Part shown: one piece after another, positions 1-64,000 of the stretch
Layout of the letters: every line of letters starts with the position of its first letter
How positions within the stretch are numbered: the stretch's first letter is position 1
Assembly (NCBI RefSeq): GCF_022436675.1
Contig: NZ_JAKUJZ010000003.1
Coordinates: 198,226-262,225 of the forward strand
Source of the DNA: Rheinheimera hassiensis
GTDB lineage: Bacteria > Pseudomonadota > Gammaproteobacteria > Enterobacterales > Alteromonadaceae
Length of the DNA stretch: 64,000 nucleotides
Reading direction: 5' to 3'
Notes under the pieces: generated by a model
The model's database searches: none
The model's input: the letters and a program-made list of their open reading frames with translations, nothing else
Told to the model about the DNA's origin: nothing
Translations under genes and position numbers: made by a program

Positions 1-74
1 GCGTCCCCTAGGGGATTCGAACCCCTGTTACCGCCGTGAAAGGGCGGTGTCCTAGGCCTCTAGACGAAGGGGAC
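1..74 (-). tRNA. tRNA-Glu (TTC), 3' end cut by window edge
   Basis: On the minus strand the sequence folds as a full tRNA cloverleaf. The acceptor stem starts GTCCCCT at 74 and its partner ends at position 3. The anticodon loop contains CTTTCAC with anticodon TTC, and the T-arm has GGTTCGAATCC. Only the first C of the encoded CCA is inside the window. It is identical in body to the next tRNA-Glu gene. Confidence 0.96.
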
Positions 75-106
75 GCAAAGACATTCATTCAAAATTGCAG
101 ATTAAT

Positions 107-182
107 TGGCGTCCCCTAGGGGATTCGAACCCCTGTTACCGCCGTGAAAGGGCGGTGTCCTAGGCCTCTAGACGAAGGGGAC
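107..182 (-). tRNA. tRNA-Glu (TTC)
   Basis: Second copy of the same tRNA-Glu, 76 nt with the CCA end encoded at 107-109. The anticodon is TTC, and the acceptor stem GTCCCCT pairs with AGGGGAC. It is separated from the downstream copy by a 32-nt spacer, so the two are co-transcribed from the promoter upstream of tRNA-Ala. Confidence 0.98.
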
Positions 183-196
183 GCACGAAAAAATCT

Positions 197-272
<76 letters not shown>

Positions 273-321
273 ACACTTTTGTGCTTTTTGCTAACCTGCG
301 TTAGCGCTGAACACGGGGCGC

Positions 322-350
322 ATTCTAGGGTGCCACTGAAAATGTGTCAA
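322..350 (-). promoter_or_regulatory. Sigma-70 promoter of the tRNA cluster
   Basis: Reading the minus strand, a perfect -35 TTGACA (345-350) is followed after exactly 17 nt by the -10 box TAGAAT (322-327). The bases just after the -10 box are GC-rich (GCGCCCC). Such a discriminator is typical of stable-RNA promoters under stringent control. The start site would fall near 315, about 43 nt before tRNA-Ala. Confidence 0.88.
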
Positions 351-621
351 CAGTTTTTTCAGCAGCTTTTATCGTTCGGACGTTTTTTAAACGCAATGCT
401 GAATTTGCAGGCAGGAACTGCTGAAATTACAGACTTTATAACAGCTTAGCGAACGATTTAACGATATCGATTTAAGCCAGCTGCAGGTAAAGAGAAAAAA
501 CCCCTGCCGCATTTGCCTGTCAGCATCGTGTTATGGCGGTTTTTTGTATAAACTAAGCCACATCAGACAAGCCGCAAGCGCGGTAATTAAGGCCTGCGTT
601 ACTATAAAAAGGATTTTCATT
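351..621. other. Intergenic region between tRNA promoter and ATPase gene
   Basis: About 270 bases without a convincing gene. An open frame crosses 144-449, but it runs through two tRNA genes and has no ribosome site. The only useful signal is the AAAAGGA ribosome site at 606-612 before the ATPase start. No clear promoter was found for the ATPase; a TATAAA at 547-552 lacks a -35 partner. Confidence 0.6.
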
Positions 622-1623
622 ATGTACGAAAAGTACTACGGGTTAAAGGAACGGCCATTTCAGCTTACCCCAAACCTGAACTTGTTTTATGCCAGCAAAC
701 TGCATAAGCGCGCCCTCGCCTATTTACAGTATGGGTTAAGCCAGGGTGAGGGTTTTATTGTCATCACGGGTGATGTTGGCACCGGAAAAACGACTATTGC
801 CAACCAGCTGTTAAGTCAGTTGAATCAGGATGAAATTATTGCCAAACAGATTGTCACATCAAAACTGGAACCTGACGATCTTATTCGGATGATTGCGTCC
901 TGTTTTAATTTGGTGGTAACTGAGCATACTAAAGCCAGCTATCTTGATGCTATCTACAGTTATCTTAAACGCCTGCATTCGCAGCATCGTAGAGCACTGC
1001 TGCTGGTAGATGAAGCGCAAAACTTACCGCTGGCCTCTATTGAAGAGCTGCGCATGCTGTCTAATTTTCAGCTCAATGGTAAACCACTGTTACAAAGCTT
1101 TCTGCTTGGTCAAAATGAATTAAATGCCATTATTCAGGCCGAGAATATGGAGCAATTTCGCCAGCGGATTATCGCATCATCCAACCTGTCAGCATTTCAG
1201 ATCGAAGATACCCAAGCCTATATCCAATACCGTTTGCTACAAGCTGGCGGCAGCGCCGGTATCTTGCAAGACGCCTGTTTCGCCCTTATTCAGCAACATA
1301 GCCGCGGCATACCGCGAAAAATTAATACCGTAATGGACAGAATACTGTTATTTGGTTATTTGGAAGAGTGCCCGGTTATTACTGCAGAGCATGTCAAAAC
1401 TGTACTGGAAGAATTATCGCAAGAGATTGCCAACCAGCAACCGTCCGCGCCTGCAATGTCAGTACAACAACCTCAGGCAGTATCAACCCAGAGTATGCTA
1501 AGTGAATTATCGGCAGTGCTTGACAGTGCACTGGAGCAGAAAATTCGCATGGCAAAAGAGCTGGATGTGTTGCTTAAACGACAGCAGCAATTACTCAACA
1601 GCAGAGATAGTAAAGAATCATAA
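622..1623 (+). CDS. XrtA-associated secretion ATPase (ExeA/GspA-like, TIGR03015 type)
   Basis: A 333-residue AAA+ ATPase of the ExeA-like type found in exosortase A loci. The start MYEKYYGLKERPF is typical of the family. Walker A GDVGTGKT is at about residues 50-57 and Walker B LLLVDEAQ at about 126-133. A Gln/Pro-rich linker after residue 270 leads to a charged helical tail. An upstream in-frame start at 544 is rejected because AAAAGGA sits 9 nt before the ATG at 622. It probably energises assembly of the export apparatus on the inner face of the membrane (inference). It stands alone on the plus strand, convergent with the outer-membrane gene it normally accompanies, so it needs its own promoter. 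Confidence 0.92.
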   Translation: MYEKYYGLKERPFQLTPNLNLFYASKLHKRALAYLQYGLSQGEGFIVITGDVGTGKTTIANQLLSQLNQDEIIAKQIVTSKLEPDDLIRMIASCFNLVVTEHTKASYLDAIYSYLKRLHSQHRRALLLVDEAQNLPLASIEELRMLSNFQLNGKPLLQSFLLGQNELNAIIQAENMEQFRQRIIASSNLSAFQIEDTQAYIQYRLLQAGGSAGILQDACFALIQQHSRGIPRKINTVMDRILLFGYLEECPVITAEHVKTVLEELSQEIANQQPSAPAMSVQQPQAVSTQSMLSELSAVLDSALEQKIRMAKELDVLLKRQQQLLNSRDSKES

Positions 1624-1639
1624 ATAATGCATAACAACG

Positions 1640-1669
1640 ACGATACGCCTGCAACTACAGGCGTATCGT
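1640..1669. terminator. Hairpin between convergent genes
   Basis: A perfect 12-bp stem (ACGATACGCCTG / CAGGCGTATCGT) encloses a 6-nt loop. It lies between the ATPase stop at 1623 and the convergent barrel gene, whose stop codon (1655-1657) is inside the hairpin. There is no T-run on either side, so termination in both directions is an inference from position. Confidence 0.6.
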
Positions 1670-3283
1670 GTAACTTAACCAGACTCTGTTTTCAGTAAGA
1701 TCAAAACTGTCTACTGACGAATTGCGGCTGATACGTTTTAGCATAGCTTTAATCTCAGAACGCTCATTCAACTTGCGCTTAATGCCCATTTCCACAGATA
1801 AGTTTTTGTCTTCGCGCTCATCGGTCAGATAATTAATATCGTAATAATTGCTATTAAGTAGCAAGCTGGAGTGTTTCGACAACTTCCAGGACGACTGAAC
1901 AGAGAAAGAATTACGGTTATTTTCACGCTCGGTTTCAACATACTCATCTTCACTTCGGCTAAGCATTACACTCAACGCCAGGCGGTTTTTATTGTAGCCT
2001 ATTGTCATTGCCGCAGTTCTGCGCTTAATCAGCTCCTCGCTTAGCTCAAGCTCTGCATTAAACAGCTGTTGAAACGATTCTCCGGTACCTAACTGATAGT
2101 TATTTGTTGGAGGCCGAAAACAGTCTGTAAACTGAGCAGCGCCATCGGGACAGACAAAAATACCAAGATCTTCAATAATCTGGTCAAAAGAAGATAATGT
2201 CTGAACATCCTCACGAACTGACAACCTGACTGACAAAAACCTGAGATTGTATTGCCCCTGCAAACTCGAGCTACGGCCAAAATAACGCCGGTCAAGACTG
2301 TATGACAAAGACGTTCGCCGCGTTGGTGCCAAAAAAACTTCGGCCGCCAGATACGTTTCGTCAATATCTTCCTGCTGCTCGCCGACAGAGCGTGTTGCCC
2401 AGTTTTGCGTAACATTAATCCGCGATGCCAGGCCAAACTGATACTCAAGGCCCACACCATATGATCTGAAATCGTTGGCATAGCCAGAAGTATTGTCGTT
2501 TTCATCATAGCTGCCGCGCACTATCATTGACAAACTGGGCAGCAACGGTAAACCAGCTGTACCACTAGCCCTTTTACTGACAAAATCCCCTCTGTTGCCC
2601 TCACGCCCGGTTTTATTGTAATTTGCGGATAATTGCCAAAACAAAGGAGACTGACGTTGTGCACTACCAAGTGCAAGAAAGGTAGTTAAGGTATCATTGT
2701 CAAAATCACCGAAATTATCCTGTAATTCGGGCTGTCTGGAACTCAGCTTATTGTAGGCCAGACCGAGCTGAGCATTAACATCTGCCGTTTGTGACGTCCG
2801 GAAATTTGCATTAGCACCGTAATTGCTGGTTTTAGACAGATTCTCAGTGCCGGTAATAATATCTGAGAATACACCGTTGCGTGAGTCACGGATCCGATAA
2901 CCTGAATCAGCACTTAAACCCAGGCTGACACGATCATCGTATGCATTGAAGATATTGCGCCAACTATATTTATCCAGGCTTTTATGTGAACGTTGCGAGT
3001 CGTCATACCATACTGATTCATTTTGTAAAAACAGTGCTGAAGATGCATTCTTACCGGTAAGGTTAATAGCAACTGAAGGTTTCAGTAAGGCAGCCATCCC
3101 TTTGTCCAGGCCACCACCAGCCTGTTCGTCTCTGATCCAGTAACCATAGGTACGGGTTTCTATTTCAGGCTTAATGTCTGTTGTTGCCGATAGCACCTGT
3201 GCAGGTGCCAGCAATGCAGCAATAGCAGTAACCAGCGGGGTTAATTTGGCTGGGTGGTACAGTACGGTTTTAGCCCGCGCCAT
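1655..3283 (-). CDS. XrtA/PEP-CTERM system outer-membrane beta-barrel (TIGR03016 type)
   Basis: A 542-residue protein with a signal peptide (hydrophobic stretch about residues 14-32 ending ALLAPAQVLSA). The mature part alternates polar and aromatic residues as in outer-membrane beta-strands and ends in WLSYTIRL, a C-terminal aromatic-hydrophobic strand suited to BAM recognition. Family members sit in XrtA polysaccharide loci and are thought to form or support the outer-membrane exit; the exact role is unknown. Its start overlaps the kinase gene by 14 nt, so translation is probably coupled. It is last in the operon exporter, chain-length protein, kinase, barrel. Two cysteines in a loop (near FVCPDGAAQFTDCF) may form a disulfide. 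Confidence 0.88.
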   Translation of the reverse strand: MARAKTVLYHPAKLTPLVTAIAALLAPAQVLSATTDIKPEIETRTYGYWIRDEQAGGGLDKGMAALLKPSVAINLTGKNASSALFLQNESVWYDDSQRSHKSLDKYSWRNIFNAYDDRVSLGLSADSGYRIRDSRNGVFSDIITGTENLSKTSNYGANANFRTSQTADVNAQLGLAYNKLSSRQPELQDNFGDFDNDTLTTFLALGSAQRQSPLFWQLSANYNKTGREGNRGDFVSKRASGTAGLPLLPSLSMIVRGSYDENDNTSGYANDFRSYGVGLEYQFGLASRINVTQNWATRSVGEQQEDIDETYLAAEVFLAPTRRTSLSYSLDRRYFGRSSSLQGQYNLRFLSVRLSVREDVQTLSSFDQIIEDLGIFVCPDGAAQFTDCFRPPTNNYQLGTGESFQQLFNAELELSEELIKRRTAAMTIGYNKNRLALSVMLSRSEDEYVETERENNRNSFSVQSSWKLSKHSSLLLNSNYYDINYLTDEREDKNLSVEMGIKRKLNERSEIKAMLKRISRNSSVDSFDLTENRVWLSYTIRL

Positions 3284-4220
3284 AATAATAACCGTAACCG
3301 TAACCTTTACCCTGATTACGGTGAGCCTTGTTGATCAAAAATCCAATCGCGATGTCTTTAGGCAACAATGCCACTGCCTGTTCTATTTCTGCCAGTTTGG
3401 AGTGATTTTCTTCAACTACTACAACTGCCTGACCGCACATAGAAGCCATTACAGCAGTTTCATTCACGCCCAGCAGTGGTGGGGCATCGAAAATAACAAT
3501 ACGGTCTGAATAACGCGAGGCAAACTCATTTACCAGCATCAACATGCGTTCGCTGGCAAGCAGTTCGGTAGATAGGTGATGCGGCCGTCCGGCAGTAATA
3601 ATTTTCAACCGGTCAACATTGGTGCTCAGAATGATATCCGACACCTTAATGTCGCTGGACAGCAAATAATCTGTCAAACCTATATCATGATGAATATTAA
3701 GTGTTTTTGAGACGCTGGGGCGCAGTACATCACTGTCTACCAGCAACACTGTTTTATCTTGCTCCAGTGCAATGCTAAGAGCCAGATTGATCGCAGAAAA
3801 GGTTTTGCCCTCCCCCGGTCTTGAACTGCTAACCAGGATAAGATTCGGATGTTTTAACGTACCGCTAAGCGCACCAAACGCGTTGCTGATAAGCTTGCGT
3901 TTAATAACACGGTATTCTTCATTGATAAGGCGCCGCTCACTGGATAATGAAACAAAGTTTTTTTGCTCCAGTATTTTCAGGTCCAGCACTATAGAAGGTT
4001 TATACTCCTGAGACTCTCCCGTTACAGCTTGCTCTTCTGATGAAGCACTGTCCTGTGCTACAGCACTATAAACAGGCTCATGCCTTGGCGCTGAGGCATC
4101 TTGCTGCAATGGTACATCGATATCAGGTGCTGTTACCTGCTGTGCACGCTCCAGTGTAGTATCCGCTTGTTTGCCCGACGAATCCGACTGTTTTCTTATG
4201 GCTTTTTCAATAATACTCAC
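3270..4220 (-). CDS. XrtA-associated BY-type tyrosine autokinase (TIGR03018 type)
   Basis: A 316-residue cytoplasmic bacterial tyrosine kinase. Walker A SSRPGEGKT is at 132-140, Walker A' VLLVDSDVLRP at 158-168 and Walker B IVIFDAPP at 241-248. The C-terminal tail GYGYGYYYGAG holds five tyrosines (307, 309, 311-313), the usual autophosphorylation cluster. The N-terminal 75 residues are low-complexity and Gln/Ser rich. It pairs with the Wzz-type protein encoded just upstream; phosphorylation cycles of such pairs set polymer length and export. The start is GTG at 4220, with GAGGGT 7 nt upstream and a 4-nt GTGA overlap with the chain-length gene. Confidence 0.93.
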   Translation of the reverse strand: MSIIEKAIRKQSDSSGKQADTTLERAQQVTAPDIDVPLQQDASAPRHEPVYSAVAQDSASSEEQAVTGESQEYKPSIVLDLKILEQKNFVSLSSERRLINEEYRVIKRKLISNAFGALSGTLKHPNLILVSSSRPGEGKTFSAINLALSIALEQDKTVLLVDSDVLRPSVSKTLNIHHDIGLTDYLLSSDIKVSDIILSTNVDRLKIITAGRPHHLSTELLASERMLMLVNEFASRYSDRIVIFDAPPLLGVNETAVMASMCGQAVVVVEENHSKLAEIEQAVALLPKDIAIGFLINKAHRNQGKGYGYGYYYGAG

Positions 4221-5812
4221 CGGATTACCCTCAACAACAGCTCGGCAGATCGGCCAAACAGCACTTCATTACTTAACAGCGCTGCATAACATAATAATAA
4301 GCCGCCACTTAGCATGGCAAAATACAGAAAATGCAATCGCACCTGCTTTAGAATAGCGTGTTTATCAGTGTGCGACACCACACCGAACACCGGATAATCG
4401 CTAATACTTTGTAACTGCACCGCGCTGGTCAGTACCGGCGAAATCAAGCTACGTACAAACGCCATAAATATCCCTGCACCTAACCCCACTAACAGCACCA
4501 GCGAGTAAAACAACCCACGGTTTGGCCCTGAAGGTGTTAGCGGCACTCGTGGTGGCTCTATGACATTAAACTGCACATCCTGAGATGATGCGTCTGCACG
4601 ACGGGACAATTCCATTGACTCTCTGCGGGCAAGCAAAGCTTCATACTTAGACTTGGTAATATCATAATCACGGTTCAGGCCGGTAAATTCAGCTTCAATC
4701 TCTGGGATCAGGTTAAGCCTGCTCTCAAGTGCAGTTACTCTGTCCTGATAAGCCTGCACCCGCACACGTGTAGAAGCCACTTCAGACTCCAGCCGTGAAA
4801 CGCTAATACGTAACTCCTGATAAACTGCATTCTGATTCAGGTTACTGCTTTGGCCCGGATTTTCTGACGACATTTGTGCCAAAGCTTCAAACTCAGTGTC
4901 TCGTTGTTGTTCCAACTGCTGAAGTAATCGTTTGGTTTCCAGCACATCAGGATGAAACTCTGTATAGCGGATCAGCAGATTGTCCAGTTGTGACTGTAAG
5001 GTTCTTATGCGTTCATCAAACTGGGTGGCGGGCCTGTTTGCGCTACCGGAATAAGGCATAACACCAAATACAGGCTCTTCACCCAGCAATTGGCTTTTAG
5101 ATGACGCAAGCCGGGTTTCCAGCTCCTTAAGGGCCAGATTAGCCTCTTCAAGACGTTTCTTTTCGTCACTGATCTGACTGTAATAATCACTTTGATTACC
5201 CGGCAGCATATTCATCCGGTGCTTTTTAAAATCTGACAACCGAAGTTCAGCCTCGATCAGGCGGCGTTCGTAATCCGAAATCTGGTCGGTTAAGAAGCGC
5301 TCTGCAGTCTGAGAGTCAGCGCGGCTTGAACCAATGCGTCCTTCAACAAAGTTGTTCAGCGTTTCCTGCACCACTTTAAGTGCCATTTGTGGCTGTGGGT
5401 TGTTGTAGGTAATGACATAAATATTTTCGCGGCCGGACGCCGATATCTTAATTTCTTTTTGCAGAGTATTTATCAGGTCTTCAAAAGCTTTTTCATCTTT
5501 AGCTTGAATATCAAGATCAGTCGCTCTGGCAATTTTTTCCAGATTCGGCCTGCTTAGCAGGGTGCGCGCCATCAATTTGATTTCATCTTCAGAGTTAGTT
5601 CGTAAGGCAAGGCCCCGCAGCAGTGGTTCCAGCACAGTACTGGTTTCTACGTATAATTTAGCATTAGCTTCGAACGTGGGCGGCATGTTGTATACGTAAA
5701 CCCAGCCCACCGGGCAAATTAGCCAGGCGGTAATTACGATATAGCGCCTGCGCAACCACACACCCTGAATATAGGTGCGCACCTGCTCAATCGCTTGTTG
5801 CAGTTCTTTCAT
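4217..5812 (-). CDS. XrtA-system polysaccharide chain-length determinant (Wzz/PCP type, TIGR03007)
   Basis: A 531-residue inner-membrane co-polymerase. There is one membrane segment near residues 23-43 (IVITAWLICPVGWVYVY), then the Wzz domain, then long coiled-coil helices over about 150-400 (repeated RLEEANLALKELETRL-like heptads). A second membrane segment is at about 430-450 and another hydrophobic stretch near 495-515. It spans the periplasm to meet the outer-membrane exporter and controls polymer length together with the kinase encoded next. The ATG at 5812 has GGGAG 6 nt upstream. Second gene of the export operon, 39 nt after the exporter gene. Confidence 0.93.
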   Translation of the reverse strand: MKELQQAIEQVRTYIQGVWLRRRYIVITAWLICPVGWVYVYNMPPTFEANAKLYVETSTVLEPLLRGLALRTNSEDEIKLMARTLLSRPNLEKIARATDLDIQAKDEKAFEDLINTLQKEIKISASGRENIYVITYNNPQPQMALKVVQETLNNFVEGRIGSSRADSQTAERFLTDQISDYERRLIEAELRLSDFKKHRMNMLPGNQSDYYSQISDEKKRLEEANLALKELETRLASSKSQLLGEEPVFGVMPYSGSANRPATQFDERIRTLQSQLDNLLIRYTEFHPDVLETKRLLQQLEQQRDTEFEALAQMSSENPGQSSNLNQNAVYQELRISVSRLESEVASTRVRVQAYQDRVTALESRLNLIPEIEAEFTGLNRDYDITKSKYEALLARRESMELSRRADASSQDVQFNVIEPPRVPLTPSGPNRGLFYSLVLLVGLGAGIFMAFVRSLISPVLTSAVQLQSISDYPVFGVVSHTDKHAILKQVRLHFLYFAMLSGGLLLCYAALLSNEVLFGRSAELLLRVIR

Positions 5813-5851
5813 CAGTCACTCCCTGAACCTTAACCAGCGTATCCGCGCTGC

Positions 5852-6487
5852 TTAAAACCATGCTTCCGGAATAATTACTACGTCGCCAGGCAACATATCT
5901 ACGTTGGCAGCAATTTCACCATCGCGGATAAGGTCATCAAGCCTGACATTAAATGTTATTTGCTGGCCATCTTTAGTTCTTACCAGCTTGGCACCGTTAC
6001 CGTTAGCAAATTCCGTTAAGCCGCCAACTGCAATCATCAAATCAAGCACCGTCATATACTGACGATAACTAATAGCCTGCGGGTTGGCTGCTGCGCCTAT
6101 CACCCGAACCTGCTCACTGTATGGACCGACAAAATTGGTCACCGACACAGTAACAACAGGATCGCGGATATATTTGCTCAGAATACCCTCCATATCACGG
6201 GCAACCTGAGTTGGGGTTTTACCACTGACAGGAACGTCTTCAACCAGAGAAGTCGATACTTTACCATCTGGTCTGACAATAAAAGTGCCGGACAGCTCCG
6301 GATTTCGCCAGACAAAAATGCCAACAGTGTCATTTGGGCCGATAAGATATTGGTAATTATCAACGGAGGTAGTCAACGAGTTTTGCACCGTTGCCGGCGG
6401 CAACGTAGAGTTGCTGCTGCAACCTGCTAAAAACAGACCTAAAATCAACGTTAAACCGCAATATCCTTTCGCTGGTGTAGCCATCAT
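5852..6487 (-). CDS. XrtA-system polysaccharide export lipoprotein (Wza type, TIGR03027)
   Basis: A 211-residue outer-membrane polysaccharide export protein. The signal peptide ends in the lipobox LAGC, giving a lipidated Cys. The Poly_export domain begins near YQLIGPNDTVGIFVW and is followed by an SLBB-like segment around VRVIGAAANPQAISYRQ. It should form the outer-membrane exit together with the periplasmic Wzz-type protein. A start three codons further upstream (6496) would place the ATG directly on the AAAAGG ribosome site. The ATG at 6487 has AGGA 8 nt before it and is preferred. First gene of the minus-strand export operon, divergent from the sugar transferase gene. Confidence 0.92.
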   Translation of the reverse strand: MMATPAKGYCGLTLILGLFLAGCSSNSTLPPATVQNSLTTSVDNYQYLIGPNDTVGIFVWRNPELSGTFIVRPDGKVSTSLVEDVPVSGKTPTQVARDMEGILSKYIRDPVVTVSVTNFVGPYSEQVRVIGAAANPQAISYRQYMTVLDLMIAVGGLTEFANGNGAKLVRTKDGQQITFNVRLDDLIRDGEIAANVDMLPGDVVIIPEAWF

Positions 6488-6564
6488 ATTACTCATCCTT
6501 TTACTGACGCCCTGATAATATAACTTAAAAAATTACCCTTGTGCTGTAAAAATTGAAAATTTAA

Positions 6565-6593
6565 TTTTTGTTTTGCTGTAGAAATAGTATAAT
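6565..6593 (+). promoter_or_regulatory. Probable sigma-70 promoter of the large plus-strand run
   Basis: A perfect -10 hexamer TATAAT (6588-6593) lies in the AT-rich divergent region. The hexamer 17 nt upstream is TTTTTG, a weak -35. It would start transcription near 6600, giving a leader of about 73 nt before the sugar transferase. Confidence is limited by the poor -35. Confidence 0.45.
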
Positions 6594-6672
6594 TAGTGCG
6601 CTTGGTTTTGCCTCATCGACCTTTTCGGTGCTGGCGATAGCTAAATGCAATGGATGCAACAAGGATGTCGTT

Positions 6673-8082
6673 ATGAGTAAAGCAAGTCGTTACGGACGAA
6701 ATACGATTGCAGACAAGCTGTTTTTGCTGGGTGAATTAGTACTGTTAGTGTTATCCAGTTTACTCGCCAGCTATGCCTACAGTTACTACATGTTTCCTGT
6801 ATCTTTTGAACACCGCCTTATTAATGCTGCTTTATTTGCGGCTTCTGTAATGCTGTGCGCCCTGTCTGTCGGTCTTTATGACCAGAAGCTTCGCGAGGGC
6901 CAAAAAGGTATCATCAAGCGCGTCGTTATTACTCTGTTGTTTAACGCAATTTTGCTTGAACTGATTATTTTCCAGCTGTTCTCTGTACTGCATATCGGCT
7001 CGCTTTATCTGGCGGTAGCCTCTGGGTTTTCTGCGATCAGCGTATCGGCATTTCGTGCATTCTTTCACTACAACGACATTACCCGCATCAGCAGACGTCG
7101 GGTACTGATATTAGGTGCGGGAGAGCGTGCTTCCATTATAGAGCGCCGGATGCGACGTAATGTTGATAAACGCAATTTTGAAATTGTCGGTTTTACGCCT
7201 ATTGAGGGCGACAAAGACGCTGGCATCGCTGAGCATAAGCTGGCAAAATTCGACTATAAAAACGACCTGTATCAGTATGTTGTTGAACACAACATTGATC
7301 AGCTCGTTATCGCCTGTGACGAAAGACGCAATATGTTGCCCGTTGAGCATTTATTTAAATGTAAAACTCGTGGTATTGACGTCATCGAAATTCTTGACTT
7401 TATTGAGCGTGAAACAGGTCAGATTGCAGTAAACCTGATTTACCCAAGTTGGGTTATCTATGCCAATGGCCTGGATTTAAATCAGCGCTTTAAAACCAAC
7501 CTCGATTACAAACTTAATGTTGTGCTGGCTATTTTGCTACTGGCTGTTACCTGGCCGATTATGTTAATTACCACCTTGCTTATTTATCTGGAAGACGGCC
7601 GCAGAACCGGTGCTTCAGTATTTTACCGCCAGATAAGAGTGGGATATGACGGCAAGCCATTTTATATTGTTAAATTTCGCAGTATGCGACCTGATGCTGA
7701 GAAAAACGGTGCCCGCTGGGCAACGGCTGACGATGACAGAGTTACACGTGTAGGCCGTATCATCCGCAAATACCGGATAGATGAACTGCCTCAGTTGATG
7801 AATGTTTTGTCGGGTGATATGGGGTTTGTCGGGCCAAGGCCAGAGCGGCCAGAGTTTGTGAATCAGCTGGCCAAAGACATCCCGTATTACAATCAGCGGC
7901 ATAATGTTAAGCCTGGCCTGACAGGCTGGGCTCAGCTTAAATATCCTTATGGCTCTACCGCTGAAGATGCACAGGAAAAACTCAAATTTGACCTGTACTA
8001 CATTAAACATCGCAGCCTGATGCTGGATTTGATGATTCTTGTCAGAACGGTAGAAATTGTACTTTTTGGCAAAGGACGTTAA
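6673..8082 (+). CDS. XrtA-system undecaprenyl-phosphate sugar phosphotransferase (TIGR03013 type)
   Basis: A 469-residue polyisoprenyl-phosphate hexose-1-phosphate transferase, the committing enzyme that puts the first sugar on the lipid carrier. Four or five membrane helices occupy about residues 10-120. A nucleotide-binding-like middle domain begins at RRVLILGAGERA, another helix lies near 290, and the C-terminal Bac_transf catalytic domain carries FYIVKFRSM, DELPQLMNVLSGDM and VGPRPERPEF. The ATG at 6673 follows AAGGA with suitable spacing. A frame extension back to 6568 lacks a ribosome site and overlaps the promoter. It opens a plus-strand run that continues to the O-ligase at 20.8 kb. 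Confidence 0.94.
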   Translation: MSKASRYGRNTIADKLFLLGELVLLVLSSLLASYAYSYYMFPVSFEHRLINAALFAASVMLCALSVGLYDQKLREGQKGIIKRVVITLLFNAILLELIIFQLFSVLHIGSLYLAVASGFSAISVSAFRAFFHYNDITRISRRRVLILGAGERASIIERRMRRNVDKRNFEIVGFTPIEGDKDAGIAEHKLAKFDYKNDLYQYVVEHNIDQLVIACDERRNMLPVEHLFKCKTRGIDVIEILDFIERETGQIAVNLIYPSWVIYANGLDLNQRFKTNLDYKLNVVLAILLLAVTWPIMLITTLLIYLEDGRRTGASVFYRQIRVGYDGKPFYIVKFRSMRPDAEKNGARWATADDDRVTRVGRIIRKYRIDELPQLMNVLSGDMGFVGPRPERPEFVNQLAKDIPYYNQRHNVKPGLTGWAQLKYPYGSTAEDAQEKLKFDLYYIKHRSLMLDLMILVRTVEIVLFGKGR

Positions 8083-8087
8083 TACCA

Positions 8088-8936
8088 ATGCAGTATGCAC
8101 GGTTAAGAAGTAATGCGCTTACTGTAGATGTTGAAGATTATTTTCATGTCGCAGCTTTTGATGCCACTGTGTCTCCGGCGCAGTGGCCTGATTTTCCGCA
8201 ACGCGTAGCACGTAACACTGAAATTTTGTTGCAACAGTTTGATAAACATCAGGCTAAAGCCACCTTTTTTATTTTGGGCTGGGTAGCCGAACGCTACCCG
8301 CAACTGGTAAAACAAATTCACACCGCAGGCCATGAAGTTGCCAGCCATGGTTATGCCCATGCCAAAGCTTCTGTGCAAACAGCTGCCGAATTTTTGCAGG
8401 ATGTTAGCCGGGCTAAGGCCATTCTGGAAGACATTACCGGTGCCGAAGTGGTTGGTTACCGTGCGCCAAGCTTTTCCATTGGTAAAACCAATGAATGGGC
8501 GTTTGATGTACTCCAGCAGGCCGGATACCTTTACAGCTCAAGCACTTACCCTGTAGTGCACGACTTATATGGCACACCAGATTGGCCACAACAACCCTAT
8601 AAACGAACAGAAGGTATTTGGGAATGCCCGATGCCTGTATTAAATAAAGTTGGCAAGCAGTGGCCCATAGCAGGTGGTGGTTATTTTCGCCTGTTGCCAT
8701 ACTGGCTTAGCAAAAAGTGTATCGACAGCTATCTGAAGCAAAGTGATGCACCTTATATGTTTTATTTTCATCCGTGGGAAATAGATCCGCATCAGCCACG
8801 GTTTGAGCAAGCACCATTTAAATCAAAATTCAGACACTACACTAACTTAAACCGTATGGAAGCTAAACTGGTGCGCTTGCTGCAAGACTATCAGTGGCGT
8901 AGCGTCAAAGAAGTATATCAACCGTATTTTGCTTAA
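8088..8936 (+). CDS. XrtA-system polysaccharide deacetylase (NodB family, TIGR03006)
   Basis: A 282-residue deacetylase with a NodB domain. The metal and catalytic motif TVDVEDYFHV is at about residues 12-21 and the histidine motif HEVASHGYAHA near 81-91. A C-terminal DUF3473-like part follows (YMFYFHPWEIDPHQPR). It has no signal peptide, as is usual for this XrtA subfamily, so deacetylation probably happens on the cytoplasmic side, on lipid-linked precursor. It starts 5 nt after the transferase stop. Confidence 0.93.
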   Translation: MQYARLRSNALTVDVEDYFHVAAFDATVSPAQWPDFPQRVARNTEILLQQFDKHQAKATFFILGWVAERYPQLVKQIHTAGHEVASHGYAHAKASVQTAAEFLQDVSRAKAILEDITGAEVVGYRAPSFSIGKTNEWAFDVLQQAGYLYSSSTYPVVHDLYGTPDWPQQPYKRTEGIWECPMPVLNKVGKQWPIAGGGYFRLLPYWLSKKCIDSYLKQSDAPYMFYFHPWEIDPHQPRFEQAPFKSKFRHYTNLNRMEAKLVRLLQDYQWRSVKEVYQPYFA

Positions 8937-8951
8937 ACAGAAGGGAACCGG

Positions 8952-9965
8952 ATGTATCAACTGAATACATTGTCGCTCAGGGACGAGCAAGCAGTGGCGT
9001 GGGATAATTTTGTAACAGCCAGTGACGAAGCAACCTTTTTTCATTTATCTGGCTGGCAACAAATTATTGCCGATGCCGGTCATCGTTGTTATTACCTGTA
9101 TGCGAGCAAAAATAACCAGATTGTCGGTGTGCTGCCGCTGGCCCGCGTTAAAAGCATGCTATTTGGTGATGCGCTGGTATCTACGCCATTTTGTGTTTAT
9201 GGCGGTGCGGTTGGTGAACCGGCCGTTAAACGCTTTTTGGAACAGGAAGCAGTAAAGCTTGCCACTTCCTTACAGGTAAAACATATTGAACTGCGTTATA
9301 AAACTTTGCAGGACAACGATTTTACCACCCGCAGCCAGCATGCTTACTTTGCTTGTGAACTGGCTGAAACAGCCGAGCAGATCCTGGCTAACGTAAAGAA
9401 AAAGCAACGTGCGGTTATCCGTCATGCGTTAAACGAGCCCTTGCAGCATACTCTGGATACAAACCCAACCGATTTTTACCAAACCTATTCAGAAAGCGTA
9501 CGCAATCTGGGTACTCCGGTATTCAGTAAAGCCTTTTTCCAAAAAATCATGCAGGTGTTTCCCGAGCAGACTGAAATTCTGACCGTACGTAAAGATCAGC
9601 AAGCGGTATCCTCAGTGCTGAGTTTTTATTATAAAGGTGAAGTGTTGCCTTATTATGGCGGCGGCATCAGTGAAGCTAAATCACTAAAAAGTAATGATTA
9701 TATGTACTACCAACTGATGTGCCACGCCAGGCTGGATAAAAACTGTCACCGTTACGATTTTGGCCGCAGTAAACTGGACTCTGGTGCCTATCAGTATAAA
9801 AAACATTGGGGCATGGAGGCGACAGAACTGCATTATCAGTATAAGTTGATCACCGCCCAACAATTGCCGAACCTGAGCCCTAATAATCCGAAATATCAGC
9901 TGTTTATCCGGCTATGGCAAAAGCTGCCGCTGTCAGTAAGCCAGTGGATTGGACCCGCCCTGTAG
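8952..9965 (+). CDS. FemAB-family XrtA-associated acyltransferase (TIGR03019)
   Basis: A 337-residue protein of two GNAT-like halves, as in FemA/FemB peptidyltransferases. The tail has VLPYYGGGISEAKSLKSNDYMYY and RYDFGRSKLDSGAYQYKKHWG, typical of the family in XrtA loci. Relatives transfer an aminoacyl or acyl group; the donor and acceptor here are unknown. It begins 15 nt after the deacetylase with AAGGGAACCGG ahead of the ATG. Confidence 0.9.
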   Translation: MYQLNTLSLRDEQAVAWDNFVTASDEATFFHLSGWQQIIADAGHRCYYLYASKNNQIVGVLPLARVKSMLFGDALVSTPFCVYGGAVGEPAVKRFLEQEAVKLATSLQVKHIELRYKTLQDNDFTTRSQHAYFACELAETAEQILANVKKKQRAVIRHALNEPLQHTLDTNPTDFYQTYSESVRNLGTPVFSKAFFQKIMQVFPEQTEILTVRKDQQAVSSVLSFYYKGEVLPYYGGGISEAKSLKSNDYMYYQLMCHARLDKNCHRYDFGRSKLDSGAYQYKKHWGMEATELHYQYKLITAQQLPNLSPNNPKYQLFIRLWQKLPLSVSQWIGPAL

Positions 9966-9976
9966 AGGTACCTTGG

Positions 9977-11197
9977 ATGACAGCCCCTAAACCGGACTTG
10001 TTGTTACTGGTACACCGAATTCCTTATCCGCCCAATAAGGGCGATAAAATCCGCTCATTTAATTTAATGAAAGCGCTAAGCCAGCATTACACGGTACATT
10101 TGGGCTGTTTTATCGATGATCCTTTTGACAATCAGTATATAGATACCCTCAGCCAGTGGTGCGCTACCGTTTTTTGCGTAAGCCAAGCCAAGTGGCGGGC
10201 AAAGCTTTGCGCTTTGAGCGGTTTTATTACGAATCAGGCGATTACCCTGCCCTACTATTTCAGCTTCGCGATGGCGGCCTGGGTAAACGCCACGATTAAC
10301 ACCCACAAGATCAAAAAGGTACTGGTGTACTCATCTTCTATGGCTCAGTACGTTGATAAAACCGAATATCAGCCATTGAGCCGGGTTATAGACTTTGTTG
10401 ATATTGATTCAGATAAATGGCGCCAGTACGCCGAGAAATCCCGCGGCCTAAAACGCTGGTTTTATCAGCGCGAAGCCAGATTGCTGCTGCAATACGAAAA
10501 ACACATTTGTCAGCGCTTTAACAGCAGCCTGTTTGTGTCTGACGATGAAGCCTGTGCCTTTCGGGCCATGCTGCCTGCTGAGCTGCAACACAAAGTGCAT
10601 AGCGTGTTAAATGGGGTGGATACCGACTATTTTTCGCCTGAAACTCCAGCGTGCAAGACAGAACAAACTTTGCCTGAGCAATATATTGTATTTACCGGCG
10701 CCATGGATTATTGGGCCAATGTAGATGCCGTATGCTGGTTTTGCCAAAATATCTGGCCACGGCTTAAACAGCTGTATCCGCAGCTACATTTTGTCATAGT
10801 AGGTGGAAAACCCAGTGCTGAAGTGCGGGTCCTTAGCCAACAGGCCGGTGTCATTGTTACCGGGCGCGTAGATGACGTGCGACCTTATATTAGCCATGCC
10901 CGCTTTGCCGTAGCGCCAATGCTGATAGCGCGTGGTATTCAAAACAAAGTGCTTGAAGCTATGGCGATGAATAAAGCGGTAGTTTGTAGTGGCATGGCCA
11001 TGGAGGGCATTAATGCCCCAGCTAGCGAAGATGCCGTGATTGCTGAGGGTATAGAGGGCTTTATCCGTGCTTGCAAACGACAGTTGGACCGACCTTCAGC
11101 GCCCTCTGCCAACCGGCAATGGATTTTACAGCATTTTACCTGGCAACAAACGTTAGTACGGTTAAACAGTTTTATCCATCCGGAGTTGTCTGTATGA
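9977..11197 (+). CDS. XrtA-system GT4 glycosyltransferase (TIGR03087 type)
   Basis: A 406-residue GT-B fold glycosyltransferase. The N-terminal domain opens LLLVHRIPYPPNKGDKIRSF, the signature of this XrtA subfamily. The C-terminal nucleotide-sugar domain has VFTGAMDYWANVDAV, FVIVGGKPS and QNKVLEAMAMNKAVV. The ATG at 9977 has GAGGT 8 nt upstream; longer frame extensions overlap the FemAB gene without a ribosome site. Its stop overlaps the exosortase start (ATGA at 11194). Confidence 0.93.
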   Translation: MTAPKPDLLLLVHRIPYPPNKGDKIRSFNLMKALSQHYTVHLGCFIDDPFDNQYIDTLSQWCATVFCVSQAKWRAKLCALSGFITNQAITLPYYFSFAMAAWVNATINTHKIKKVLVYSSSMAQYVDKTEYQPLSRVIDFVDIDSDKWRQYAEKSRGLKRWFYQREARLLLQYEKHICQRFNSSLFVSDDEACAFRAMLPAELQHKVHSVLNGVDTDYFSPETPACKTEQTLPEQYIVFTGAMDYWANVDAVCWFCQNIWPRLKQLYPQLHFVIVGGKPSAEVRVLSQQAGVIVTGRVDDVRPYISHARFAVAPMLIARGIQNKVLEAMAMNKAVVCSGMAMEGINAPASEDAVIAEGIEGFIRACKRQLDRPSAPSANRQWILQHFTWQQTLVRLNSFIHPELSV

Positions 11198-12657
11198 CGG
11201 CCCTTAACCGCCAGGCGAACATGTTGCTGCTTGCTGTTATCAGCCTGGCTTATGTCATGCTATACGGCTCAACCTGGCTGGATATGGAACGGGTATGGCG
11301 CAGCTCTGCAACTTATAATCATTGCTATCTGATTCTGCCTATTTGCCTGTATTTTTTTTACCGCGCCAAAACACCGCTTATCACGTCATCAGCCCCCGGT
11401 TACTGGCTATGGCTGCCTGCAATTGGCTTAATATTACTGCAACTGATTTGGTTATTTGGCTACGCGGCTGATATTGCCCTGCTGATGCATATTGCCGCCG
11501 TGATGTCGCTGCAGGCGCTGTTATGGCTTGCTTTTGGTAATACCAACAGCCGCTTGCATTGGTTTGCCATCGCATACCTGATTTTTCTGGTGCCTTTTGG
11601 CGAAGAGTTGTCACCGTTTTTACAGAACATTACCGCCGATCTCACCGTAGTTATGTTGCAGGTTGTCAATATTCCGGTCTATCGCGAGGGGCTTTATCTC
11701 GCCACTCCGGTAGGTTTATTTGAAGTGGCAGAAGCCTGTTCGGGCTTACGCTTTCTTATTGCATCCCTGGCTATTTCAGCGCTATTTGCGTACTTGCACT
11801 ACAACAAAATCTGGAAGCAAATCAGCTTCGTCGTGTTTATGGCCTTGTTGTCGGTACTGGCAAATGGTGTACGCGCTTTTATGCTGGTTTACATTGGTGA
11901 AAAAACCGATATGCGCTTTGGTTTTGGCGCCGATCATTATCTGTATGGCTGGTTATTTTTCGGCCTGGTGTTAATGGCCGGTTTCTGGCTGGGGGCAAGG
12001 TTTTCAGATCCTACCCAGCAACTTGAACGGCGCAGCAAACAGCATTTTAATTTACAAACCAAGCCATCAATGTTGTTTCTGGCCACTGCAATTATTGCGC
12101 TAACCCTGAGCTACCGCTTGTCGTTAAACGTGATGGCAGAGCCCACTGCAGTAAATAACCTTACCATGCCTTTTACCAGTCAGCCGGTAGAAAAAAGTAA
12201 CTGGGGTATCAATTTTATAAACAGTCTGGCCCACAGCCATGCTCAGGATAATGTAGGAACCGAATATTTCGTTGCCCGTTACGGTAATAAGCAACAAAAT
12301 GGTGAGTTGATTAACTGGCAGAACAACCTGTTTGATAAACAACGCTGGCAGGTACAGCAGCGTATTACCGGTGCCGATAGTGCCATATTGCAGCTAAGAA
12401 GCCTGACGAATGAACACCGCACTGTATTGTACTGGTATCAGATTGACGAACAACGGGCAGTACCGGAGCTGGAAGTAAAAGTACGTCAGGCATTGAGTTA
12501 CCTGGCGGATGATCAGTCCAGTGCTTATATTTTTGCAGTATCAGTTAAAGGTAAAGCCTCAGAACAAAACCTGGCAGTGTTACAACAAGCCGCAGCCTTA
12601 TTATCACAAACCAGAACTAATACAGAGCAGGCCGTTGCCGGAGCTAAGCATGACTGA
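11194..12657 (+). CDS. xrtA: Exosortase A (XrtA/EpsH) with fused EpsI domain
   Basis: A 487-residue integral membrane cysteine protease/transpeptidase that processes PEP-CTERM proteins. The conserved active-site residues are all present: Cys182 in VAEACSGLRFL, Arg227 in LANGVRAFMLVY and His248 in GADHYLYGW. The first 300 residues form about eight membrane helices. After residue 325 a soluble periplasmic EpsI-type domain follows (PFTSQPVEKSNWGINF onward), the usual XrtA fusion. The ATG at 11194 overlaps the preceding stop by 4 nt and has CGGAG upstream; a longer frame start at 11071 lies inside the glycosyltransferase gene. A likely substrate is the PEP-CTERM protein at 47.6 kb. Confidence 0.97.
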   Translation: MTALNRQANMLLLAVISLAYVMLYGSTWLDMERVWRSSATYNHCYLILPICLYFFYRAKTPLITSSAPGYWLWLPAIGLILLQLIWLFGYAADIALLMHIAAVMSLQALLWLAFGNTNSRLHWFAIAYLIFLVPFGEELSPFLQNITADLTVVMLQVVNIPVYREGLYLATPVGLFEVAEACSGLRFLIASLAISALFAYLHYNKIWKQISFVVFMALLSVLANGVRAFMLVYIGEKTDMRFGFGADHYLYGWLFFGLVLMAGFWLGARFSDPTQQLERRSKQHFNLQTKPSMLFLATAIIALTLSYRLSLNVMAEPTAVNNLTMPFTSQPVEKSNWGINFINSLAHSHAQDNVGTEYFVARYGNKQQNGELINWQNNLFDKQRWQVQQRITGADSAILQLRSLTNEHRTVLYWYQIDEQRAVPELEVKVRQALSYLADDQSSAYIFAVSVKGKASEQNLAVLQQAAALLSQTRTNTEQAVAGAKHD

Positions 12658-13807
12658 GCGCCAGCAACAATCGGTGCATATTGCCCATCTTGTCTGGCAC
12701 TTTAGCACCGGCGGTCTGGAAAATGGCCTGGTTAACCTGATAAACCATTTACCGCAGGACAGATTTCGCCACAGTATTGTCACGCTAACCGGCCACGACC
12801 CGCAGTTTGTAACACGCATCAAAACCAATAATGTCAGCCTGCACTGTCTGGACAAAACCGAAGGCCATGACTGGGGCACATTTAGCCGGTTAAATACACT
12901 GTTGCAAAATCTGCAGCCAGACATACTGCACAGCCGCAACCTGGCAACACTTGAATTGCAGGTTGTTGGTTGGTGGCGCAAAGTGCCAATACGTTTGCAT
13001 GGAGAACACGGCTGGGACAGCCATGATATCGGCGGCTGTAACAAAAAGAACCGCCTGATACGCCGTGTATTTAAACGCTTTGTTCAGCGCTTTATTTGTT
13101 TGTCATCTGAAGCGGAACATTATCTGACCGATATTATAAAACTGGACAAAAACCGGGTTGAACGTATTTGCAACGGTGTAGAAACCACCAAATACGCCAA
13201 TGCCACGCCTGCAGAGCTGTCGCTACCACCGGGCACTACGTCGCTTACCCCGGTTGTTTTTGCTACGGTGGGCCGCCTGGCCAGTGTTAAGAATCAGGCA
13301 TTGTTGCTGCACGCCTATAGTTTGCTGCTGCGCCAGTATCCACAGTACAGTACAGAAAGTGCATTGATTATTGTCGGTGACGGCCCCTGCCGGCAAGAGC
13401 TTGAGCAACTGCGCGATACCTTGCAGTTAGACGCTCAGGTAGTATTTACCGGCAACCGGCAGGATATTCCACAGCTAATGCAACGCTTTGATGTATTTGT
13501 GCTGCCCTCACTGGCAGAAGGTATTTCCAATACGTTACTCGAGGCCATGGCAGCCGGTACACCGGTTATTGCCACCGCAGTGGGCGGCAACCCCGATTTA
13601 TTGCCAGCAGCGCTGCTTGATACTAATCTGGTGGCATCAGATAACCCGCAGCAGTTATCAAGCGCCATGCTGCGCTATCTACAACAGCGCGATGCGCTGA
13701 CTTATGACGCAAAACTGGTAAAAAACCATTGCCATCAGCACTTTAGTATAGATACGATGGTACAGCGATATCAAAAGCTTTATGAAATGACAAGGATGCA
13801 GAGTTAA
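12650..13807 (+). CDS. XrtA-system GT4 glycosyltransferase (TIGR03088 type)
   Basis: A 385-residue GT4 enzyme. The N-terminus IAHLVWHFSTGGLENGLVNL is the subfamily signature. The C-terminal domain carries FATVGRLASVKNQ, IIVGDGPCRQELEQL and LPSLAEGISNTLLEAMAAG, with the EGxxNxxLEAMA donor-binding motif. It starts at the ATG at 12650 with CGGAG 7 nt upstream and overlaps the XrtA stop by 8 nt. A start far upstream at 12509 would overlap XrtA by about 150 nt with no ribosome site. Confidence 0.93.
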   Translation: MTERQQQSVHIAHLVWHFSTGGLENGLVNLINHLPQDRFRHSIVTLTGHDPQFVTRIKTNNVSLHCLDKTEGHDWGTFSRLNTLLQNLQPDILHSRNLATLELQVVGWWRKVPIRLHGEHGWDSHDIGGCNKKNRLIRRVFKRFVQRFICLSSEAEHYLTDIIKLDKNRVERICNGVETTKYANATPAELSLPPGTTSLTPVVFATVGRLASVKNQALLLHAYSLLLRQYPQYSTESALIIVGDGPCRQELEQLRDTLQLDAQVVFTGNRQDIPQLMQRFDVFVLPSLAEGISNTLLEAMAAGTPVIATAVGGNPDLLPAALLDTNLVASDNPQQLSSAMLRYLQQRDALTYDAKLVKNHCHQHFSIDTMVQRYQKLYEMTRMQS

Positions 13808-13809
13808 CC

Positions 13810-15705
13810 ATGTGTGGTATAGCAGGAATTTATCAGCTGAAAACCCAGGCTACGCCTGATCCTAAAGTTCTGGCCAAAATGAACGACAGCCAGCGGCACC
13901 GCGGGCCCGATGCCGGAGATTACTTTTTTCAGCCTACGGTTGGCCTGGCACACCGCCGGTTATCGATTATAGATATTGCCGGTAGCCCGCAGCCCATGCA
14001 AAGTGCCAATGCGCTGGCCTGTATTGTGTTTAACGGCGAAATATACAACTACCGCGAACTGCGCCAGGAATTGCTTGGCAAGGGCTATCAGTTTAATACC
14101 AACGGCGATACCGAAACCATTCTTAATGCCTGGCTGGAATGGGGCGAAGACTGCGTGCATCACCTGCGCGGTATGTTTGCGTTTGCTATCTGGGATAACA
14201 GCCGCCAGTGCCTGTTTCTGGCACGTGATCGCCTAGGCATTAAACCACTGTTTTACTCGCTGCTTGATGATGGCCAGTTTATTTTTGGCTCAGAGCTTAA
14301 AGTGTTGCGCAACCATCCGGATTTTATTACCACGCTGCGCGACAGCACTATCGAAGATTATTTCAGCTTTGGCTATATTCCAGAGCCTTACACTATTTAC
14401 CAGCATAGCTATAAACTGGCGCCGGGCCATACGTTATTGTTGCAGCACGGCCAGACCAGGCTGAGCGAACCCAAGCAATACTGGGATGTACCCACGCAGT
14501 GGCAACATGCTGTAACGGAGCAAGAACTGAGCGCAGAGCTGATCACAAGATTTCGTGAAGCAGTGGATATTCGGCTGGTAGCAGAAGTGCCGCTGGGCGC
14601 CTTTTTATCCGGCGGTGTCGATTCAAGCGCTGTTGTTGCCATGATGGCTGGCCTGCAAAGTGATCCGGTTAACACCTGCTCTATCGGTTTTGACAGCCCA
14701 CAGTTTAATGAAACCGAGTTTGCCCGTCAGGTTGCCGCGCGTTATAACACCAATCACCATGAAAATATCGTTAGCCAGAATGATTTTGAACTGTTGGATC
14801 AACTGGCAGATTTATACGACGAACCTTATGCCGACAGCTCTGCAATACCTACCTACCGTGTGTGCCAGATGGCACGCCAGCATGTTACGGTGGCATTGAG
14901 CGGTGATGGCGCCGACGAGTTGTTTGCCGGCTATCGCCGCTATAAGCTGCACCTGAATGAAGAACGTTTTCGTAACTGGCTGCCTCTGGCAATAAGAAAG
15001 CCGGTTTTTGGTTTGCTGGGTAAGATTTACCCTAAACTGGATTGGGCTCCACGCTTTTTACGCGCAAAAACCACCTTTCAGTCATTGGCGATGGACACCG
15101 TTGCCGGTTACCACAACTCTATTGCCATTTTACGCCAGGATCAGCGCGACAGGCTGTTTTCACCAGCGTTTAAGCAGCGCCTTAACGGTTATAGTTCACT
15201 GGAGGTGTTTCGCCGCCACGGAGCCAAAGTAAAACATCTGGACCCGATGAAAATAGCCCAGTATCTGGATATGAAAACCTATCTGGTAGGCGATATTCTG
15301 ACCAAAGTAGACCGCGCCTCCATGGCTCACTCGCTTGAAGTGCGGGTGCCCTTTTTAGACCACAAATTTGTAGAGTGGGCCTTTACCGCCGAATCTGGCG
15401 CTAATTTGCAAAATGGCGTGGGTAAATTCTCGCTGAAAAAAGCACTGGAACCGCATTTGCCGGATGATGTGCTGTATCGGAAAAAAATGGGCTTTGCAGT
15501 TCCGCTGGCCGAATGGTTTCGCGGCCCGTTGCAGCAAAAGCTGCAGGATAAGTTACTGTCCGACGTAATGATTAACAGCGGCTACTTTAATGTTGCCGAG
15601 CTAAAACAGCTGATTGACGATCATAAACGCGCACTAAAAGATAACAGCGCCGCACTATGGACACTGCTGATGTTTGCCGCCTTCCTGGAGCGCAACAGCA
15701 AATGA
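13810..15705 (+). CDS. XrtA-system glutamine amidotransferase, asparagine synthase type (TIGR03108)
   Basis: A 631-residue class B asparagine-synthase-like enzyme. The N-terminal class II glutaminase begins MCGIAGIYQL, with the nucleophile Cys2 exposed after Met removal. The synthetase domain has the ATP/PPi loop SGGVDSS at residues 267-273 and the later motif ALSGDGADELFAGYRRY. It should amidate a carboxylate, probably a uronic acid of the polysaccharide or an amino-acid substituent (inference). It starts 2 nt after the previous stop. It is the intact counterpart of the Cys-less homologue at 25.1 kb. Confidence 0.94.
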   Translation: MCGIAGIYQLKTQATPDPKVLAKMNDSQRHRGPDAGDYFFQPTVGLAHRRLSIIDIAGSPQPMQSANALACIVFNGEIYNYRELRQELLGKGYQFNTNGDTETILNAWLEWGEDCVHHLRGMFAFAIWDNSRQCLFLARDRLGIKPLFYSLLDDGQFIFGSELKVLRNHPDFITTLRDSTIEDYFSFGYIPEPYTIYQHSYKLAPGHTLLLQHGQTRLSEPKQYWDVPTQWQHAVTEQELSAELITRFREAVDIRLVAEVPLGAFLSGGVDSSAVVAMMAGLQSDPVNTCSIGFDSPQFNETEFARQVAARYNTNHHENIVSQNDFELLDQLADLYDEPYADSSAIPTYRVCQMARQHVTVALSGDGADELFAGYRRYKLHLNEERFRNWLPLAIRKPVFGLLGKIYPKLDWAPRFLRAKTTFQSLAMDTVAGYHNSIAILRQDQRDRLFSPAFKQRLNGYSSLEVFRRHGAKVKHLDPMKIAQYLDMKTYLVGDILTKVDRASMAHSLEVRVPFLDHKFVEWAFTAESGANLQNGVGKFSLKKALEPHLPDDVLYRKKMGFAVPLAEWFRGPLQQKLQDKLLSDVMINSGYFNVAELKQLIDDHKRALKDNSAALWTLLMFAAFLERNSK

Positions 15706-16907
15706 AGATCCTGCATATTTTTGATCATTCTTTGCCATTACACAGTGGTTACACTTTTCGTTCACGCGCTATTTTGCAGCAACAACGTAAACTCGGCTAC
15801 CAGACATGCCATGTTACCAGCCCGAAACATCCAACCGAGGAGCAAGGTACAGAACAAGCCGAAGGCTTCAGCTTTTACCGCACCCTGCCCTACAGCAGCT
15901 GGTTTTGGCGCTTACCGGTGTTAAAAGAGCTGGCCGTGGTACTGGCGCTGAAAAAGCGCATTTTGCAAATTATTAGCCAGGAAAAGCCCGACGTATTACA
16001 TGCTCATTCACCGGCACTAAACGGCCTGGCCGCGTTATGGGCTGCAAAAAAAGCCAACCTGCCGGTGGTATATGAAATACGCGCATTTTGGGAAGATGCT
16101 GCAGTTGATCATGGTACCTGCGCAGAAGGCGACCTGCGCTACAACATGACGCAATCGCTGGAAACCCACGTAGCGAAAAAAGCGGATGCTGTTACCACTA
16201 TTTGTGAAGGCTTAAGACAGGATTTGGTTAGCAGGGGTATCAGTGCAGACAAAATAACCGTGATCCCTAATGCCGTTGACCCGGAGCAGTTTCAGCTTAT
16301 CCGTGAAAAAAACACGGCGCTGGAGTTACAGTTTAAACTGAAAAACAAGCCGGTATTAGGTTTCCTTGGCTCGTTTTACGCCTATGAAGGTTTAGACCTG
16401 TTGATCAAAGCCCTGCCATTGATCCGCAAGAAAGTGCCAAACGCTATGCTATTGCTGGTTGGTGGCGGGCCACAACAAGAGGCGTTGCAGCAGCTGATTA
16501 GCGAGCTTCAACTTAATGACGCTGTGATTATGCCTGGGCGGGTGCCACACAGCGATGTCATGCAGTATTACAGCCTGGTCGATTTACTGGTGTATCCTCG
16601 CAAAGCCATGCGCTTAACCGAGCTGGTAACACCACTAAAACCCCTGGAAGCCATGGCGCAAGGTATGATGTTACTGGCATCTGACGTTGGCGGCCATTTA
16701 GAGCTGATTGAACATGCCAAAACCGGCTGGTTATTTCAGCGCGATAATATTGATGATCTGGCAGAGCAAGCTGTAAGAGCATTAAAAAACTTCAGTACCA
16801 ACGACAGCATTATTGATAATGCGCTGCATTTTATCCAGACAGAGCGTAACTGGGCGGTATCTGTAGGCCGCTATACTGATATTTATACGAGGCTGGCTCG
16901 TGTCTGA
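15702..16907 (+). CDS. XrtA-system GT4 glycosyltransferase (TIGR04063 type)
   Basis: A 401-residue GT-B glycosyltransferase. The N-terminus MKILHIFDHSLPLHSGYTFR is a hallmark of this XrtA subfamily. Donor-domain motifs include VLGFLGSFYAYEGLDLL, LLLVGGGPQQ and LKPLEAMAQGMMLLASDVGG. The ATG at 15702 overlaps the amidotransferase stop (ATGA), implying coupled translation. Confidence 0.93.
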   Translation: MKILHIFDHSLPLHSGYTFRSRAILQQQRKLGYQTCHVTSPKHPTEEQGTEQAEGFSFYRTLPYSSWFWRLPVLKELAVVLALKKRILQIISQEKPDVLHAHSPALNGLAALWAAKKANLPVVYEIRAFWEDAAVDHGTCAEGDLRYNMTQSLETHVAKKADAVTTICEGLRQDLVSRGISADKITVIPNAVDPEQFQLIREKNTALELQFKLKNKPVLGFLGSFYAYEGLDLLIKALPLIRKKVPNAMLLLVGGGPQQEALQQLISELQLNDAVIMPGRVPHSDVMQYYSLVDLLVYPRKAMRLTELVTPLKPLEAMAQGMMLLASDVGGHLELIEHAKTGWLFQRDNIDDLAEQAVRALKNFSTNDSIIDNALHFIQTERNWAVSVGRYTDIYTRLARV

Positions 16908-18009
16908 TAGCGTAAACAACATGCATATCTGTCTGGTGGGCCCTATTCCGCCGCCAGCTGGCGGCATGGCAAACCAAACCCGGCAACTCAAAGCACTGTT
17001 GCAACAAGATGGCGCTACCGTTGAACTGGTTGCGGTAAACGCGCCTTATCGCCCGGCATTTGCTGGCCGCATTATTGGGCTGCGGGCTCTGTTCAGACTA
17101 GTACCTTATATCATTAACCTGTATCAGGCCGTTGGCAGAGCGCAAGTAGTGCATATAATGGCTAATTCTGGCTGGTCATGGCATTTATTTGCCGCACCGG
17201 CTATCTGGATAAGTTACCTGCGCCGCACACCGGTTATTGTGAATTACCGCGGCGGACACGCCGAAACCTTTTTTGCTAGCAGTTGGCGCAAAGTGCAGTT
17301 CTCGCTGCGCCACGCCAGTGCCGTGCTGGTTCCTTCTGCTTTTTTGCAGCTGGTGTTTGCCAGCTATGATCAGCCATCTGAAATCGTACCCAATATTCTT
17401 GATCATACGCTGTTTTATCCAGCCACAGCGCCCAAAGCAGAGCCGGTAACAGCACCACATTTTATTGTTACCCGTAATCTCGAAGCCATTTACGATGTCG
17501 CTACCGCACTAAAAGCATTTGAGCTAATTTATCAGCAGTATCCACAGGCAAAGTTAACCATTGCCGGTACCGGCCCTTTGTTAGCCCAGTTACAGCAACA
17601 GGTGCAACAAAGCGGCTTAACTCAGGCGGTGAGCTTTGCCGGGCGGCTCGACACCACACAAATGGCCGAGCTGTACCGCAATGCCGATATTATGCTAAAC
17701 AGCAGCCTGGTCGATAACTCCCCCAATTCAGTTATTGAAGCCATGGCCTGCGGTGTGCCGGTAATAAGCACTAATGTTGGCGGTATTCCACGTTTAGTAA
17801 CAGATAAAACTGATGCTCTGCTGACAGAGCCGGGCGATTATCAGGCGATGTTTACCTATGCACAACAGCTACTGGCTTCACCGGAGCTGCGCCAGCAATT
17901 AGTGCAAAATGGCCTGCTAAACAGCAGTCGCTTTCATTGGCACATTGTGGGCAGCCAATTAGCCGGACATTACAATACGGCAATACGCGCTATGGAGCAC
18001 CCGGTATGA
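16900..18009 (+). CDS. GT4 glycosyltransferase
   Basis: A 369-residue GT4 glycosyltransferase. It opens HICLVGPIPPPAGGMANQT, with a glycine-rich acceptor-domain loop, and has the donor-site region NSPNSVIEAMACGVPVISTNVGG. The best start is GTG at 16900, which has GAGG 7 nt before it and overlaps the previous gene by 8 nt; an ATG at 16921 has no ribosome site. Fourth GT4 enzyme of the run; the sugar specificity cannot be read from sequence. Confidence 0.9.
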   Translation: MSDSVNNMHICLVGPIPPPAGGMANQTRQLKALLQQDGATVELVAVNAPYRPAFAGRIIGLRALFRLVPYIINLYQAVGRAQVVHIMANSGWSWHLFAAPAIWISYLRRTPVIVNYRGGHAETFFASSWRKVQFSLRHASAVLVPSAFLQLVFASYDQPSEIVPNILDHTLFYPATAPKAEPVTAPHFIVTRNLEAIYDVATALKAFELIYQQYPQAKLTIAGTGPLLAQLQQQVQQSGLTQAVSFAGRLDTTQMAELYRNADIMLNSSLVDNSPNSVIEAMACGVPVISTNVGGIPRLVTDKTDALLTEPGDYQAMFTYAQQLLASPELRQQLVQNGLLNSSRFHWHIVGSQLAGHYNTAIRAMEHPV

Positions 18010-19364
18010 CAGCGCTTTATACCCGATTTATTTCAGCCGTTATTTTCCCGCTGCAGGAATATTTTAAAAAACATGACAGTGTGCGCCGCCGCCGTCAGTT
18101 AGAGCAAAGCCAGTGGTTGCCACTGGACAAACTACAGCAATTGCAAAACCACAACCTGCAACGCTTTATTGCCCAGCTTTATCAGCAGGTGCCCTACTAC
18201 CGTAGCCTGATGCAACAACACAGCCTTACACCTGATGACATTCAAACTGCGGCCGACTTAAGCAAATTGCCATTTTTAACTAAGCCACTAATTAGCGAAC
18301 ACTTTACTGCGTTAAAAGCCGGTGACGCCGGCGAGCTGAAACGCTTTAATACCGGCGGCTCCAGTGGCCAGCCACTGATTTTTTTACTGGGCAACGAGCG
18401 GGTATCGCACGATGTTGCTGCCAAATGGCGGGCAACGCGCTGGTGGGATGTGGATATTGGCGACAAAGAAATTGTTGCCTGGGGCTCACCCATTGAGCTT
18501 AATGCCCAGGATAAAGCCCGTATCTGGCGCGACCGGCTGTTTCGCTCTGAACTGGTGCCAGCCTTTGATTTAACTGAAGATAAACTACTGAGCTTCTTGC
18601 AGCAAATACGTGATGTTAAACCGCGCATGTTATTCGGTTATCCGTCGGTGTACCACTTGCTGGCGCAAACAGCACAGCGCCACGGCATTGCCATGGGCAA
18701 TCTGGGTATTAAAGTGGTCTTTGTTACCTCAGAGCGGCTCTATCCTTATCAGCGAGAACTGATAAGCACAGTATTTGGCGCACCGGTAGCGAATGGCTAC
18801 GGTGGCCGCGATGCCGGCTTTATTGCCCATCAATGCCCGCACGGCGGCATGCACCTATCCTACGAGGATATTATTGTAGAAATAGTCGATGCTCAGGGCC
18901 GGGTGTTACCTGCCGGTCAGGCCGGAGAAATTGTGGTTACCCACCTGGCGACTTCTGAGTTCCCTTTTATGCGCTATCGTACCGGCGATGTTGGCACCAT
19001 AGCGACAGAAAGTTGCAGCTGTGGCCGCAGTCTGCCGCTGCTGGAGTCAATTGAAGGGCGCAGCACTGATTTTGTGATGGCTGCAGACGGTACAATGATG
19101 CATGGTCTGGCCCTGATTTATATTCTGCGCGACATTAATGGTATAACAGCCTTTAAAATTATGCAGGAGTCACTCAGCCTGACAACTGTGCAGGTGGTAT
19201 GGCAACAGGGCGAGTTACCTGCAGAAATACATCAGCAAATCAGCAGTGGCCTCAAAGCCAGGCTGGGACAAAGTGTGGAAATTATTGTGCAACAGTGCGA
19301 CGAAATAAAGCCAGAAAAATCAGGTAAATATCGCTATGTTATTAGTAAGGTAACAGCGGTATGA
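18006..19364 (+). CDS. PaaK/CapK-like AMP-forming adenylating enzyme
   Basis: A 452-residue member of the phenylacetate-CoA ligase-like family (CapK branch). The P-loop-like motif is FNTGGSSGQPL, followed by NGYGGRDAGFIAHQCPHGG, MRYRTGDVG and a C-terminal PEKSGKYRYVIS. Members in capsule clusters are thought to adenylate a carboxylate and pass it to an acceptor; the substrate is unknown. It overlaps the GT4 stop by 4 nt (ATGA at 18006) and the next tiny ORF by 4 nt. A start at 17937 is rejected because it lies within the glycosyltransferase gene. Confidence 0.88.
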   Translation: MTALYTRFISAVIFPLQEYFKKHDSVRRRRQLEQSQWLPLDKLQQLQNHNLQRFIAQLYQQVPYYRSLMQQHSLTPDDIQTAADLSKLPFLTKPLISEHFTALKAGDAGELKRFNTGGSSGQPLIFLLGNERVSHDVAAKWRATRWWDVDIGDKEIVAWGSPIELNAQDKARIWRDRLFRSELVPAFDLTEDKLLSFLQQIRDVKPRMLFGYPSVYHLLAQTAQRHGIAMGNLGIKVVFVTSERLYPYQRELISTVFGAPVANGYGGRDAGFIAHQCPHGGMHLSYEDIIVEIVDAQGRVLPAGQAGEIVVTHLATSEFPFMRYRTGDVGTIATESCSCGRSLPLLESIEGRSTDFVMAADGTMMHGLALIYILRDINGITAFKIMQESLSLTTVQVVWQQGELPAEIHQQISSGLKARLGQSVEIIVQQCDEIKPEKSGKYRYVISKVTAV

Positions 19365-19444
19365 TCGACAGTTTTTATCTGTTAACTGCCATAATCGCAG
19401 TGTGTTATCTGTTGTATTGGGCTGACCGGCAGGATAAAGGCTAA
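19361..19444 (+). CDS. 27-residue single-pass membrane microprotein
   Basis: A 28-codon frame (27 residues plus TAA) between the CapK-like gene and the O-ligase. It starts at an ATG that overlaps the upstream stop as ATGA and stops at a TAA that overlaps the next ATG as TAATG. The product reads MIDSFYLLTAIIAVCYLLYW and then a charged tail (ADRQDKG), so it is a single membrane helix with a short polar end. An AAGG lies about 10 nt before the ATG. No family is recognised. The double stop-start overlap, with no free bases between the three genes, argues that it is translated. Confidence 0.68.
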   Translation: MIDSFYLLTAIIAVCYLLYWADRQDKG

Positions 19445-20781
19445 TGCGTGATTTGTTACTGGTAGGCTTTTTATTTGTCGCGATTTATTTCTGCTTTAAG
19501 CGGCCATTTTTAGGTATTGCCTCCTGGGCGTGGATTTCGCTGATGGCCCCGGCGAACTGGGCGTTTGGTTTTTCCAGCAGTTTCCGGCTGAACCTGACCA
19601 TAGTTCTGGTTACGGTTATATCGTATATAGTGGTACAAAAAAGAAAAACCTTCGCTTTTAATTCATTAAGTTTCTGGATCTTGTTATTTGCAATCTGGAC
19701 ATTAATAACCTCGTTTACCAGCTTACACAGTATCTCTAGCTACGCCACAGACTACTGGCAGCAATTTATCAAGGTGTTAGTTTTTTACTTCTTTATAACT
19801 CTGATGATCAATAAAAAACTACACATAGATACCTTAATATGGGCGATTGTACTGGCTATTTCATCGTATGCCGCTATGGAGTCAGTTAAGTTTATTCTCT
19901 CTGGTGGTGGCCATATGGTCACAGGCCGGGCCGGTGCTATCCGCGATCGCAACGACTTTGCCGTTGCGGTTAATATGTGTATTCCACTGATCGTTTATCT
20001 GATCTACGTCACGCGGCATTCTTACTTAAAACTTGGTTTATGGGGCCTGTTGCTGATGAATATTCTGGCTATTGTTGGTACCGGCTCCCGTGGTGGCTTT
20101 ATTGGCCTGACAATACTGGCATTAGCATTTTGGTGGAAATCTAAACGTAAACTGGTATGGGCACTACTAGCCATTATTATCTTGCCTACCGCTTATCAAT
20201 CTACGCCGGAACAATGGCGGGAAAGACAAAGCACTATTGAAACGGCATCTACCGATGATGCGTCGTTTATTGGCAGGCTCTGGGCCTGGAAAATTGCAGT
20301 CATGATAGCACGCGACCACCCTATCACAGGTGCCGGATTTATGGGCGCAACAGATCATTTGGTATGGCACAGCTATGCACCCTTTACCCCATTTTATGGC
20401 CCGATAGAAACACCAGAGATCCCTGAAGGGTCAGCTCCAAAAGCCGCACATAATATTTACTTTCAGGTATTGGGTGATCATGGCTATGTTGGTTTAACCA
20501 TCTTTCTGATGATTTTAACCAGCATTTTATGGATAAACAGAAGCAACCGGATAAAAGCCAAAAAACACCAGCAGCTCTGGTGTGAAAACCTCAGTGCCGC
20601 AATATCCTTATCACTGATAGGTTTTTGTGTCACCGGTGCCAACGTTAGTCTGGCTTACTTTGACTTATTTTATGCCCTGGCAGGCATTGTCTCAGCAATC
20701 TCTATCTATAAACTGTATCAGCCGGATGTGACCAATACAGTAACAGATACCAGGCAAGATAGGCCAATACCGGCGCAGTAA
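19444..20781 (+). CDS. Putative O-glycosylation ligase, exosortase A system-associated (TIGR03097 type)
   Basis: A 445-residue membrane protein with about ten to twelve helices. The N-terminal MRDLLLVGFLFVAIYFCF and the following RPFLGIASWAWISLMAPANW are typical of the XrtA-linked ligase. The Wzy/WaaL-type periplasmic loop carries GTGSRGGFIGL, HPITGAGFMG and AAHNIYFQVLGDHGYVGL, with the conserved His after the loop. Proposed to polymerise the glycan or join it to an acceptor, possibly a PEP-CTERM protein; this is unproven for the family. Its ATG overlaps the microprotein stop. Confidence 0.92.
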   Translation: MRDLLLVGFLFVAIYFCFKRPFLGIASWAWISLMAPANWAFGFSSSFRLNLTIVLVTVISYIVVQKRKTFAFNSLSFWILLFAIWTLITSFTSLHSISSYATDYWQQFIKVLVFYFFITLMINKKLHIDTLIWAIVLAISSYAAMESVKFILSGGGHMVTGRAGAIRDRNDFAVAVNMCIPLIVYLIYVTRHSYLKLGLWGLLLMNILAIVGTGSRGGFIGLTILALAFWWKSKRKLVWALLAIIILPTAYQSTPEQWRERQSTIETASTDDASFIGRLWAWKIAVMIARDHPITGAGFMGATDHLVWHSYAPFTPFYGPIETPEIPEGSAPKAAHNIYFQVLGDHGYVGLTIFLMILTSILWINRSNRIKAKKHQQLWCENLSAAISLSLIGFCVTGANVSLAYFDLFYALAGIVSAISIYKLYQPDVTNTVTDTRQDRPIPAQ

Positions 20782-20814
20782 ACAAACCATACCTTGCACT
20801 ACATCTACCGCAAC

Positions 20815-20836
20815 TCTGCGCTTAATAAAGCGCAGA
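20815..20836. terminator. Hairpin between convergent genes
   Basis: A perfect 9-bp stem TCTGCGCTT / AAGCGCAGA with loop AATA lies between the O-ligase stop and the end of the convergent TPR gene. There is no T-run, so the terminator role is inferred from position and symmetry. Confidence 0.5.
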
Positions 20837-20842
20837 TACACG

Positions 20843-21559
20843 TTATGGTATTATGCGGCCTTGTGCCCGCAGTTTGTTTCTCAATCCCGGCACAGGGTAC
20901 CCCAGCTGATATGCTCTGGTTGCATATTGCACTGCATCATCTGCCTGGCCTGCATCAAGTGAGTACCAGCCCAAAAAATAGTTTAACTCTGCTGATTCTG
21001 CCTGTAAATTTTCAGGAGCCTGTTTCAATACTTTTAGCGCAGCTTTGGCATCGCCGTTTTTTTTCAGGTAATACGCTAAAGCTGTGTAAGACAGAGAGTT
21101 ATTTTTATGGGTTTTTAATACGCCCCGCAGTGTCTCAAAACCGGCCTTTTTGTCGCCCATTTCAAAATACACCTTGGCCATATCAATGTGAATTTCCGGG
21201 TACCAGCTGTGATCTTTATTGATATTACGCGCAGTAAACTGAATTTCACTCAAAGCACGTTTTAAACTAGCCTCACGCAAATTACCCGAGCTCGACTCTG
21301 CACGTTTAAGATACACCACCCCGGCGCAGTAGTGCCAGGCACCGCCAGCTGCTTCAGCGAAGGCAAGTGCTTTAGTGCTGTCAGCTTTACTCTGGTTAGG
21401 ATACAAACCGGATTTACGCGCAGAACCAGTAGCAGAGTATGCCAGTTTACAGCGTTCATCCCAAGTGTTGAACTCTGCCTGAGTAGGCGTAAAATCATAG
21501 CCCATAACGTATGTCGGTAATATTAGGGCTGCGGTACAAATAAAAGCGGATTTTTTCAT
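20843..21559 (-). CDS. Secreted TPR-repeat protein of unknown function
   Basis: A 238-residue protein with a signal peptide (MKKSAFICTAALILPTYVMG). The mature part has TPR-like helices: IHIDMAKVYFEMGDKKAGFE, TLRGVLKTHKNNSLSYTALA and LNYFLGWYSLDAGQADDAV. Probably periplasmic and a protein-interaction scaffold. The ATG at 21559 follows AAGGT with 4 nt spacing; the longer frame to 21637 has no ribosome site. It is a lone minus-strand gene between two plus-strand exopolysaccharide runs, so it is likely regulated separately. I do not recognise a named family. Confidence 0.75.
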   Translation of the reverse strand: MKKSAFICTAALILPTYVMGYDFTPTQAEFNTWDERCKLAYSATGSARKSGLYPNQSKADSTKALAFAEAAGGAWHYCAGVVYLKRAESSSGNLREASLKRALSEIQFTARNINKDHSWYPEIHIDMAKVYFEMGDKKAGFETLRGVLKTHKNNSLSYTALAYYLKKNGDAKAALKVLKQAPENLQAESAELNYFLGWYSLDAGQADDAVQYATRAYQLGYPVPGLRNKLRAQGRIIP

Positions 21560-21726
21560 CATTACCTTACCATCCGTGATAAATATTATTAAAAGCGAAA
21601 GCGCATTAACCATAGCAAAATCCAGCCAATTTAGCATTACTGATCATCCGGCTTTAACTTTACCGCGCCAGACGTTAGAATGGCGTAATGTCGTAAAGGT
21701 TGCGGCAAAGTATTTAAGAGGATTGC

Positions 21727-23160
21727 ATGGATAGCATATCCAGCCGTGCCCGCACGGCTTTTAGATGGACATTGAGTTTACGCCTGCTGTCACAGGTATT
21801 TACCTGGCTGGCGTCTCTGTTAGTTATACGTCTGCTTACCCCTGCTGATTACGGCATAGTCGCTATTGCTGAAATGGTACTGATGCTGGCATTACAGTTT
21901 GCCAGCGCCGGGCTTGGTGATGTACTGGTACGGCAAAAGCAGCTGGACGAGACCTACATCAGAAAAATTCTCTGCTTATTGATGTTGCTAAACGGCGCGC
22001 TGGCTGTTCTGCAGCTCAGTTTTGCCGCTTCTGTGGCAGCTTTCTACCAGCAGCCGGCACTGGAGTATGTGCTGTACGCTTCTGCCACCGTATTTTTGGT
22101 CATGCCGTGGATCACAGTGTCATCCAATCTGCTTGCCAGAGAAATGAATTTTAAGAGTCGTTCCAAAATCGATTTTGCTGCCACCCTCAGCGGCAGTGCG
22201 CTGGCATTGCTGTTAGCCTTTTACGGTTTTGGCTTCTGGTCATTAATACTGTCAAATATTGCGGTGGTGTTTATCCGGGCTGTTGGCTATAACCTCGCGC
22301 TGCGGCGGTTTTACTTACCTCTGTTTCAGTTCAGTGGCATGTTGCCAGCATTAAAATTTGGCCTGACATTGATGGCTACCGGCATACTGTTTACCCTGTT
22401 TATGAAAGCCGACATACTGATTGCAGCCAGATTTATTGAAGCGAATCAGCTTGGTTATTACGCGGTGGCCATGCATCTGGCATTAATGCCGATGACAAAA
22501 GCCATGCCGCTGATCAATGAAGTTGCTTATCCCATGTATGCCGCAATCGGACACGACAAACAAAAGTATCAGCAGATCTTCTGTTATATGCTGCGCATTA
22601 TTACGTTATTCTGCTTCCCGTTATTTTACGGTTTTGCCGCTACTGCTGATGAGCTGGTGCAGCTGATACTGGGCCAGCACTGGAGCCATGCTGTGCTACC
22701 GTTGCAACTGATACTGCTGACGATACCACTGCGCATTATTTCAAACCTGTTTACACCCCTGATGAAGGCACTTGGCTTTCCATCTACCGGCCTTATTCAT
22801 GTTAGTTTTTCGCTGGTGCTGACAGCTATTGCCATTTATTTTGCCTCTGGTTACGGCATTACCGCAGTAGCGGCGTCCTGGCTTATGACCACCCCGCTGT
22901 TTTTTCTGTTTGCAGTATACTTATGCGCTTCGCGCGCGGGCATAAGCAGCATGGCAATTATTAAGGCGGTTATGCCGCCGTTACTGTTATCCTCTGTAAT
23001 GCTGGGGTTATTATATGGCATGCAGCAACTGGTATTGGCTGACATGGCTATGCTGCCAAGGCTATTGATTATGGTAGTGACTGGTGCAGTATTTTATGCA
23101 CTGACGCTGCGCTTATGTTTTAAAGAACGTTTTAACGAGGCCCTGAAATTCAGGCTCTGA
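21727..23160 (+). CDS. Wzx-type polysaccharide flippase
   Basis: A 477-residue membrane protein of the MOP/polysaccharide-transport family with 12-14 helices. It opens SSRARTAFRWTLSLRLLSQ and has VIRLLTPADYGIVAIAEM and FIEANQLGYYAVAMHLALMP, characteristic of lipopolysaccharide biosynthesis flippases. It should move lipid-linked glycan units across the inner membrane. It has GAGGATTGC just before the ATG and starts the second plus-strand run. Confidence 0.92.
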   Translation: MDSISSRARTAFRWTLSLRLLSQVFTWLASLLVIRLLTPADYGIVAIAEMVLMLALQFASAGLGDVLVRQKQLDETYIRKILCLLMLLNGALAVLQLSFAASVAAFYQQPALEYVLYASATVFLVMPWITVSSNLLAREMNFKSRSKIDFAATLSGSALALLLAFYGFGFWSLILSNIAVVFIRAVGYNLALRRFYLPLFQFSGMLPALKFGLTLMATGILFTLFMKADILIAARFIEANQLGYYAVAMHLALMPMTKAMPLINEVAYPMYAAIGHDKQKYQQIFCYMLRIITLFCFPLFYGFAATADELVQLILGQHWSHAVLPLQLILLTIPLRIISNLFTPLMKALGFPSTGLIHVSFSLVLTAIAIYFASGYGITAVAASWLMTTPLFFLFAVYLCASRAGISSMAIIKAVMPPLLLSSVMLGLLYGMQQLVLADMAMLPRLLIMVVTGAVFYALTLRLCFKERFNEALKFRL

Positions 23161-23175
23161 TACAAGGACAGTATT

Positions 23176-24081
23176 TTGCAGCTTTACTATTTTAAAGACA
23201 AAGAAGGTAATTTCGGCGACGATCTGAACCCCTGGTTATGGCAGCAGCTGTTCCCGGACTTCTTCCGTGCCGATGCAGCTGAACTGTTTGTCGGTGTCGG
23301 TACGCTACTGAACCACCGTATTCCAACGGCACCGGCGGTAACCGTATTTGGCTCCGGTCATGGTTATGGCCAACTACCTGCCATCAATGCAAACTGGAAA
23401 TTCTACTGTGTCCGCGGCCCATTAACAGCTCAGGCGCTGGGTCTACCCACAGAGCTGGCGATTACCGACCCGGCGTCGTTATCTGCACAGCTGTATACTC
23501 CTGTTGTCGAAAAACAATATAAAGTCAGTTTTATGCCGCATTGTGAAAGTGCACGGCTGGGTGACTGGGAAAGAGTATGTCAGCAGGCCGGTATCCACTT
23601 TCTTGATCCGAGAAAACCTTTTCTGCAAGTGTTTGACGGCATTCGCCAGTCAGAGTTACTGCTAACAGAAGCGATGCATGGCGCCATACTTGCCGACTCA
23701 TTTCGGGTGCCATGGATCCCGGTAAAAGCCTATCCGCATATATCAGAATACAAATGGCAAGACTGGCTGCAGTCAGTACAGCTAACTGCAGAGTTTTCCG
23801 CTATTCCGCCGGTATGGCGCGGTGATCAGTCGGCAGAAAAAACCGTGCGGCTGAAAAACATGCTGAAGCGCAGCCTGCAAAATACGTCGTTGTGGCGCTC
23901 AGACTGGGGAGTGCCGCCGCCAAAGCAATCTCCAGCGCAGCATATCGATCTGGTTGCGGCAAGGCTGGCAGATATTGCCAATATTACACCGCCGCATCTG
24001 AGCAGCAATACCGTGTTTAATAACAACACGGTGCGCTTGCAGGAAAAGGTACACCAGTTTAAGCAGGACTTTGGTATTTGA
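23176..24081 (+). CDS. Polysaccharide pyruvyl transferase family protein
   Basis: A 301-residue protein of the CsaB/polysaccharide pyruvyl transferase family. The N-terminus LYYFKDKEGNFGDDLNPWLW has the NxGDDL motif; the C-terminal active region has LLTEAMHGAILADSFRVPWI. It should add ketal pyruvate to a sugar from phosphoenolpyruvate, giving the polymer negative charge. The start is TTG at 23176, with AAGGA 7-8 nt upstream; no ATG fits. Confidence 0.88.
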   Translation: MQLYYFKDKEGNFGDDLNPWLWQQLFPDFFRADAAELFVGVGTLLNHRIPTAPAVTVFGSGHGYGQLPAINANWKFYCVRGPLTAQALGLPTELAITDPASLSAQLYTPVVEKQYKVSFMPHCESARLGDWERVCQQAGIHFLDPRKPFLQVFDGIRQSELLLTEAMHGAILADSFRVPWIPVKAYPHISEYKWQDWLQSVQLTAEFSAIPPVWRGDQSAEKTVRLKNMLKRSLQNTSLWRSDWGVPPPKQSPAQHIDLVAARLADIANITPPHLSSNTVFNNNTVRLQEKVHQFKQDFGI

Positions 24082-24082
24082 A

Positions 24083-25060
24083 ATGGTATCTGAAATGACT
24101 AGCCCTTTAGTCAGCGTCATCATTCCGTGCTATAACAGCGCCGCACATATCACTGCAGCGATTGACAGTGTACTGGCGCAGGATTACGCCAATATCGAAG
24201 TCATCGTAGTTGATGACGGCTCAACCGATAACAGCATTGATATTTTGCGCCAATTTGGTGACAAAATTATCGTGCTGCAGCAAGCTAACCAGGGGCCTGC
24301 AGCAGCACGAAATACCGGTATGCGTATCGCCAGTGGACAGTTTATTGCGTTTAATGACAGTGATGATTTATGGTTGCCCGGTAAATTAACCGCACAGATC
24401 GCCTATTTACAGCAACACCCGGATATCGGCTTATGCTATTGCGGCTGGGCCATCTGGCATGGTGCAATCTCTCTGGAACAGATCTCTGCTCAACTATCTG
24501 ATGCCGGTCAGGCAAATGCAGCTGAAGATGCCTATTACAGCGGTTGGTTATATCTGAAGCTGCTTAAAGACTCGGTTATTCATACCATCACCGCCGTAAT
24601 GCGCCGTGAAATAACAGACACCATTGGCATGTTTAATACTGATTACCGCATTGGCGAAGATCATGATTTCTGGCTGCGGATATCGCAGCGATATCAAATG
24701 GCGAAACTGTCCCGAACCTACGCGGTTTACCGTGATAACCCAGATAGCACAACAAAGAAAGTACACGCGAAAAATTTCAGCCTGCTGGTGCTTGAATCTG
24801 CGGTGGCACGCTACGGCCTTAGCTGCCCTTCCGGCGCGTGCGAATCTCAGGCGGTAGTTAACAACTATCTGGGCGGACGGCATTTTACCTACGGCTATAA
24901 TGCGATGATGCAAGGCCACAGAGACAAAGCGCTGGTATCGTTTAAGGGCTGTATTCGCTATCGTTACCGGCTGGGTAAAGCGATATTGCTTAGCGCTGTA
25001 TGTGCGGTACCGCCGCTGTATAAACTGTTTTTGCGTAAAAAAATACCAGCCATTAGTTAA
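24083..25060 (+). CDS. GT2 family glycosyltransferase
   Basis: A 325-residue GT-A glycosyltransferase. The N-terminus has VSVIIPCYNSAAHI, then VVDDGSTDNS and the metal-site motif FNDSDDLWLPGKL, and the acceptor-side ED motif in YRIGEDHDFWLRIS. The start is uncertain: TTG at 24071, ATG at 24083 or ATG at 24095 are all possible. 24083 is chosen because it follows the previous stop directly; the ribosome site is weak. The sugar specificity cannot be read. Confidence 0.9.
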   Translation: MVSEMTSPLVSVIIPCYNSAAHITAAIDSVLAQDYANIEVIVVDDGSTDNSIDILRQFGDKIIVLQQANQGPAAARNTGMRIASGQFIAFNDSDDLWLPGKLTAQIAYLQQHPDIGLCYCGWAIWHGAISLEQISAQLSDAGQANAAEDAYYSGWLYLKLLKDSVIHTITAVMRREITDTIGMFNTDYRIGEDHDFWLRISQRYQMAKLSRTYAVYRDNPDSTTKKVHAKNFSLLVLESAVARYGLSCPSGACESQAVVNNYLGGRHFTYGYNAMMQGHRDKALVSFKGCIRYRYRLGKAILLSAVCAVPPLYKLFLRKKIPAIS

Positions 25061-25105
25061 GTGAAACAATGATTGTTAACTATGAATAAAGTAAGGAATA
25101 CAACA

Positions 25106-26905
25106 ATGTGGCGCCATGCAGGAACTGACACCTCTACAGCAGCTGATGCCGGCACTAGCGCAGCGCATACCTATATGCTTAACCTTAACGGTACAGGTGC
25201 CCTCAACACACTGCATATTCTTAGTCAGCGCCTGCTGCAGATAGCAGAAGATGACCAGACACTGGTGTGCTTGCTGGGCCGGGTAAGGCCCTATAATCAG
25301 GATTACCTGCCGGGCGACGCTGCACAGTGGTTTTTACAACTGCATCAGCAACAGCCGCAACAGTTTTACCCGCAGATTGCCGGTTTTTTTGTGCTGATCA
25401 TTGTCGACAAACACCAGGGCACTATCAGCATAATCAATGACCATGTCGGCGCCGTGCCGTGTTATATCGATAGCAGACAACAAGCTAAGCTGGTACTGAG
25501 CGACAGCCTGACGTTATTGCGCCAGCATAACCCCAGCGTAAGCCTGGATACACAAGCGGTTTATAACTACTTGTATTTCCACTGCATTCCATCACCTGAC
25601 GCCATATATCAGCAGATCAAAAAGCTGGAACCGGGTGTGGCCTTTACAATAAGCGCCGACGGTAGCCTGCACAGTGAAACCTATTATCAGCCGGATTTCA
25701 CCCCATCAGCCGAGCCACAGCAGGTATTACAGCAGCAATGTCAGCAACTGATATCTGAAGCCGTTGCGCGTAATATCAGCCCCGACTGCGCTGCTTTTTT
25801 AAGTGGTGGGCTGGATAGTTCAACAGTCGCCGGTATGCTGGCGAAACATAGTCAGAACGCAAAAACCTATTCGATTGGTTTTGAAGCCAAAGGTTACGAC
25901 GAAACAGCCTACGCTCTGATCACAGCAAAACATTTCGGCACCGAACATAAAGTGCATTACCTGCAGCCGGAGGAAATCACGCAGCATTTTAGCACCGTGG
26001 CAGCCGCCTTTAATGAGCCCTTTGGCAACTCTTCTGCGATGGCGGCGTATATCTGTGCCAAAGTGGCAGCAGAGGATGGTATAAAAGTGCTGTTAGCCGG
26101 AGATGGCGGCGACGAAATATTTGCCGGTAATGAGCGCTACGTCAAACAAAAAACCTTCGAACATTACCGCGCCCTGCCTGGCCCACTGCAATCGTCGCTG
26201 GACTTATGTTTTTACAACAACCTGGCAGCAAAACTGCCGGGGCTGAAAAAAGCCTATAGCTACATTAACCAGGCCAAAGTCGCCTTGCCGGATCGGCTGG
26301 ACAGCTACAACTTTTTAAACCGGTTTGATATTAACGAAATGTTTTGTCCGGAGTTTATCGCCCATATTGACAGCCAGCTGCCGCTACAACAGAAGCAACA
26401 GCGTTATAAGGCGTGCCGCTCTGCCGATGCCGTTGACTGCATGATGTATCTGGACTGGAAATTTACGCTGGCAGATAACGATCTGGTTAAAGTTAGCAGC
26501 ATGTGTCAGCTGGCTGGCGTTGAAGTGCGTTACCCGTTGTTTGAAAAAGAAGTGGTCGATTTTAGCTGCAAAGTCAGCGCTGGCATTAAAGCGCCGGGGC
26601 AAAAACTGCGTGATTTTTACAAACGTAGTTTTACCGGGTTTCTGCCCGATGCCACACTAAGCAAAAGCAAACATGGTTTTGGCCTACCATTTGGTGTATG
26701 GATGAAGCAACAACCTAAACTGCAGCAAATAACAGCAGATAGCCTGGCCAGCCTGAAACAGCGTAATATTATTCAGCCAGCCTTTATCGAAAAAGCACTG
26801 GCAACCTATCAGCAAGGCCATTCGGGTTATTATGGTGAATTGGTATGGATTATGGTTACGCTGGAGTTGTGGCTGCAACAACATGAGGCCGGTTATGTTG
26901 CATAA
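25106..26905 (+). CDS. Asparagine-synthase homologue lacking the glutaminase cysteine
   Basis: A 599-residue asparagine-synthase-family enzyme. The synthetase domain is intact: SGGLDSS at residues 233-239, LLAGDGGDEIFAGNERY, and a C-terminal SKHGFGLPFGVWMK. The N-terminal domain is a degenerate class II amidotransferase that begins MWRHAGTDTSTAADAG. No Cys2 is present, so glutamine cannot be hydrolysed in the usual way. AAGGA sits 8 nt before the ATG at 25106, which supports this start. Like beta-lactam synthetase or lasso cyclase it may use another amine nucleophile. Its gene follows GT2 and overlaps the deacetylase gene by 11 nt. Confidence 0.87.
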   Translation: MWRHAGTDTSTAADAGTSAAHTYMLNLNGTGALNTLHILSQRLLQIAEDDQTLVCLLGRVRPYNQDYLPGDAAQWFLQLHQQQPQQFYPQIAGFFVLIIVDKHQGTISIINDHVGAVPCYIDSRQQAKLVLSDSLTLLRQHNPSVSLDTQAVYNYLYFHCIPSPDAIYQQIKKLEPGVAFTISADGSLHSETYYQPDFTPSAEPQQVLQQQCQQLISEAVARNISPDCAAFLSGGLDSSTVAGMLAKHSQNAKTYSIGFEAKGYDETAYALITAKHFGTEHKVHYLQPEEITQHFSTVAAAFNEPFGNSSAMAAYICAKVAAEDGIKVLLAGDGGDEIFAGNERYVKQKTFEHYRALPGPLQSSLDLCFYNNLAAKLPGLKKAYSYINQAKVALPDRLDSYNFLNRFDINEMFCPEFIAHIDSQLPLQQKQQRYKACRSADAVDCMMYLDWKFTLADNDLVKVSSMCQLAGVEVRYPLFEKEVVDFSCKVSAGIKAPGQKLRDFYKRSFTGFLPDATLSKSKHGFGLPFGVWMKQQPKLQQITADSLASLKQRNIIQPAFIEKALATYQQGHSGYYGELVWIMVTLELWLQQHEAGYVA

Positions 26906-27839
26906 AATACTGCAAGTTACCGGTAAATTGCTTGGCCGGAACAAGCTAAGCATTCTGATTTACCATCAGGTACTGGCAAAGCCCGATCCAATGCGGCCAA
27001 GCGAACCTACCGCAGAGGTATTCGACTGGCAAATGCGCTTATTGCGCGACTATTTTACCCCTTTGTCACTGCAGGAAGCACTGCAACACCTGCAAAACAA
27101 TACTTTGCCTGCTAATGCAGTATGTGTCACCTTTGACGATGGTTATCTGAACAACCTGACAGTAGCACAGCCAATTCTGGCTAAATACGGCATTCCGGCC
27201 ACGGTGTATGTTGCCACGGCTTTTAGCCAGGGTAGCAATATGTGGAATGACCGGCTGATTTATCTGTTTTCACAGCCTGAGCGCCAGCAATTGCTACTGG
27301 ACGATACTCAGTTAGCCTTAACTGACGCCGCAGACCGGCGCAGTAAAGCGCAGCAATGGCTGAAAAAATTAAAATACCTGCCAATAGCCCAACGGCTGGA
27401 AAAAATTGATCAGTTTTATCAGCAAAATAATGCCACTGAGCAAGAGCCACTGATGATGTCGCCAGCGCAGATAAAACAACTTTCTGACAGCGGCGTTACC
27501 ATTGGCGCGCACACGGTAAACCACCCTATTTTAAAAGTGATGCCTGAAGAGCAGCAGTTGCAGGAAATTAGCCAGTCCAGGCAACAACTGGAAAACTGGC
27601 TTGGCAAACCTGTGCAGCACTTTGCTTATCCTAACGGCGTGAAAGGTACGGATTTTGATGACACTACGGTAAAACTAGTCACCGAAGCCGGTTTTAGCAG
27701 TGCGGTGATTACGAACTGGGGCATTTGCACGGCAGCTACCCCGCCCCATTTGCTAAACCGCTTTACCCCCTGGGATAAAAGCCCGCTGAAATTCCACTGT
27801 CGGCTAACCCTTAACTATACCAAGCCTGCACATGTCTGA
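26895..27839 (+). CDS. NodB-type polysaccharide deacetylase
   Basis: A 314-residue deacetylase. The N-terminal SILIYHQVLAKPDPMRPSEP resembles exosortase-linked deacetylases. The catalytic motif VCVTFDDGYLNN, the metal motif GAHTVNHPIL and HFAYPNG are all present. The ATG at 26895 has GAGG 7 nt upstream; two earlier in-frame ATGs lack a site. It overlaps the upstream and downstream genes (11 and 8 nt). It is a second deacetylase, not closely similar to the one at 8.1 kb, so the two probably act on different sugars or steps. Confidence 0.9.
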   Translation: MLHKILQVTGKLLGRNKLSILIYHQVLAKPDPMRPSEPTAEVFDWQMRLLRDYFTPLSLQEALQHLQNNTLPANAVCVTFDDGYLNNLTVAQPILAKYGIPATVYVATAFSQGSNMWNDRLIYLFSQPERQQLLLDDTQLALTDAADRRSKAQQWLKKLKYLPIAQRLEKIDQFYQQNNATEQEPLMMSPAQIKQLSDSGVTIGAHTVNHPILKVMPEEQQLQEISQSRQQLENWLGKPVQHFAYPNGVKGTDFDDTTVKLVTEAGFSSAVITNWGICTAATPPHLLNRFTPWDKSPLKFHCRLTLNYTKPAHV

Positions 27840-28902
27840 CCCGGTTTGCTGGCAAGTACAGCTGTTTGATAGAAACGATCCGCAGTTTTTTGCAGACTGG
27901 ACAGTATTAAGCAATAGCTATCATGGCAATAATCAATTACTTGGCACTGAGTTTCTTACCTCATTATTAGCCTATTTTGACCATACACCGTTATACCAGG
28001 TGCGTGCCATCCGGCAGGGGCAAGTGCAATGCCTGATGTTGCTCCGACAGCGAAATAAACTGATTTGGGAGTTGTATAAGCCCAGCCAGGCTCAGGTTGG
28101 CTTGCTGCTGATAAATCCGGCCTTTACGCCAGATATAACGGCATTATTGCGGGCATTGCCCGGCATAGCAGCCCGTATCGATTTTCTCAGCCTGGATCCG
28201 GCAGAACACCTGGCACTACTCAATATACTGAATGAACAACAGCAGGCATTTTATGCCACCAATATGCAGATAAGTCTAAAAGACGGCTTCGACAGCTATT
28301 GGCAGCTGCGCTCAAAAAACCTGCGTAAAAATATGTCGCGTTATGAAAACCGCCTGCAACGTGAGAATACAACTGTCGATTTTCGCCAGATCAGTAGTGC
28401 GCAACATATTAAGTCTGCAGTAGATCGCTACGGTATGATCGAATCTAAAGGCTGGAAAGGTAAACTCGGTACAGCCCTGCACCCCAGTAACCGGCAAGGC
28501 CAGTTTTACCGCGACTTTTTGTACCAGTTGGCGCAGCAGAACAATGCCATTGTTTACGAATACTACATACAAGACCGGCTTGTTGCCTCCAGGCTATGCT
28601 GCATCAAACACGATATGCTGATTATTCTGAAAACAACTTTTGATGAAGAGTTTAAAAGCTTCGCGCTGGGCCGCTTGTTACTCAAGCAGATCCTGCATAC
28701 GCTGTTTGACAACAACAGCGTAAAAGTGGTCGATTTTTACACTAACGCCTCACCAGAACAACTTGAATGGGCCACCGACACCCGCTCTATTTACAACGGC
28801 ACCGTGTATGCAGAAAACATCTTTGGCAAAACCTTACAATTATTAACCCGGCTAAAGCAAAAACTGAAGAAGAAACCCGTGGCAGAGGTGGCAGAGCCAT
28901 GA
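27832..28902 (+). CDS. GNAT/FemAB-like acyltransferase (CelD/BcsL group)
   Basis: A 356-residue protein of the acetyltransf_6 type. The middle contains SKNLRKNMSRYENRLQRE and then FYRDFLYQLAQQNNAIVYEY, with a late AGRLLLKQ-like stretch (FALGRLLLKQILHTLF). Such proteins in exopolysaccharide loci are presumed acyltransferases acting on polymer or lipid-linked sugar; the substrate is unknown. It overlaps the deacetylase by 8 nt and the next gene by 4 nt (ATGA). Confidence 0.82.
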   Translation: MSDPVCWQVQLFDRNDPQFFADWTVLSNSYHGNNQLLGTEFLTSLLAYFDHTPLYQVRAIRQGQVQCLMLLRQRNKLIWELYKPSQAQVGLLLINPAFTPDITALLRALPGIAARIDFLSLDPAEHLALLNILNEQQQAFYATNMQISLKDGFDSYWQLRSKNLRKNMSRYENRLQRENTTVDFRQISSAQHIKSAVDRYGMIESKGWKGKLGTALHPSNRQGQFYRDFLYQLAQQNNAIVYEYYIQDRLVASRLCCIKHDMLIILKTTFDEEFKSFALGRLLLKQILHTLFDNNSVKVVDFYTNASPEQLEWATDTRSIYNGTVYAENIFGKTLQLLTRLKQKLKKKPVAEVAEP

Positions 28903-29903
28903 CAGAGCCAGCAGGACAACCGAGCCCCTCAGCTTTACCGCCGGTGTTTGTCAGCGACTACTGGTTCAGTGCTTTTGCAGAGCATGTAAACCATAACAAA
29001 CACAATTTTAGCCTGCCTTTAAGCGGGCAGGCTAAAGTCGCTTTTTTTAGCAGCAATCCAAGCCAGCCGGGTAACACCCTGGACAGTATGACCAATTACT
29101 ATTCGCCAATTTTTGGTATTGCCGGGCAGCCGATAGCCACGCTGCCCTGTGCGGCGACATTACAACAACACGCCAGCATACTTTCAGCCTACGATTACAT
29201 TAATATTCTGCCGCTATACAGCAACCAGGCGCAGGCCTGGTGCCAAAGCTTTGCCACCTTAGGCTTTAAGGGCTTTATTTACCAACACTCGGTAAACTGG
29301 TACGAACCCGATATCACTAGCTTAGCGCAGTACTGGCAACGCCGGCCCAGCCAGCTGAAAAACACGCTGAAACGCAAACAGGAACTAATGAATAAAGACG
29401 GTAACTTTACCGTTAAAATATACAGCGAAGGTTCTGCAGAGGTACTGTTGCAGGCCCTGATTGATTACCATCAGGTGTATTACCACAGCTGGAAACGCTC
29501 TGAACCCACCCCGGCTTTTATCGACAGTATTTGCCAGCACAACTGGCAAATTAATGCCTTGCGTATTGGGGTCATTTACTACAATAACGAACCGATAGCA
29601 GCGCAAATCTGGTTTTTATACGATAAAACCGCCGCCATTTTCAAGCTGGCTTATGACCAAGACTTTACCCGTTTCAGCCCGGGGACAGTGCTGACTGCTG
29701 CACTACTTGAGCACGTTATTTGCCGAGATAACGTTAACACAGTAGATTTTCTTACCGGCAATGACGATTATAAAAAAGACTGGATGTCAGCAAAACAGCC
29801 GCTTTATGGTATTCAGCTATGCAATAAGCAGACATGGCGCGGCAAATTAAGAGCGCTGACAAATTATGCTGGCAATTTTAAGCACAAACCCGTGCCGAAA
29901 TAA
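28899..29903 (+). CDS. GNAT/FemAB-like acyltransferase, second copy
   Basis: A 334-residue relative of the preceding gene. The shared pattern is RRPSQLKNTLKRKQELMNKD, then IGVIYYNNEPIAAQIWFLYD and FSPGTVLTAALLEHVI, with a final VDFLTGNDDYKKDWM. The two proteins are only loosely similar and so are old paralogues or two members of one family. It starts at ATG 28899, overlapping the previous stop. Last gene of the second plus-strand run. Confidence 0.82.
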   Translation: MTEPAGQPSPSALPPVFVSDYWFSAFAEHVNHNKHNFSLPLSGQAKVAFFSSNPSQPGNTLDSMTNYYSPIFGIAGQPIATLPCAATLQQHASILSAYDYINILPLYSNQAQAWCQSFATLGFKGFIYQHSVNWYEPDITSLAQYWQRRPSQLKNTLKRKQELMNKDGNFTVKIYSEGSAEVLLQALIDYHQVYYHSWKRSEPTPAFIDSICQHNWQINALRIGVIYYNNEPIAAQIWFLYDKTAAIFKLAYDQDFTRFSPGTVLTAALLEHVICRDNVNTVDFLTGNDDYKKDWMSAKQPLYGIQLCNKQTWRGKLRALTNYAGNFKHKPVPK

Positions 29904-29933
29904 TCACACCGGTTATATCGTCAGTCCGCAAAA

Positions 29934-31004
29934 TCAGCTTAATGCCTTAACTATGTTTTGCAGGTGCTGTTTTGACAGAGCCTGATGCACTGGCAGTTGT
30001 ACCAGATGCTGCTGATAGTTGCTGACAACCCCGGTTACTGGTGTTGCAAGCTCTTCCCAGCGCAACACCTGAATTTGCTGCTGACGCAAGCGCGTAAAGC
30101 CATCAATATCATGCAGTAAAAACGGCAGTACATAAGGCACATCATGCTGTGTCAGTGTTGGGTATAATACCTGCCCTGCACTACTGTGCTGCAACTGCTG
30201 TGCAAGATACTGATAATTGTCCCGCCGCTGCCTGCTAATCGCTGCGTAATTACTGTGTAACATCAACCAGCGACTGGCTCGTAAACAATCGGCCGTTTGC
30301 ATAGCTGTGCGAAAATAACGCAAACCTGTATCAGCAGAGCCGGTTACCGGCCGGTTACCGGATCGCAGCGCTTTTAATTCTGTTATAAAATCCGGAATAA
30401 CCTGAGCTGAACCGCTAAAGCCGGGCAGGTATAACACGCCGCCATCTGCACTGCCGAGCGTTTTAGCAACACTGCTGACACTGGCGCTGATAGCAGGCGG
30501 TTGTGCCTCACAGGTTTGCCAGAAATGCACCAGGCTGTGTGCGTTATCTTCAATGACCAGTTTATTCGCTGCAAAAGCTTCCTGAATAAGCTCATCAGCA
30601 TTCTGGCTAAAACCAAAGTAGCGCACCACCACCACATGGGTTACCTGCGGGCTAAGTAAGTGGCTAAAAATAGCAATATCGGTACTTAAATCGGCTAACT
30701 GCGGGTAAAAAACAATGTTATAACCAGCATAAATAAATGGCTCTACTAACGCCGGGCAATGATAAGCCGGTAACAACACAGTATTTTGCTGTGAGCTCTG
30801 CTTTAAATGCAAAGCTGCCGCCGCCAGCGCATATCTGGCACGGCTGAATGTGCTGACATCGTTAACAGGTAGCGAATGCCGCCGTAAGCTACTGCCTTCT
30901 AAGCTAAAGGCAGGCTGAGCTTTAATCAGCGAAGGCGGGAAATGTTTGGCATCCATTAACGGCGCAGAAAATTGTACAGGCATTGACTCAGTCCATGAAT
31001 TCAC
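29934..31004 (-). CDS. DegT/DnrJ-like PLP-dependent aminotransferase
   Basis: A 356-residue fold-type I PLP protein. The pyridoxal lysine is probably Lys181 in SSVAKTLGSADGG, and Asp153 in LVIEDNAHS would contact the ring nitrogen. PAYHCPALVEPFIYAGYNI matches the DegT/AHBA-synthase group. It could make an amino sugar or a C7N-type precursor for the glycan (inference). It is alone on the minus strand, convergent with the GNAT pair and divergent from the hydrolases. In-frame ATGs at 31004, 30983 and 30956 compete and no strong ribosome site decides. Confidence 0.85.
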   Translation of the reverse strand: MNSWTESMPVQFSAPLMDAKHFPPSLIKAQPAFSLEGSSLRRHSLPVNDVSTFSRARYALAAAALHLKQSSQQNTVLLPAYHCPALVEPFIYAGYNIVFYPQLADLSTDIAIFSHLLSPQVTHVVVVRYFGFSQNADELIQEAFAANKLVIEDNAHSLVHFWQTCEAQPPAISASVSSVAKTLGSADGGVLYLPGFSGSAQVIPDFITELKALRSGNRPVTGSADTGLRYFRTAMQTADCLRASRWLMLHSNYAAISRQRRDNYQYLAQQLQHSSAGQVLYPTLTQHDVPYVLPFLLHDIDGFTRLRQQQIQVLRWEELATPVTGVVSNYQQHLVQLPVHQALSKQHLQNIVKALS

Positions 31005-31050
31005 ACCCGCACTATGCTATAGCAGTACCACCGCACAAACAACATCACAT

Positions 31051-31083
31051 ATAGTTGCCATAGTTGTCATAGTTGTCATTGTC
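31051..31083. repeat. Short 9-bp tandem repeat
   Basis: Three consecutive copies of ATAGTTGYC (31051-31059, 31060-31068, 31069-31077) and a partial fourth lie in the divergent region between the aminotransferase and the hydrolase pair. They could be operator half-sites or a slippage tract; the sequence does not decide. Confidence 0.6.
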
Positions 31084-31184
31084 ACAGCGGCCTAAATACA
31101 AAAAGTACCAAGATACAAACTTGGTCATCGCCTCCGCAACGGTTATCATAGGGCTTGCTCAGGTTTAAGCACAAGGAAGGCAAA

Positions 31185-32015
31185 GTGCAACAACATCCCC
31201 TCAGTACCGGCTTTATCCAACTACAACAGCGGCAGTTATTTCTTCGCGCCGTGCAAAACAGCACTGGCAACGGTCATGCCATTGTGGTTATTCCGCCTTT
31301 TGCCGAAGAAATGAATAAATCCCGTCATTTGATCAATGCAGCTATGCGCCAACTGGCCACTGCCGGTTACAGCTGCTTTATGCTGGATAATTATGGCACT
31401 GGCGACAGCGCCGGTGATTTAGATCAGGCCAGCGTAGATATCTGGCGCGATGATCTCTACCAATTATTGCTGCTGTTGCAGCAACAGGGTTACCAAAGTG
31501 TCAGCTTTATTGCGGTGCGCTTTGGCGTGATACAACTGTTCGACTTGCTGAATAAACATACTTTACCCTTGCCGGTGCAACAACTGGTGTTATGGCAACC
31601 GGTATTTGATGTTGGTAAATTCTGGCAACAGTTTTTACGGTTAAAAGTGGCAGAGGCCATGGCTGCAGGTAATAAAACCAGCCAGAAAGACCTCGAGCAA
31701 CAACTTAACAATGGCGAAAATATTGAAATTGCCGGTTACCCGATAAGCCCGGCGTTTTATCACAGCCTGCTCAATATCAACAGCAGCATTCCGGCGCAGT
31801 TAAACAGCGTGAATCTGCACTGGCTTGAAACGTCGCAACTGGATACCGTGGCCCTACCGGTACAAAAAATGCGTGACCACTTGCAACAACACTGCAAGCT
31901 AAACTATACCCAACTCAAAGCCGAGCCCTATTGGCAAACAGCCGAACTGGCCAGTGCAGAGCAACTTATTGCCCTTACACTACAACACTTAACTGAAGGC
32001 TCGCAGCATGACTGA
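31185..32015 (+). CDS. Exosortase A-associated alpha/beta hydrolase 2 (TIGR03101 type)
   Basis: A 276-residue hydrolase. The N-terminal VIPPFAEEMNKSRHLINAAM is the family signature. The nucleophile-elbow position reads IAVRFGVIQLF, where the usual Ser is not in a clear GxSxG; this is common in the subfamily as I recall it. FMLDNYGTGDSAGDLDQ is also typical. The start is GTG at 31185 with AAGGAAGG 4-8 nt upstream; the longer TTG frame at 31155 places the ribosome site inside the gene. It overlaps hydrolase 1 by 8 nt. The substrate is unknown; it co-occurs with the ligase/decarboxylase/ACP set. Confidence 0.88.
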   Translation: MQQHPLSTGFIQLQQRQLFLRAVQNSTGNGHAIVVIPPFAEEMNKSRHLINAAMRQLATAGYSCFMLDNYGTGDSAGDLDQASVDIWRDDLYQLLLLLQQQGYQSVSFIAVRFGVIQLFDLLNKHTLPLPVQQLVLWQPVFDVGKFWQQFLRLKVAEAMAAGNKTSQKDLEQQLNNGENIEIAGYPISPAFYHSLLNINSSIPAQLNSVNLHWLETSQLDTVALPVQKMRDHLQQHCKLNYTQLKAEPYWQTAELASAEQLIALTLQHLTEGSQHD

Positions 32016-32850
32016 ACACTATATCAGCCTGGCAGGCGCCGGTTATCAGCTAAGCGCGATTGTGCATGACGCCACTGCAACAACCGGTATGCTGCTTATT
32101 GTTGGTGGGCCACAGTACCGTGTTGGTAGCCACAGGCAGTTTGTTAAACTAAGCCGCTATCTGGCCACACAGGGCATACCATCAATGCGGCTGGATACTG
32201 CCGGTATGGGTGATAGCAGCGGCAGCAAAGCCGCGTTTTACCAGCAAACGGCCGATATTGAGCTGGCGATTGATGCTTTTTTTAAGCAGTGCCCGCAACT
32301 AACACAAGTGGTGCTGTGGGGCCTGTGTGATGCTGCCAGTGCCATTTTGATTAAACTCAACCGGCCAGACCCGCGCATCACTGGTGTAATACTGCTAAAC
32401 CCCTGGGTGCGCCAGCAGCAAAGCCATGCCAAAACCATGTTAAAACACTACTATTTAAAGCGCCTGCTAAGCAGGCAATTCTGGCATAAGCTATTTGGCG
32501 GCGGTTTGGCGCTACGGCGCAGCCTTGGCTCGTTCTGGCAGACATTACGAGCCAGCAAAACCCGCGCTGCTGCAGCTAGTGCCCAGCTTACAGTAACAGA
32601 GCAAAACTATGTTGCGGCTATGCTTAGCGGCTGGCAGCAATTTAACGGCAAAGTGTTGCTGATCAGCAGTGGTAACGATTTAACGGCGCAGGAGTTTTTG
32701 CAGTTATGTGCCGACAACCCAGCCTGGGGTAAGTGTCTGCAGGCTGCCGGGCACTATCATATCAGTGATGCCAGCCATACCTTCTCTACAGCGCTTTGGC
32801 GCGAGCAGGTTGAGCAACAAAGCTATAATTTTGTGCACACCACAAACTAA
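32008..32850 (+). CDS. Exosortase A-associated alpha/beta hydrolase 1 (TIGR03100 type)
   Basis: A 280-residue hydrolase. It has IVGGPQYRVGSHRQFVKLSR, the family signature, and RLDTAGMGDSSG. At the elbow position the sequence is LWGLCDAASA, so a Cys replaces the usual Ser. A late His lies in AGHYHISDASHTF. A thioesterase or acyltransferase role acting on the ACP- or CoA-bound intermediate is a fair inference. It overlaps hydrolase 2 by 8 nt. Confidence 0.9.
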   Translation: MTEHYISLAGAGYQLSAIVHDATATTGMLLIVGGPQYRVGSHRQFVKLSRYLATQGIPSMRLDTAGMGDSSGSKAAFYQQTADIELAIDAFFKQCPQLTQVVLWGLCDAASAILIKLNRPDPRITGVILLNPWVRQQQSHAKTMLKHYYLKRLLSRQFWHKLFGGGLALRRSLGSFWQTLRASKTRAAAASAQLTVTEQNYVAAMLSGWQQFNGKVLLISSGNDLTAQEFLQLCADNPAWGKCLQAAGHYHISDASHTFSTALWREQVEQQSYNFVHTTN

Positions 32851-32892
32851 GTGCTGTTAATACCGTTTGGCTAAATAACGCCAGGGAGCAGG

Positions 32893-35229
32893 ATGCTTAT
32901 GTACAGCAATAACAACGAACCGGCTTTGCACAAGTGGTTACTGTTGGCTTGTGTGCTTTATCTGGCCTTTATTATTTACGGCAGCCTGGTGCCGTTGCAG
33001 TATGTCGCGCTGCCGTTTAACGAGGCAATAGAGCGGTTTTGGCACATTCCTTATTTGCAGCTTGGCATACGATCAAGAGCAGACTGGGTAGCCAATATTC
33101 TGCTGTTTATCCCGTTCGCTTTTTTACTTTGTGCGCTTAGCTTCCGCCCCGGCGCACCTGCAATAAACTTGTTGCTGGCTGGCGTTATCTGGCTGCTTTG
33201 TGCCGCTTTGGCCGTAAGCATAGAATTTACCCAGTTGTATTTTCCACAGCGTACAGTGTCCATCAACGATATTATTGCTGAAACCACCGGCGCCATGCTG
33301 GGTATCATTTTGTATTGTTTCAGAGGCCGTCAGCTAAAACAGTTTTTGGCTTCACTGGCGCTTATTCGTGGCCAGGCTTCGGTAGTCACTTACCTGCTGA
33401 TTGGTTATATCGCCATTTTTATACTGTACAACCTGTTACCGCTGGATCTGACGTTAAGCCCGGTCGAACTGTATAAAAAATGGCGTGAAGGCCGCATTGT
33501 GTTGCTGCCATTTTCCGGTTACCGCGGCTCTGCAGCTGAAATTGGCTATGCAGTACTAAGCGATATTCTGCTTTGGTGCCCTATCGCCGTATTGTTGTAT
33601 CTGCAACAACAGCAGGCAGGTATCCGGTTGTACAGCAAGGTGCTGTTACTGGCGCTGCTGCTGGAATTTTGCCAACTGTTTGTCTATAGCCGGGTTACTG
33701 ATATCAGTGATGTGCTCTGCGCCTTAATTGCCACCTGGTTAAGCATAACGTTACTGCGCTTATGGCAGCACAAACCAGCCGGCAAAACAGACACCACCAC
33801 TGTACAGCTTAAACACGGCCTGCTGTGGAGCCTGGCTATACTGGCTTACAGTTTGTTTGTTTTAATATTATTCTGGTATCCGTTTAACTTTAATTTCGAC
33901 TGGGCTTTTATCAACCAAAGATTGCAAGTGGCACAGGATAAGGTATTGCTGGAATCGCTGTACTTTGGCACTGAGTACCGTGCTATTACCGCACTACTGC
34001 AAAAACTACTGCTATTTTTCCCACTTGGAATACTACTGGCACTGTTTCAACGCAAGCTGTCGCTGCGCTGGCAGCAACAAACCCTACAGATTGTTGGCAG
34101 TATTTATGTGATTAGCCTGGCATTATTATGCGAAGCCATGCAGCTGGCACTGCCCGGTAAAACTGTGGATATTACCGATGCCATACTGCAAATAGGTGGA
34201 GCTGCAGCAGGTTTTGGTTTTACCGTTTTTTTCGTCAACCGCCTGCACCGGCCAGAAACCGCTGAAGTAAATAGCACCAACGCCGCAGCGCCAGGCTTAT
34301 TAACTGTGCCACCAGCCAAAACTGCAGCAGGGCTTTATATAAAGCTGGCCAGCCATTTGGCTATATCCATGCTGGCTATGTTTTTGTTAAGCCGGTTGCC
34401 GGTAATACCCTACAATGTGCGTGAACTGCTAAGCGATAATCTCAGCGCTATTCCCGGCTTATGCCTGATGCTGTACCTGCTGGCTTTACCTGCCATCTTT
34501 ACGTTTAATACCTACGCCCGTTTTATCCTTTGGTCCCCTATGCTGTGCCTTACGCAGGGCCTGGCTATATTCTGGCTGCTGTATGCCACAGTGCCGGCAG
34601 AATCACTGTATGACATTGTTGGTACCCCGGTGACAACGCTACCACGGGCTCTTGAGCTAATGCTGCGCTTTATCGGCTTTTTTAGCCTGATCCAGTTTAA
34701 CTGCATGGCTGCAATGCAATTTATTTATAGCCGTAACAAAATACCCGCCACCATTTTATGGCTGGACGCGAATGCCGTTGTGGCTCTGCTCTGGTATCTG
34801 GCCGTAGTAAAAATGGCAGCAACCGACAATATTGTTGAACTGCTGGCTGATGGCGGCAGCCTGGTTGCCATAACTGCGCTGACTACGTGGCTGATGCTGT
34901 TATTCAGTGCTGCAGCATATCTGGCCCAACAATTCAGTACCCCGGTGCACACCCGCTGGAAATATATGCCGCTACTTATCTTATTTGTGCTGCCCCTGTC
35001 CTGGTGGCTGCTGCAAAACGCTACTGAAAGTGTTATCGTTAAATACCAGCAAGCTTACTCAGCGTTACAATTTTTGCTCAGTACGGACAGAACCCAGTAT
35101 GCCGCTCCGCTGCAATTATTTATGCGCTACAGCCTGGCTTTTATCACGCTGCTTGGGCTGTTGTGTTGGTTTTTTATTCCGGCTATAGCGCTGCGGCGCA
35201 CTATAAAATTCTCGGGTTCAGGGGCTTAA
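32893..35229 (+). CDS. Membrane protein with three tandem VanZ-like domains
   Basis: A 778-residue integral membrane protein. Three VanZ-like units of about 130 residues are visible. Each ends in a helix with a conserved acidic-x-x-Q-L element followed by (T/V)-D/N-I-(S/T/N)-D: SIEFTQLYFPQRTVSINDI, LLEFCQLFVYSRVTDISD and LCEAMQLALPGKTVDITDA. The C-terminal 250 residues add roughly six more helices without this motif. The biochemical role of VanZ proteins is unsettled (antibiotic tolerance, envelope). A ribosome site GGGAGCAGG serves ATG 32893 or ATG 32899. It precedes an anchored unknown protein by 7 nt. Confidence 0.85.
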   Translation: MLMYSNNNEPALHKWLLLACVLYLAFIIYGSLVPLQYVALPFNEAIERFWHIPYLQLGIRSRADWVANILLFIPFAFLLCALSFRPGAPAINLLLAGVIWLLCAALAVSIEFTQLYFPQRTVSINDIIAETTGAMLGIILYCFRGRQLKQFLASLALIRGQASVVTYLLIGYIAIFILYNLLPLDLTLSPVELYKKWREGRIVLLPFSGYRGSAAEIGYAVLSDILLWCPIAVLLYLQQQQAGIRLYSKVLLLALLLEFCQLFVYSRVTDISDVLCALIATWLSITLLRLWQHKPAGKTDTTTVQLKHGLLWSLAILAYSLFVLILFWYPFNFNFDWAFINQRLQVAQDKVLLESLYFGTEYRAITALLQKLLLFFPLGILLALFQRKLSLRWQQQTLQIVGSIYVISLALLCEAMQLALPGKTVDITDAILQIGGAAAGFGFTVFFVNRLHRPETAEVNSTNAAAPGLLTVPPAKTAAGLYIKLASHLAISMLAMFLLSRLPVIPYNVRELLSDNLSAIPGLCLMLYLLALPAIFTFNTYARFILWSPMLCLTQGLAIFWLLYATVPAESLYDIVGTPVTTLPRALELMLRFIGFFSLIQFNCMAAMQFIYSRNKIPATILWLDANAVVALLWYLAVVKMAATDNIVELLADGGSLVAITALTTWLMLLFSAAAYLAQQFSTPVHTRWKYMPLLILFVLPLSWWLLQNATESVIVKYQQAYSALQFLLSTDRTQYAAPLQLFMRYSLAFITLLGLLCWFFIPAIALRRTIKFSGSGA

Positions 35230-35236
35230 TCATTCC

Positions 35237-36538
35237 ATGCTAAATAGGTTATCGCGCTATTTTTTGCGCAGCGTATTGTTGTTAGCAGTGCTTACCGTGG
35301 CTTTGTTTTTTCTTATTACATCAAAACCGGTGTTATCACAGCGTACTATAGAATCCAGCGACGTTACTACGGCACAACGTGTGCTGTCTGACACGGTGCG
35401 ACATCTGGCGCAACCCAACGGCAATATAAAACTGGTTTTTGAGCAAAAACAGTTAGACGCGTTGATGAACGTCGCCAGCTATGCCCTGCCACAAGTAGAG
35501 TTCAGTGGTGTGCTTAATCCGTTTGGTGTAGCTTTGCATGGCCAGGCAAACCTGCCGCTAAGCTGGCCCAGACGCGGTGTAAAAACGTCATGTTTGTTTA
35601 TGCCGTCAGACACAGGTTTCGCTATTGAACACTGCAAACTGGGCGCAATTACTTTACCGGGCTGGATTGCTAACCCACTACTCCGCCTAATGGTACGCTC
35701 GGTCATTGCAGCACCGGCAGATCAGCAGTTGCTAACGTTGTTTGCCAGAGGCGAGCTGATAAATAACCGCCTGCACTTTGAAGCGGCTAATGCCAGCCCG
35801 ATTAAACTAAGCCTGCATCCGCAAATTCACCGCCCATTTGGTTTGGGCCAGGATCAGAGCGCGGCAGCACCAGATGTTGAGTTTTACCTGCAGCAGTTAA
35901 AGCAATTACAACGCCAGCATAAACGCGAGCGCCGGCTGGCATTTTTTGCTCACGAGTTGTTACTTGTTGCGACAAACCGTGCTGATAACAGCAATTTGGA
36001 AACCGAGTATAAAAACGCGCTATGGGCTTTGGCCGTCGCATTTGCCAGCAAAAGATTTATTTACTACGCCAATCCTAATGTAAAGCTGCACCAGGTGCCG
36101 AATATGCCCCCCATGCTGCTAAACGGCCGGCGCGACCTTACACTGCACTTTTTATATTCGGCGGTGCTGCAAATGCTGGGTAATACTCAGCTATCGCAGC
36201 AAATTGGCAACCTGAAAGAAATCATGGATGCAGACCGGGACAAAGGTGGCTCAGGCTTCAGCTTTGTTGACCTGGCGGCAGACAGAGCTGGCACCCACTT
36301 TGCTGAGCACCTTGCATCAGTAACACCGCAACAGTTAAGCCAGTTTAACAGCCTGACTTTTGAACAAGCGATAATGCCGCCAACGCGGGATTTACCGGAG
36401 GGGTTAACTGAACAACAAGTACAGCAGCAACTTGGCGGTTATAACGGTGCCGGTTTTAAACAGCTGGAGCAGGAAATTACCCGGCGCATTGCCGCGTTAA
36501 AACTGTATAACAGCCAGCCAGAGCCGGCTGAGATTTAA
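35237..36538 (+). CDS. Membrane-anchored protein of unknown function
   Basis: A 433-residue protein with one N-terminal membrane helix (SVLLLAVLTVALFFLITS) and a large periplasmic part. A barrel-like stretch VEFSGVLNPFGVALHGQANL is followed by a cysteine pair near 118-133 and a helical C-terminal half (SGFSFVDLAADRAGTHFAEH). I do not recognise the family. The 7-nt gap suggests co-translation with the VanZ protein. Its stop overlaps the convergent sulfotransferase stop by 3 nt. Confidence 0.8.
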   Translation: MLNRLSRYFLRSVLLLAVLTVALFFLITSKPVLSQRTIESSDVTTAQRVLSDTVRHLAQPNGNIKLVFEQKQLDALMNVASYALPQVEFSGVLNPFGVALHGQANLPLSWPRRGVKTSCLFMPSDTGFAIEHCKLGAITLPGWIANPLLRLMVRSVIAAPADQQLLTLFARGELINNRLHFEAANASPIKLSLHPQIHRPFGLGQDQSAAAPDVEFYLQQLKQLQRQHKRERRLAFFAHELLLVATNRADNSNLETEYKNALWALAVAFASKRFIYYANPNVKLHQVPNMPPMLLNGRRDLTLHFLYSAVLQMLGNTQLSQQIGNLKEIMDADRDKGGSGFSFVDLAADRAGTHFAEHLASVTPQQLSQFNSLTFEQAIMPPTRDLPEGLTEQQVQQQLGGYNGAGFKQLEQEITRRIAALKLYNSQPEPAEI

Positions 36539-37497
36539 AAATCATCGCGGTAATAGCGCCCGGCGTTAAATTGCTGCACGATATTTTTTATCCGCAGCTG
36601 CACGTCATCAGGCAACTGTTTGCGCCACTTATAGGCAGATTGCAGCGGGTCTTTAGTGGTACTGTAATAAGCGCTGTTGTCGCTGCCATGAACTGACTGC
36701 GCCAGATATTGCAGACATTGCTGATCTGCTTTTAAGCCACAAAATGCCAGGCACTGCTGCAACACCTCTTGTGGCTTTTTACATAAGTTCTCGTACACCA
36801 GTACCATGTTGCTGCCGTCACCCGCACATTGCGCCAGCGCAAAATCATTAATAATGCCCCAGCGTACGGCCAGCCGCTCTTCTTTAGTCATCTGCTTTAA
36901 ACTGTCCAGACTAAAGCGCTGCTCGCCACTTTGCTGTAATAATTTACTGTACAGATCCCAGTCTTCCCAAATTGGTAAACCACCATCAAACAAGCCGGCG
37001 TCCTGCCCTTTTAACGTAGAGGCAATATGGCCACAAGGATGGCGTAATATGTGGATACTGCGGCCTGGCACCAGCTGTTTAATCGCCGCCATACGGCCAA
37101 GCGACTCGATTGACTTCCAGACGATTTGTTGCTGCTCAGATTGCAACCGTAAGGGTTTGATAAACCGGGGCGCCCCTAAGCGGCCAGCTATTTTAGTGGC
37201 GTACGCACTGCCCAGAAACAGCAGCCAGCTAACCGGGTTAAGGTAATCTTTAGCAAAAAACGGCCGCGAGGCAATCACTTTTTCTGCTTTGCTGGCAAAC
37301 CACAACTCAAGTTGTGACTGCAGCGGATACTGTGTGGCTTCATCTGCCTTTAGCAATAACGGAATAGCGATATTGGGCTGCACGCTGTCTGGCTCATGCA
37401 AATAGTATGTCTGGCGCTGTGCATCAAACAGTTTACCAAGCCAGGTAGTGCCTGAACGGGGCATGCCAAATAACAGAATACAGTGTTTACTCGTCAT
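36535..37497 (-). CDS. PAPS-dependent sulfotransferase family protein
   Basis: A 320-residue sulfotransferase. The 5'-phosphosulfate loop is LLFGMPRSGTTWLGKLF at about residues 8-24, and the 3'-phosphate motif is HILRHPCGHIAS. It probably sulfates a sugar or lipid of the exopolysaccharide. It is the last gene of a minus-strand operon that runs from the AMP-ligase (42.9 kb) to here, 61 nt after the MBOAT gene. Its end overlaps the convergent anchored protein. Confidence 0.87.
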   Translation of the reverse strand: MTSKHCILLFGMPRSGTTWLGKLFDAQRQTYYLHEPDSVQPNIAIPLLLKADEATQYPLQSQLELWFASKAEKVIASRPFFAKDYLNPVSWLLFLGSAYATKIAGRLGAPRFIKPLRLQSEQQQIVWKSIESLGRMAAIKQLVPGRSIHILRHPCGHIASTLKGQDAGLFDGGLPIWEDWDLYSKLLQQSGEQRFSLDSLKQMTKEERLAVRWGIINDFALAQCAGDGSNMVLVYENLCKKPQEVLQQCLAFCGLKADQQCLQYLAQSVHGSDNSAYYSTTKDPLQSAYKWRKQLPDDVQLRIKNIVQQFNAGRYYRDDF

Positions 37498-37558
37498 TAA
37501 AATATCCTTATTAAGCCCATAATATTGCTAATTGTTCACACCTGAATGGCAGTTTTTT

Positions 37559-38950
37559 TCAAAACTGAAAATAAATAAAAGGTGCTTCGCCCGCCCCCAG
37601 CATAAGCATACTGTAAAGTAACAGCACTACGACTGAGGCCTGCAGCAGTTGTGGTATGGTCAGATAACGCTGTTGCCATAACGCAATATAATGCTGCGGG
37701 ATCAAATGCAGTATTACGGCCACCAGCAACGCCACCGCGCCGGCAGCAGTGAGATGAAACGATAACGCCATGTTATGCCAGATAGCCTGCAAATAGCCAC
37801 CGGCGTGATGCAGATCCTCAGCCCTGAACATTACCCTTAGCAAACATACCAGGAAAAACGTTCTAAGCACTGCCAGTGCCCAGCGCCAGCCTGTTTGCTT
37901 GTCAAACCAGCCGTACCTGCGCATATAGCGCTCAAACGCCACCAAGACGCCATGGCAGAAACCATACAGCAGAAAATTCCAGCCTGCGCCATGCCATACC
38001 CCAATGGCAACAAAGGTTAGCACCAAATTGATATAAACATTGCCGTGTTTGCTGCCACCCAGCCCATGGTAAAGGTAGTCGCGGAAAAAAGACGACATAG
38101 AAATATGCCAGCGCTGCCAGAAATTAGAAATACTGTCGGCCAGATAAGGCCGGTTAAAATTCACCGGTAACTGATAACCTAATAAACGGGCACAGCCCCT
38201 GGCTATGTCGGTATAGGCTGAGAAATCCAGATAAACCTGAAAGCTGTAGCCAATTAATGCCAATACTAAAAATGCAGACGACTGGTTAGCATAATCAGCA
38301 AAGGCAGGGTCAACCAGATGCAGTGCCAGTACATCTGCCAGAAGCACTTTTTTTATCAGGCCACGGATAATAAGCATCACGCCTTCCTGCTGCGCAGCAC
38401 TGTCAGCATAAGTATGCTGTGTCAGTTGCGGCAGAAAATAACTGGCGCGCACTATTGGCCCGGCAACCAGCTGCGGAAAAAACGATACAAACAGTGCAAA
38501 GTCGGCCAGCGAGCCAACAGGGTCGAGCTGCCGCCGATAAATATCTATGGTGTAAGACAGCGCCTGAAAGGTATAAAACGAGATCCCCACCGGCAAAATA
38601 ATATGCAGGATATTAATATGCGATGACATACCCAGCATAGCAGCGACAGCATCCAGATTAGTGAGGAAGAAATTAAAATACTTAAACAGCCCTAACACGC
38701 CCAAACTAAACACCAGTGATACCGCCAACCAGATTTTTGGCCGGGCCGAGTACCGAATTAACCGGCCACAGTAGAAATTCACTGCCGTCATAGCGAACAG
38801 TAGCGCACCAAAACGCCAATCCCAGCTCATATAAAACCAGTAACTGGCCAACAGCAGCAGCATTTTCTTCTGGCCGTTATGTTGAATAAACCGCAGTAAA
38901 ATGACCAATGCGATTAAAAATACATAAAAATGAAATGAGGTAAAACTCAT
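37559..38950 (-). CDS. MBOAT-family O-acyltransferase (AlgI-like)
   Basis: A 463-residue membrane protein with about eleven helices. The AlgI/DltB-type core is present: GISFYTFQALSYTIDIYR, YLDFSAYTDIARG, FWQRWHISMSSFFRDYLYHG and the catalytic histidine region VAIGVWHGAGWNFLLYGFCH. It should move acyl groups across the inner membrane for periplasmic polymer acylation. The partner is the SGNH protein encoded just upstream, with a 4-nt ATGA overlap. Confidence 0.93.
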   Translation of the reverse strand: MSFTSFHFYVFLIALVILLRFIQHNGQKKMLLLLASYWFYMSWDWRFGALLFAMTAVNFYCGRLIRYSARPKIWLAVSLVFSLGVLGLFKYFNFFLTNLDAVAAMLGMSSHINILHIILPVGISFYTFQALSYTIDIYRRQLDPVGSLADFALFVSFFPQLVAGPIVRASYFLPQLTQHTYADSAAQQEGVMLIIRGLIKKVLLADVLALHLVDPAFADYANQSSAFLVLALIGYSFQVYLDFSAYTDIARGCARLLGYQLPVNFNRPYLADSISNFWQRWHISMSSFFRDYLYHGLGGSKHGNVYINLVLTFVAIGVWHGAGWNFLLYGFCHGVLVAFERYMRRYGWFDKQTGWRWALAVLRTFFLVCLLRVMFRAEDLHHAGGYLQAIWHNMALSFHLTAAGAVALLVAVILHLIPQHYIALWQQRYLTIPQLLQASVVVLLLYSMLMLGAGEAPFIYFQF

Positions 38951-39999
38951 GGTGCCACCTGCCGGGTGTCTTTTAACACCTGCGCCAGGGCTGCGGCGAT
39001 GGCCAGCTCACCTTTGGCTGAAAAATGCACGCTGTCAGTAAAGTACTCTCGCCCGCCAGGCACCTGCTCTGACAAACGGACATAATGCACATCAGTGTAC
39101 TCAGCGGCAATTTGCTGTTGCACCTGGTTGTATCGTTCAAACACCTCGGAAAACTGTCCGACTGTTAAACAAGGCGTGTAATAAAGTGCTGAAGCGGCCA
39201 GTTGTTGTTGTAACTGCAGCGGCTGATCGTTGCGAAAGGCTCGTAAATTTTCAGCAAACAGTATCGTTTTAACCTGTCGCTGCTGCGCAAGTTCAACTAT
39301 CTGTCGCAGCGAGGCAGCATATTGCTGCAGGTAAGGGCTAAGATCAGGCATCGGGGAATATTTGTAAGGCACGTAGCGTAAATCTGTGCTGTTTTTCAAC
39401 AGCAAATCCACGCTTAACAACCATTTGGGTGCCTGTAACTGCGGCAAAGCATAACTTTTAGCAGCGCCGTTTCGCTGACATAAACGGCCCACATCGTTAC
39501 TTAAACCAGAATACAGAATTAGCACATCTTCAGACAAGGCGGCCAGTTGCTCTGCATACAGCAAATACTGGCTGCTGATATCGTTTCCCGGTATACCGGC
39601 ATTAATCACTTCAAGCGGTATATCACTGCTGATCCGCTGCAATATTGCCGGAAAGGTATCGTCGTTAGTAGCAGCATAGGCGCCATAAGTGCTGGAGGCA
39701 CCCAGTGCAATAACTCTGATATTGCTGTTTGTTTTAGGCCCTACAGCAGCAGAGCGCAACCCCAGTTGGTTGCTTTTTACTTTAATGCTACTGCCTTCAA
39801 ACTCAACATCGGCTGCCAGCAACTGATAACCATTATGCTGCACAAACAGCGAGCCTTGTGCGCTGTTGTCAGCGAAGGCTGCGGTAAGAATACTGTTGCC
39901 AAACTTCAGCTGCGCCCTGAGCTGTAATAAAAACTCCATCAGCATAAATAAAATCAGCGCCAGCAATAACGTTTTCCATATCTGACTGTCCTTAGCCAT
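38947..39999 (-). CDS. SGNH/GDSL-type acyltransferase partner of the MBOAT protein
   Basis: A 350-residue protein with an N-terminal membrane anchor (TLLLALILFMLMEFLLQL). SGNH blocks are visible: VIALGASSTYGAYA with the nucleophile Ser, NAGIPGND, SGLSNDVG and the final DSVHFSAKG giving Asp and His. It is periplasmic and probably takes an acyl group delivered by the MBOAT protein to a sugar, as AlgJ/AlgX do. Its gene overlaps MBOAT by 4 nt. Confidence 0.85.
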   Translation of the reverse strand: MAKDSQIWKTLLLALILFMLMEFLLQLRAQLKFGNSILTAAFADNSAQGSLFVQHNGYQLLAADVEFEGSSIKVKSNQLGLRSAAVGPKTNSNIRVIALGASSTYGAYAATNDDTFPAILQRISSDIPLEVINAGIPGNDISSQYLLYAEQLAALSEDVLILYSGLSNDVGRLCQRNGAAKSYALPQLQAPKWLLSVDLLLKNSTDLRYVPYKYSPMPDLSPYLQQYAASLRQIVELAQQRQVKTILFAENLRAFRNDQPLQLQQQLAASALYYTPCLTVGQFSEVFERYNQVQQQIAAEYTDVHYVRLSEQVPGGREYFTDSVHFSAKGELAIAAALAQVLKDTRQVAP

Positions 40000-40043
40000 G
40001 TTAACGCTCTCTGTTTAGTTAGCTCTCTGTTTATAGCTTTGTA

Positions 40044-41303
40044 TCAGAGTAAAATCTCAACCACTGCCGGATGGCCAAGAAAATCCTGCGGGCTGGCCGT
40101 GGGGCCATAAGCACCGGACTGATACACCACAACCCAATCTCCCACTTCGGCGACCGGCAGGCTTACCTTATCCGCTAGTATGTCCAGTGGCGTACACAAA
40201 GGCCCAACTACAGTAACCAGCTCAGTGTCGGCATGCTGCATTTTATTGCCAATAGCCACCGGATAATTTTTGCGGATCACCTGGCCAAAATTACCGGAGT
40301 TCGCCAGATGGTGATGTAAACCACCGTTACACACCAGATAGGTAGTGCCACGGGACACCTTTTTATCTACCACCTGACAAGCATAAACGCCTGCCTCTGC
40401 CACCAGATAACGGCCAAGTTCAATCACCAGCTCAATACCGGCAAGCGCTTGTTCGTGTTGCTGTAGTAATTGTGTCAGCGATAAACCAATAGGCTGTAAA
40501 TCAAGCCGTTTTTCACCAGGGAAATATGGAATACCAAAACCACCACCCAGATTGATCAAATCAGGCCGGTATGGGCAAGCGGCAACCAGTTTAGCTGCCA
40601 GCCCAAATGTAAGCTGGTGTGCTTCTGTCAGTGCTTCAGTTTTTAGATTCTGCGAGCCGCAGAAAATATGAAAACCACGTAACTTCACCGGCATAGCAGC
40701 TATCTGGGTCAGCAGCTCGAATACTTGCTCTTCATCAATACCAAAAGGCTTAGCGCCACCGGCCATTTTCATGCCTGACGCTTTGAGCTCAAACGCCGGA
40801 TTAACGCGCAGTGCCACCTGTGGTGTTACTGTGTGCAACTCTGCCAGACGGCAAATACGCTGCAGCTCGTTGGCCGATTCCACATTTAGTGTAACGCCGG
40901 CGGTAATAGCGGCGGCAAGCTCGGTATCGGTTTTCCCCGGACCGGCAAAACTGATATCGGCTACCGGCATACCGCTTTGTATCGCCAGCAGCATTTCTTT
41001 TTGCGATGCCACATCAAAGCCGTCTACTAACGGGCGCATGTGCTGCACAACAGGCCAGTATGGGTTGGCTTTTACCGCATAGTGCAACTTAATTCTGTTA
41101 GGAATTGCCGCCCTAAAGCGTTGTATTTGTTGATTAATAACCTGGCGGTCATAAGCATAAAATACTGATTTGCCAAGCATGGTGCTAATAGCACTAAGGC
41201 TGAAACGGCCCAGCAGCAGATTATCGCCCGGACAGCTAAACTGCGACATTAACTCATGTTGTGGCGCTTGTGGCCGTGTTTCTGTATTCAGGGTACTGCT
41301 CAT
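40044..41303 (-). CDS. PLP-dependent decarboxylase, exosortase A system-associated (TIGR03099)
   Basis: A 419-residue fold-type III PLP decarboxylase related to diaminopimelate/ornithine decarboxylases. The PLP lysine is Lys78 in LHYAVKANPYW. The barrel has GFGIPYFPGEKRLDL, HIFCGSQNL and ELGRYLVAEAG; the C-terminal sheet has VVGPLCTPLDIL and YQSGAYGPTASPQDF. It co-occurs with the AMP-ligase and ACP, so it may decarboxylate an amino acid tethered to ACP (inference). It overlaps the ligase gene by 4 nt. Confidence 0.93.
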   Translation of the reverse strand: MSSTLNTETRPQAPQHELMSQFSCPGDNLLLGRFSLSAISTMLGKSVFYAYDRQVINQQIQRFRAAIPNRIKLHYAVKANPYWPVVQHMRPLVDGFDVASQKEMLLAIQSGMPVADISFAGPGKTDTELAAAITAGVTLNVESANELQRICRLAELHTVTPQVALRVNPAFELKASGMKMAGGAKPFGIDEEQVFELLTQIAAMPVKLRGFHIFCGSQNLKTEALTEAHQLTFGLAAKLVAACPYRPDLINLGGGFGIPYFPGEKRLDLQPIGLSLTQLLQQHEQALAGIELVIELGRYLVAEAGVYACQVVDKKVSRGTTYLVCNGGLHHHLANSGNFGQVIRKNYPVAIGNKMQHADTELVTVVGPLCTPLDILADKVSLPVAEVGDWVVVYQSGAYGPTASPQDFLGHPAVVEILL

Positions 41304-42892
41304 CTGGATGCCTCATTAAAATAACCCCGGTACTGCTCTGACAATAGCTTACGGTCAATTTTGCCATTGGCATTTTTCGGTAAACCCGGTTGCAAAATTA
41401 AGGCTTTGGGCTGCATAAAATTAGGCAAACTGCGCTTTAGCTGGGTTGTCCAGTTAGCAATGTCCGGTTCATTACCGTCTTTGCAGGCAAATAACACCAA
41501 AATGGCTTGCTCCAGCTCAGGGTGCGGCACACCAATGGCGGCAACATCAACCAGTGCAGGGCTAAGTTGGTAAACGGCTTCTTCCACTTCAGTAGGGCTA
41601 ACCCGGTAACCTGAAGTTTTAATCATTTCATCGCGCCGGCCAATAAAGTATAAAAAGCCATCTTCATCGCAGCGCACTGTATCGCCAGACCACACTGCAA
41701 GTTGGGGTAGCTGAATACCTTTAGGTGCTACGGGATCAAACTTAAACCGTTCGGCTGTTTTATCCGGGGCATTCCAGTATCCCAGGCTAACCAGCGGCCC
41801 GCGATGCACCAGCTCACCTGGTTCATTCGGCGCGCAGATACTGCCATCTTCACGCACAACCACAATTTCGGCATTCGGAATAGCTTTGCCCATAGAGCCG
41901 GGCCGCTTTTCCAGCTCAGCTGGCGGTAAATAGGTAGAGCGAAAGGCCTCGGTTAAACCATACATTAAATAGGGTTCAGCCTTATTAAATACCCGTTGCA
42001 ACTGCTGTAACAAGGCTTGTGGCATAGCACCACCGGAGTTGGTTAGGTAACGCACGGTATCAGCACTGCCTTCAACCCAGTTGGCTTTGGCCAGCTGCGC
42101 CCACAAAGGTGGTACTGCAGCAATGCCGGTTACTCCGTATTGCTTCACAGTGCGCACGACATCCTGCACCAGGAAAAAATCCAGCAACACTACACTGGCG
42201 CCGGTTAAAAACGCAGTGGTCAGCTGGCTTAAGCCATAATCAAAACTCAGGGGTAGTAATGCCAGTAAGACATCATCGGTGGTGTTGTTGAGGTAGCTTG
42301 ATACGCTTTGCGCGCCCACCAACATATTGCGGTGCGATAACACCACCCCTTTGGGTTTACCGGTGCTGCCCGAGGTATATAGAATAGCCGCCATGTCCTG
42401 ATCGGTTGCATGCGGATATAACTGCAATGTTCTGTGGCTGACGTCGGTATAAAATGACTTCAACTGAATATGCGCCAGCGGGCTCATATCTTCAGCGACA
42501 TCAGTCAATAACACCGTATGTAAGTCACTGCACAAATGCAGCTCCTCTTCTAAACTGGCCAGCCGGTCTTTACTGGTAATAAGCACCCGAACATTACAAT
42601 CCTGCAGGATATGTGCAACCTGCGCCGCCTTTAACCCCGGGTTCACCGGCACAAATACTGCACCGGCCATTGCGCAGCCAAACAGGCTGAACACGGTTTC
42701 AAATTGTTTGGGCAGGTACACCGCCACCCGGTCAAAGCGCTGAACGTCCTGCGCTTGCAACTGCATGGCAGTGGTAGTTACGCCGGTTGCAAGTTCAGCA
42801 TAAGTTAAGGCGGTGTTTTTAAAGTACAGTGCAGGACGCTTAGGAAAACGCGCAGCAGACTGGGTAACGATATCGTGGAGATTTTTGGTCAT
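41300..42892 (-). CDS. Acyl-CoA ligase/AMP-forming, exosortase A system-associated (TIGR03098)
   Basis: A 530-residue AMP-binding enzyme. Motifs: the ATP loop ILYTSGSTGKPKGVVLSHRN, YGLTEAFRST, WSGDTVRCDEDGFLYFIGR and a late catalytic Lys in LPKNANGKIDRKLL. It activates a carboxylate and should load it on the ACP encoded divergently. The ATG at 42892 follows AAGGA with 5-6 nt spacing; the longer frame to 42913 has no site. First gene of the minus-strand operon ligase, decarboxylase, SGNH, MBOAT, sulfotransferase. Confidence 0.94.
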   Translation of the reverse strand: MTKNLHDIVTQSAARFPKRPALYFKNTALTYAELATGVTTTAMQLQAQDVQRFDRVAVYLPKQFETVFSLFGCAMAGAVFVPVNPGLKAAQVAHILQDCNVRVLITSKDRLASLEEELHLCSDLHTVLLTDVAEDMSPLAHIQLKSFYTDVSHRTLQLYPHATDQDMAAILYTSGSTGKPKGVVLSHRNMLVGAQSVSSYLNNTTDDVLLALLPLSFDYGLSQLTTAFLTGASVVLLDFFLVQDVVRTVKQYGVTGIAAVPPLWAQLAKANWVEGSADTVRYLTNSGGAMPQALLQQLQRVFNKAEPYLMYGLTEAFRSTYLPPAELEKRPGSMGKAIPNAEIVVVREDGSICAPNEPGELVHRGPLVSLGYWNAPDKTAERFKFDPVAPKGIQLPQLAVWSGDTVRCDEDGFLYFIGRRDEMIKTSGYRVSPTEVEEAVYQLSPALVDVAAIGVPHPELEQAILVLFACKDGNEPDIANWTTQLKRSLPNFMQPKALILQPGLPKNANGKIDRKLLSEQYRGYFNEASR

Positions 42893-42997
42893 AGTATCCT
42901 TCAGACCTTTCACTTTTTATCCCTTTGTGTGCAATAATAAAACAGTTTTGCGGAAAATCCGACTGTAATTTATCTACTTTTTGTAGTTTAACCGCAG

Positions 42998-43013
42998 CGG
43001 CACCCTTTACGCA
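42998..43013 (+). promoter_or_regulatory. Weak sigma-54-like -24/-12 site before the ACP gene
   Basis: CGGCACCCTTTACGCA has GG and GC exactly 12 nt apart, as sigma-54 promoters require, and matches GGCAC. The -12 part (ACGC instead of TTGC) is degenerate. It lies about 36 nt before the acyl carrier protein start. The match is weak, so it is a candidate only. Confidence 0.3.
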
Positions 43014-43048
43014 AATCAGGGAACTACCTGTCATTTTAAGGAAGCATT

Positions 43049-43291
43049 ATGCCACACCAGCAACTTCTCGCTGATATCTTACGCGCCGTCTTGCAAATAG
43101 ATAAACAATTTACCGACGATACCCCCTTGCTGGGCGCTATTCCAGAGTTTGATTCTATGGCAGTTATTGCTGTAATAACCGAACTGGAAGAGCAACTGGG
43201 TATCCAGATTAATGATGATGAAATATCCGCCGACGTATTTGAAAACTTTGGCCAGTTAAATAAATTCGTCACCGAAAAACAAGCTGCCTGA
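43049..43291 (+). CDS. Acyl carrier protein of the exosortase A small-molecule set
   Basis: An 80-residue ACP. The phosphopantetheine serine is Ser36 in PEFDSMAVI. Helices I to III and the acidic surface (ELEEQLGIQINDDEIS) are normal. It has AAGGAAGC before the ATG. It is divergent from the AMP-ligase and should carry the ligase product as a thioester for the decarboxylase and hydrolases. Confidence 0.95.
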   Translation: MPHQQLLADILRAVLQIDKQFTDDTPLLGAIPEFDSMAVIAVITELEEQLGIQINDDEISADVFENFGQLNKFVTEKQAA

Positions 43292-43355
43292 CATCGCATT
43301 ATGCCTTATATGGTACAGCGTCAGACAGTAAAACCTCAGGTATAAAGGACACAGT

Positions 43356-44600
43356 ATGCAGAGTTTTTCCCGTGTATCAGTAATAGGTTTGGGCTATATA
43401 GGTTTACCCACCGCCGCCGTTATCGCCTCCCGCGGTGTGGAAGTGCTCGGTGTTGATGTTTCAGAGCATGCGGTTAATACCATTAATCAGGGCAAAATTC
43501 ATATTGTTGAACCTGACTTGGATATGCTGGTACAAGCAGCCGTTACCACCGGCAAGTTAAAGGCCTCTCTGACGCCGGAACCGGCTGAAGCTTTTATGAT
43601 AGCGGTGCCCACGCCGTTTAAAGAAAATAAAACCCCGGATTTAAGTTACATTAAGGCTGCGCTGGAAAATATTGCTCCGGTTATTGCTAAAGGTAACCTT
43701 ATCGTACTTGAATCAACCTCTCCGGTTGGTACTACCGATAAAATTTCAGCCTGGTTGGCTGAGCTGCGCCCTGATCTGGTTATGCCACACCAGGACCCGG
43801 ACAAAGCCGATGTTTTTATTGCGCACTGCCCTGAGCGCGTATTACCTGGCCGCGTGTTGCAAGAACTGGTCAGCAACGACAGGATTATTGGTGGTATTAC
43901 CGAGCGCTGTGCGCAAAAAGCCGTTGCCCTGTATCACCTGTTTGTACGCGGTGAGTGTTTGTTAACCAACGCCCGCACGGCAGAAATGGCCAAGCTGACC
44001 GAAAACTCGTTCCGCGACGTCAATATCGCCTTTGCCAATGAACTGTCGATGATTTGTGATCATTTAAAAATCAACGTTTGGGAATTGATCAAGCTGGCTA
44101 ACCGCCACCCAAGGGTTAATATTTTAACACCCGGCCCGGGTGTTGGTGGTCATTGTATTGCTGTTGATCCATGGTTTATTGTTGACTCAGCGCCAGAGCA
44201 GGCGCAGATTATCCGCAAGGCACGTGAAATTAACGACAGTAAACCGCTATACGTGATTGATAAAATAAAGCAGGCTGCTGATCAGTTTAAAAAGCCGGTG
44301 ATTGCCTGTTTAGGTTTAGCCTTTAAAGCAGATATTGACGATTTACGTGAAAGCCCGGCACTGGATATTGCCATGTCGTTGTTAAAAGACAATATTGGTG
44401 AAATTTTGCTGGTAGAACCTAATATTAAACAGTTACCGCAAAAATATGCCGATCACAATGCCCGGCTAACGTCTTTGCCACAGGCTTTAGAGCAAGCCAA
44501 TATATTGGTGGTACTGGTCGACCATAAGCAGTTTAAAACTCTGCACCCGGTAGATGTCGCAACCAAAGTTGTTATTGATACCAGAGGCATTTTCGGTTAA
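43356..44600 (+). CDS. wecC: UDP-N-acetyl-D-mannosamine dehydrogenase
   Basis: A 414-residue nucleotide-sugar dehydrogenase very close to E. coli WecC. The Rossmann loop is VIGLGYIGLPTAA. Further blocks are IHIVEPDL, LESTSPVG, AHCPERVLPG and TENSFRDVNIAFANELS. The catalytic Cys267 is in GPGVGGHCIAVDPWF. It oxidises UDP-ManNAc to UDP-ManNAcA using NAD+, supplying an acidic sugar. No wecB epimerase is in the window. It sits between the ACP and PrsT genes on the same strand. Confidence 0.96.
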   Translation: MQSFSRVSVIGLGYIGLPTAAVIASRGVEVLGVDVSEHAVNTINQGKIHIVEPDLDMLVQAAVTTGKLKASLTPEPAEAFMIAVPTPFKENKTPDLSYIKAALENIAPVIAKGNLIVLESTSPVGTTDKISAWLAELRPDLVMPHQDPDKADVFIAHCPERVLPGRVLQELVSNDRIIGGITERCAQKAVALYHLFVRGECLLTNARTAEMAKLTENSFRDVNIAFANELSMICDHLKINVWELIKLANRHPRVNILTPGPGVGGHCIAVDPWFIVDSAPEQAQIIRKAREINDSKPLYVIDKIKQAADQFKKPVIACLGLAFKADIDDLRESPALDIAMSLLKDNIGEILLVEPNIKQLPQKYADHNARLTSLPQALEQANILVVLVDHKQFKTLHPVDVATKVVIDTRGIFG

Positions 44601-44631
44601 CGAAAACCATTTCACTACAAGGAGTGTAACC

Positions 44632-47388
44632 ATGAAAAAAACTACCCTGCTCGCCAGCGCTATTATGCTGGCGCTGCTTTCCGGTTGTGGCAGTAAAGAT
44701 GCAACAGAGCATTACAGTGATGCGCTGAGCTTTATTCAGAACAAGCAATACAACGCCGCTGTAATCGAACTGAAATCAGCTGTGCAACAAGAACCAGAGA
44801 ATGCAGAATACCGTTTGGCTCTTGGTTTACTCCAACTGCAGATTGGCGACAGCATATCTGCAGAAAAAGAGCTGGACCGCGCGCTGAGTTATGGCATCGA
44901 CAAACAAAAAGTAGCGTTACCGCTGGTTCGCAGCAGCTATCAGGCGGGTGATTACCAGGCAGTGCTGGAGCACTTTTCTGATGAGACACTTGCGCCTGAA
45001 TTGCAGATTTACGTCGATGTATATCGTGCTCTGGCTCAGCTAGAGCTGGGTGACGCTGACGCAGCGATAGCACTCTTTGACCAACTGGCAACACAAGATA
45101 AATTCAGTGATGCCGCAATTTATGCTCAGGCGCATTTGCTTATTGCTAACCGTAATAACAGCCAGGCGTTAGAAGTCATTACTCAGGTGAAGCCTGACAG
45201 CCTGCTTTATGCCGAAGCATTATTTCTACAAGGCAGAACCCAATTAGCAGAAGAGCAGCATGTCGCCTCCATTGAAAGCATGCGCAACTATCTGACACTG
45301 GTACCCAACAACTTACAAGCCCGCCTGATGCTGACGCAAAATCTGGTCAGTACAGAGCAGTTTGATTTAGCAGATAAAGAATTAGCCCTGCTACTAAAAG
45401 CGTTTCCAAATCAACCGTTCACAAATTATCTAAAAGCGGTGCTGGAGTATGAGCGTGAGAATTATACTCTGGCCAAAGAGCATGTTGAAAAAGCCATCAA
45501 TAACGGCCTGCGTAATACCAGCGCACGTATTATTGCCGCATTAGCTTCACTGAACCTGGGGCTGGAGAGCCAGGCATTAAACCATCTGAGCGCAGTAGAA
45601 AACCAGCTGCAGCAATATCCGCCGTTGCAAAATCTTTACGCCTCACTGCAGTTAAAGTCTGGCCAGCTTGATCAGGCTCAGGCGGTTCTGGTTAATCAAG
45701 ATCCGCAGGCGATGGATTACAAATTACTTGCCGCAACGTCATTCCAACTGATTAAACAAGGCTCCGGCAGTGCAGCACAAGAGCTGATTGCTAAATATGA
45801 ACTGAGTGAAAACAGCAAAGATGTGACCTCGCTGGCAACCTTAGGTCTGCTTAAAATGGGCATTGATGGTCAGGAGTCAAGCGGCCTGCGAGACCTTGAA
45901 CAAGCCTTACAACTGGATCCAAGCCAGAATCAGACCCGTGTTGTGCTGGCTATCAGTTACCTCAGACAAAAAGAGTATGACAAAGCATCCGCCATAGTTG
46001 ACGAGTGGCTGTCTGACGAAAAACTGGCCGTTGTTGGCTACAATCTGAAGGCTTATGGCGCTATGCTGCAAAAGCAGTTTACAGAAGCTGAAGTGTTTCT
46101 GAAGCAGGCGCAGCAAGCCACTCCTGACCAACCTTTTACCTTACTGTTGCAAGCCCTTGTTGCCGGAACAAAAAGTGATTTTGTGCAAGCAAAACAACTT
46201 CTGGTTAAATCGATAGAGAAACATCCGACTTACCTGCCAGCTTTGCAACAATACTATGCTCTGAGTAAAGATGATGACAAAGGTGCTGACGCCATAAAAC
46301 GGGCAGGCGCAATCCTTAAAGATAACCCGGCCAACAATGCACTGCGGTTAACGTTAGCCCGCATGTACTACCAGCAACAAGACTTTAAAAAAGCTATAGA
46401 AACCATTGGCGACCCATCAGCCAATATGGTTAATGCCACTGCAGCTTACTGGCTGACCTTGATAGACTCACATGCCCAGCTTGGTAATCAGAAAGAGGTG
46501 CTTACATTAAGCGAACGCTGGTACCAGCAGGAACCGGAAAACCTGCGGGCGGCATATTTCTATGCCACCAGCCTCAGCCTGGCTAAGCGGCATGCAGAAG
46601 CGATAAATGTTGCGGATAAACAGCTGGTTAAACATCCGAAGAATCCAATGTTGCTGCGCAGTAAAATAATGGCACTGTCTGAATCTCAAGACTATAGCAA
46701 AGCTCTGGATACCTTCAAAAACCTGACCGATAACGACGCAGCAACAGCTGAAATGCAGTTTTTAAAAGGCAGGATACTGTTTTTAAACGGCCAGATCCCA
46801 CCGGCTGTTGCGGCGTTTAATCAAAGCTATCAGATAGCACCAACCGATCAGACAGCCATGTTTATTGCTGAAATTTACTCAAAAGACTACTCGCACCAGC
46901 GTGCTGTAGAGTTCTTAGAGGGTCATTTCAGTAAAGCCTCTGCCAGCGGCAACCTGAAGCTGTTTTATGCCAATTTGTTGCTGGAATCTGATAAGAAAAA
47001 AGCTTTTGAGCTTTATGATGAAATTTTGCAGGCGTCACCTGACAACTACATCATACTGAATAACTATGCCTGGATTCTGGCAGAGCAAAACCAGTTGCCT
47101 GAAGCCAAGCAACATATTGAGAGAGCGATAAAGCAGGCGCCAAAGCATCCTGATGTATTGGACACTTACGGCAAAGTGCTGATGAAGATGGACAACTTGC
47201 CCGACGCTATAAAAGCTTTTGAGCAATCTCTGGCGATAAGACCAGAGAATGATCTGGTTAAGCTAAATTATGCCGAAGCACTGGTGCGAGCAGATAATAA
47301 AAGCAAAGCTAAAACCGTGCTGGCTGATGTAAAAAGCCGGGATGCCGAAGTTATCAAGCGGGTTGAAGCTATTAACAACATGCTGTAA
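44632..47388 (+). CDS. prsT: PEP-CTERM/XrtA system TPR-repeat lipoprotein PrsT
   Basis: A 918-residue lipoprotein. The signal peptide ends in LLSGC, so it is lipidated. The rest is an array of TPR repeats from residue 28 to the C-terminus, for example YSDALSFIQNKQYNAAVIEL, YRLALGLLQLQIGDSISAEK and HPDVLDTYGKVLMKMDNLPD. It is the usual large TPR partner of XrtA loci, presumably a periplasmic scaffold. The ATG at 44632 follows AAGGAG; a frame extension starts inside wecC. The gene ends in a hairpin before the PEP-CTERM gene. Confidence 0.95.
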   Translation: MKKTTLLASAIMLALLSGCGSKDATEHYSDALSFIQNKQYNAAVIELKSAVQQEPENAEYRLALGLLQLQIGDSISAEKELDRALSYGIDKQKVALPLVRSSYQAGDYQAVLEHFSDETLAPELQIYVDVYRALAQLELGDADAAIALFDQLATQDKFSDAAIYAQAHLLIANRNNSQALEVITQVKPDSLLYAEALFLQGRTQLAEEQHVASIESMRNYLTLVPNNLQARLMLTQNLVSTEQFDLADKELALLLKAFPNQPFTNYLKAVLEYERENYTLAKEHVEKAINNGLRNTSARIIAALASLNLGLESQALNHLSAVENQLQQYPPLQNLYASLQLKSGQLDQAQAVLVNQDPQAMDYKLLAATSFQLIKQGSGSAAQELIAKYELSENSKDVTSLATLGLLKMGIDGQESSGLRDLEQALQLDPSQNQTRVVLAISYLRQKEYDKASAIVDEWLSDEKLAVVGYNLKAYGAMLQKQFTEAEVFLKQAQQATPDQPFTLLLQALVAGTKSDFVQAKQLLVKSIEKHPTYLPALQQYYALSKDDDKGADAIKRAGAILKDNPANNALRLTLARMYYQQQDFKKAIETIGDPSANMVNATAAYWLTLIDSHAQLGNQKEVLTLSERWYQQEPENLRAAYFYATSLSLAKRHAEAINVADKQLVKHPKNPMLLRSKIMALSESQDYSKALDTFKNLTDNDAATAEMQFLKGRILFLNGQIPPAVAAFNQSYQIAPTDQTAMFIAEIYSKDYSHQRAVEFLEGHFSKASASGNLKLFYANLLLESDKKKAFELYDEILQASPDNYIILNNYAWILAEQNQLPEAKQHIERAIKQAPKHPDVLDTYGKVLMKMDNLPDAIKAFEQSLAIRPENDLVKLNYAEALVRADNKSKAKTVLADVKSRDAEVIKRVEAINNML

Positions 47389-47397
47389 TAAGAACAG

Positions 47398-47421
47398 CTG
47401 TGCCGCAGCAATGCGGCACAG
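47398..47421. terminator. Hairpin after prsT
   Basis: A perfect 9-bp stem CTGTGCCGC / GCGGCACAG with a 6-nt loop starts 10 nt after the prsT stop. No T-run follows, so it is a weak or Rho-assisted terminator or an RNA-stabilising end. Confidence 0.55.
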
Positions 47422-47543
47422 GTTCAGCTAAAAACACATTTACTATAAAAAATATCTTCTGCTACTGTCACGTAATTTTACAACATCAGTTTACCACCTC
47501 ACCAGCAACCACATAAGCAATTGATTAAATACAATAAAAAAAG

Positions 47544-47560
47544 TTGGCACCAAACATGCT
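47544..47560 (+). promoter_or_regulatory. Sigma-54 (RpoN) promoter of the PEP-CTERM gene
   Basis: TTGGCACCAAACATGCT matches the -24/-12 consensus TTGGCACG-N4-TTGCW, with GG and GC exactly 12 nt apart. Predicted transcription starts near 47571, about 70 nt before the PEP-CTERM ATG. In other XrtA species the PrsK/PrsR pair controls such genes with sigma-54; no prsK or prsR lies in this window, so they would be elsewhere. Confidence 0.85.
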
Positions 47561-47641
47561 TATATATAAGTCGATTGCTTGAGGATAAGTTTGCGGGGCA
47601 ACCTAGCTAACTTGTGTGGAAACTTCACTAAGGAAATTAAA

Positions 47642-48403
47642 ATGAAAAAATTACTTGCAGGATTAGTTTTAGCTGGAGCAACGGCGTTTGGCGCCAGTGC
47701 TTCAGTAATTACATTTGACGATAGCTCATTTGGCGGTTCAGGCTCTACCATGTTTGACGAAATCGACTGGGATCCGGATCTGGCTAATGTTGAACAAACT
47801 GATGCTAACGGCAATGGTTCTATTTTTGGCGGTGCAGATGACTTTATGGAGTTTGGCCAGACATTAATGGTTAACTTCAAACAATCAGGTATGCCGAACT
47901 TTTTACCTTCAGCATACGAAGTATTCCTGGATTATGAATTTGAAGGTACAGCCGAAGCATTCCCTGATTTTGGTGGCTTAATTCAGGTTTTATTTGCCGG
48001 TGGTTCTGCCACTTTATGGGCTGACACAACTGTAAACGGTGCTTATGATGCCGGTACCGCTGCAGCTTTAGGCACTTTCTCACTGTCTAGCGGCAGCTGT
48101 ATGACAAGTGTTGCAGGTGTTGGTGCATGTGATATCACCATGAAGTTTGACGCTAACCCAGGTTACTTCTACTACAATGGTAACGATATCTCTGGTAACA
48201 ACTTTGTATACTCACAACTGATTGTTACTGTTCAGAACATTATCGGTTTATCACCAAACTATAATGGTGTTCCAGGTTCTACTCAGGAATTCCAAATCCG
48301 TCATGACGGTAACCAAACGTTCAGCGTACCAGAGCCAGCAAGCTTAGCATTGTTAGGTTTAGGTCTGTTAGGTTTACGTCTTAACCGTCGTAACAAAGCC
48401 TGA
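47642..48403 (+). CDS. PEP-CTERM sorting-domain protein (XrtA substrate)
   Basis: A 253-residue secreted protein. The signal peptide is MKKLLAGLVLAGATAFGASA. The mature body is acidic and rich in Gly, Asp and Asn, with one likely disulfide (GSCMTSVAGVGACD). The C-terminus is a complete PEP-CTERM tail: PEP motif at 230-232 (VPEPASLALLG), a Leu/Gly helix, then the basic end RLNRRNKA. XrtA would cleave near the PEP motif. The ATG at 47642 follows AAGGAA. It has its own sigma-54 promoter and terminator, so it is a one-gene unit with strong expression potential. The function of the body is unknown. Confidence 0.95.
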   Translation: MKKLLAGLVLAGATAFGASASVITFDDSSFGGSGSTMFDEIDWDPDLANVEQTDANGNGSIFGGADDFMEFGQTLMVNFKQSGMPNFLPSAYEVFLDYEFEGTAEAFPDFGGLIQVLFAGGSATLWADTTVNGAYDAGTAAALGTFSLSSGSCMTSVAGVGACDITMKFDANPGYFYYNGNDISGNNFVYSQLIVTVQNIIGLSPNYNGVPGSTQEFQIRHDGNQTFSVPEPASLALLGLGLLGLRLNRRNKA

Positions 48404-48420
48404 TTTATCAGTGCTGATTA

Positions 48421-48448
48421 AAAAGGGCATCTGATGATGCCCTTTTTT
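48421..48448 (+). terminator. Intrinsic terminator of the PEP-CTERM gene
   Basis: AAAAGGGCATC / GATGCCCTTTTTT stem with loop TGAT and a T-run, 18 nt after the stop. The A-run on the other side lets it also serve the convergent ThiF-nitroreductase gene. Confidence 0.92.
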
Positions 48449-48503
48449 ATTGCCTTTTACACCATGCCTGCTTATTAAACATTATTTTTACACGGTATCT
48501 GTT

Positions 48504-50471
48504 TTAATCTACCAGTAACTGTTCCAGGCTAAACCGCAACGAGCGCGAAGCCGGTTGCTCACTACGTCCTAACCTGCCAAAGAACACCTTGTTAGTAAAT
48601 ACCTGTGGCGGCAATAGCGCAGCCAGCTTTTTATCCATCTCTACTGCGTTATCGAATGCCTGCTGATTTGTAGTAAACTGCAGGTTATCACGCAAATAGC
48701 TGGAAAAAATTACCGGTGTTTGCTCAGGCTGAAAGCCTAAATTTAACTTAGCTGCCGTAAGCCAAAAGCGCTGCAAAGCGACACCGGCAGCAAATTGCTG
48801 CTCTAATGTAACCGGAGCTTCAGTGTCTGTGCTGTATAGCACAAAGTGTGCGCTGCAGCGTAGGGCTGGTAATAAATCAAGTTGCAACCGCGGGGCTATT
48901 GTTCCACCCATATATTTGGCCATAAACTCAAAGCGCTCCCAGCTTGCAAGCGCCCATTTCATCAGTTTCGCAGTAGCCGCATCAACTCCAAGAGCCTGCT
49001 CAGGAATTTTATCTATACTGAACTGCTTACCCCAATCGATAATTTTGCTATGAACATCATAACCCTCTTTCATAATCAGCCGGGTGTAAGCATTACCAAA
49101 TAACAACTTAGCAATAGTCCAGCGCTGTGCTGTACTTTCAAACCAATGCACCGCAAAACCAGATGGTAAGGCCTTTTCAAGCTGGCGCTTTTCCTCAGCA
49201 CTAAGTGCAGTTGTTCCCATTGGCCTGCGCTGCACAGTTCGGGTTTCAATATAGGGGGCAAGCGCATCTGCGTTAATGCTGCTGTCTTGCAGCAAAGTAA
49301 TTTTATATACCGGATGCTCTGCATCAGAGCGGTCGATATCACTGATTTCCAACTGATATCCGCGCTCAGAAGCGGCGATACGGGCTGTTTCGAGTAAAGC
49401 ACCGTGGGCCATATTACTGGCAAAGCCATTTAAGTCGTATACCACATCGTGCCGGGTGTCATTACCCAGAATGTCGCAACTTAGCGCCGATGTAGGTCGA
49501 AAGCGCCAGCATTGGGTATTGTCGCCACTGGGTGCCCAGCGGGCTTTATCCAATACATAACGCAACGGATCCTGTTCTGGTATTGTTTTAGGCGCTACTC
49601 GGGCAGGTTGATTCAGAAAATATTTCCGTCCCAGATGAAGTGCCAGCCGGTTTATTGGATTGGCATTGCCAAAGGGCCGCCAGCTAACTTTATAGGTATT
49701 ACGATAAGCATCAAACTGCAGGCTTTTGGGCGCGGCAATAACTTTACCCCGGTTCAGCATCAACTTTAATGCCTGAGTTGCAGCTACACCAGCGCAAAGC
49801 TCGCAAGCCATAATAGTTGATGGCCCTTTTCGCTCTGGCAAATTAATACTTTCTGGTACTACTAAATAGGCACTGTGCAATCTGGCTGGTGATAACCCGA
49901 CAAAAAAGCGCAGATACTGCTCATTTTCATCACAACCATCAAGCAGAAAATACTGTTCAAATGTCATCTTACCGGGAAGAAAATTCAGGTTTGCTACGCC
50001 CATTCCCAAAGGAGCTGCGGTTACCGCCGGAATGCCTGCATCATAGGCTTTTCTGAACATCAAACTTCTGATTTTCAAAGCAAAAAAGTCAAGACCATCA
50101 ATATAGACATCAACATCCTGTAAAAAGGCGTCGATATTGCTTTCAGTAACACCGTCTGCAAAAGTAGTTATTTCCAGAGCAGGGTTAATATCCAACGCCA
50201 TTGCCACCAGTGTATCGAGCTTTTTCTGGCCGACAGAAGATAATTTGGCACCGGCCTGACGGTTAAAGTTTTCAATATCGAAACTATCAAAATCGGCTAA
50301 ATGAAACCGGCCAACCCCAAGCCGGGCAAGCGTCAGTAAGTGTGCTCCTCCCACCCCGCCCATACCGGCAATCGCCACGCGTTTACTGGCCAGCAATTGC
50401 TGTTCCGCTAACGTAAGCCAGCCAATATTGCGTGAAAACGCTTTGTAGTAGTCAAAATCGGATGAAATCAT
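48504..50471 (-). CDS. ThiF/E1-like adenylyltransferase fused to a nitroreductase-like domain
   Basis: A 655-residue two-domain protein. The N-terminal ThiF/E1 domain has the ATP loop AGMGGVGG (35-42), LADFDSFDIENFNRQ with Asp60 and Arg71, and a CELC pair (Cys223, Cys226). From about residue 305 a nitroreductase-type FMN domain begins, WAPSGDNTQCWRFRP. The layout resembles Rv1355c-type proteins. It may adenylate a carboxylate and act on it with a flavin step (inference). AAAGGA lies 8 nt before the ATG. It follows the acyltransferase gene by 4 nt, so they are one operon. Confidence 0.88.
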   Translation of the reverse strand: MISSDFDYYKAFSRNIGWLTLAEQQLLASKRVAIAGMGGVGGAHLLTLARLGVGRFHLADFDSFDIENFNRQAGAKLSSVGQKKLDTLVAMALDINPALEITTFADGVTESNIDAFLQDVDVYIDGLDFFALKIRSLMFRKAYDAGIPAVTAAPLGMGVANLNFLPGKMTFEQYFLLDGCDENEQYLRFFVGLSPARLHSAYLVVPESINLPERKGPSTIMACELCAGVAATQALKLMLNRGKVIAAPKSLQFDAYRNTYKVSWRPFGNANPINRLALHLGRKYFLNQPARVAPKTIPEQDPLRYVLDKARWAPSGDNTQCWRFRPTSALSCDILGNDTRHDVVYDLNGFASNMAHGALLETARIAASERGYQLEISDIDRSDAEHPVYKITLLQDSSINADALAPYIETRTVQRRPMGTTALSAEEKRQLEKALPSGFAVHWFESTAQRWTIAKLLFGNAYTRLIMKEGYDVHSKIIDWGKQFSIDKIPEQALGVDAATAKLMKWALASWERFEFMAKYMGGTIAPRLQLDLLPALRCSAHFVLYSTDTEAPVTLEQQFAAGVALQRFWLTAAKLNLGFQPEQTPVIFSSYLRDNLQFTTNQQAFDNAVEMDKKLAALLPPQVFTNKVFFGRLGRSEQPASRSLRFSLEQLLVD

Positions 50472-50475
50472 ACGA

Positions 50476-51249
50476 TTAGTCCTTTTGCCGGGTGAGATAA
50501 GGGTAAAGCCGCAGTTGCGGAGCTAACTGGCTTTTGAGCATATGAAATAGCTGTAGAATTTCCGGGTTAAGTGCCGAAATGTACTTATGCTCAGGAAGGT
50601 AAAACAATGCACGGGTGCCATGATAATCCATTTCATCACCGATTTGCTCAAACGCCAGCCCCAGCCGCTCAAGGCGTTTTTTCAACCTGGGCTCTACCAC
50701 CACAAACATAGCTTTATGGTGGCACATTTGTACCAAAGCGATAATACTAAGATATAAGCCTATGGCAATATTAGGGAAATTTCTGCGCTCTTCCTCTGAA
50801 AATACGTCTTTTTCCATTTCAATCTCGTTGATGACATAAGGCGTGTTCTTTTCACCTAAACGACGGCGAAATGCCTCTGGCACAGCAAGCCGGGAAATTT
50901 CACTGAAAGATCCGCGTTCAAACTCAGACAGATCTATTAAATCGGTTCTGACTGATGATAAACAGTGTTGCTCAAACGGCAGTTGATAAGATGGGTGCTC
51001 CGGTGGTGGAATAACCAGCCGCGCGGTTCCGGCATACTGGCCAGTCCTTTTATGCAACAACAGCAGAACGAAAGAGTACTCGTCACATTCATCGGTTTCC
51101 ATACCATTTTCACGCAACGGCTCCCAGCCTAGTTCTTCACAGTACACTGAGTGCCTGATCTTAAAAGACTCTTCTCGTAACGCTGTTGAAGCGGCAAACT
51201 TAATTTCAAAATACTGCTTAAAGTTGTCGGCCAGACTTACACAATCCAT
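50476..51249 (-). CDS. PEP-CTERM/exosortase system-associated acyltransferase (TIGR03694)
   Basis: A 257-residue GNAT-fold protein related to N-acyl amino-acid synthases and LuxI-type enzymes. The N-terminal RHSVYCEELGWEP resembles the LuxI/FeeM acyl-substrate region; FEISRLAVPEAFRRR-like SEISRLAV follows, and the C-terminal half has a Tyr/Glu-rich part. It likely joins an acyl chain from ACP or CoA to an amine. It is first in a two-gene minus-strand operon with the ThiF-nitroreductase fusion. The region upstream (51250-51383) shows no clear operator. Confidence 0.9.
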   Translation of the reverse strand: MDCVSLADNFKQYFEIKFAASTALREESFKIRHSVYCEELGWEPLRENGMETDECDEYSFVLLLLHKRTGQYAGTARLVIPPPEHPSYQLPFEQHCLSSVRTDLIDLSEFERGSFSEISRLAVPEAFRRRLGEKNTPYVINEIEMEKDVFSEEERRNFPNIAIGLYLSIIALVQMCHHKAMFVVVEPRLKKRLERLGLAFEQIGDEMDYHGTRALFYLPEHKYISALNPEILQLFHMLKSQLAPQLRLYPYLTRQKD

Positions 51250-51383
51250 GATGATATCCAGTTAATACATTAGACTCGGTAAATATAGTAGCCACTCTTT
51301 GTTTGTTTTACATAGTAAAATCATCTAACAATGCGAATTTTATATACTAAATTATTTAGAGTCACATCAAGTTCACAATAATA

Positions 51384-51881
51384 TTAACTAACTGTATATT
51401 TAGCCGCCAACTGCTGCAACGATGCACCGGTAACCCGGTTTATACGCCAATCATGCAGCATACTGGCACCCTGTGCCTGATAAAAATCTATCGCAGGTTG
51501 ATTCCAGTCTAGTACAGACCATTCAAGACGGCCACAATCACGGTCGATAGCCAGTTGTGCCAGGTAGCTTAGTAATACCCTGCCCAAACCTTTGCCCCGG
51601 TATTCAGGAGATACAAACAAGTCTTCCAGATAAATACCTGGTTTGGCTAAAAATGTTGAATAGTTATGAAAAAATAATGCAAAGCCGGCAGCCTTGTTAT
51701 CATATTCTGCGATAACCACTTCTGCATAAGCTTTATGACCAAATAATGTCTGCTGTAACTTCTCTTCAGTAGCAACAACCTGATCTGAGAGCCTTTCATA
51801 TTCAGCCAGCCCCTGAATAAACGTCAATATAACGGGTACATCTTGCGGTGTTGCTAAACGTAAACTTATTTTATCTGACAT
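51384..51881 (-). CDS. GNAT N-acetyltransferase (diamine acetyltransferase-like)
   Basis: A 165-residue GNAT protein. The acetyl-CoA loop is VSPEYRGKGLGRVLL (Q/RxxGxG/A), and LEDLFVSPEYRGKG with WNQPAIDFYQAQGA is typical of spermidine/diamine acetyltransferase-like proteins. The substrate is not certain. The start ATG at 51881 has GGGAG 6 nt upstream, better than ATG at 51899. Confidence 0.87.
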   Translation of the reverse strand: MSDKISLRLATPQDVPVILTFIQGLAEYERLSDQVVATEEKLQQTLFGHKAYAEVVIAEYDNKAAGFALFFHNYSTFLAKPGIYLEDLFVSPEYRGKGLGRVLLSYLAQLAIDRDCGRLEWSVLDWNQPAIDFYQAQGASMLHDWRINRVTGASLQQLAAKYTVS

Positions 51882-51900
51882 AACAGCTCCCAAAGGCAAT

Positions 51901-51937
51901 AAAAAACGCCGACAGAGTTCTTACCCTGCCGGCGTTT
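51901..51937 (-). terminator. Intrinsic terminator of fadE
   Basis: On the minus strand AAACGCCG-G-CAG / CTG-T-CGGCGTTTTTT forms an 11-12 bp stem with a 10-nt loop and a T-run, directly after the fadE stop. It lies just before the GNAT gene, so the two are separately transcribed. Confidence 0.88.
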
Positions 51938-51953
51938 GAGTGTAGCAAGTTGT

Positions 51954-54269
51954 TTAACTTACGTCAGCTGAGGTTAAAGCCTGGCTTTCCAGTTCACCAG
52001 CCTTGAAACTGTCTACGCTGATCGCACTGAAGCGCAAGGCATTCATTTTTAATAACTGTTTAGACTCAGGGTCAGTTATCACCTCAGCCAGTAAAGCCTG
52101 TTCAATGGTCTGCTCCAGTGGTTGCTTACGTGGCAACTTACCGTCGCGCTGGGCCTGATAAATTTTCTTCATGACAGGTTGCGCTTCGTACATTGCTATA
52201 AAGGCGCTTTCCATTAAACCCGTTGCATCGTCCTCGCCCTCGCCGATATAACACAGATGCGTTAAACGATTACGCACTACGCCAGGCTTGGACATCGCTT
52301 CACAGATTTGAATCGCGGTATCGTCATCCGGCATTTTGTAGCCTATGCCGAACGGGAATACCAGAACACGCAGTAACCCGGCAACAAAGCGATTAGGAAA
52401 GTTAGCAAAGAAGCCATCAAAAGCACGGCCAATTTCAAACAACGCCCGCTGCACACTGTAATGAACAAACGGCAAGTCACATTGCTGGCGGCCATTGTCT
52501 TCATAGAATTTCAACACAGCAGAGGCAATATACAGCTGGCTTAACACATCACCTAAGCGCGCTGATAACATTTCACGGCGTTTTAATTCGCCCCCTAAAA
52601 TCAGCATCGAAAAGTCTGCACTTAATGCCAAACCACGGCTCATACGGCTTAACTGTTTATAATATTTAGCGGTTTCACCGGACACCGGTGCAGTGTTAAA
52701 AGCACCGGCTGTTAAACCCTGCCACAGCGCGCCGAAGGTATTACCCATGGCAAAAGCAATATGTTTAAGTAACAAGCTGTCAAACTGCTTTAAACCCTGC
52801 TCTGCATCCGGGTTAGCCGCGGCTTCCAACTCTGCCAGTACATAAGGGTGGCAACGTGTTGCGCCCTGGCCGAAAATCATCAGGTTACGGGTCAGAATAT
52901 TCGCGCCCTCTACCGTGATGGAAATCGGAATGCCCATGTAACCATGCGCCAGATAGTTTTTAGGCCCTATCTGAATGGCTCGGCCGGCATGAATATCAAA
53001 CGCATCATTCATTAAGGTACGCGACATCTCTGTCATATGGTATTTGGCGATAGCCGTTACTACGCTTGGGCTCAGGTTCATATCGATAGCACCGGCAGTC
53101 ATAACCCGCATGGCTTCCAGACTGTACGTAAAACCACCAATACGGGCTAGAGATTCCTGCACACCTTCAAACTTGCCAATCGACAAGCCAAACTGCTGAC
53201 GGACATAGCCATAAGCACCTGTCATTCGCGCTGCTAAGTGCCCTGTAGCGGTGGCTAAAGCCGGCAGGCTGATGCCTCGGCCTGCTGATAAACATTCAAC
53301 CAGCATCCGCCAGCCACGGCCGGCATAATCTGGCCCACCAATAATCCACTCCAGCGGAATAAATACATCTTTACCGTAAGTAGTGCCGTTCATAAAAGCC
53401 ATGTTCATCGGGAAGTGACGGTCTCCAATCTCAACACCTTTATGGCTGGTCGGAATAAGCGCGCAGGTAATACCCAGATCTTCTTTATCTCCCATTAAAC
53501 TATCCGGATCATACAGTTTAAACGCCAGGCCCAGCACCGTCGCCACTGGCGCCAGTGTGATATAGCGTTTATCCCAGTTTAAACGAATACCCAGTACTTC
53601 TTTGCCTTCAAACTCACCTTTACACACCACACCCGTATCAGGAATACCACCGGCGTCAGAGCCGGCTTCAGGCCCGGTCAGCGCAAAACAGGGAACATCG
53701 TTACCGTTAGCTAAAGTAGGTAACCAGAAATCTTTTTGTTGCTGCGTGCCGTAATGCATTAACAATTCGCCCGGGCCCAGAGAATTCGGCACCATTACCG
53801 TTACCGCCGCAGTTAAACTGCGGGTAGCAATGCGCGATACAATGGTCGAGTTGGCAATAGCAGAAAATTCACGGCCACCATAGGACTTAGGAATAATCAT
53901 TGCGAAGAAACCTTCGCGTTTGAGAAAGTCCCACACCTCGGTAGGCAAGTCACGTTGTTCCTGCACAATCTTGTAGTCATCCAGCATTTTCAGCAGCGTT
54001 TCTACCTGATTGTCCATAAAAGCCTGCTCATCAGCATTTAGCTCCGCTTTAGGGAAACTATGCAGTTTTTGCCAGTCTGGCTTCCCCTGAAACAGATCAC
54101 CATCCCACCACACATCACCAGCTTCCATCGCTTCGCGCTCTGTATCAGACAGCGGCGGCAAAATTTTCTTAAACATGGCAAAAACAGGCTTGGTGATTAA
54201 ATTTCGGCGAATATCGGCCACGCCGAAAATCACCGCCAAAGTGACAACCAATATTAATAAAATCAACAT
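51954..54269 (-). CDS. fadE: Acyl-CoA dehydrogenase FadE
   Basis: A 771-residue FadE-type acyl-CoA dehydrogenase, slightly shorter than the E. coli enzyme (about 814). A membrane helix at the N-terminus (LILLILVVTLAVIFGVADI) is followed by FFAMIIPKSYGGREFS, CFALTGPEAGSDAGGIPDTG and ISITVEGANILTRNLMIFGQ. It performs the FAD-dependent first step of beta-oxidation. It starts 1 nt after the TetR regulator stop, so both are one transcript. Confidence 0.95.
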   Translation of the reverse strand: MLILLILVVTLAVIFGVADIRRNLITKPVFAMFKKILPPLSDTEREAMEAGDVWWDGDLFQGKPDWQKLHSFPKAELNADEQAFMDNQVETLLKMLDDYKIVQEQRDLPTEVWDFLKREGFFAMIIPKSYGGREFSAIANSTIVSRIATRSLTAAVTVMVPNSLGPGELLMHYGTQQQKDFWLPTLANGNDVPCFALTGPEAGSDAGGIPDTGVVCKGEFEGKEVLGIRLNWDKRYITLAPVATVLGLAFKLYDPDSLMGDKEDLGITCALIPTSHKGVEIGDRHFPMNMAFMNGTTYGKDVFIPLEWIIGGPDYAGRGWRMLVECLSAGRGISLPALATATGHLAARMTGAYGYVRQQFGLSIGKFEGVQESLARIGGFTYSLEAMRVMTAGAIDMNLSPSVVTAIAKYHMTEMSRTLMNDAFDIHAGRAIQIGPKNYLAHGYMGIPISITVEGANILTRNLMIFGQGATRCHPYVLAELEAAANPDAEQGLKQFDSLLLKHIAFAMGNTFGALWQGLTAGAFNTAPVSGETAKYYKQLSRMSRGLALSADFSMLILGGELKRREMLSARLGDVLSQLYIASAVLKFYEDNGRQQCDLPFVHYSVQRALFEIGRAFDGFFANFPNRFVAGLLRVLVFPFGIGYKMPDDDTAIQICEAMSKPGVVRNRLTHLCYIGEGEDDATGLMESAFIAMYEAQPVMKKIYQAQRDGKLPRKQPLEQTIEQALLAEVITDPESKQLLKMNALRFSAISVDSFKAGELESQALTSADVS

Positions 54270-54270
54270 A

Positions 54271-54957
54271 TTATATTCCTTCGCTCGCCATTTTAGGCGC
54301 GGTATAACTTAATGGAGTAACAGTGGCAACAGGCGCAGCAATAGCTGCAGACAAGTACGGCAATAAGCGCAAAATTACGCCTTCAATATCAACTTTTTCA
54401 TTAAAATCTGCTTCGGCTATTTCAGCTAAAGCTTCATTAGATGCCATGGTAAATACTACAGTACCCAGTGAAAAATGCAGCCGCCAGAATAGCTCGCTAG
54501 GTGGTAAATCAGGGCATGCCTGCTGCACCAGTAATACCAGCTTATCCAGTACACGGCCATAATTGTGGTTGAAAAACCAGCGCAAGTGTCCCTGAACATC
54601 GGTATAACCACGGCCCAGCAGCTGTAAAAAAATACGAGCGCCGTTCTGGTGTACTTTATTCAGCTCCAGCAACGGTTTTACAAACACTGATAACACCTGG
54701 CTTAAGCTGTTTGGCTGTTGCACTGCAAGCAAGCGGGTAAACTCCTGATCCAAACGCGGCATTAGCACCACCAGATAGCGCTGCAACACGGCCTGAATAA
54801 GTTCTTTTTTTGAACCAAAATGGTAGTTGACCGACGCTAAATTAACCTCAGCCATGCTGGTTATTTGCCGCAAAGAGGTATCTGTAAAGCCTGTTTCAGC
54901 GAACAATGTTTGCGCCGCATCAAGAATTTTGTGTTGGGTGCTGTGCTTAACTGACAT
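54271..54957 (-). CDS. psrA: TetR-family fatty-acid regulator (PsrA-like)
   Basis: A 228-residue TetR repressor. The HTH spans about residues 8-55 (ILDAAQTLFAETGFTDTSLR, VNLASVNYHFGSKKELIQ). The ligand domain has RIFLQLLGRGYTD and FWRLHFSLGTVVF. The direct neighbourhood of fadE and an operator with GTTTGAA repeats immediately upstream match PsrA, which senses long-chain acyl-CoA. The gene symbol rests on that context and is likely rather than certain. Confidence 0.82.
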   Translation of the reverse strand: MSVKHSTQHKILDAAQTLFAETGFTDTSLRQITSMAEVNLASVNYHFGSKKELIQAVLQRYLVVLMPRLDQEFTRLLAVQQPNSLSQVLSVFVKPLLELNKVHQNGARIFLQLLGRGYTDVQGHLRWFFNHNYGRVLDKLVLLVQQACPDLPPSELFWRLHFSLGTVVFTMASNEALAEIAEADFNEKVDIEGVILRLLPYLSAAIAAPVATVTPLSYTAPKMASEGI

Positions 54958-54970
54958 AACTCCACCAATA

Positions 54971-55001
54971 TTTAAACGCGTGTTTGAAATGTACGTTTGA
55001 A
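54971..55001. promoter_or_regulatory. Probable PsrA operator
   Basis: TTTAAACGCGTGTTTGAA (54971-54988) is a near-palindrome with 7 of 9 pairs matching, and a further GTTTGAA half-site lies at 54995-55001. The site sits 14 nt before the TetR start, where binding would block transcription. Known PsrA sites contain the same CAAAC/GTTTG halves. Confidence 0.65.
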
Positions 55002-55141
55002 TTTAAAAACTGTCAAGCGGCAAATCAACAACTGGTCTAACCTGATACATTTAGTCCGCTTTTTTGTTTTACATCATTGGTATTATGCTGTTTGAAACAT
55101 AAACTAGTGGCTTACTCTTATCTGCTTTGCCGGAGTTCTGG

Positions 55142-56398
55142 TTGTCTGTTTTGAAAATAAAACCCGAAGCGTTAAAACTGGGCTACGCCATTAAACTGCC
55201 TGCTGGTTGGCTGAAGCATCCATTTTTGTCTGGCAATATGATTATAGAAAATAGCCAGCAGCTGCAAATTATCCGCTCGCTCAACCTGGACTATGTATTT
55301 TTTTACCCCGGTAAAAGCGTGAAAATGACACAACCGGAAGAGCTAAATGATGAAGACACTGCCGGTTTTAATATGGCCGCCAGTGAAGCTCAGTTAAAAA
55401 TGCAGCAGGAAAAAATGCAGCGTATTGAACAGGCTAAAGTGCACCGCCGTGATTTACAGCGCACCGAAAAAGCTTACGCTCAATCTCTGCTGCAGGTAAA
55501 AAGCCTGATGAGCAAAATTAACAGCCGGCCACTGAATGCCATAGACGAAGCCGGCAGTCTTATCAGTGCCATGGCCGATATTCTTCTTGGTGCTGATTCG
55601 CTGGTGTTGCATTTAATTTCCGGCGCCGCTAAAGAGCAGGAAGGCTTATATTACCACTCGCTAAATGTGGCGACTTTGTCGATGATGCTGGCAAAGAATC
55701 TTAACCTCTCGCCAGCAGAGGTTAAAACAGTGGGCATTGGCGCCTTGTTCCATGATATTGGCAAAATTAAAATACCCAGCCAGATTTTACGCAAAACCAC
55801 AGATCTGAGTGCGCCAGAGCAAAACCTGCTAAAACTGCATACCAAATACGGTGTCGAGTTAGTGGGTTTAACCGATACCTTTCCGCTGGAAGCCTGGCCT
55901 ATCGTTGAGCAACACCACGAGTATATTGACGGCAGCGGCTACCCTAAGGCTTTAAAAGAACCCCAAATTGATGCGTTAGCTAAAATTGTCGCGGTGGTTA
56001 ATGCGTTTGACAATTTGTGCCATCCGCTGGATATCAGTAAATCGCGCTCGCCGCACCATGCGCTATCGTATATGTACCGCAGCATGAAAGGTAAATTGCC
56101 GGAGCGCGAAATGAAAGTGATGATTAAGATGATGGGCGTGTATCCGCCGGGTGCTATTGTTTTATTGTCCGATCAGCGGCTTGGTATTGTTATGTCCGTA
56201 AACAGCGACAGCCTGCTCTGCCCTAATGTACTGGTATATGACGCCGATGTGCCAAGACTGGAAGCGCCAATTCTGACATTAGAGCCGGATAAACTCAGCA
56301 TCAGCAAAGTGATCAAAATTCAGGCATTACCGCAACATATTGCTGAATACCTCAACCCCAGGGCACAGGTCAGTTACCATATTCAGGGCAAAAACTGA
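55142..56398 (+). CDS. HD-GYP domain cyclic-di-GMP phosphodiesterase
   Basis: A 418-residue protein with an N-terminal DUF3391-like domain (KLGYAIKLPAGWLKHPFL) and an HD-GYP domain: HSLNVATLSMMLAKN, FHDIGKIKIPS and HHEYIDGSGYPKAL, with HD and GYP residues intact. It should break down c-di-GMP and so may affect matrix production. The start is most likely TTG at 55142, with CGGAG 6 nt upstream; TTG at 55127 is too close to that site. No regulatory receiver domain is present. Confidence 0.9.
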   Translation: MSVLKIKPEALKLGYAIKLPAGWLKHPFLSGNMIIENSQQLQIIRSLNLDYVFFYPGKSVKMTQPEELNDEDTAGFNMAASEAQLKMQQEKMQRIEQAKVHRRDLQRTEKAYAQSLLQVKSLMSKINSRPLNAIDEAGSLISAMADILLGADSLVLHLISGAAKEQEGLYYHSLNVATLSMMLAKNLNLSPAEVKTVGIGALFHDIGKIKIPSQILRKTTDLSAPEQNLLKLHTKYGVELVGLTDTFPLEAWPIVEQHHEYIDGSGYPKALKEPQIDALAKIVAVVNAFDNLCHPLDISKSRSPHHALSYMYRSMKGKLPEREMKVMIKMMGVYPPGAIVLLSDQRLGIVMSVNSDSLLCPNVLVYDADVPRLEAPILTLEPDKLSISKVIKIQALPQHIAEYLNPRAQVSYHIQGKN

Positions 56399-56416
56399 TG
56401 CTGCTTTACAGATAAG

Positions 56417-56518
56417 CATGACCGGTTTGCTCTAAATCAACCGTTGGAGGCCATGGATGGCCGTAATCGAGCCTCAGGGACGATTCATGGCGTGTTGAAG
56501 TGAGCAAACCGCGTCATG
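56417..56518. repeat. 102-bp inverted-repeat element, possibly MITE-like or structured RNA
   Basis: The ends are CATGACCGGTTTGCTC (56417-56432) and GAGCAAACCGCGTCATG (56502-56518), 16 bp complementary with one bulged C. Inside are TCAAC/GTTGA and a small stem GGCCA-TGGA-TGGCC (56449-56462). The element lies between the HD-GYP stop and a separate terminator. It resembles intergenic repeated elements of Alteromonadales, but only one copy is in this window. Confidence 0.65.
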
Positions 56519-56530
56519 TAAGACAATAAA

Positions 56531-56565
56531 CAGGCCACTGCCGAGCAGTGACGCAGGCCTTTTTA
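56531..56565. terminator. Bidirectional terminator between HD-GYP and S9 peptidase genes
   Basis: AGGCC / GGCCT outer stem and CACTGC-CGA-GCAGTG inner stem with a T-run on the plus side (56560-56564) and A-rich sequence on the other side. It lies between the convergent ends of the two genes. Confidence 0.8.
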
Positions 56566-58785
56566 TTACTTCAGATGTCGGTCAAAAAACTGCGTAATGC
56601 TTTTATGCAGATGGGTTTGTACCGGCTGGCCAAACATCGAGTGTTTGCTGCCCGGGTAGTTGAGCATATCAAACAGCAGGCCCTTATCTTGTAGCTGTTT
56701 ATACAGCTTGGTACTGTGGGTAAACAACACATTGTCATCTGCCATGCCGTGATAAATCAGTAAGTCGCCTGTTAAACCATCGACATAGGGGAACACCGCA
56801 CTGTCGGTATAGCCTTTAGCGTTTTGCTCAGGGTGGCCTAAATAACGCTCGGTGTAGTGGGTATCGTACAGCGCCCAATCGGTCACCGGCGCACCGGATA
56901 CGCCAGCGGCAAAGTAATCAGCGGCTTTAAACATCGCCATTATCGCCATATAACCGCCATAGCTGTGGCCATAAATAGCAATTTTATCTGCCGCGACGTA
57001 CGGCAAGCTGCGCAGATACTCTACACCACGGATTTGGTCATTTAACTCTACCTGACCCAATTTTAAGTAAATCGGATCTTCAAAGGCTTTGCCACGGTTA
57101 TAAGAGCCGCGGTTATCCAGCTGAAATACCAGATAGCCTTGCTGCACTAAGTAATGCAGATACAAGTCGCGCGCACTCCAGCTGTTGGTTACACGCTGGG
57201 CATGCGGGCCACCATATACGCTGACAATTACCGGATATTTTTTATCCTGAGCCAAGTTTTTTGGCGCAAACAGCCGGTAATGCATAGTTTGGCCATCTTC
57301 TGCTTTAAGCGTGCCAAAACGCGGCGCAGTAAGTTCAGCGTGATACGGCATTAGCGCATGGCTGCTGTTCAGCTCGTTTTGTTCCAGCCAGGTAAGCACC
57401 TTACCATTCAAACCTCGCAGCGCCACTTTAGTAGGCGTACTGACATTAGAAAAGCTGTCGATAAAGCTGCTGCCATCTTTGGCCATTACCAGAGCATGGT
57501 CAGAGCCGGCTTCGGTTAAACGCTTAATATTGCCGTCTTTTAAACTGACCTGATACAAATGCCGCTCCAGCGGCGTGTCTTTGCGACCGGTGAAGTACAC
57601 TATCCCCTGTTTTTCGTTTACTGCATCGAGCTCATCCACTACCCAGTTGCCACTGGTTAATTGGCGCAGTAGTTTGCCGTTAAAGTCAAAATGATACAGA
57701 TGTTTGTAACCATCGCGCTCAGAAGCCCAGATAAAGCCTTGTTCGTTATCGAGAAAATGCAGATCGTCGTGCAGGTTTAGCCAGGTTTTACTACTTTCGC
57801 TAAGCAGTACTTTTTGCTGATTGTTGCTTAAATCGACCAACCGCAGCTCCAGTTGCTGCTGGTTACGGCTTTGCCACTGGTAACTTAAATAGCGGGCACT
57901 TTTTGTCCACTCTACCCGCGGTAAATAAATATCTTCGTCATCGCCGTGCGACAACCAGTTAACACTGCCGTCTTTCAACGTTACTACGCCCAGCTGAATC
58001 TTGGCATTCGCCGTGCCGGTATAAGGATAACGCTGATTAAACAGTTTTATTTCATCGGCATAAATCTCGTTGCGTACCACCTCTGCCACGCCGCTTTCGT
58101 CAGTGCGGGTAAAGGCAATTTTACTGTCATCCGGTGCCCACCAATAGCCGGTCATACGGCCCATTTCTTCCTGGGCCACAAATTCCGCCATGCCGTTTTT
58201 AATATCGCCGCCACCGTCTGTGGTCAGTTGGGTTTCTTTGCCGCTGGCAATCTCCAGCACAAACAGGTTTTGTGCGCGGATAAAAGCAACATAACGTCCG
58301 GTTGGCGAAATCGTCGCATCGGTTTCAAATTCGCTGGTATCGGTCAGCTTTTTTGCGGTTTTGCTGCTTAGTTGGTAGTAGTACAAATCGCCGTTTAACG
58401 GAAATAACAGCGCCTCACTGTTTTTCGACCAGCTGTAACTGATAATGCCGGAAGCAAATAACCGCATGCGCTCACGCCTGGCTTTCTCTTCATCAGATAA
58501 GGTTTCAGCGCCACTGATTAAACTGTCGGCATCGACCAACAGGCTGTGTTTGCCCTCTTTAATATGGTATTGCCATAAATCCAGCCGGTTGGCATCTTCT
58601 GCTTTGCCTTTAAGATACGTAACCCGACTGCCATCCGGCGCCATACTTAACGAGCGCGGTGTGGCGCCACTTAATGCCGGATCAGCAAATAAGCGTTCTA
58701 ACTCCAGTTGCTTCGCCTCTGCCATACCGCTGCCTCCGAATAGTAAACACAATGTCAGTACAAAACGTGGTAATTTAACGTGCAT
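56566..58785 (-). CDS. S9B dipeptidyl-peptidase IV-type serine peptidase
   Basis: A 739-residue secreted prolyl-type peptidase. The signal peptide ends in GSGMAEA. The N-terminal beta-propeller (from about 40 to 470) includes FVAQEEMGRMTGYWWAPD, whose double Glu is the DPP IV substrate-amine site. The catalytic domain has Ser608 in GHSYGGYM, Asp683 in HGMADDNV and His715 in PGSKHSMFG. It removes N-terminal dipeptides (Xaa-Pro) in the periplasm or outside. Confidence 0.94.
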   Translation of the reverse strand: MHVKLPRFVLTLCLLFGGSGMAEAKQLELERLFADPALSGATPRSLSMAPDGSRVTYLKGKAEDANRLDLWQYHIKEGKHSLLVDADSLISGAETLSDEEKARRERMRLFASGIISYSWSKNSEALLFPLNGDLYYYQLSSKTAKKLTDTSEFETDATISPTGRYVAFIRAQNLFVLEIASGKETQLTTDGGGDIKNGMAEFVAQEEMGRMTGYWWAPDDSKIAFTRTDESGVAEVVRNEIYADEIKLFNQRYPYTGTANAKIQLGVVTLKDGSVNWLSHGDDEDIYLPRVEWTKSARYLSYQWQSRNQQQLELRLVDLSNNQQKVLLSESSKTWLNLHDDLHFLDNEQGFIWASERDGYKHLYHFDFNGKLLRQLTSGNWVVDELDAVNEKQGIVYFTGRKDTPLERHLYQVSLKDGNIKRLTEAGSDHALVMAKDGSSFIDSFSNVSTPTKVALRGLNGKVLTWLEQNELNSSHALMPYHAELTAPRFGTLKAEDGQTMHYRLFAPKNLAQDKKYPVIVSVYGGPHAQRVTNSWSARDLYLHYLVQQGYLVFQLDNRGSYNRGKAFEDPIYLKLGQVELNDQIRGVEYLRSLPYVAADKIAIYGHSYGGYMAIMAMFKAADYFAAGVSGAPVTDWALYDTHYTERYLGHPEQNAKGYTDSAVFPYVDGLTGDLLIYHGMADDNVLFTHSTKLYKQLQDKGLLFDMLNYPGSKHSMFGQPVQTHLHKSITQFFDRHLK

Positions 58786-58801
58786 TATTGTCCCTGCGAC
58801 T

Positions 58802-58832
58802 TTGATTTAATTTTGCTTGCCGTTTGTATAAT
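58802..58832 (+). promoter_or_regulatory. Possible sigma-70 promoter of upp
   Basis: A perfect -10 TATAAT lies at 58827-58832 with TTGATT 19 nt upstream. The spacing is longer than ideal. It would start near 58840, about 60 nt before upp. Confidence 0.4.
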
Positions 58833-58902
58833 GCTTCAGGCTAAACTGCAAGAAAAAGCCGCTTGCGTTATGCTTAGCTGCGATAAAAAGAGGATTTAAC
58901 AG

Positions 58903-59529
58903 ATGAAACTGACCGAAGTTACCCATCCGCTGGTAAAGCATAAAATTGGTTTACTGCGCGCCGCTGATATCAGCACCAAGCAGTTTCGCCAACTGGCAGC
59001 CGAACTGGGTAGCCTGCTAACCTATGAAGCTACCAAAGATTTAGCGACAGAAACTGTGACTATCGATAGTTGGAGTGGCCCGGTTGAGATTGAGCAAATT
59101 CAGGGTAAAAAAGTTACCATAGTGCCGATACTACGCGCTGGCCTGGGAATGCTTGATGGCGTGCTCGAGCTTTTACCCAGTGCCCGCATCAGTGTAGTGG
59201 GCATTTACCGCAATGAGCAAACCCTGCAACCGGTGCCCTATTTTCAAAAACTGGCATCGGATCTGGACCAACGCCTGGCAATAGTAGTCGACCCTATGCT
59301 GGCTACTGGCGGATCGCTGATTGCCACCATTGACTTGCTAAAACAACACGGCGCCCTGCATATTAAAGCCCTGGTATTGGTAGCCGCGCCCGAAGGTATC
59401 GCAGCACTGCGCCAGGCTCATCCTGATGTCGAGCTGTACACAGCGGCCGTTGATCGTTGCCTGAATGAGCACGGTTATATACTGCCAGGCCTGGGTGATG
59501 CAGGTGATAAACTGTTTGGTACCAAATAG
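58903..59529 (+). CDS. upp: Uracil phosphoribosyltransferase
   Basis: A 208-residue enzyme of the standard length. It has [33 protein letters not shown], the PRPP loop [12 protein letters not shown], and a C-terminal [12 protein letters not shown] for uracil binding. It makes UMP from uracil and PRPP in pyrimidine salvage. AAGAGGA lies before the ATG. Confidence 0.97.
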
Positions 59530-59598
59530 CAGATGGCTCTTGTCTGAGCTGGCAAAGCGTGGCACTTTAACGCCGTTTTGCCTTTGAAGGAGAGTGCA

Positions 59599-60489
59599 TT
59601 GCAATTAGTTCCGTGGTCTTACCATACGTCACTGGGGTTTACCCTGAGAGGATATCGCAGCGAAGCCAGCGGAAAGCCGGTGCTGCATATGCTGCATGGC
59701 AATGGTTTTTGCAGCCGGATGTACCAACCTATGCTGCAGCTGTTAGCAGCAGATTATGACTTGTTTTTATCTGATGCCCAAGGCCATGGCGACAGCGATC
59801 ACGGCGGCGATTTTGTTGGCTGGAATAAGAGCGCGGAACTGGCAGCAAAAGCCTGGCAGGCACACAAAACCTTGTATAAAGAGGTGCCGGTATACGGCGT
59901 CGGCCACAGCTTTGGCGGCATTTTAACCGCCCTGATCCATACCTGCAGCCCCAGTCCTTTTTCCGCCGCTATCTTGCTTGATCCGGTGCTGTTTACTCCT
60001 GGTATGCTAACAGTGATGGGCACCTTACAGGGTGTACGTTTATACCATAAAAACCCAATGGCCAAAGCCGCGCTGCGCCGGCGTCAGCACTGGCCGGACA
60101 GAAACAGCGCACTGAATTATCTTAACAATCGGGGAATGTTTACTAACTGGCATCCCGATGCCCTGGCCGCCTATATTGAGCATGCGCTAAAGCCGTCTGA
60201 GCATGGCCTGAGCTTAAAATGTTTACCGCAACGCGAAGCCGATATTTTTGCCTCTTATCCGGCTAAACTGTGGCAACAACTGGCACAGCCATGCCCGCCG
60301 GTACATGTGATTTATGGTGATAAAAGTTATGATTTTATCGGCAAATCACTGGGTAAATGGCAAAAACGTAATGCTGCTGTCAGTGTTGAGCAAGTCAGCG
60401 GCGGCCATTGCTTTATGCAAGAACATCCACAGTTAGCCGCACAGTATATTCAGCTTGCGGTTAGATCACTGAATTGTCAGTTGAAATAG
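59599..60489 (+). CDS. Alpha/beta hydrolase
   Basis: A 296-residue alpha/beta hydrolase. It has the oxyanion loop LHGNGFCSRMYQPML, the nucleophile elbow GVGHSFGG with catalytic Ser, and the late HCFMQEHPQ region with His. The start is TTG at 59599 with AAGGAG 6 nt upstream, better than TTG at 59578. The natural substrate is not known. It is co-directional with upp. Confidence 0.84.
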   Translation: MQLVPWSYHTSLGFTLRGYRSEASGKPVLHMLHGNGFCSRMYQPMLQLLAADYDLFLSDAQGHGDSDHGGDFVGWNKSAELAAKAWQAHKTLYKEVPVYGVGHSFGGILTALIHTCSPSPFSAAILLDPVLFTPGMLTVMGTLQGVRLYHKNPMAKAALRRRQHWPDRNSALNYLNNRGMFTNWHPDALAAYIEHALKPSEHGLSLKCLPQREADIFASYPAKLWQQLAQPCPPVHVIYGDKSYDFIGKSLGKWQKRNAAVSVEQVSGGHCFMQEHPQLAAQYIQLAVRSLNCQLK

Positions 60490-60548
60490 CTGTTAATGCT
60501 CAGCCTGAATTCCGTTATAATAGCGAAAATATTAACCTGGGACCCCAG

Positions 60549-61655
60549 ATGAAAAAGCGCTTATTAGTTACCGCACTACTGTTGTCTGCCTGTAGTCAGT
60601 TGCCGTCGGAGCGACCTGCAGACGCTACTCCTGTTGCCGTGAAACCACAGCCTGTCGTGGCATCAGAACCTGAAGAGATAGTAATAGAAAATTCCGATAC
60701 TGCCGAGTCTGTCGCTACTGATTTTGAACATATTTTTGTCGATAGCGATATGACATTCAGCGGCACCCTGCCCTGTGCCGACTGCCCGGGTATCAGCTAT
60801 CATATTAACCTGTACCGTGACGGCCGCTTTGAGGTGCGTCAGGAGTATCTGGAGCGTAATCAGGTGAATCTGGTTAAGGGGATCTGGTTACTGGAAAATC
60901 GCAGCCTGCATCTGGTGAATCAGCAACAAACTCTGCCCGCATTTCATTTTCTATCTAACCGGCAATTAACTATGCTGGATTTGAGCGGCAAGCCTATCAG
61001 TGCTAATCAACAGTATCAGTTGCAACGTGAAGCCGAATTTAAAAAGCTTGATACCCGTCAGGCCATGCTCGGCTTGTATATGCTAAGTAATAATCAGGCA
61101 ACCTTTACCAGTTGCCGCAGTGGCGACAGTTTAAATGTGGCCAATACCCAGCATCATTTACCGGTAATGCGCCAGTATCAACAGGATGCGCGCTTTAACG
61201 GTAATGCCATTATTGCTACGTTAGTAGGCCGCAGAGGCCAGGACGATCAGGCTAATACGCTGTTTATTGATAAATTTGAGCAATTCTGGCCAGGAGCTAC
61301 CTGCCCGGATCAGATCCAACCCGGCAAAATGCAGGGTATTGTCTGGCGTGCAGAGAAGCTGACAGATCGTTATGTACCGCAACAACTTAATGTCAGGGTA
61401 ATTTTTGATCAAAATGACCGCTTATATGGTTTTGCCGGCTGCAATAACTTTAATGGTAACTACAAGCAGCGCTCTAATCAGCTAACCGTACAACCGCTGG
61501 TTAGCACCCGTAAGTTCTGCGCTGAAAGCAGTGAACTGGAGCAACAGTTTACCCGTTCCTTGCAATCTGCCGATCGCGCCGAAGTAAATGGCGATAAACT
61601 ACAGCTGTTTAAAAACAACCAGCTTATTTTGCAGTTTAAGCCCGCGGTTAACTAA
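60549..61655 (+). CDS. NlpE/META-domain lipoprotein
   Basis: A 368-residue lipoprotein. The signal peptide ends LLLSAC (Cys lipidation). An NlpE-like domain holds FSGTLPCADCPGISYH with the CxxC pair, and a META domain near the C-terminus has RLYGFAGCNNFNGNYKQRS and RKFCAESSELEQQF. Envelope-stress or metal-sensing roles are known for NlpE; the combination here is not proven. The ATG at 60549 has GGGA upstream; the longer frame to 60474 overlaps the hydrolase. Confidence 0.87.
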   Translation: MKKRLLVTALLLSACSQLPSERPADATPVAVKPQPVVASEPEEIVIENSDTAESVATDFEHIFVDSDMTFSGTLPCADCPGISYHINLYRDGRFEVRQEYLERNQVNLVKGIWLLENRSLHLVNQQQTLPAFHFLSNRQLTMLDLSGKPISANQQYQLQREAEFKKLDTRQAMLGLYMLSNNQATFTSCRSGDSLNVANTQHHLPVMRQYQQDARFNGNAIIATLVGRRGQDDQANTLFIDKFEQFWPGATCPDQIQPGKMQGIVWRAEKLTDRYVPQQLNVRVIFDQNDRLYGFAGCNNFNGNYKQRSNQLTVQPLVSTRKFCAESSELEQQFTRSLQSADRAEVNGDKLQLFKNNQLILQFKPAVN

Positions 61656-61686
61656 TCGCGGCAATTAATCACTGAATATCAGACAT

Positions 61687-61715
61687 AAAAAAAGCCACCT
61701 TACGGTGGCTTTTTT
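61687..61715. terminator. Bidirectional intrinsic terminator
   Basis: AAAAAAAGCCACC-TTAC-GGTGGCTTTTTTT is a strong hairpin with A-run and T-run on its two sides, between the convergent lipoprotein and rplT ends. It serves both transcripts. Confidence 0.93.
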
Positions 61716-61728
61716 ATTGCTGCGTAAA

Positions 61729-62088
61729 TTACGCGGCTAAGGCTTGTTTCGCTTTGCTCACTAAAGCAGTAAAAGCTGCTTTATCGAATACGGCGATGTC
61801 AGCTAAAATCTTACGGTCGATTTCAACAGAGGCTTTTTTCAGGCCATCAATGAAACGGCTATAAGATAAACCATTCATACGTGACGCAGCGTTAATACGC
61901 GCGATCCACAGTTGACGGAACTGACGCTTACGTTGACGACGGTCACGGTAAGCATATTGGCCTGCTTTAATAACGGCCTGGAAAGCAACACGATAAACAC
62001 GACTGCGGGCACCGTAGTAACCTTTGGCCTGGTTTAACACCTTCTTATGGCGCGCGCGCGCCGTTACACCACGTTTAACTCTTGGCAT
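61729..62088 (-). CDS. rplT: 50S ribosomal protein L20
   Basis: A 119-residue L20. It starts [18 protein letters not shown] and has [20 protein letters not shown] and [20 protein letters not shown], fully typical. L20 binds 23S rRNA and, in E. coli, the leader of rpmI-rplT for autoregulation. 17 nt after rpmI. Confidence 0.99.
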
Positions 62089-62105
62089 GTCAGACTCCTA
62101 ATTAA

Positions 62106-62303
62106 TTATGCGTATGGCATGCAACGGACTAAGCCCGCGATGTCTACTTTAGCGACTAAGGTTTTTGGACCTAACTGACGCTTACGCTTAGAGGTCTTCT
62201 TCGTCAGAATGTGGCGAAGGTGTGATTGCTTACGTTTAAAGCTACCAGAAGCGGTTTTTTTGAAACGCTTCGCAGCACCTTTATTGGTTTTCATCTTTGG
62301 CAT
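62106..62303 (-). CDS. rpmI: 50S ribosomal protein L35
   Basis: A 65-residue L35 beginning [20 protein letters not shown], full length for the family. In the infC-rpmI-rplT operon, with an 88-nt leader after infC that holds a hairpin. Confidence 0.99.
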
Positions 62304-62348
62304 AGTTAAAAACTCGCATTGTTAAGTTACAACGAATAATAAGGCGTT

Positions 62349-62374
62349 AACCCCACACCTTGCAGTGCGGGGTT
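62349..62374 (-). promoter_or_regulatory. Hairpin in the infC-rpmI spacer, possible L20 operator
   Basis: On the minus strand AACCCCGCAC / GTGTGGGGTT forms a 10-bp stem (one G-U pair) with a 6-nt loop, between the infC stop and rpmI. In E. coli the rpmI leader is where L20 binds to repress rpmI-rplT. Equivalence here is inference from place and structure. Confidence 0.5.
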
Positions 62375-62391
62375 ACACTTGAAAGCACCTA

Positions 62392-62934
62392 TTACTTCTT
62401 ATTTGGGGCCAGCATCATGATCATCTGGCGACCTTCCACCCGTGAAGGGAAAGATTCGCACAAGGCAATGTCTGATAAATCTTCTTTAATCCGATTTAAC
62501 ATATCAATACCAATGTCAAGATGCGCCATTTCACGACCACGATAGCGCAGCGTTACTTTAGCTTTGTCACCCTCTTCAATGAAGCGACGCAGGTTGCGTA
62601 GTTTTACCTGGTAATCGCCTTCATCAGTTCCAGGCCGGAATTTTATTTCCTTAATCTGGATCTGTTTTTGCTTCTTCTTCTGCTCTTTAAGAGCTTTACT
62701 CTTTTCAAACAGGAACTTACCGTAGTCCATCAACTTACATACTGGCGGTTCGGCTGTCGGGCTAATTTCTACTAAATCATTGCCACTGTCTTCGGCTAAT
62801 TTAATAGCGTCAGCAATACTTACTACACCCAGTTGCTCACCTTCAACACCAATTAACCGTACCTCTGGCAGGTTAATTTCTTCATTGATCCTGTTAGGAC
62901 GGTTTGCAGGTAATGTTTTCTTTCCTACTTTAAT
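62392..62934 (-). CDS. infC: Translation initiation factor IF-3, ATT start
   Basis: A 180-residue IF-3, identical in length to the E. coli protein. The start is the rare ATT codon at 62934, preceded by GGAGG with 8 nt spacing. The N-terminal domain reads [20 protein letters not shown]; the linker and C-terminal domain include [18 protein letters not shown] and [13 protein letters not shown]. Starting at the first in-frame ATG (62733) would lose 67 residues of the N-domain. The rare start allows autoregulation by IF-3 as in E. coli. Confidence 0.96.
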
Positions 62935-62975
62935 AGTATGTTCCTCCGAAAATTATTCTTATCGCTTAACTTGGT

Positions 62976-64000
62976 TTAAACCCGGGTTTTAATTTCTGTT
63001 GTCAGCTTTTCTACAAAAGCTGCAACCGACATTTTACCCAAATCTTCACCCTTGCGCGTTCTCAGTGCAATATCACCGGCTTCCATTTCTTTATCACCAA
63101 CGACAACAAGGTAAGGAATGCGCTTAAGCGTGTGCTCGCGAATTTTAAAGCCTATCTTCTCATTTCTCAAGTCACTTATGACTCTAATACCGTGAGATTT
63201 GAAAGTTTTTACTAAATTCTGAACATATTCGGCCTGATTATCGGTAATGTTCATCACTACCACCTGTGTTGGTGCCAACCAGGCAGGAAATAATCCGGCA
63301 TATTCTTCAATCAGAATACCGATAAAACGTTCAATTGAACCCAAAATGGCGCGGTGGATCATTACTGGTGTTTGCTTTTCGCCACTTTCAGCCACAAAAG
63401 TGGCACCTAAACGGCCCGGTAAGGCAAAGTCTAACTGCACAGTACCGCACTGCCAGGCCCGACCTAAACAGTCGTGCAGGGTAAATTCAATTTTAGGGCC
63501 GTAAAAGGCGCCTTCGCCGGGTTGCAGGTCATAAGCAATGTCATTGGCTTTTAACGCTTCGGTTAAGCCCTGCTCGGCGCGGTCCCACATTTCGTCGGTA
63601 CCGATACGCTGTGCCGGCCGGGTCGACAGTTTTACTGCGACGTTTTTAAAGCCAAAGGTGCTGTAGGTATCAAACACCATCTGGATACATTTGGTGACTT
63701 CAGCCTGCACCTGATCTTCCGTACAGAAGATGTGCGCATCGTCCTGGGTAAAGCCGCGCACCCGCATTAAACCGTGCAAGCCACCTGATGGCTCGTTACG
63801 GTGACAACAACCAAACTCGGCCATCCGTAGCGGTAAATCGCGGTAAGACTTTAAACCCTGGTTGAATATCTGCACATGGCCAGGGCAGTTCATCGGCTTG
63901 ATGGCGTACTCGCGGTGCTCTGACTGGGTAGTAAACATATTATCGGCATACTTTTCCCAGTGGCCGGATTTTTCCCACAGTACGCGGTCCATCATTAACG
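62976..64000 (-). CDS. thrS: Threonyl-tRNA synthetase, N-terminal part beyond window
   Basis: The last 341 residues of class II ThrRS. They begin near the core [17 protein letters not shown], then have [16 protein letters not shown] (motif 2 region with the zinc Cys), [13 protein letters not shown] and [16 protein letters not shown] in the anticodon-binding domain. The frame is open to the window edge with no start. It is followed by infC after 41 nt, as in other gammaproteobacteria. Confidence 0.98.

What the first reader, a model, noticed from the sequence alone, without database searches (positions are those of the whole stretch)
31185..43291. Ligase/ACP/PLP-decarboxylase/hydrolase set: an uncharacterised small-molecule pathway tied to XrtA
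Seen: an AMP-ligase (41300-42892) and PLP decarboxylase (40044-41303) in one operon, a dedicated ACP (43049) divergent from it, and two alpha/beta hydrolases (31185, 32008). Hydrolase 1 has Cys where the elbow Ser is expected (LWGLCDAASA). Known: these families track exosortase A loci, but I know of no product assigned. Inference: an amino acid is activated, held on ACP, decarboxylated, then released or transferred by the hydrolases, giving an amine or amide that may decorate the glycan. Here the operon also contains MBOAT, SGNH and sulfotransferase genes, which suggests the product is placed on the polymer.
Basis: partly seen in the sequence, partly recalled or inferred. Interest (0 to 1): 0.75.

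Follow-up and report, generated by a model that had tools for sequence, protein, structure and literature searches.

The report
Beta-alanine loading module for exopolysaccharide
Five orphan genes beside a bacterial exosortase locus look like a machine that fixes aspartate to a carrier protein and converts it to beta-alanine there, probably to decorate the cell's outer polysaccharide; it can be tested directly with purified proteins.

Summary
The genes are real. Ligase, PLP decarboxylase and hydrolase 1 pass the NCBIfam cut-offs of TIGR03098, 03099 and 03100; hydrolase 2 misses that of TIGR03101 by 10 bits; the ACP is a short carrier. The decarboxylase's nearest solved relative is BtrK, named as a glutamyl-ACP decarboxylase (359 bits; next protein 246). 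The ligase pocket is closest to VinN and keeps the residues published as reading aspartate's amino and carboxyl groups: Asp 92 of 92 (1 gap), Ser/Thr 93 of 93, Arg 93 of 93. Prediction: L-Asp, activated at its side chain, becomes beta-alanyl-ACP. Hydrolase 1 keeps Cys (43 of 43), Asp and His (40 of 43 each); hydrolase 2 has Arg for the nucleophile (43 of 44, one gap) and no conserved His. MBOAT and SGNH are not part of the set (3 and 2 of 95 loci). The set also lies in polysaccharide loci on plasmid records without exosortase, as in Sinorhizobium meliloti. The final acceptor is inferred, not shown.

The parts
41300..42913 (-). AMP-forming ligase, TIGR03098; predicted L-aspartate (side-chain carboxyl):ACP ligase, VinN-like pocket Asp225/Ser293/Arg325 (window protein numbering; equivalents of VinN Asp230/Ser299/Arg331)
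40044..41303 (-). fold-type III PLP decarboxylase, TIGR03099; predicted beta-aspartyl-ACP alpha-decarboxylase, BtrK-like, motif PLCTPLD, PLP lysine Lys78
43049..43291 (+). stand-alone acyl carrier protein, phosphopantetheine Ser36 in DSMA
32008..32850 (+). hydrolase 1, TIGR03100; alpha/beta hydrolase with Cys107-Asp224-His257; predicted beta-alanyl transferase or thioesterase
31155..32015 (+). hydrolase 2, TIGR03101-like; alpha/beta hydrolase fold with Arg122 at the nucleophile elbow and no conserved His: presumed pseudo-hydrolase partner of hydrolase 1
38947..39999 (-). SGNH/GDSL protein, downstream of the decarboxylase; accessory in this genome
37559..38950 (-). MBOAT acyltransferase (overlaps the SGNH gene by 4 bases); accessory in this genome, probably O-acetylation (inference)
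36535..37497 (-). sulfotransferase (Sulfotransfer_3); found in this window only among the loci compared
25073..26905 (+). second asparagine-synthase-like protein with a degenerate N-terminal glutaminase part; recurrent neighbour of the set (30 of 95 loci by clustering)
27832..28902 (+). PF13480 (Acetyltransf_6) transferase a; recurrent neighbour (this profile in 18 of 95 loci)
28767..29903 (+). PF13480 (Acetyltransf_6) transferase b
29934..31004 (-). DegT-type aminotransferase (weak profile match), between the transferases and hydrolase 2
11071..12657 (+). exosortase A, TIGR03109, same EPS locus

Best explanation
A carrier-protein module that makes beta-alanyl-ACP for an extracellular polysaccharide pathway. 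(1) The ligase adenylates L-aspartate on its side-chain carboxyl and loads it on the stand-alone ACP. (2) The PLP decarboxylase removes the alpha-carboxyl while the residue sits on the ACP, leaving beta-alanyl-S-ACP. (3) Hydrolase 1, with a Cys nucleophile and partnered by the apparently dead hydrolase 2, takes the beta-alanyl (or oligo-beta-alanyl) group from the ACP and passes it to an acceptor in the polysaccharide pathway. Steps 1-2 rest on pocket residues, nearest relatives and gene linkage, with close published parallels (VinN/VinL/VinO, AfcQ/AfcK/AfcP). Step 3 is inference from conserved catalytic residues and linkage alone; the acceptor is not identified. No step has been tested biochemically here. 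The confidence given is for steps 1-2 in a polysaccharide context; step 3 alone is about 0.35.
For: Decarboxylase: a profile of 13 members scores BtrK (L-glutamyl-[BtrI ACP] decarboxylase) 359 bits, then 6knh 246 (listed as probable diaminopimelate decarboxylase; recalled as SbnH, not from a call), then 2p3e, a diaminopimelate decarboxylase, 231; Cys-Thr-Pro of PLCTPLD in 96 of 96, where LysA of the same genome has GPVCETGD; a tree puts 20 family members with BtrK and 6knh, apart from 8 LysA at 100/100. Ligase: the pocket segment hits VinN at 53 bits, the next protein at 31; Asp230 92 of 92 (1 gap), Ser299 as Ser 60/Thr 33, Arg331 93 of 93; Arg absent there in 7 of 7 other AMP ligases whose motif could be read. 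Published roles: Asp230 and Ser299/Arg331 of VinN recognise amino and carboxyl of methylaspartate (passage of PMC7756342); AfcQ activates L-Asp, loads AfcK, and AfcP decarboxylates it there, in vitro (passages of PMC12186527). Linkage: ligase and decarboxylase co-directional neighbours in 86 of 92 loci, ACP within 450 bp of a set gene in 47 of 51; hydrolase 1 in 15 of 143 genomes, all with the decarboxylase, in 5 of the 15 on another contig of the draft. Polysaccharide context on plasmid records without exosortase.
Against: No substrate was tested. BtrK uses glutamate, so GABA-ACP is not excluded. Over the whole protein a fatty-acid CoA ligase, FadD5, is not far behind VinN (239 against 264 bits), so the case rests on the pocket. 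VinN Phe231 is Tyr in 62 and Ala in 30 members, so pocket size varies. The tree does not resolve BtrK from 6knh as nearest (87/29) and has long branches. Three of 18 set-bearing genomes lack hydrolase 1 (one is 75% complete), and the fetched S. meliloti and Aureimonas stretches lack both hydrolases, so the hydrolases cannot be the only outlet. Only 38 of 95 loci hold all five genes in the fetched stretch (many are cut by contig ends). Linkage to polysaccharide genes does not show that the polymer is the acceptor.
Confidence: 0.66

Rival explanations
1. Same machine, but the substrate is L-glutamate loaded at the gamma-carboxyl and the product is 4-aminobutyryl (GABA)-ACP, as in butirosin.
For: The nearest solved decarboxylase, BtrK, acts on glutamyl-ACP by its PDB name.
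Against: The ligase pocket is VinN-like, with Asp/Ser/Arg placed for an aspartate-length residue.
Confidence: 0.15
2. The module makes a secreted small molecule (a lipid- or peptide-linked beta-alanine compound like AFC-BC11), and its place in polysaccharide loci reflects co-regulation only. (Concerns the fate; shares steps 1-2 with the best explanation.)
For: The closest characterised enzyme sets make natural products.
Against: No ketosynthase or condensation-domain family was named among the 34 window ORFs scanned with NCBIfam (not every ORF of the window, and some lists were capped); in S. meliloti and Aureimonas the set sits among glycosyltransferases, deacetylase and O-antigen ligase.
Confidence: 0.2
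3. A Dlt-like system: beta-alanyl-ACP is the donor for the MBOAT protein, which hands the group across the membrane to the SGNH protein and the polymer.
For: Ligase, decarboxylase, SGNH and MBOAT are on one strand with gaps of at most 44 bases; MBOAT matches DltB at 144 bits.
Against: Below DltB's cut-off of 375; MBOAT in 3 of 95 other loci, SGNH in 2; the ligase is nearer to VinN than to DltA (264 against 193 bits).
Confidence: 0.1
4. The set supplies free beta-alanine for pantothenate in bacteria without PanD, with hydrolase 1 as thioesterase.
For: The window's genome has no panD match; panD is found in 8 of 18 set-bearing genomes against 85 of the other 125.
Against: The window's genome has a pyridoxal-type aspartate decarboxylase, TIGR03799, 968 bits, over its cut-off; 8 of 18 set genomes do have panD; a carrier-bound route is needless for free beta-alanine; no hydrolases in the S. 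meliloti stretches.
Confidence: 0.04
5. Ordinary paralogues: an acyl-CoA ligase for a fatty acid and a LysA copy, with unrelated hydrolases.
For: NCBI names the ligase acyl-CoA ligase, and LysA is the decarboxylase's second-best NCBIfam model.
Against: Amino-binding Asp and carboxylate-binding Arg are kept, the CE[ST]xD motif of LysA is replaced by CTPLD, and the genome has a separate LysA.
Confidence: 0.05

Closest known systems
VinN / VinL / VinO (vicenistatin beta-amino acid loading)
   Same: Stand-alone adenylation enzyme with Asp230/Ser299/Arg331, stand-alone ACP, PLP decarboxylase acting on the ACP-bound amino acid
   Different: There the residue is 3-methylaspartate and feeds a polyketide synthase; here the set lies in polysaccharide loci, mostly with two alpha/beta hydrolases. 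VinO's sequence was not compared
AfcQ / AfcK / AfcP (AFC-BC11, Burkholderia)
   Same: L-Asp loaded at the side chain and decarboxylated on the carrier to beta-alanine, shown in vitro in the paper (passages)
   Different: Lipopeptide pathway with iterative loading; no sequence comparison with AfcQ/AfcP was made here
BtrK / BtrI (butirosin)
   Same: Nearest solved decarboxylase, named for an amino acid bound to an ACP
   Different: Glutamate substrate; antibiotic pathway
Dlt system (DltA-D, D-alanylation; description recalled)
   Same: Amino-acid ligase + carrier + MBOAT + SGNH-like protein in one region, polymer decoration
   Different: Adds a decarboxylase; MBOAT below DltB's cut-off; MBOAT/SGNH not conserved with the set
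NCBIfam 'exosortase A system-associated' families TIGR03098-TIGR03101
   Same: The genes match these named but functionally unassigned families
   Different: Names give no product; the core also occurs on plasmid records without exosortase

Membership tests
TIGR03098 ligase | curated score cut-off 592.35 bits | tested here: met
   724.4 bits
TIGR03099 decarboxylase | curated score cut-off 478.45 bits | tested here: met
   584.5 bits
TIGR03100 hydrolase 1 | curated score cut-off 168.45 bits | tested here: met
   297.2 bits
TIGR03101 hydrolase 2 | curated score cut-off 202.75 bits | tested here: not met
   193.1 bits; position next to hydrolase 1 and Arg elbow agree with the relatives
VinN-type aspartate-side-chain adenylation enzyme | Asp230, Ser299, Arg331 equivalents | tested here: met
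   Asp 92 of 92 (1 gap), Ser/Thr 93 of 93, Arg 93 of 93; window has Asp, Ser, Arg; roles
VinN-type aspartate-side-chain adenylation enzyme | shortened beta13-beta14 loop | tested here: inconclusive
   gap-free alignment with VinN over this stretch; no structure of the ligase was modelled
VinN-type aspartate-side-chain adenylation enzyme | adenylates Asp or 3-MeAsp at the side chain | not testable with these tools
   needs an enzyme assay
BtrK-type carrier-bound amino acid decarboxylase | nearer to BtrK than to diaminopimelate decarboxylases, without the CE[ST]xD motif | tested here: met
   359 against 246 and 231 bits; CTP 96 of 96; LysA of the genome CETGD
BtrK-type carrier-bound amino acid decarboxylase | acts on the ACP-bound, not the free, amino acid | not testable with these tools
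   needs an enzyme assay
VinN/L/O macrolactam starter systems | second adenylation enzyme (VinM), acyltransferase (VinK), amidohydrolase (VinJ), polyketide synthase | not tested
   no dedicated search made
Dlt D-alanylation | DltB above its cut-off (375 bits) | tested here: not met
   143.8 bits
Dlt D-alanylation | MBOAT + SGNH conserved with ligase + carrier | tested here: not met
   MBOAT 3 and SGNH 2 of 95 loci, stretches of limited length
Exosortase-A-dependent set | occurs only with an exosortase | tested here: not met
   2 of 18 set genomes (G052, 100% complete; G104, 85%) without an exosortase A match; 0 matches on the two plasmid records (their chromosomes were not searched)
Catalytic alpha/beta hydrolase (hydrolase 1) | nucleophile, acid and His at the usual places | tested here: met
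   Cys 43 of 43, Asp 40 of 43, His 40 of 43; they follow strands 100-106, 215-221 and 248-252 of the model; geometry not measured
Catalytic alpha/beta hydrolase (hydrolase 2) | nucleophile and His | tested here: not met
   Arg at the elbow 43 of 44 (one gap); no column with His in over 40%

The most novel reading that the evidence does not exclude
Many environmental proteobacteria charge-modify their exopolysaccharide with beta-alanine, or with short beta-alanine chains since the AfcQ-type ligase can iterate, by a carrier-protein route: a Gram-negative counterpart of D-alanylation, in which a Cys alpha/beta hydrolase paired with an Arg-elbow pseudo-hydrolase is the aminoacyl transferase. In the window's species the MBOAT/SGNH pair may have been recruited to the same operon as a second outlet.
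Probability: 0.3. Interest if true: 0.82.

Novelty: new variant of a known kind. Interest (0 to 1): 0.62.

Why it matters
Four protein families of exosortase A bacteria carry names without a function. The evidence gives them a concrete reaction (L-Asp to beta-alanyl-ACP) that a simple mass-spectrometry experiment can test, and it moves the search for the product from 'something with exosortase' to 'perhaps an aminoacylated polysaccharide', with the three-gene core available in the laboratory species Sinorhizobium meliloti. If right, it brings enzymology known from antibiotics into the chemistry of floc and biofilm matrices, and gives a role to a co-inherited hydrolase pair of which one member looks catalytically dead.

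Tried and rejected
Dlt-like reading as the general answer: dropped because MBOAT/SGNH are rare near the set. PanD replacement: the window genome has a pyridoxal-type aspartate decarboxylase of TIGR03799, though panD is less frequent in set genomes (8 of 18 against 85 of 125), which speaks against dismissing this rival outright. Sigma-54 boxes: 104 matches against 109 expected, no support at the ligase/ACP gap. Two unassigned neighbour genes looked GNAT-like to my eye (a 224-338 aa family in 11 loci; a 282-295 aa protein upstream of the ligase in S. meliloti and Aureimonas, with relatives in L098 and L122); profile comparison gave under 1% probability, Pfam none for one member of the first and for two of the second, no PDB match for the S. 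meliloti protein, so neither is claimed as a transferase. Literature: the listings of searches show no title or abstract start about the set (54 found 0 papers; one listed 10 of 17); I did not open most listed papers. Passages of two floc papers (PMC4784049, PMC9850573) have 0 hits for decarboxylase, acyl and hydrolase. The VinN structure paper is not held, so VinN residue roles come from passages in PMC7756342 and PMC11253843. Foldseek and VIA-align gave lipases and feruloyl/cinnamoyl esterases at the top for hydrolase 1 and VIA-align the same for hydrolase 2; these show the fold, not the reaction.

Full report
Observation. Around 6.5-48 kb it holds an exosortase A polysaccharide locus: EpsB-like transferase, two deacetylase-like proteins, FemAB-like protein, exosortase A, amidotransferases, glycosyltransferases, flippase, PrsT and a PEP-CTERM protein. 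Ligase and decarboxylase overlap by 4 bases; SGNH follows after 44 bases, MBOAT overlaps SGNH by 4, and the sulfotransferase follows after 61 (coordinates). Hydrolase 2 scores 193 bits against TIGR03101's cut-off of 203, the only one of the four NCBIfam matches below its threshold.

The set is a unit. In 143 genomes of the class the decarboxylase occurs in 18, hydrolase 1 in 15 and hydrolase 2 in 17. All 15 hydrolase 1 genomes are among the 18, and hydrolase 2 lies beside it in all 15; the two further hydrolase 2 genomes (G014, G045) have sub-cut-off matches of 102-123 bits. In 5 of the 15 (G015, G017, G038, G104, G134) the hydrolases are on another contig than the decarboxylase, so the link is not by close position alone, though these are drafts. 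Ligase and decarboxylase are co-directional neighbours in 86 of 92, judged by the distance of their 3' ends; ACP lies within 450 bases of a set gene in 47 of 51, and in 26 of the 41 loci with both hydrolases it is just upstream of hydrolase 2. The window's arrangement, ACP divergent from the ligase, is shared by L043-L049; of these L048 shows no hydrolases in its stretch.

Decarboxylase. The best solved relative is BtrK (241 bits; 6knh 169; the next, a diaminopimelate decarboxylase, 112). With a profile of 13 members BtrK reaches 359, 6knh 246 and the diaminopimelate decarboxylase 2p3e 231. 6knh is listed as a probable diaminopimelate decarboxylase; I recall it as SbnH of staphyloferrin B, which no call shows. 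BtrK is named in the PDB listing as the decarboxylase of L-glutamyl-[BtrI ACP]. Cys-Thr-Pro and Asp of PLCTPLD are kept in 96 of 96 members and the PLP lysine in 95 of 96, one being a gap; BtrK has PLCTPED and 6knh QLCTPKD at this place, while LysA of the same genome has GPVCETGD. A tree of 20 family members, BtrK, 6knh and 8 LysA separates LysA at 100/100; BtrK next to the family has only 87/29, with long branches. So this family is not LysA, and its best relative works on a carrier-bound substrate.

Ligase. Searched whole, the top solved matches are amino-acid adenylation domains; VinN (264 bits) is the best match over a single domain, FadD5, a fatty-acid CoA ligase, has 239 and DltA 193 (LgrA's higher total sums two domains, 222 and 170 or 109). 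The whole protein therefore does not settle the substrate. With the pocket segment alone VinN stands out, 53 bits against 31 for the next protein, a 4-chlorobenzoyl-CoA ligase. Aligned to VinN, over 93 family sequences (92 loci and the window): Asp230 is Asp in 92 of 92 (one gap), Ser299 is Ser in 60 and Thr in 33, Arg331 is Arg in 93 of 93; Phe231 is Tyr in 62 and Ala in 30. Seven other AMP ligases with a readable motif, five from the same genome and two from neighbouring loci, have no Arg there. From a passage of PMC7756342: Asp230 and Ser299/Arg331 of VinN are proposed to recognise the amino and carboxyl groups of methylaspartate and are kept in BolO, which is proposed to load aspartate through its beta-carboxyl; deletion of the BtrK-like bolN was not rescued by beta-alanine. 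From passages of PMC12186527: AfcQ, a VinN-type enzyme with the equivalent Arg, activates L-Asp and not beta-Ala, loads the carrier AfcK, and the PLP enzyme AfcP turns the bound Asp to beta-Ala, with repeated loading. From section 5 of PMC11284099: FlvN uses Asp, and decarboxylation on the ACP precedes the next step. The reading is that the window's ligase, ACP and decarboxylase make beta-alanyl-ACP. This is inference from residues and relatives.

Where the group goes. The three-gene core occurs in polysaccharide loci on records without exosortase: S. meliloti pSymB (27 plasmid records hold the ligase; annotation of strain ml45; ligase-decarboxylase-ACP in a row in Rm41) and an Aureimonas plasmid. 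The ml45 and Aureimonas records have no exosortase match (chromosomes not searched). No hydrolase 1 or 2 was found in the fetched stretches of 19-33 kb. So the more constant partner seems to be the polysaccharide, and the exosortase link is an association: 16 of 18 set genomes have an exosortase A match, 13 over the cut-off, against 28 and 14 of the other 125 (Fisher p about 1e-7). Recurrent neighbours that might supply or accept the group are asparagine-synthase-like proteins (30 of 95 loci by clustering; 36 by a profile that may also catch the TIGR03108 amidotransferase, 22 of the 38 complete loci), PF13480 transferases (18 of 95; 14 of 38) and DegT aminotransferases (14; 8). Which of these, if any, receives beta-alanine is unknown.

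MBOAT, SGNH, sulfotransferase. The MBOAT match to DltB is far under the cut-off. The plain reading, from general knowledge of such pairs, is O-acetylation added in this lineage. A Dlt-like use of beta-alanyl-ACP is possible and kept as a rival.

Novelty. The enzymology is known from antibiotics and lipopeptides; what is new is its assignment to unassigned families, its place in polysaccharide loci of many proteobacteria, and the Cys-hydrolase/pseudo-hydrolase pair. One library search for the family names found no paper, and the listings of other searches showed none about the set; the library lacks most subscription journals, so this is not proof of absence.

Noticed in passing
25073-26905: Second asparagine-synthase-like protein whose N-terminal glutaminase part is degenerate: no Cys at position 2 in the 31 mechanical starts listed (some have Cys a few residues on), as recalled for amide synthetases that use another amine; 30 of 95 set loci have one.
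   Followed up: partly
47545-47559: Sigma-54-like site (1 mismatch) about 20 bases before the first start codon of the PEP-CTERM PepA frame; passages of a paper on Aquincola report RpoN-dependent pepA. The total number of sites in the window is at chance level.
   Followed up: no
L123 17229-17532: In S. meliloti ml45 the ACP is split over two frames, and the decarboxylase matches in two pieces in 4 of the 30 listed plasmid records, so the trio may be decaying in parts of the species.
   Followed up: partly
L098:6172-7020, L122:1857-2705, L123:13505-14392, L124:13563-14432: A 282-295 aa protein (no Pfam match for the two tested) beside hydrolase 1 or the ligase; unassigned.
   Followed up: partly
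L055:4375-5058 and 10 other loci: A 224-338 aa family (no Pfam match for the one tested), within 600 bases of a set gene or a polysaccharide deacetylase in 9 of 11 loci.
   Followed up: partly
50476-51249 and 48504-50471: Exosortase-associated acyltransferase (TIGR03694) and a ThiF-type protein; a relative of the acyltransferase lies in the fetched stretch of 19 of 80 named loci.
   Followed up: no
17937-19364: PaaK-like adenylating protein inside the exosortase A locus, function open.
   Followed up: no
G000:C51 about 377-429 kb: Very large genes with many adenylation-domain matches (open frame of 10026 codons), NRPS-like, in the same genome.
   Followed up: no
G000 whole genome: No panD match, but a pyridoxal-type aspartate decarboxylase (TIGR03799) is present.
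   Followed up: yes
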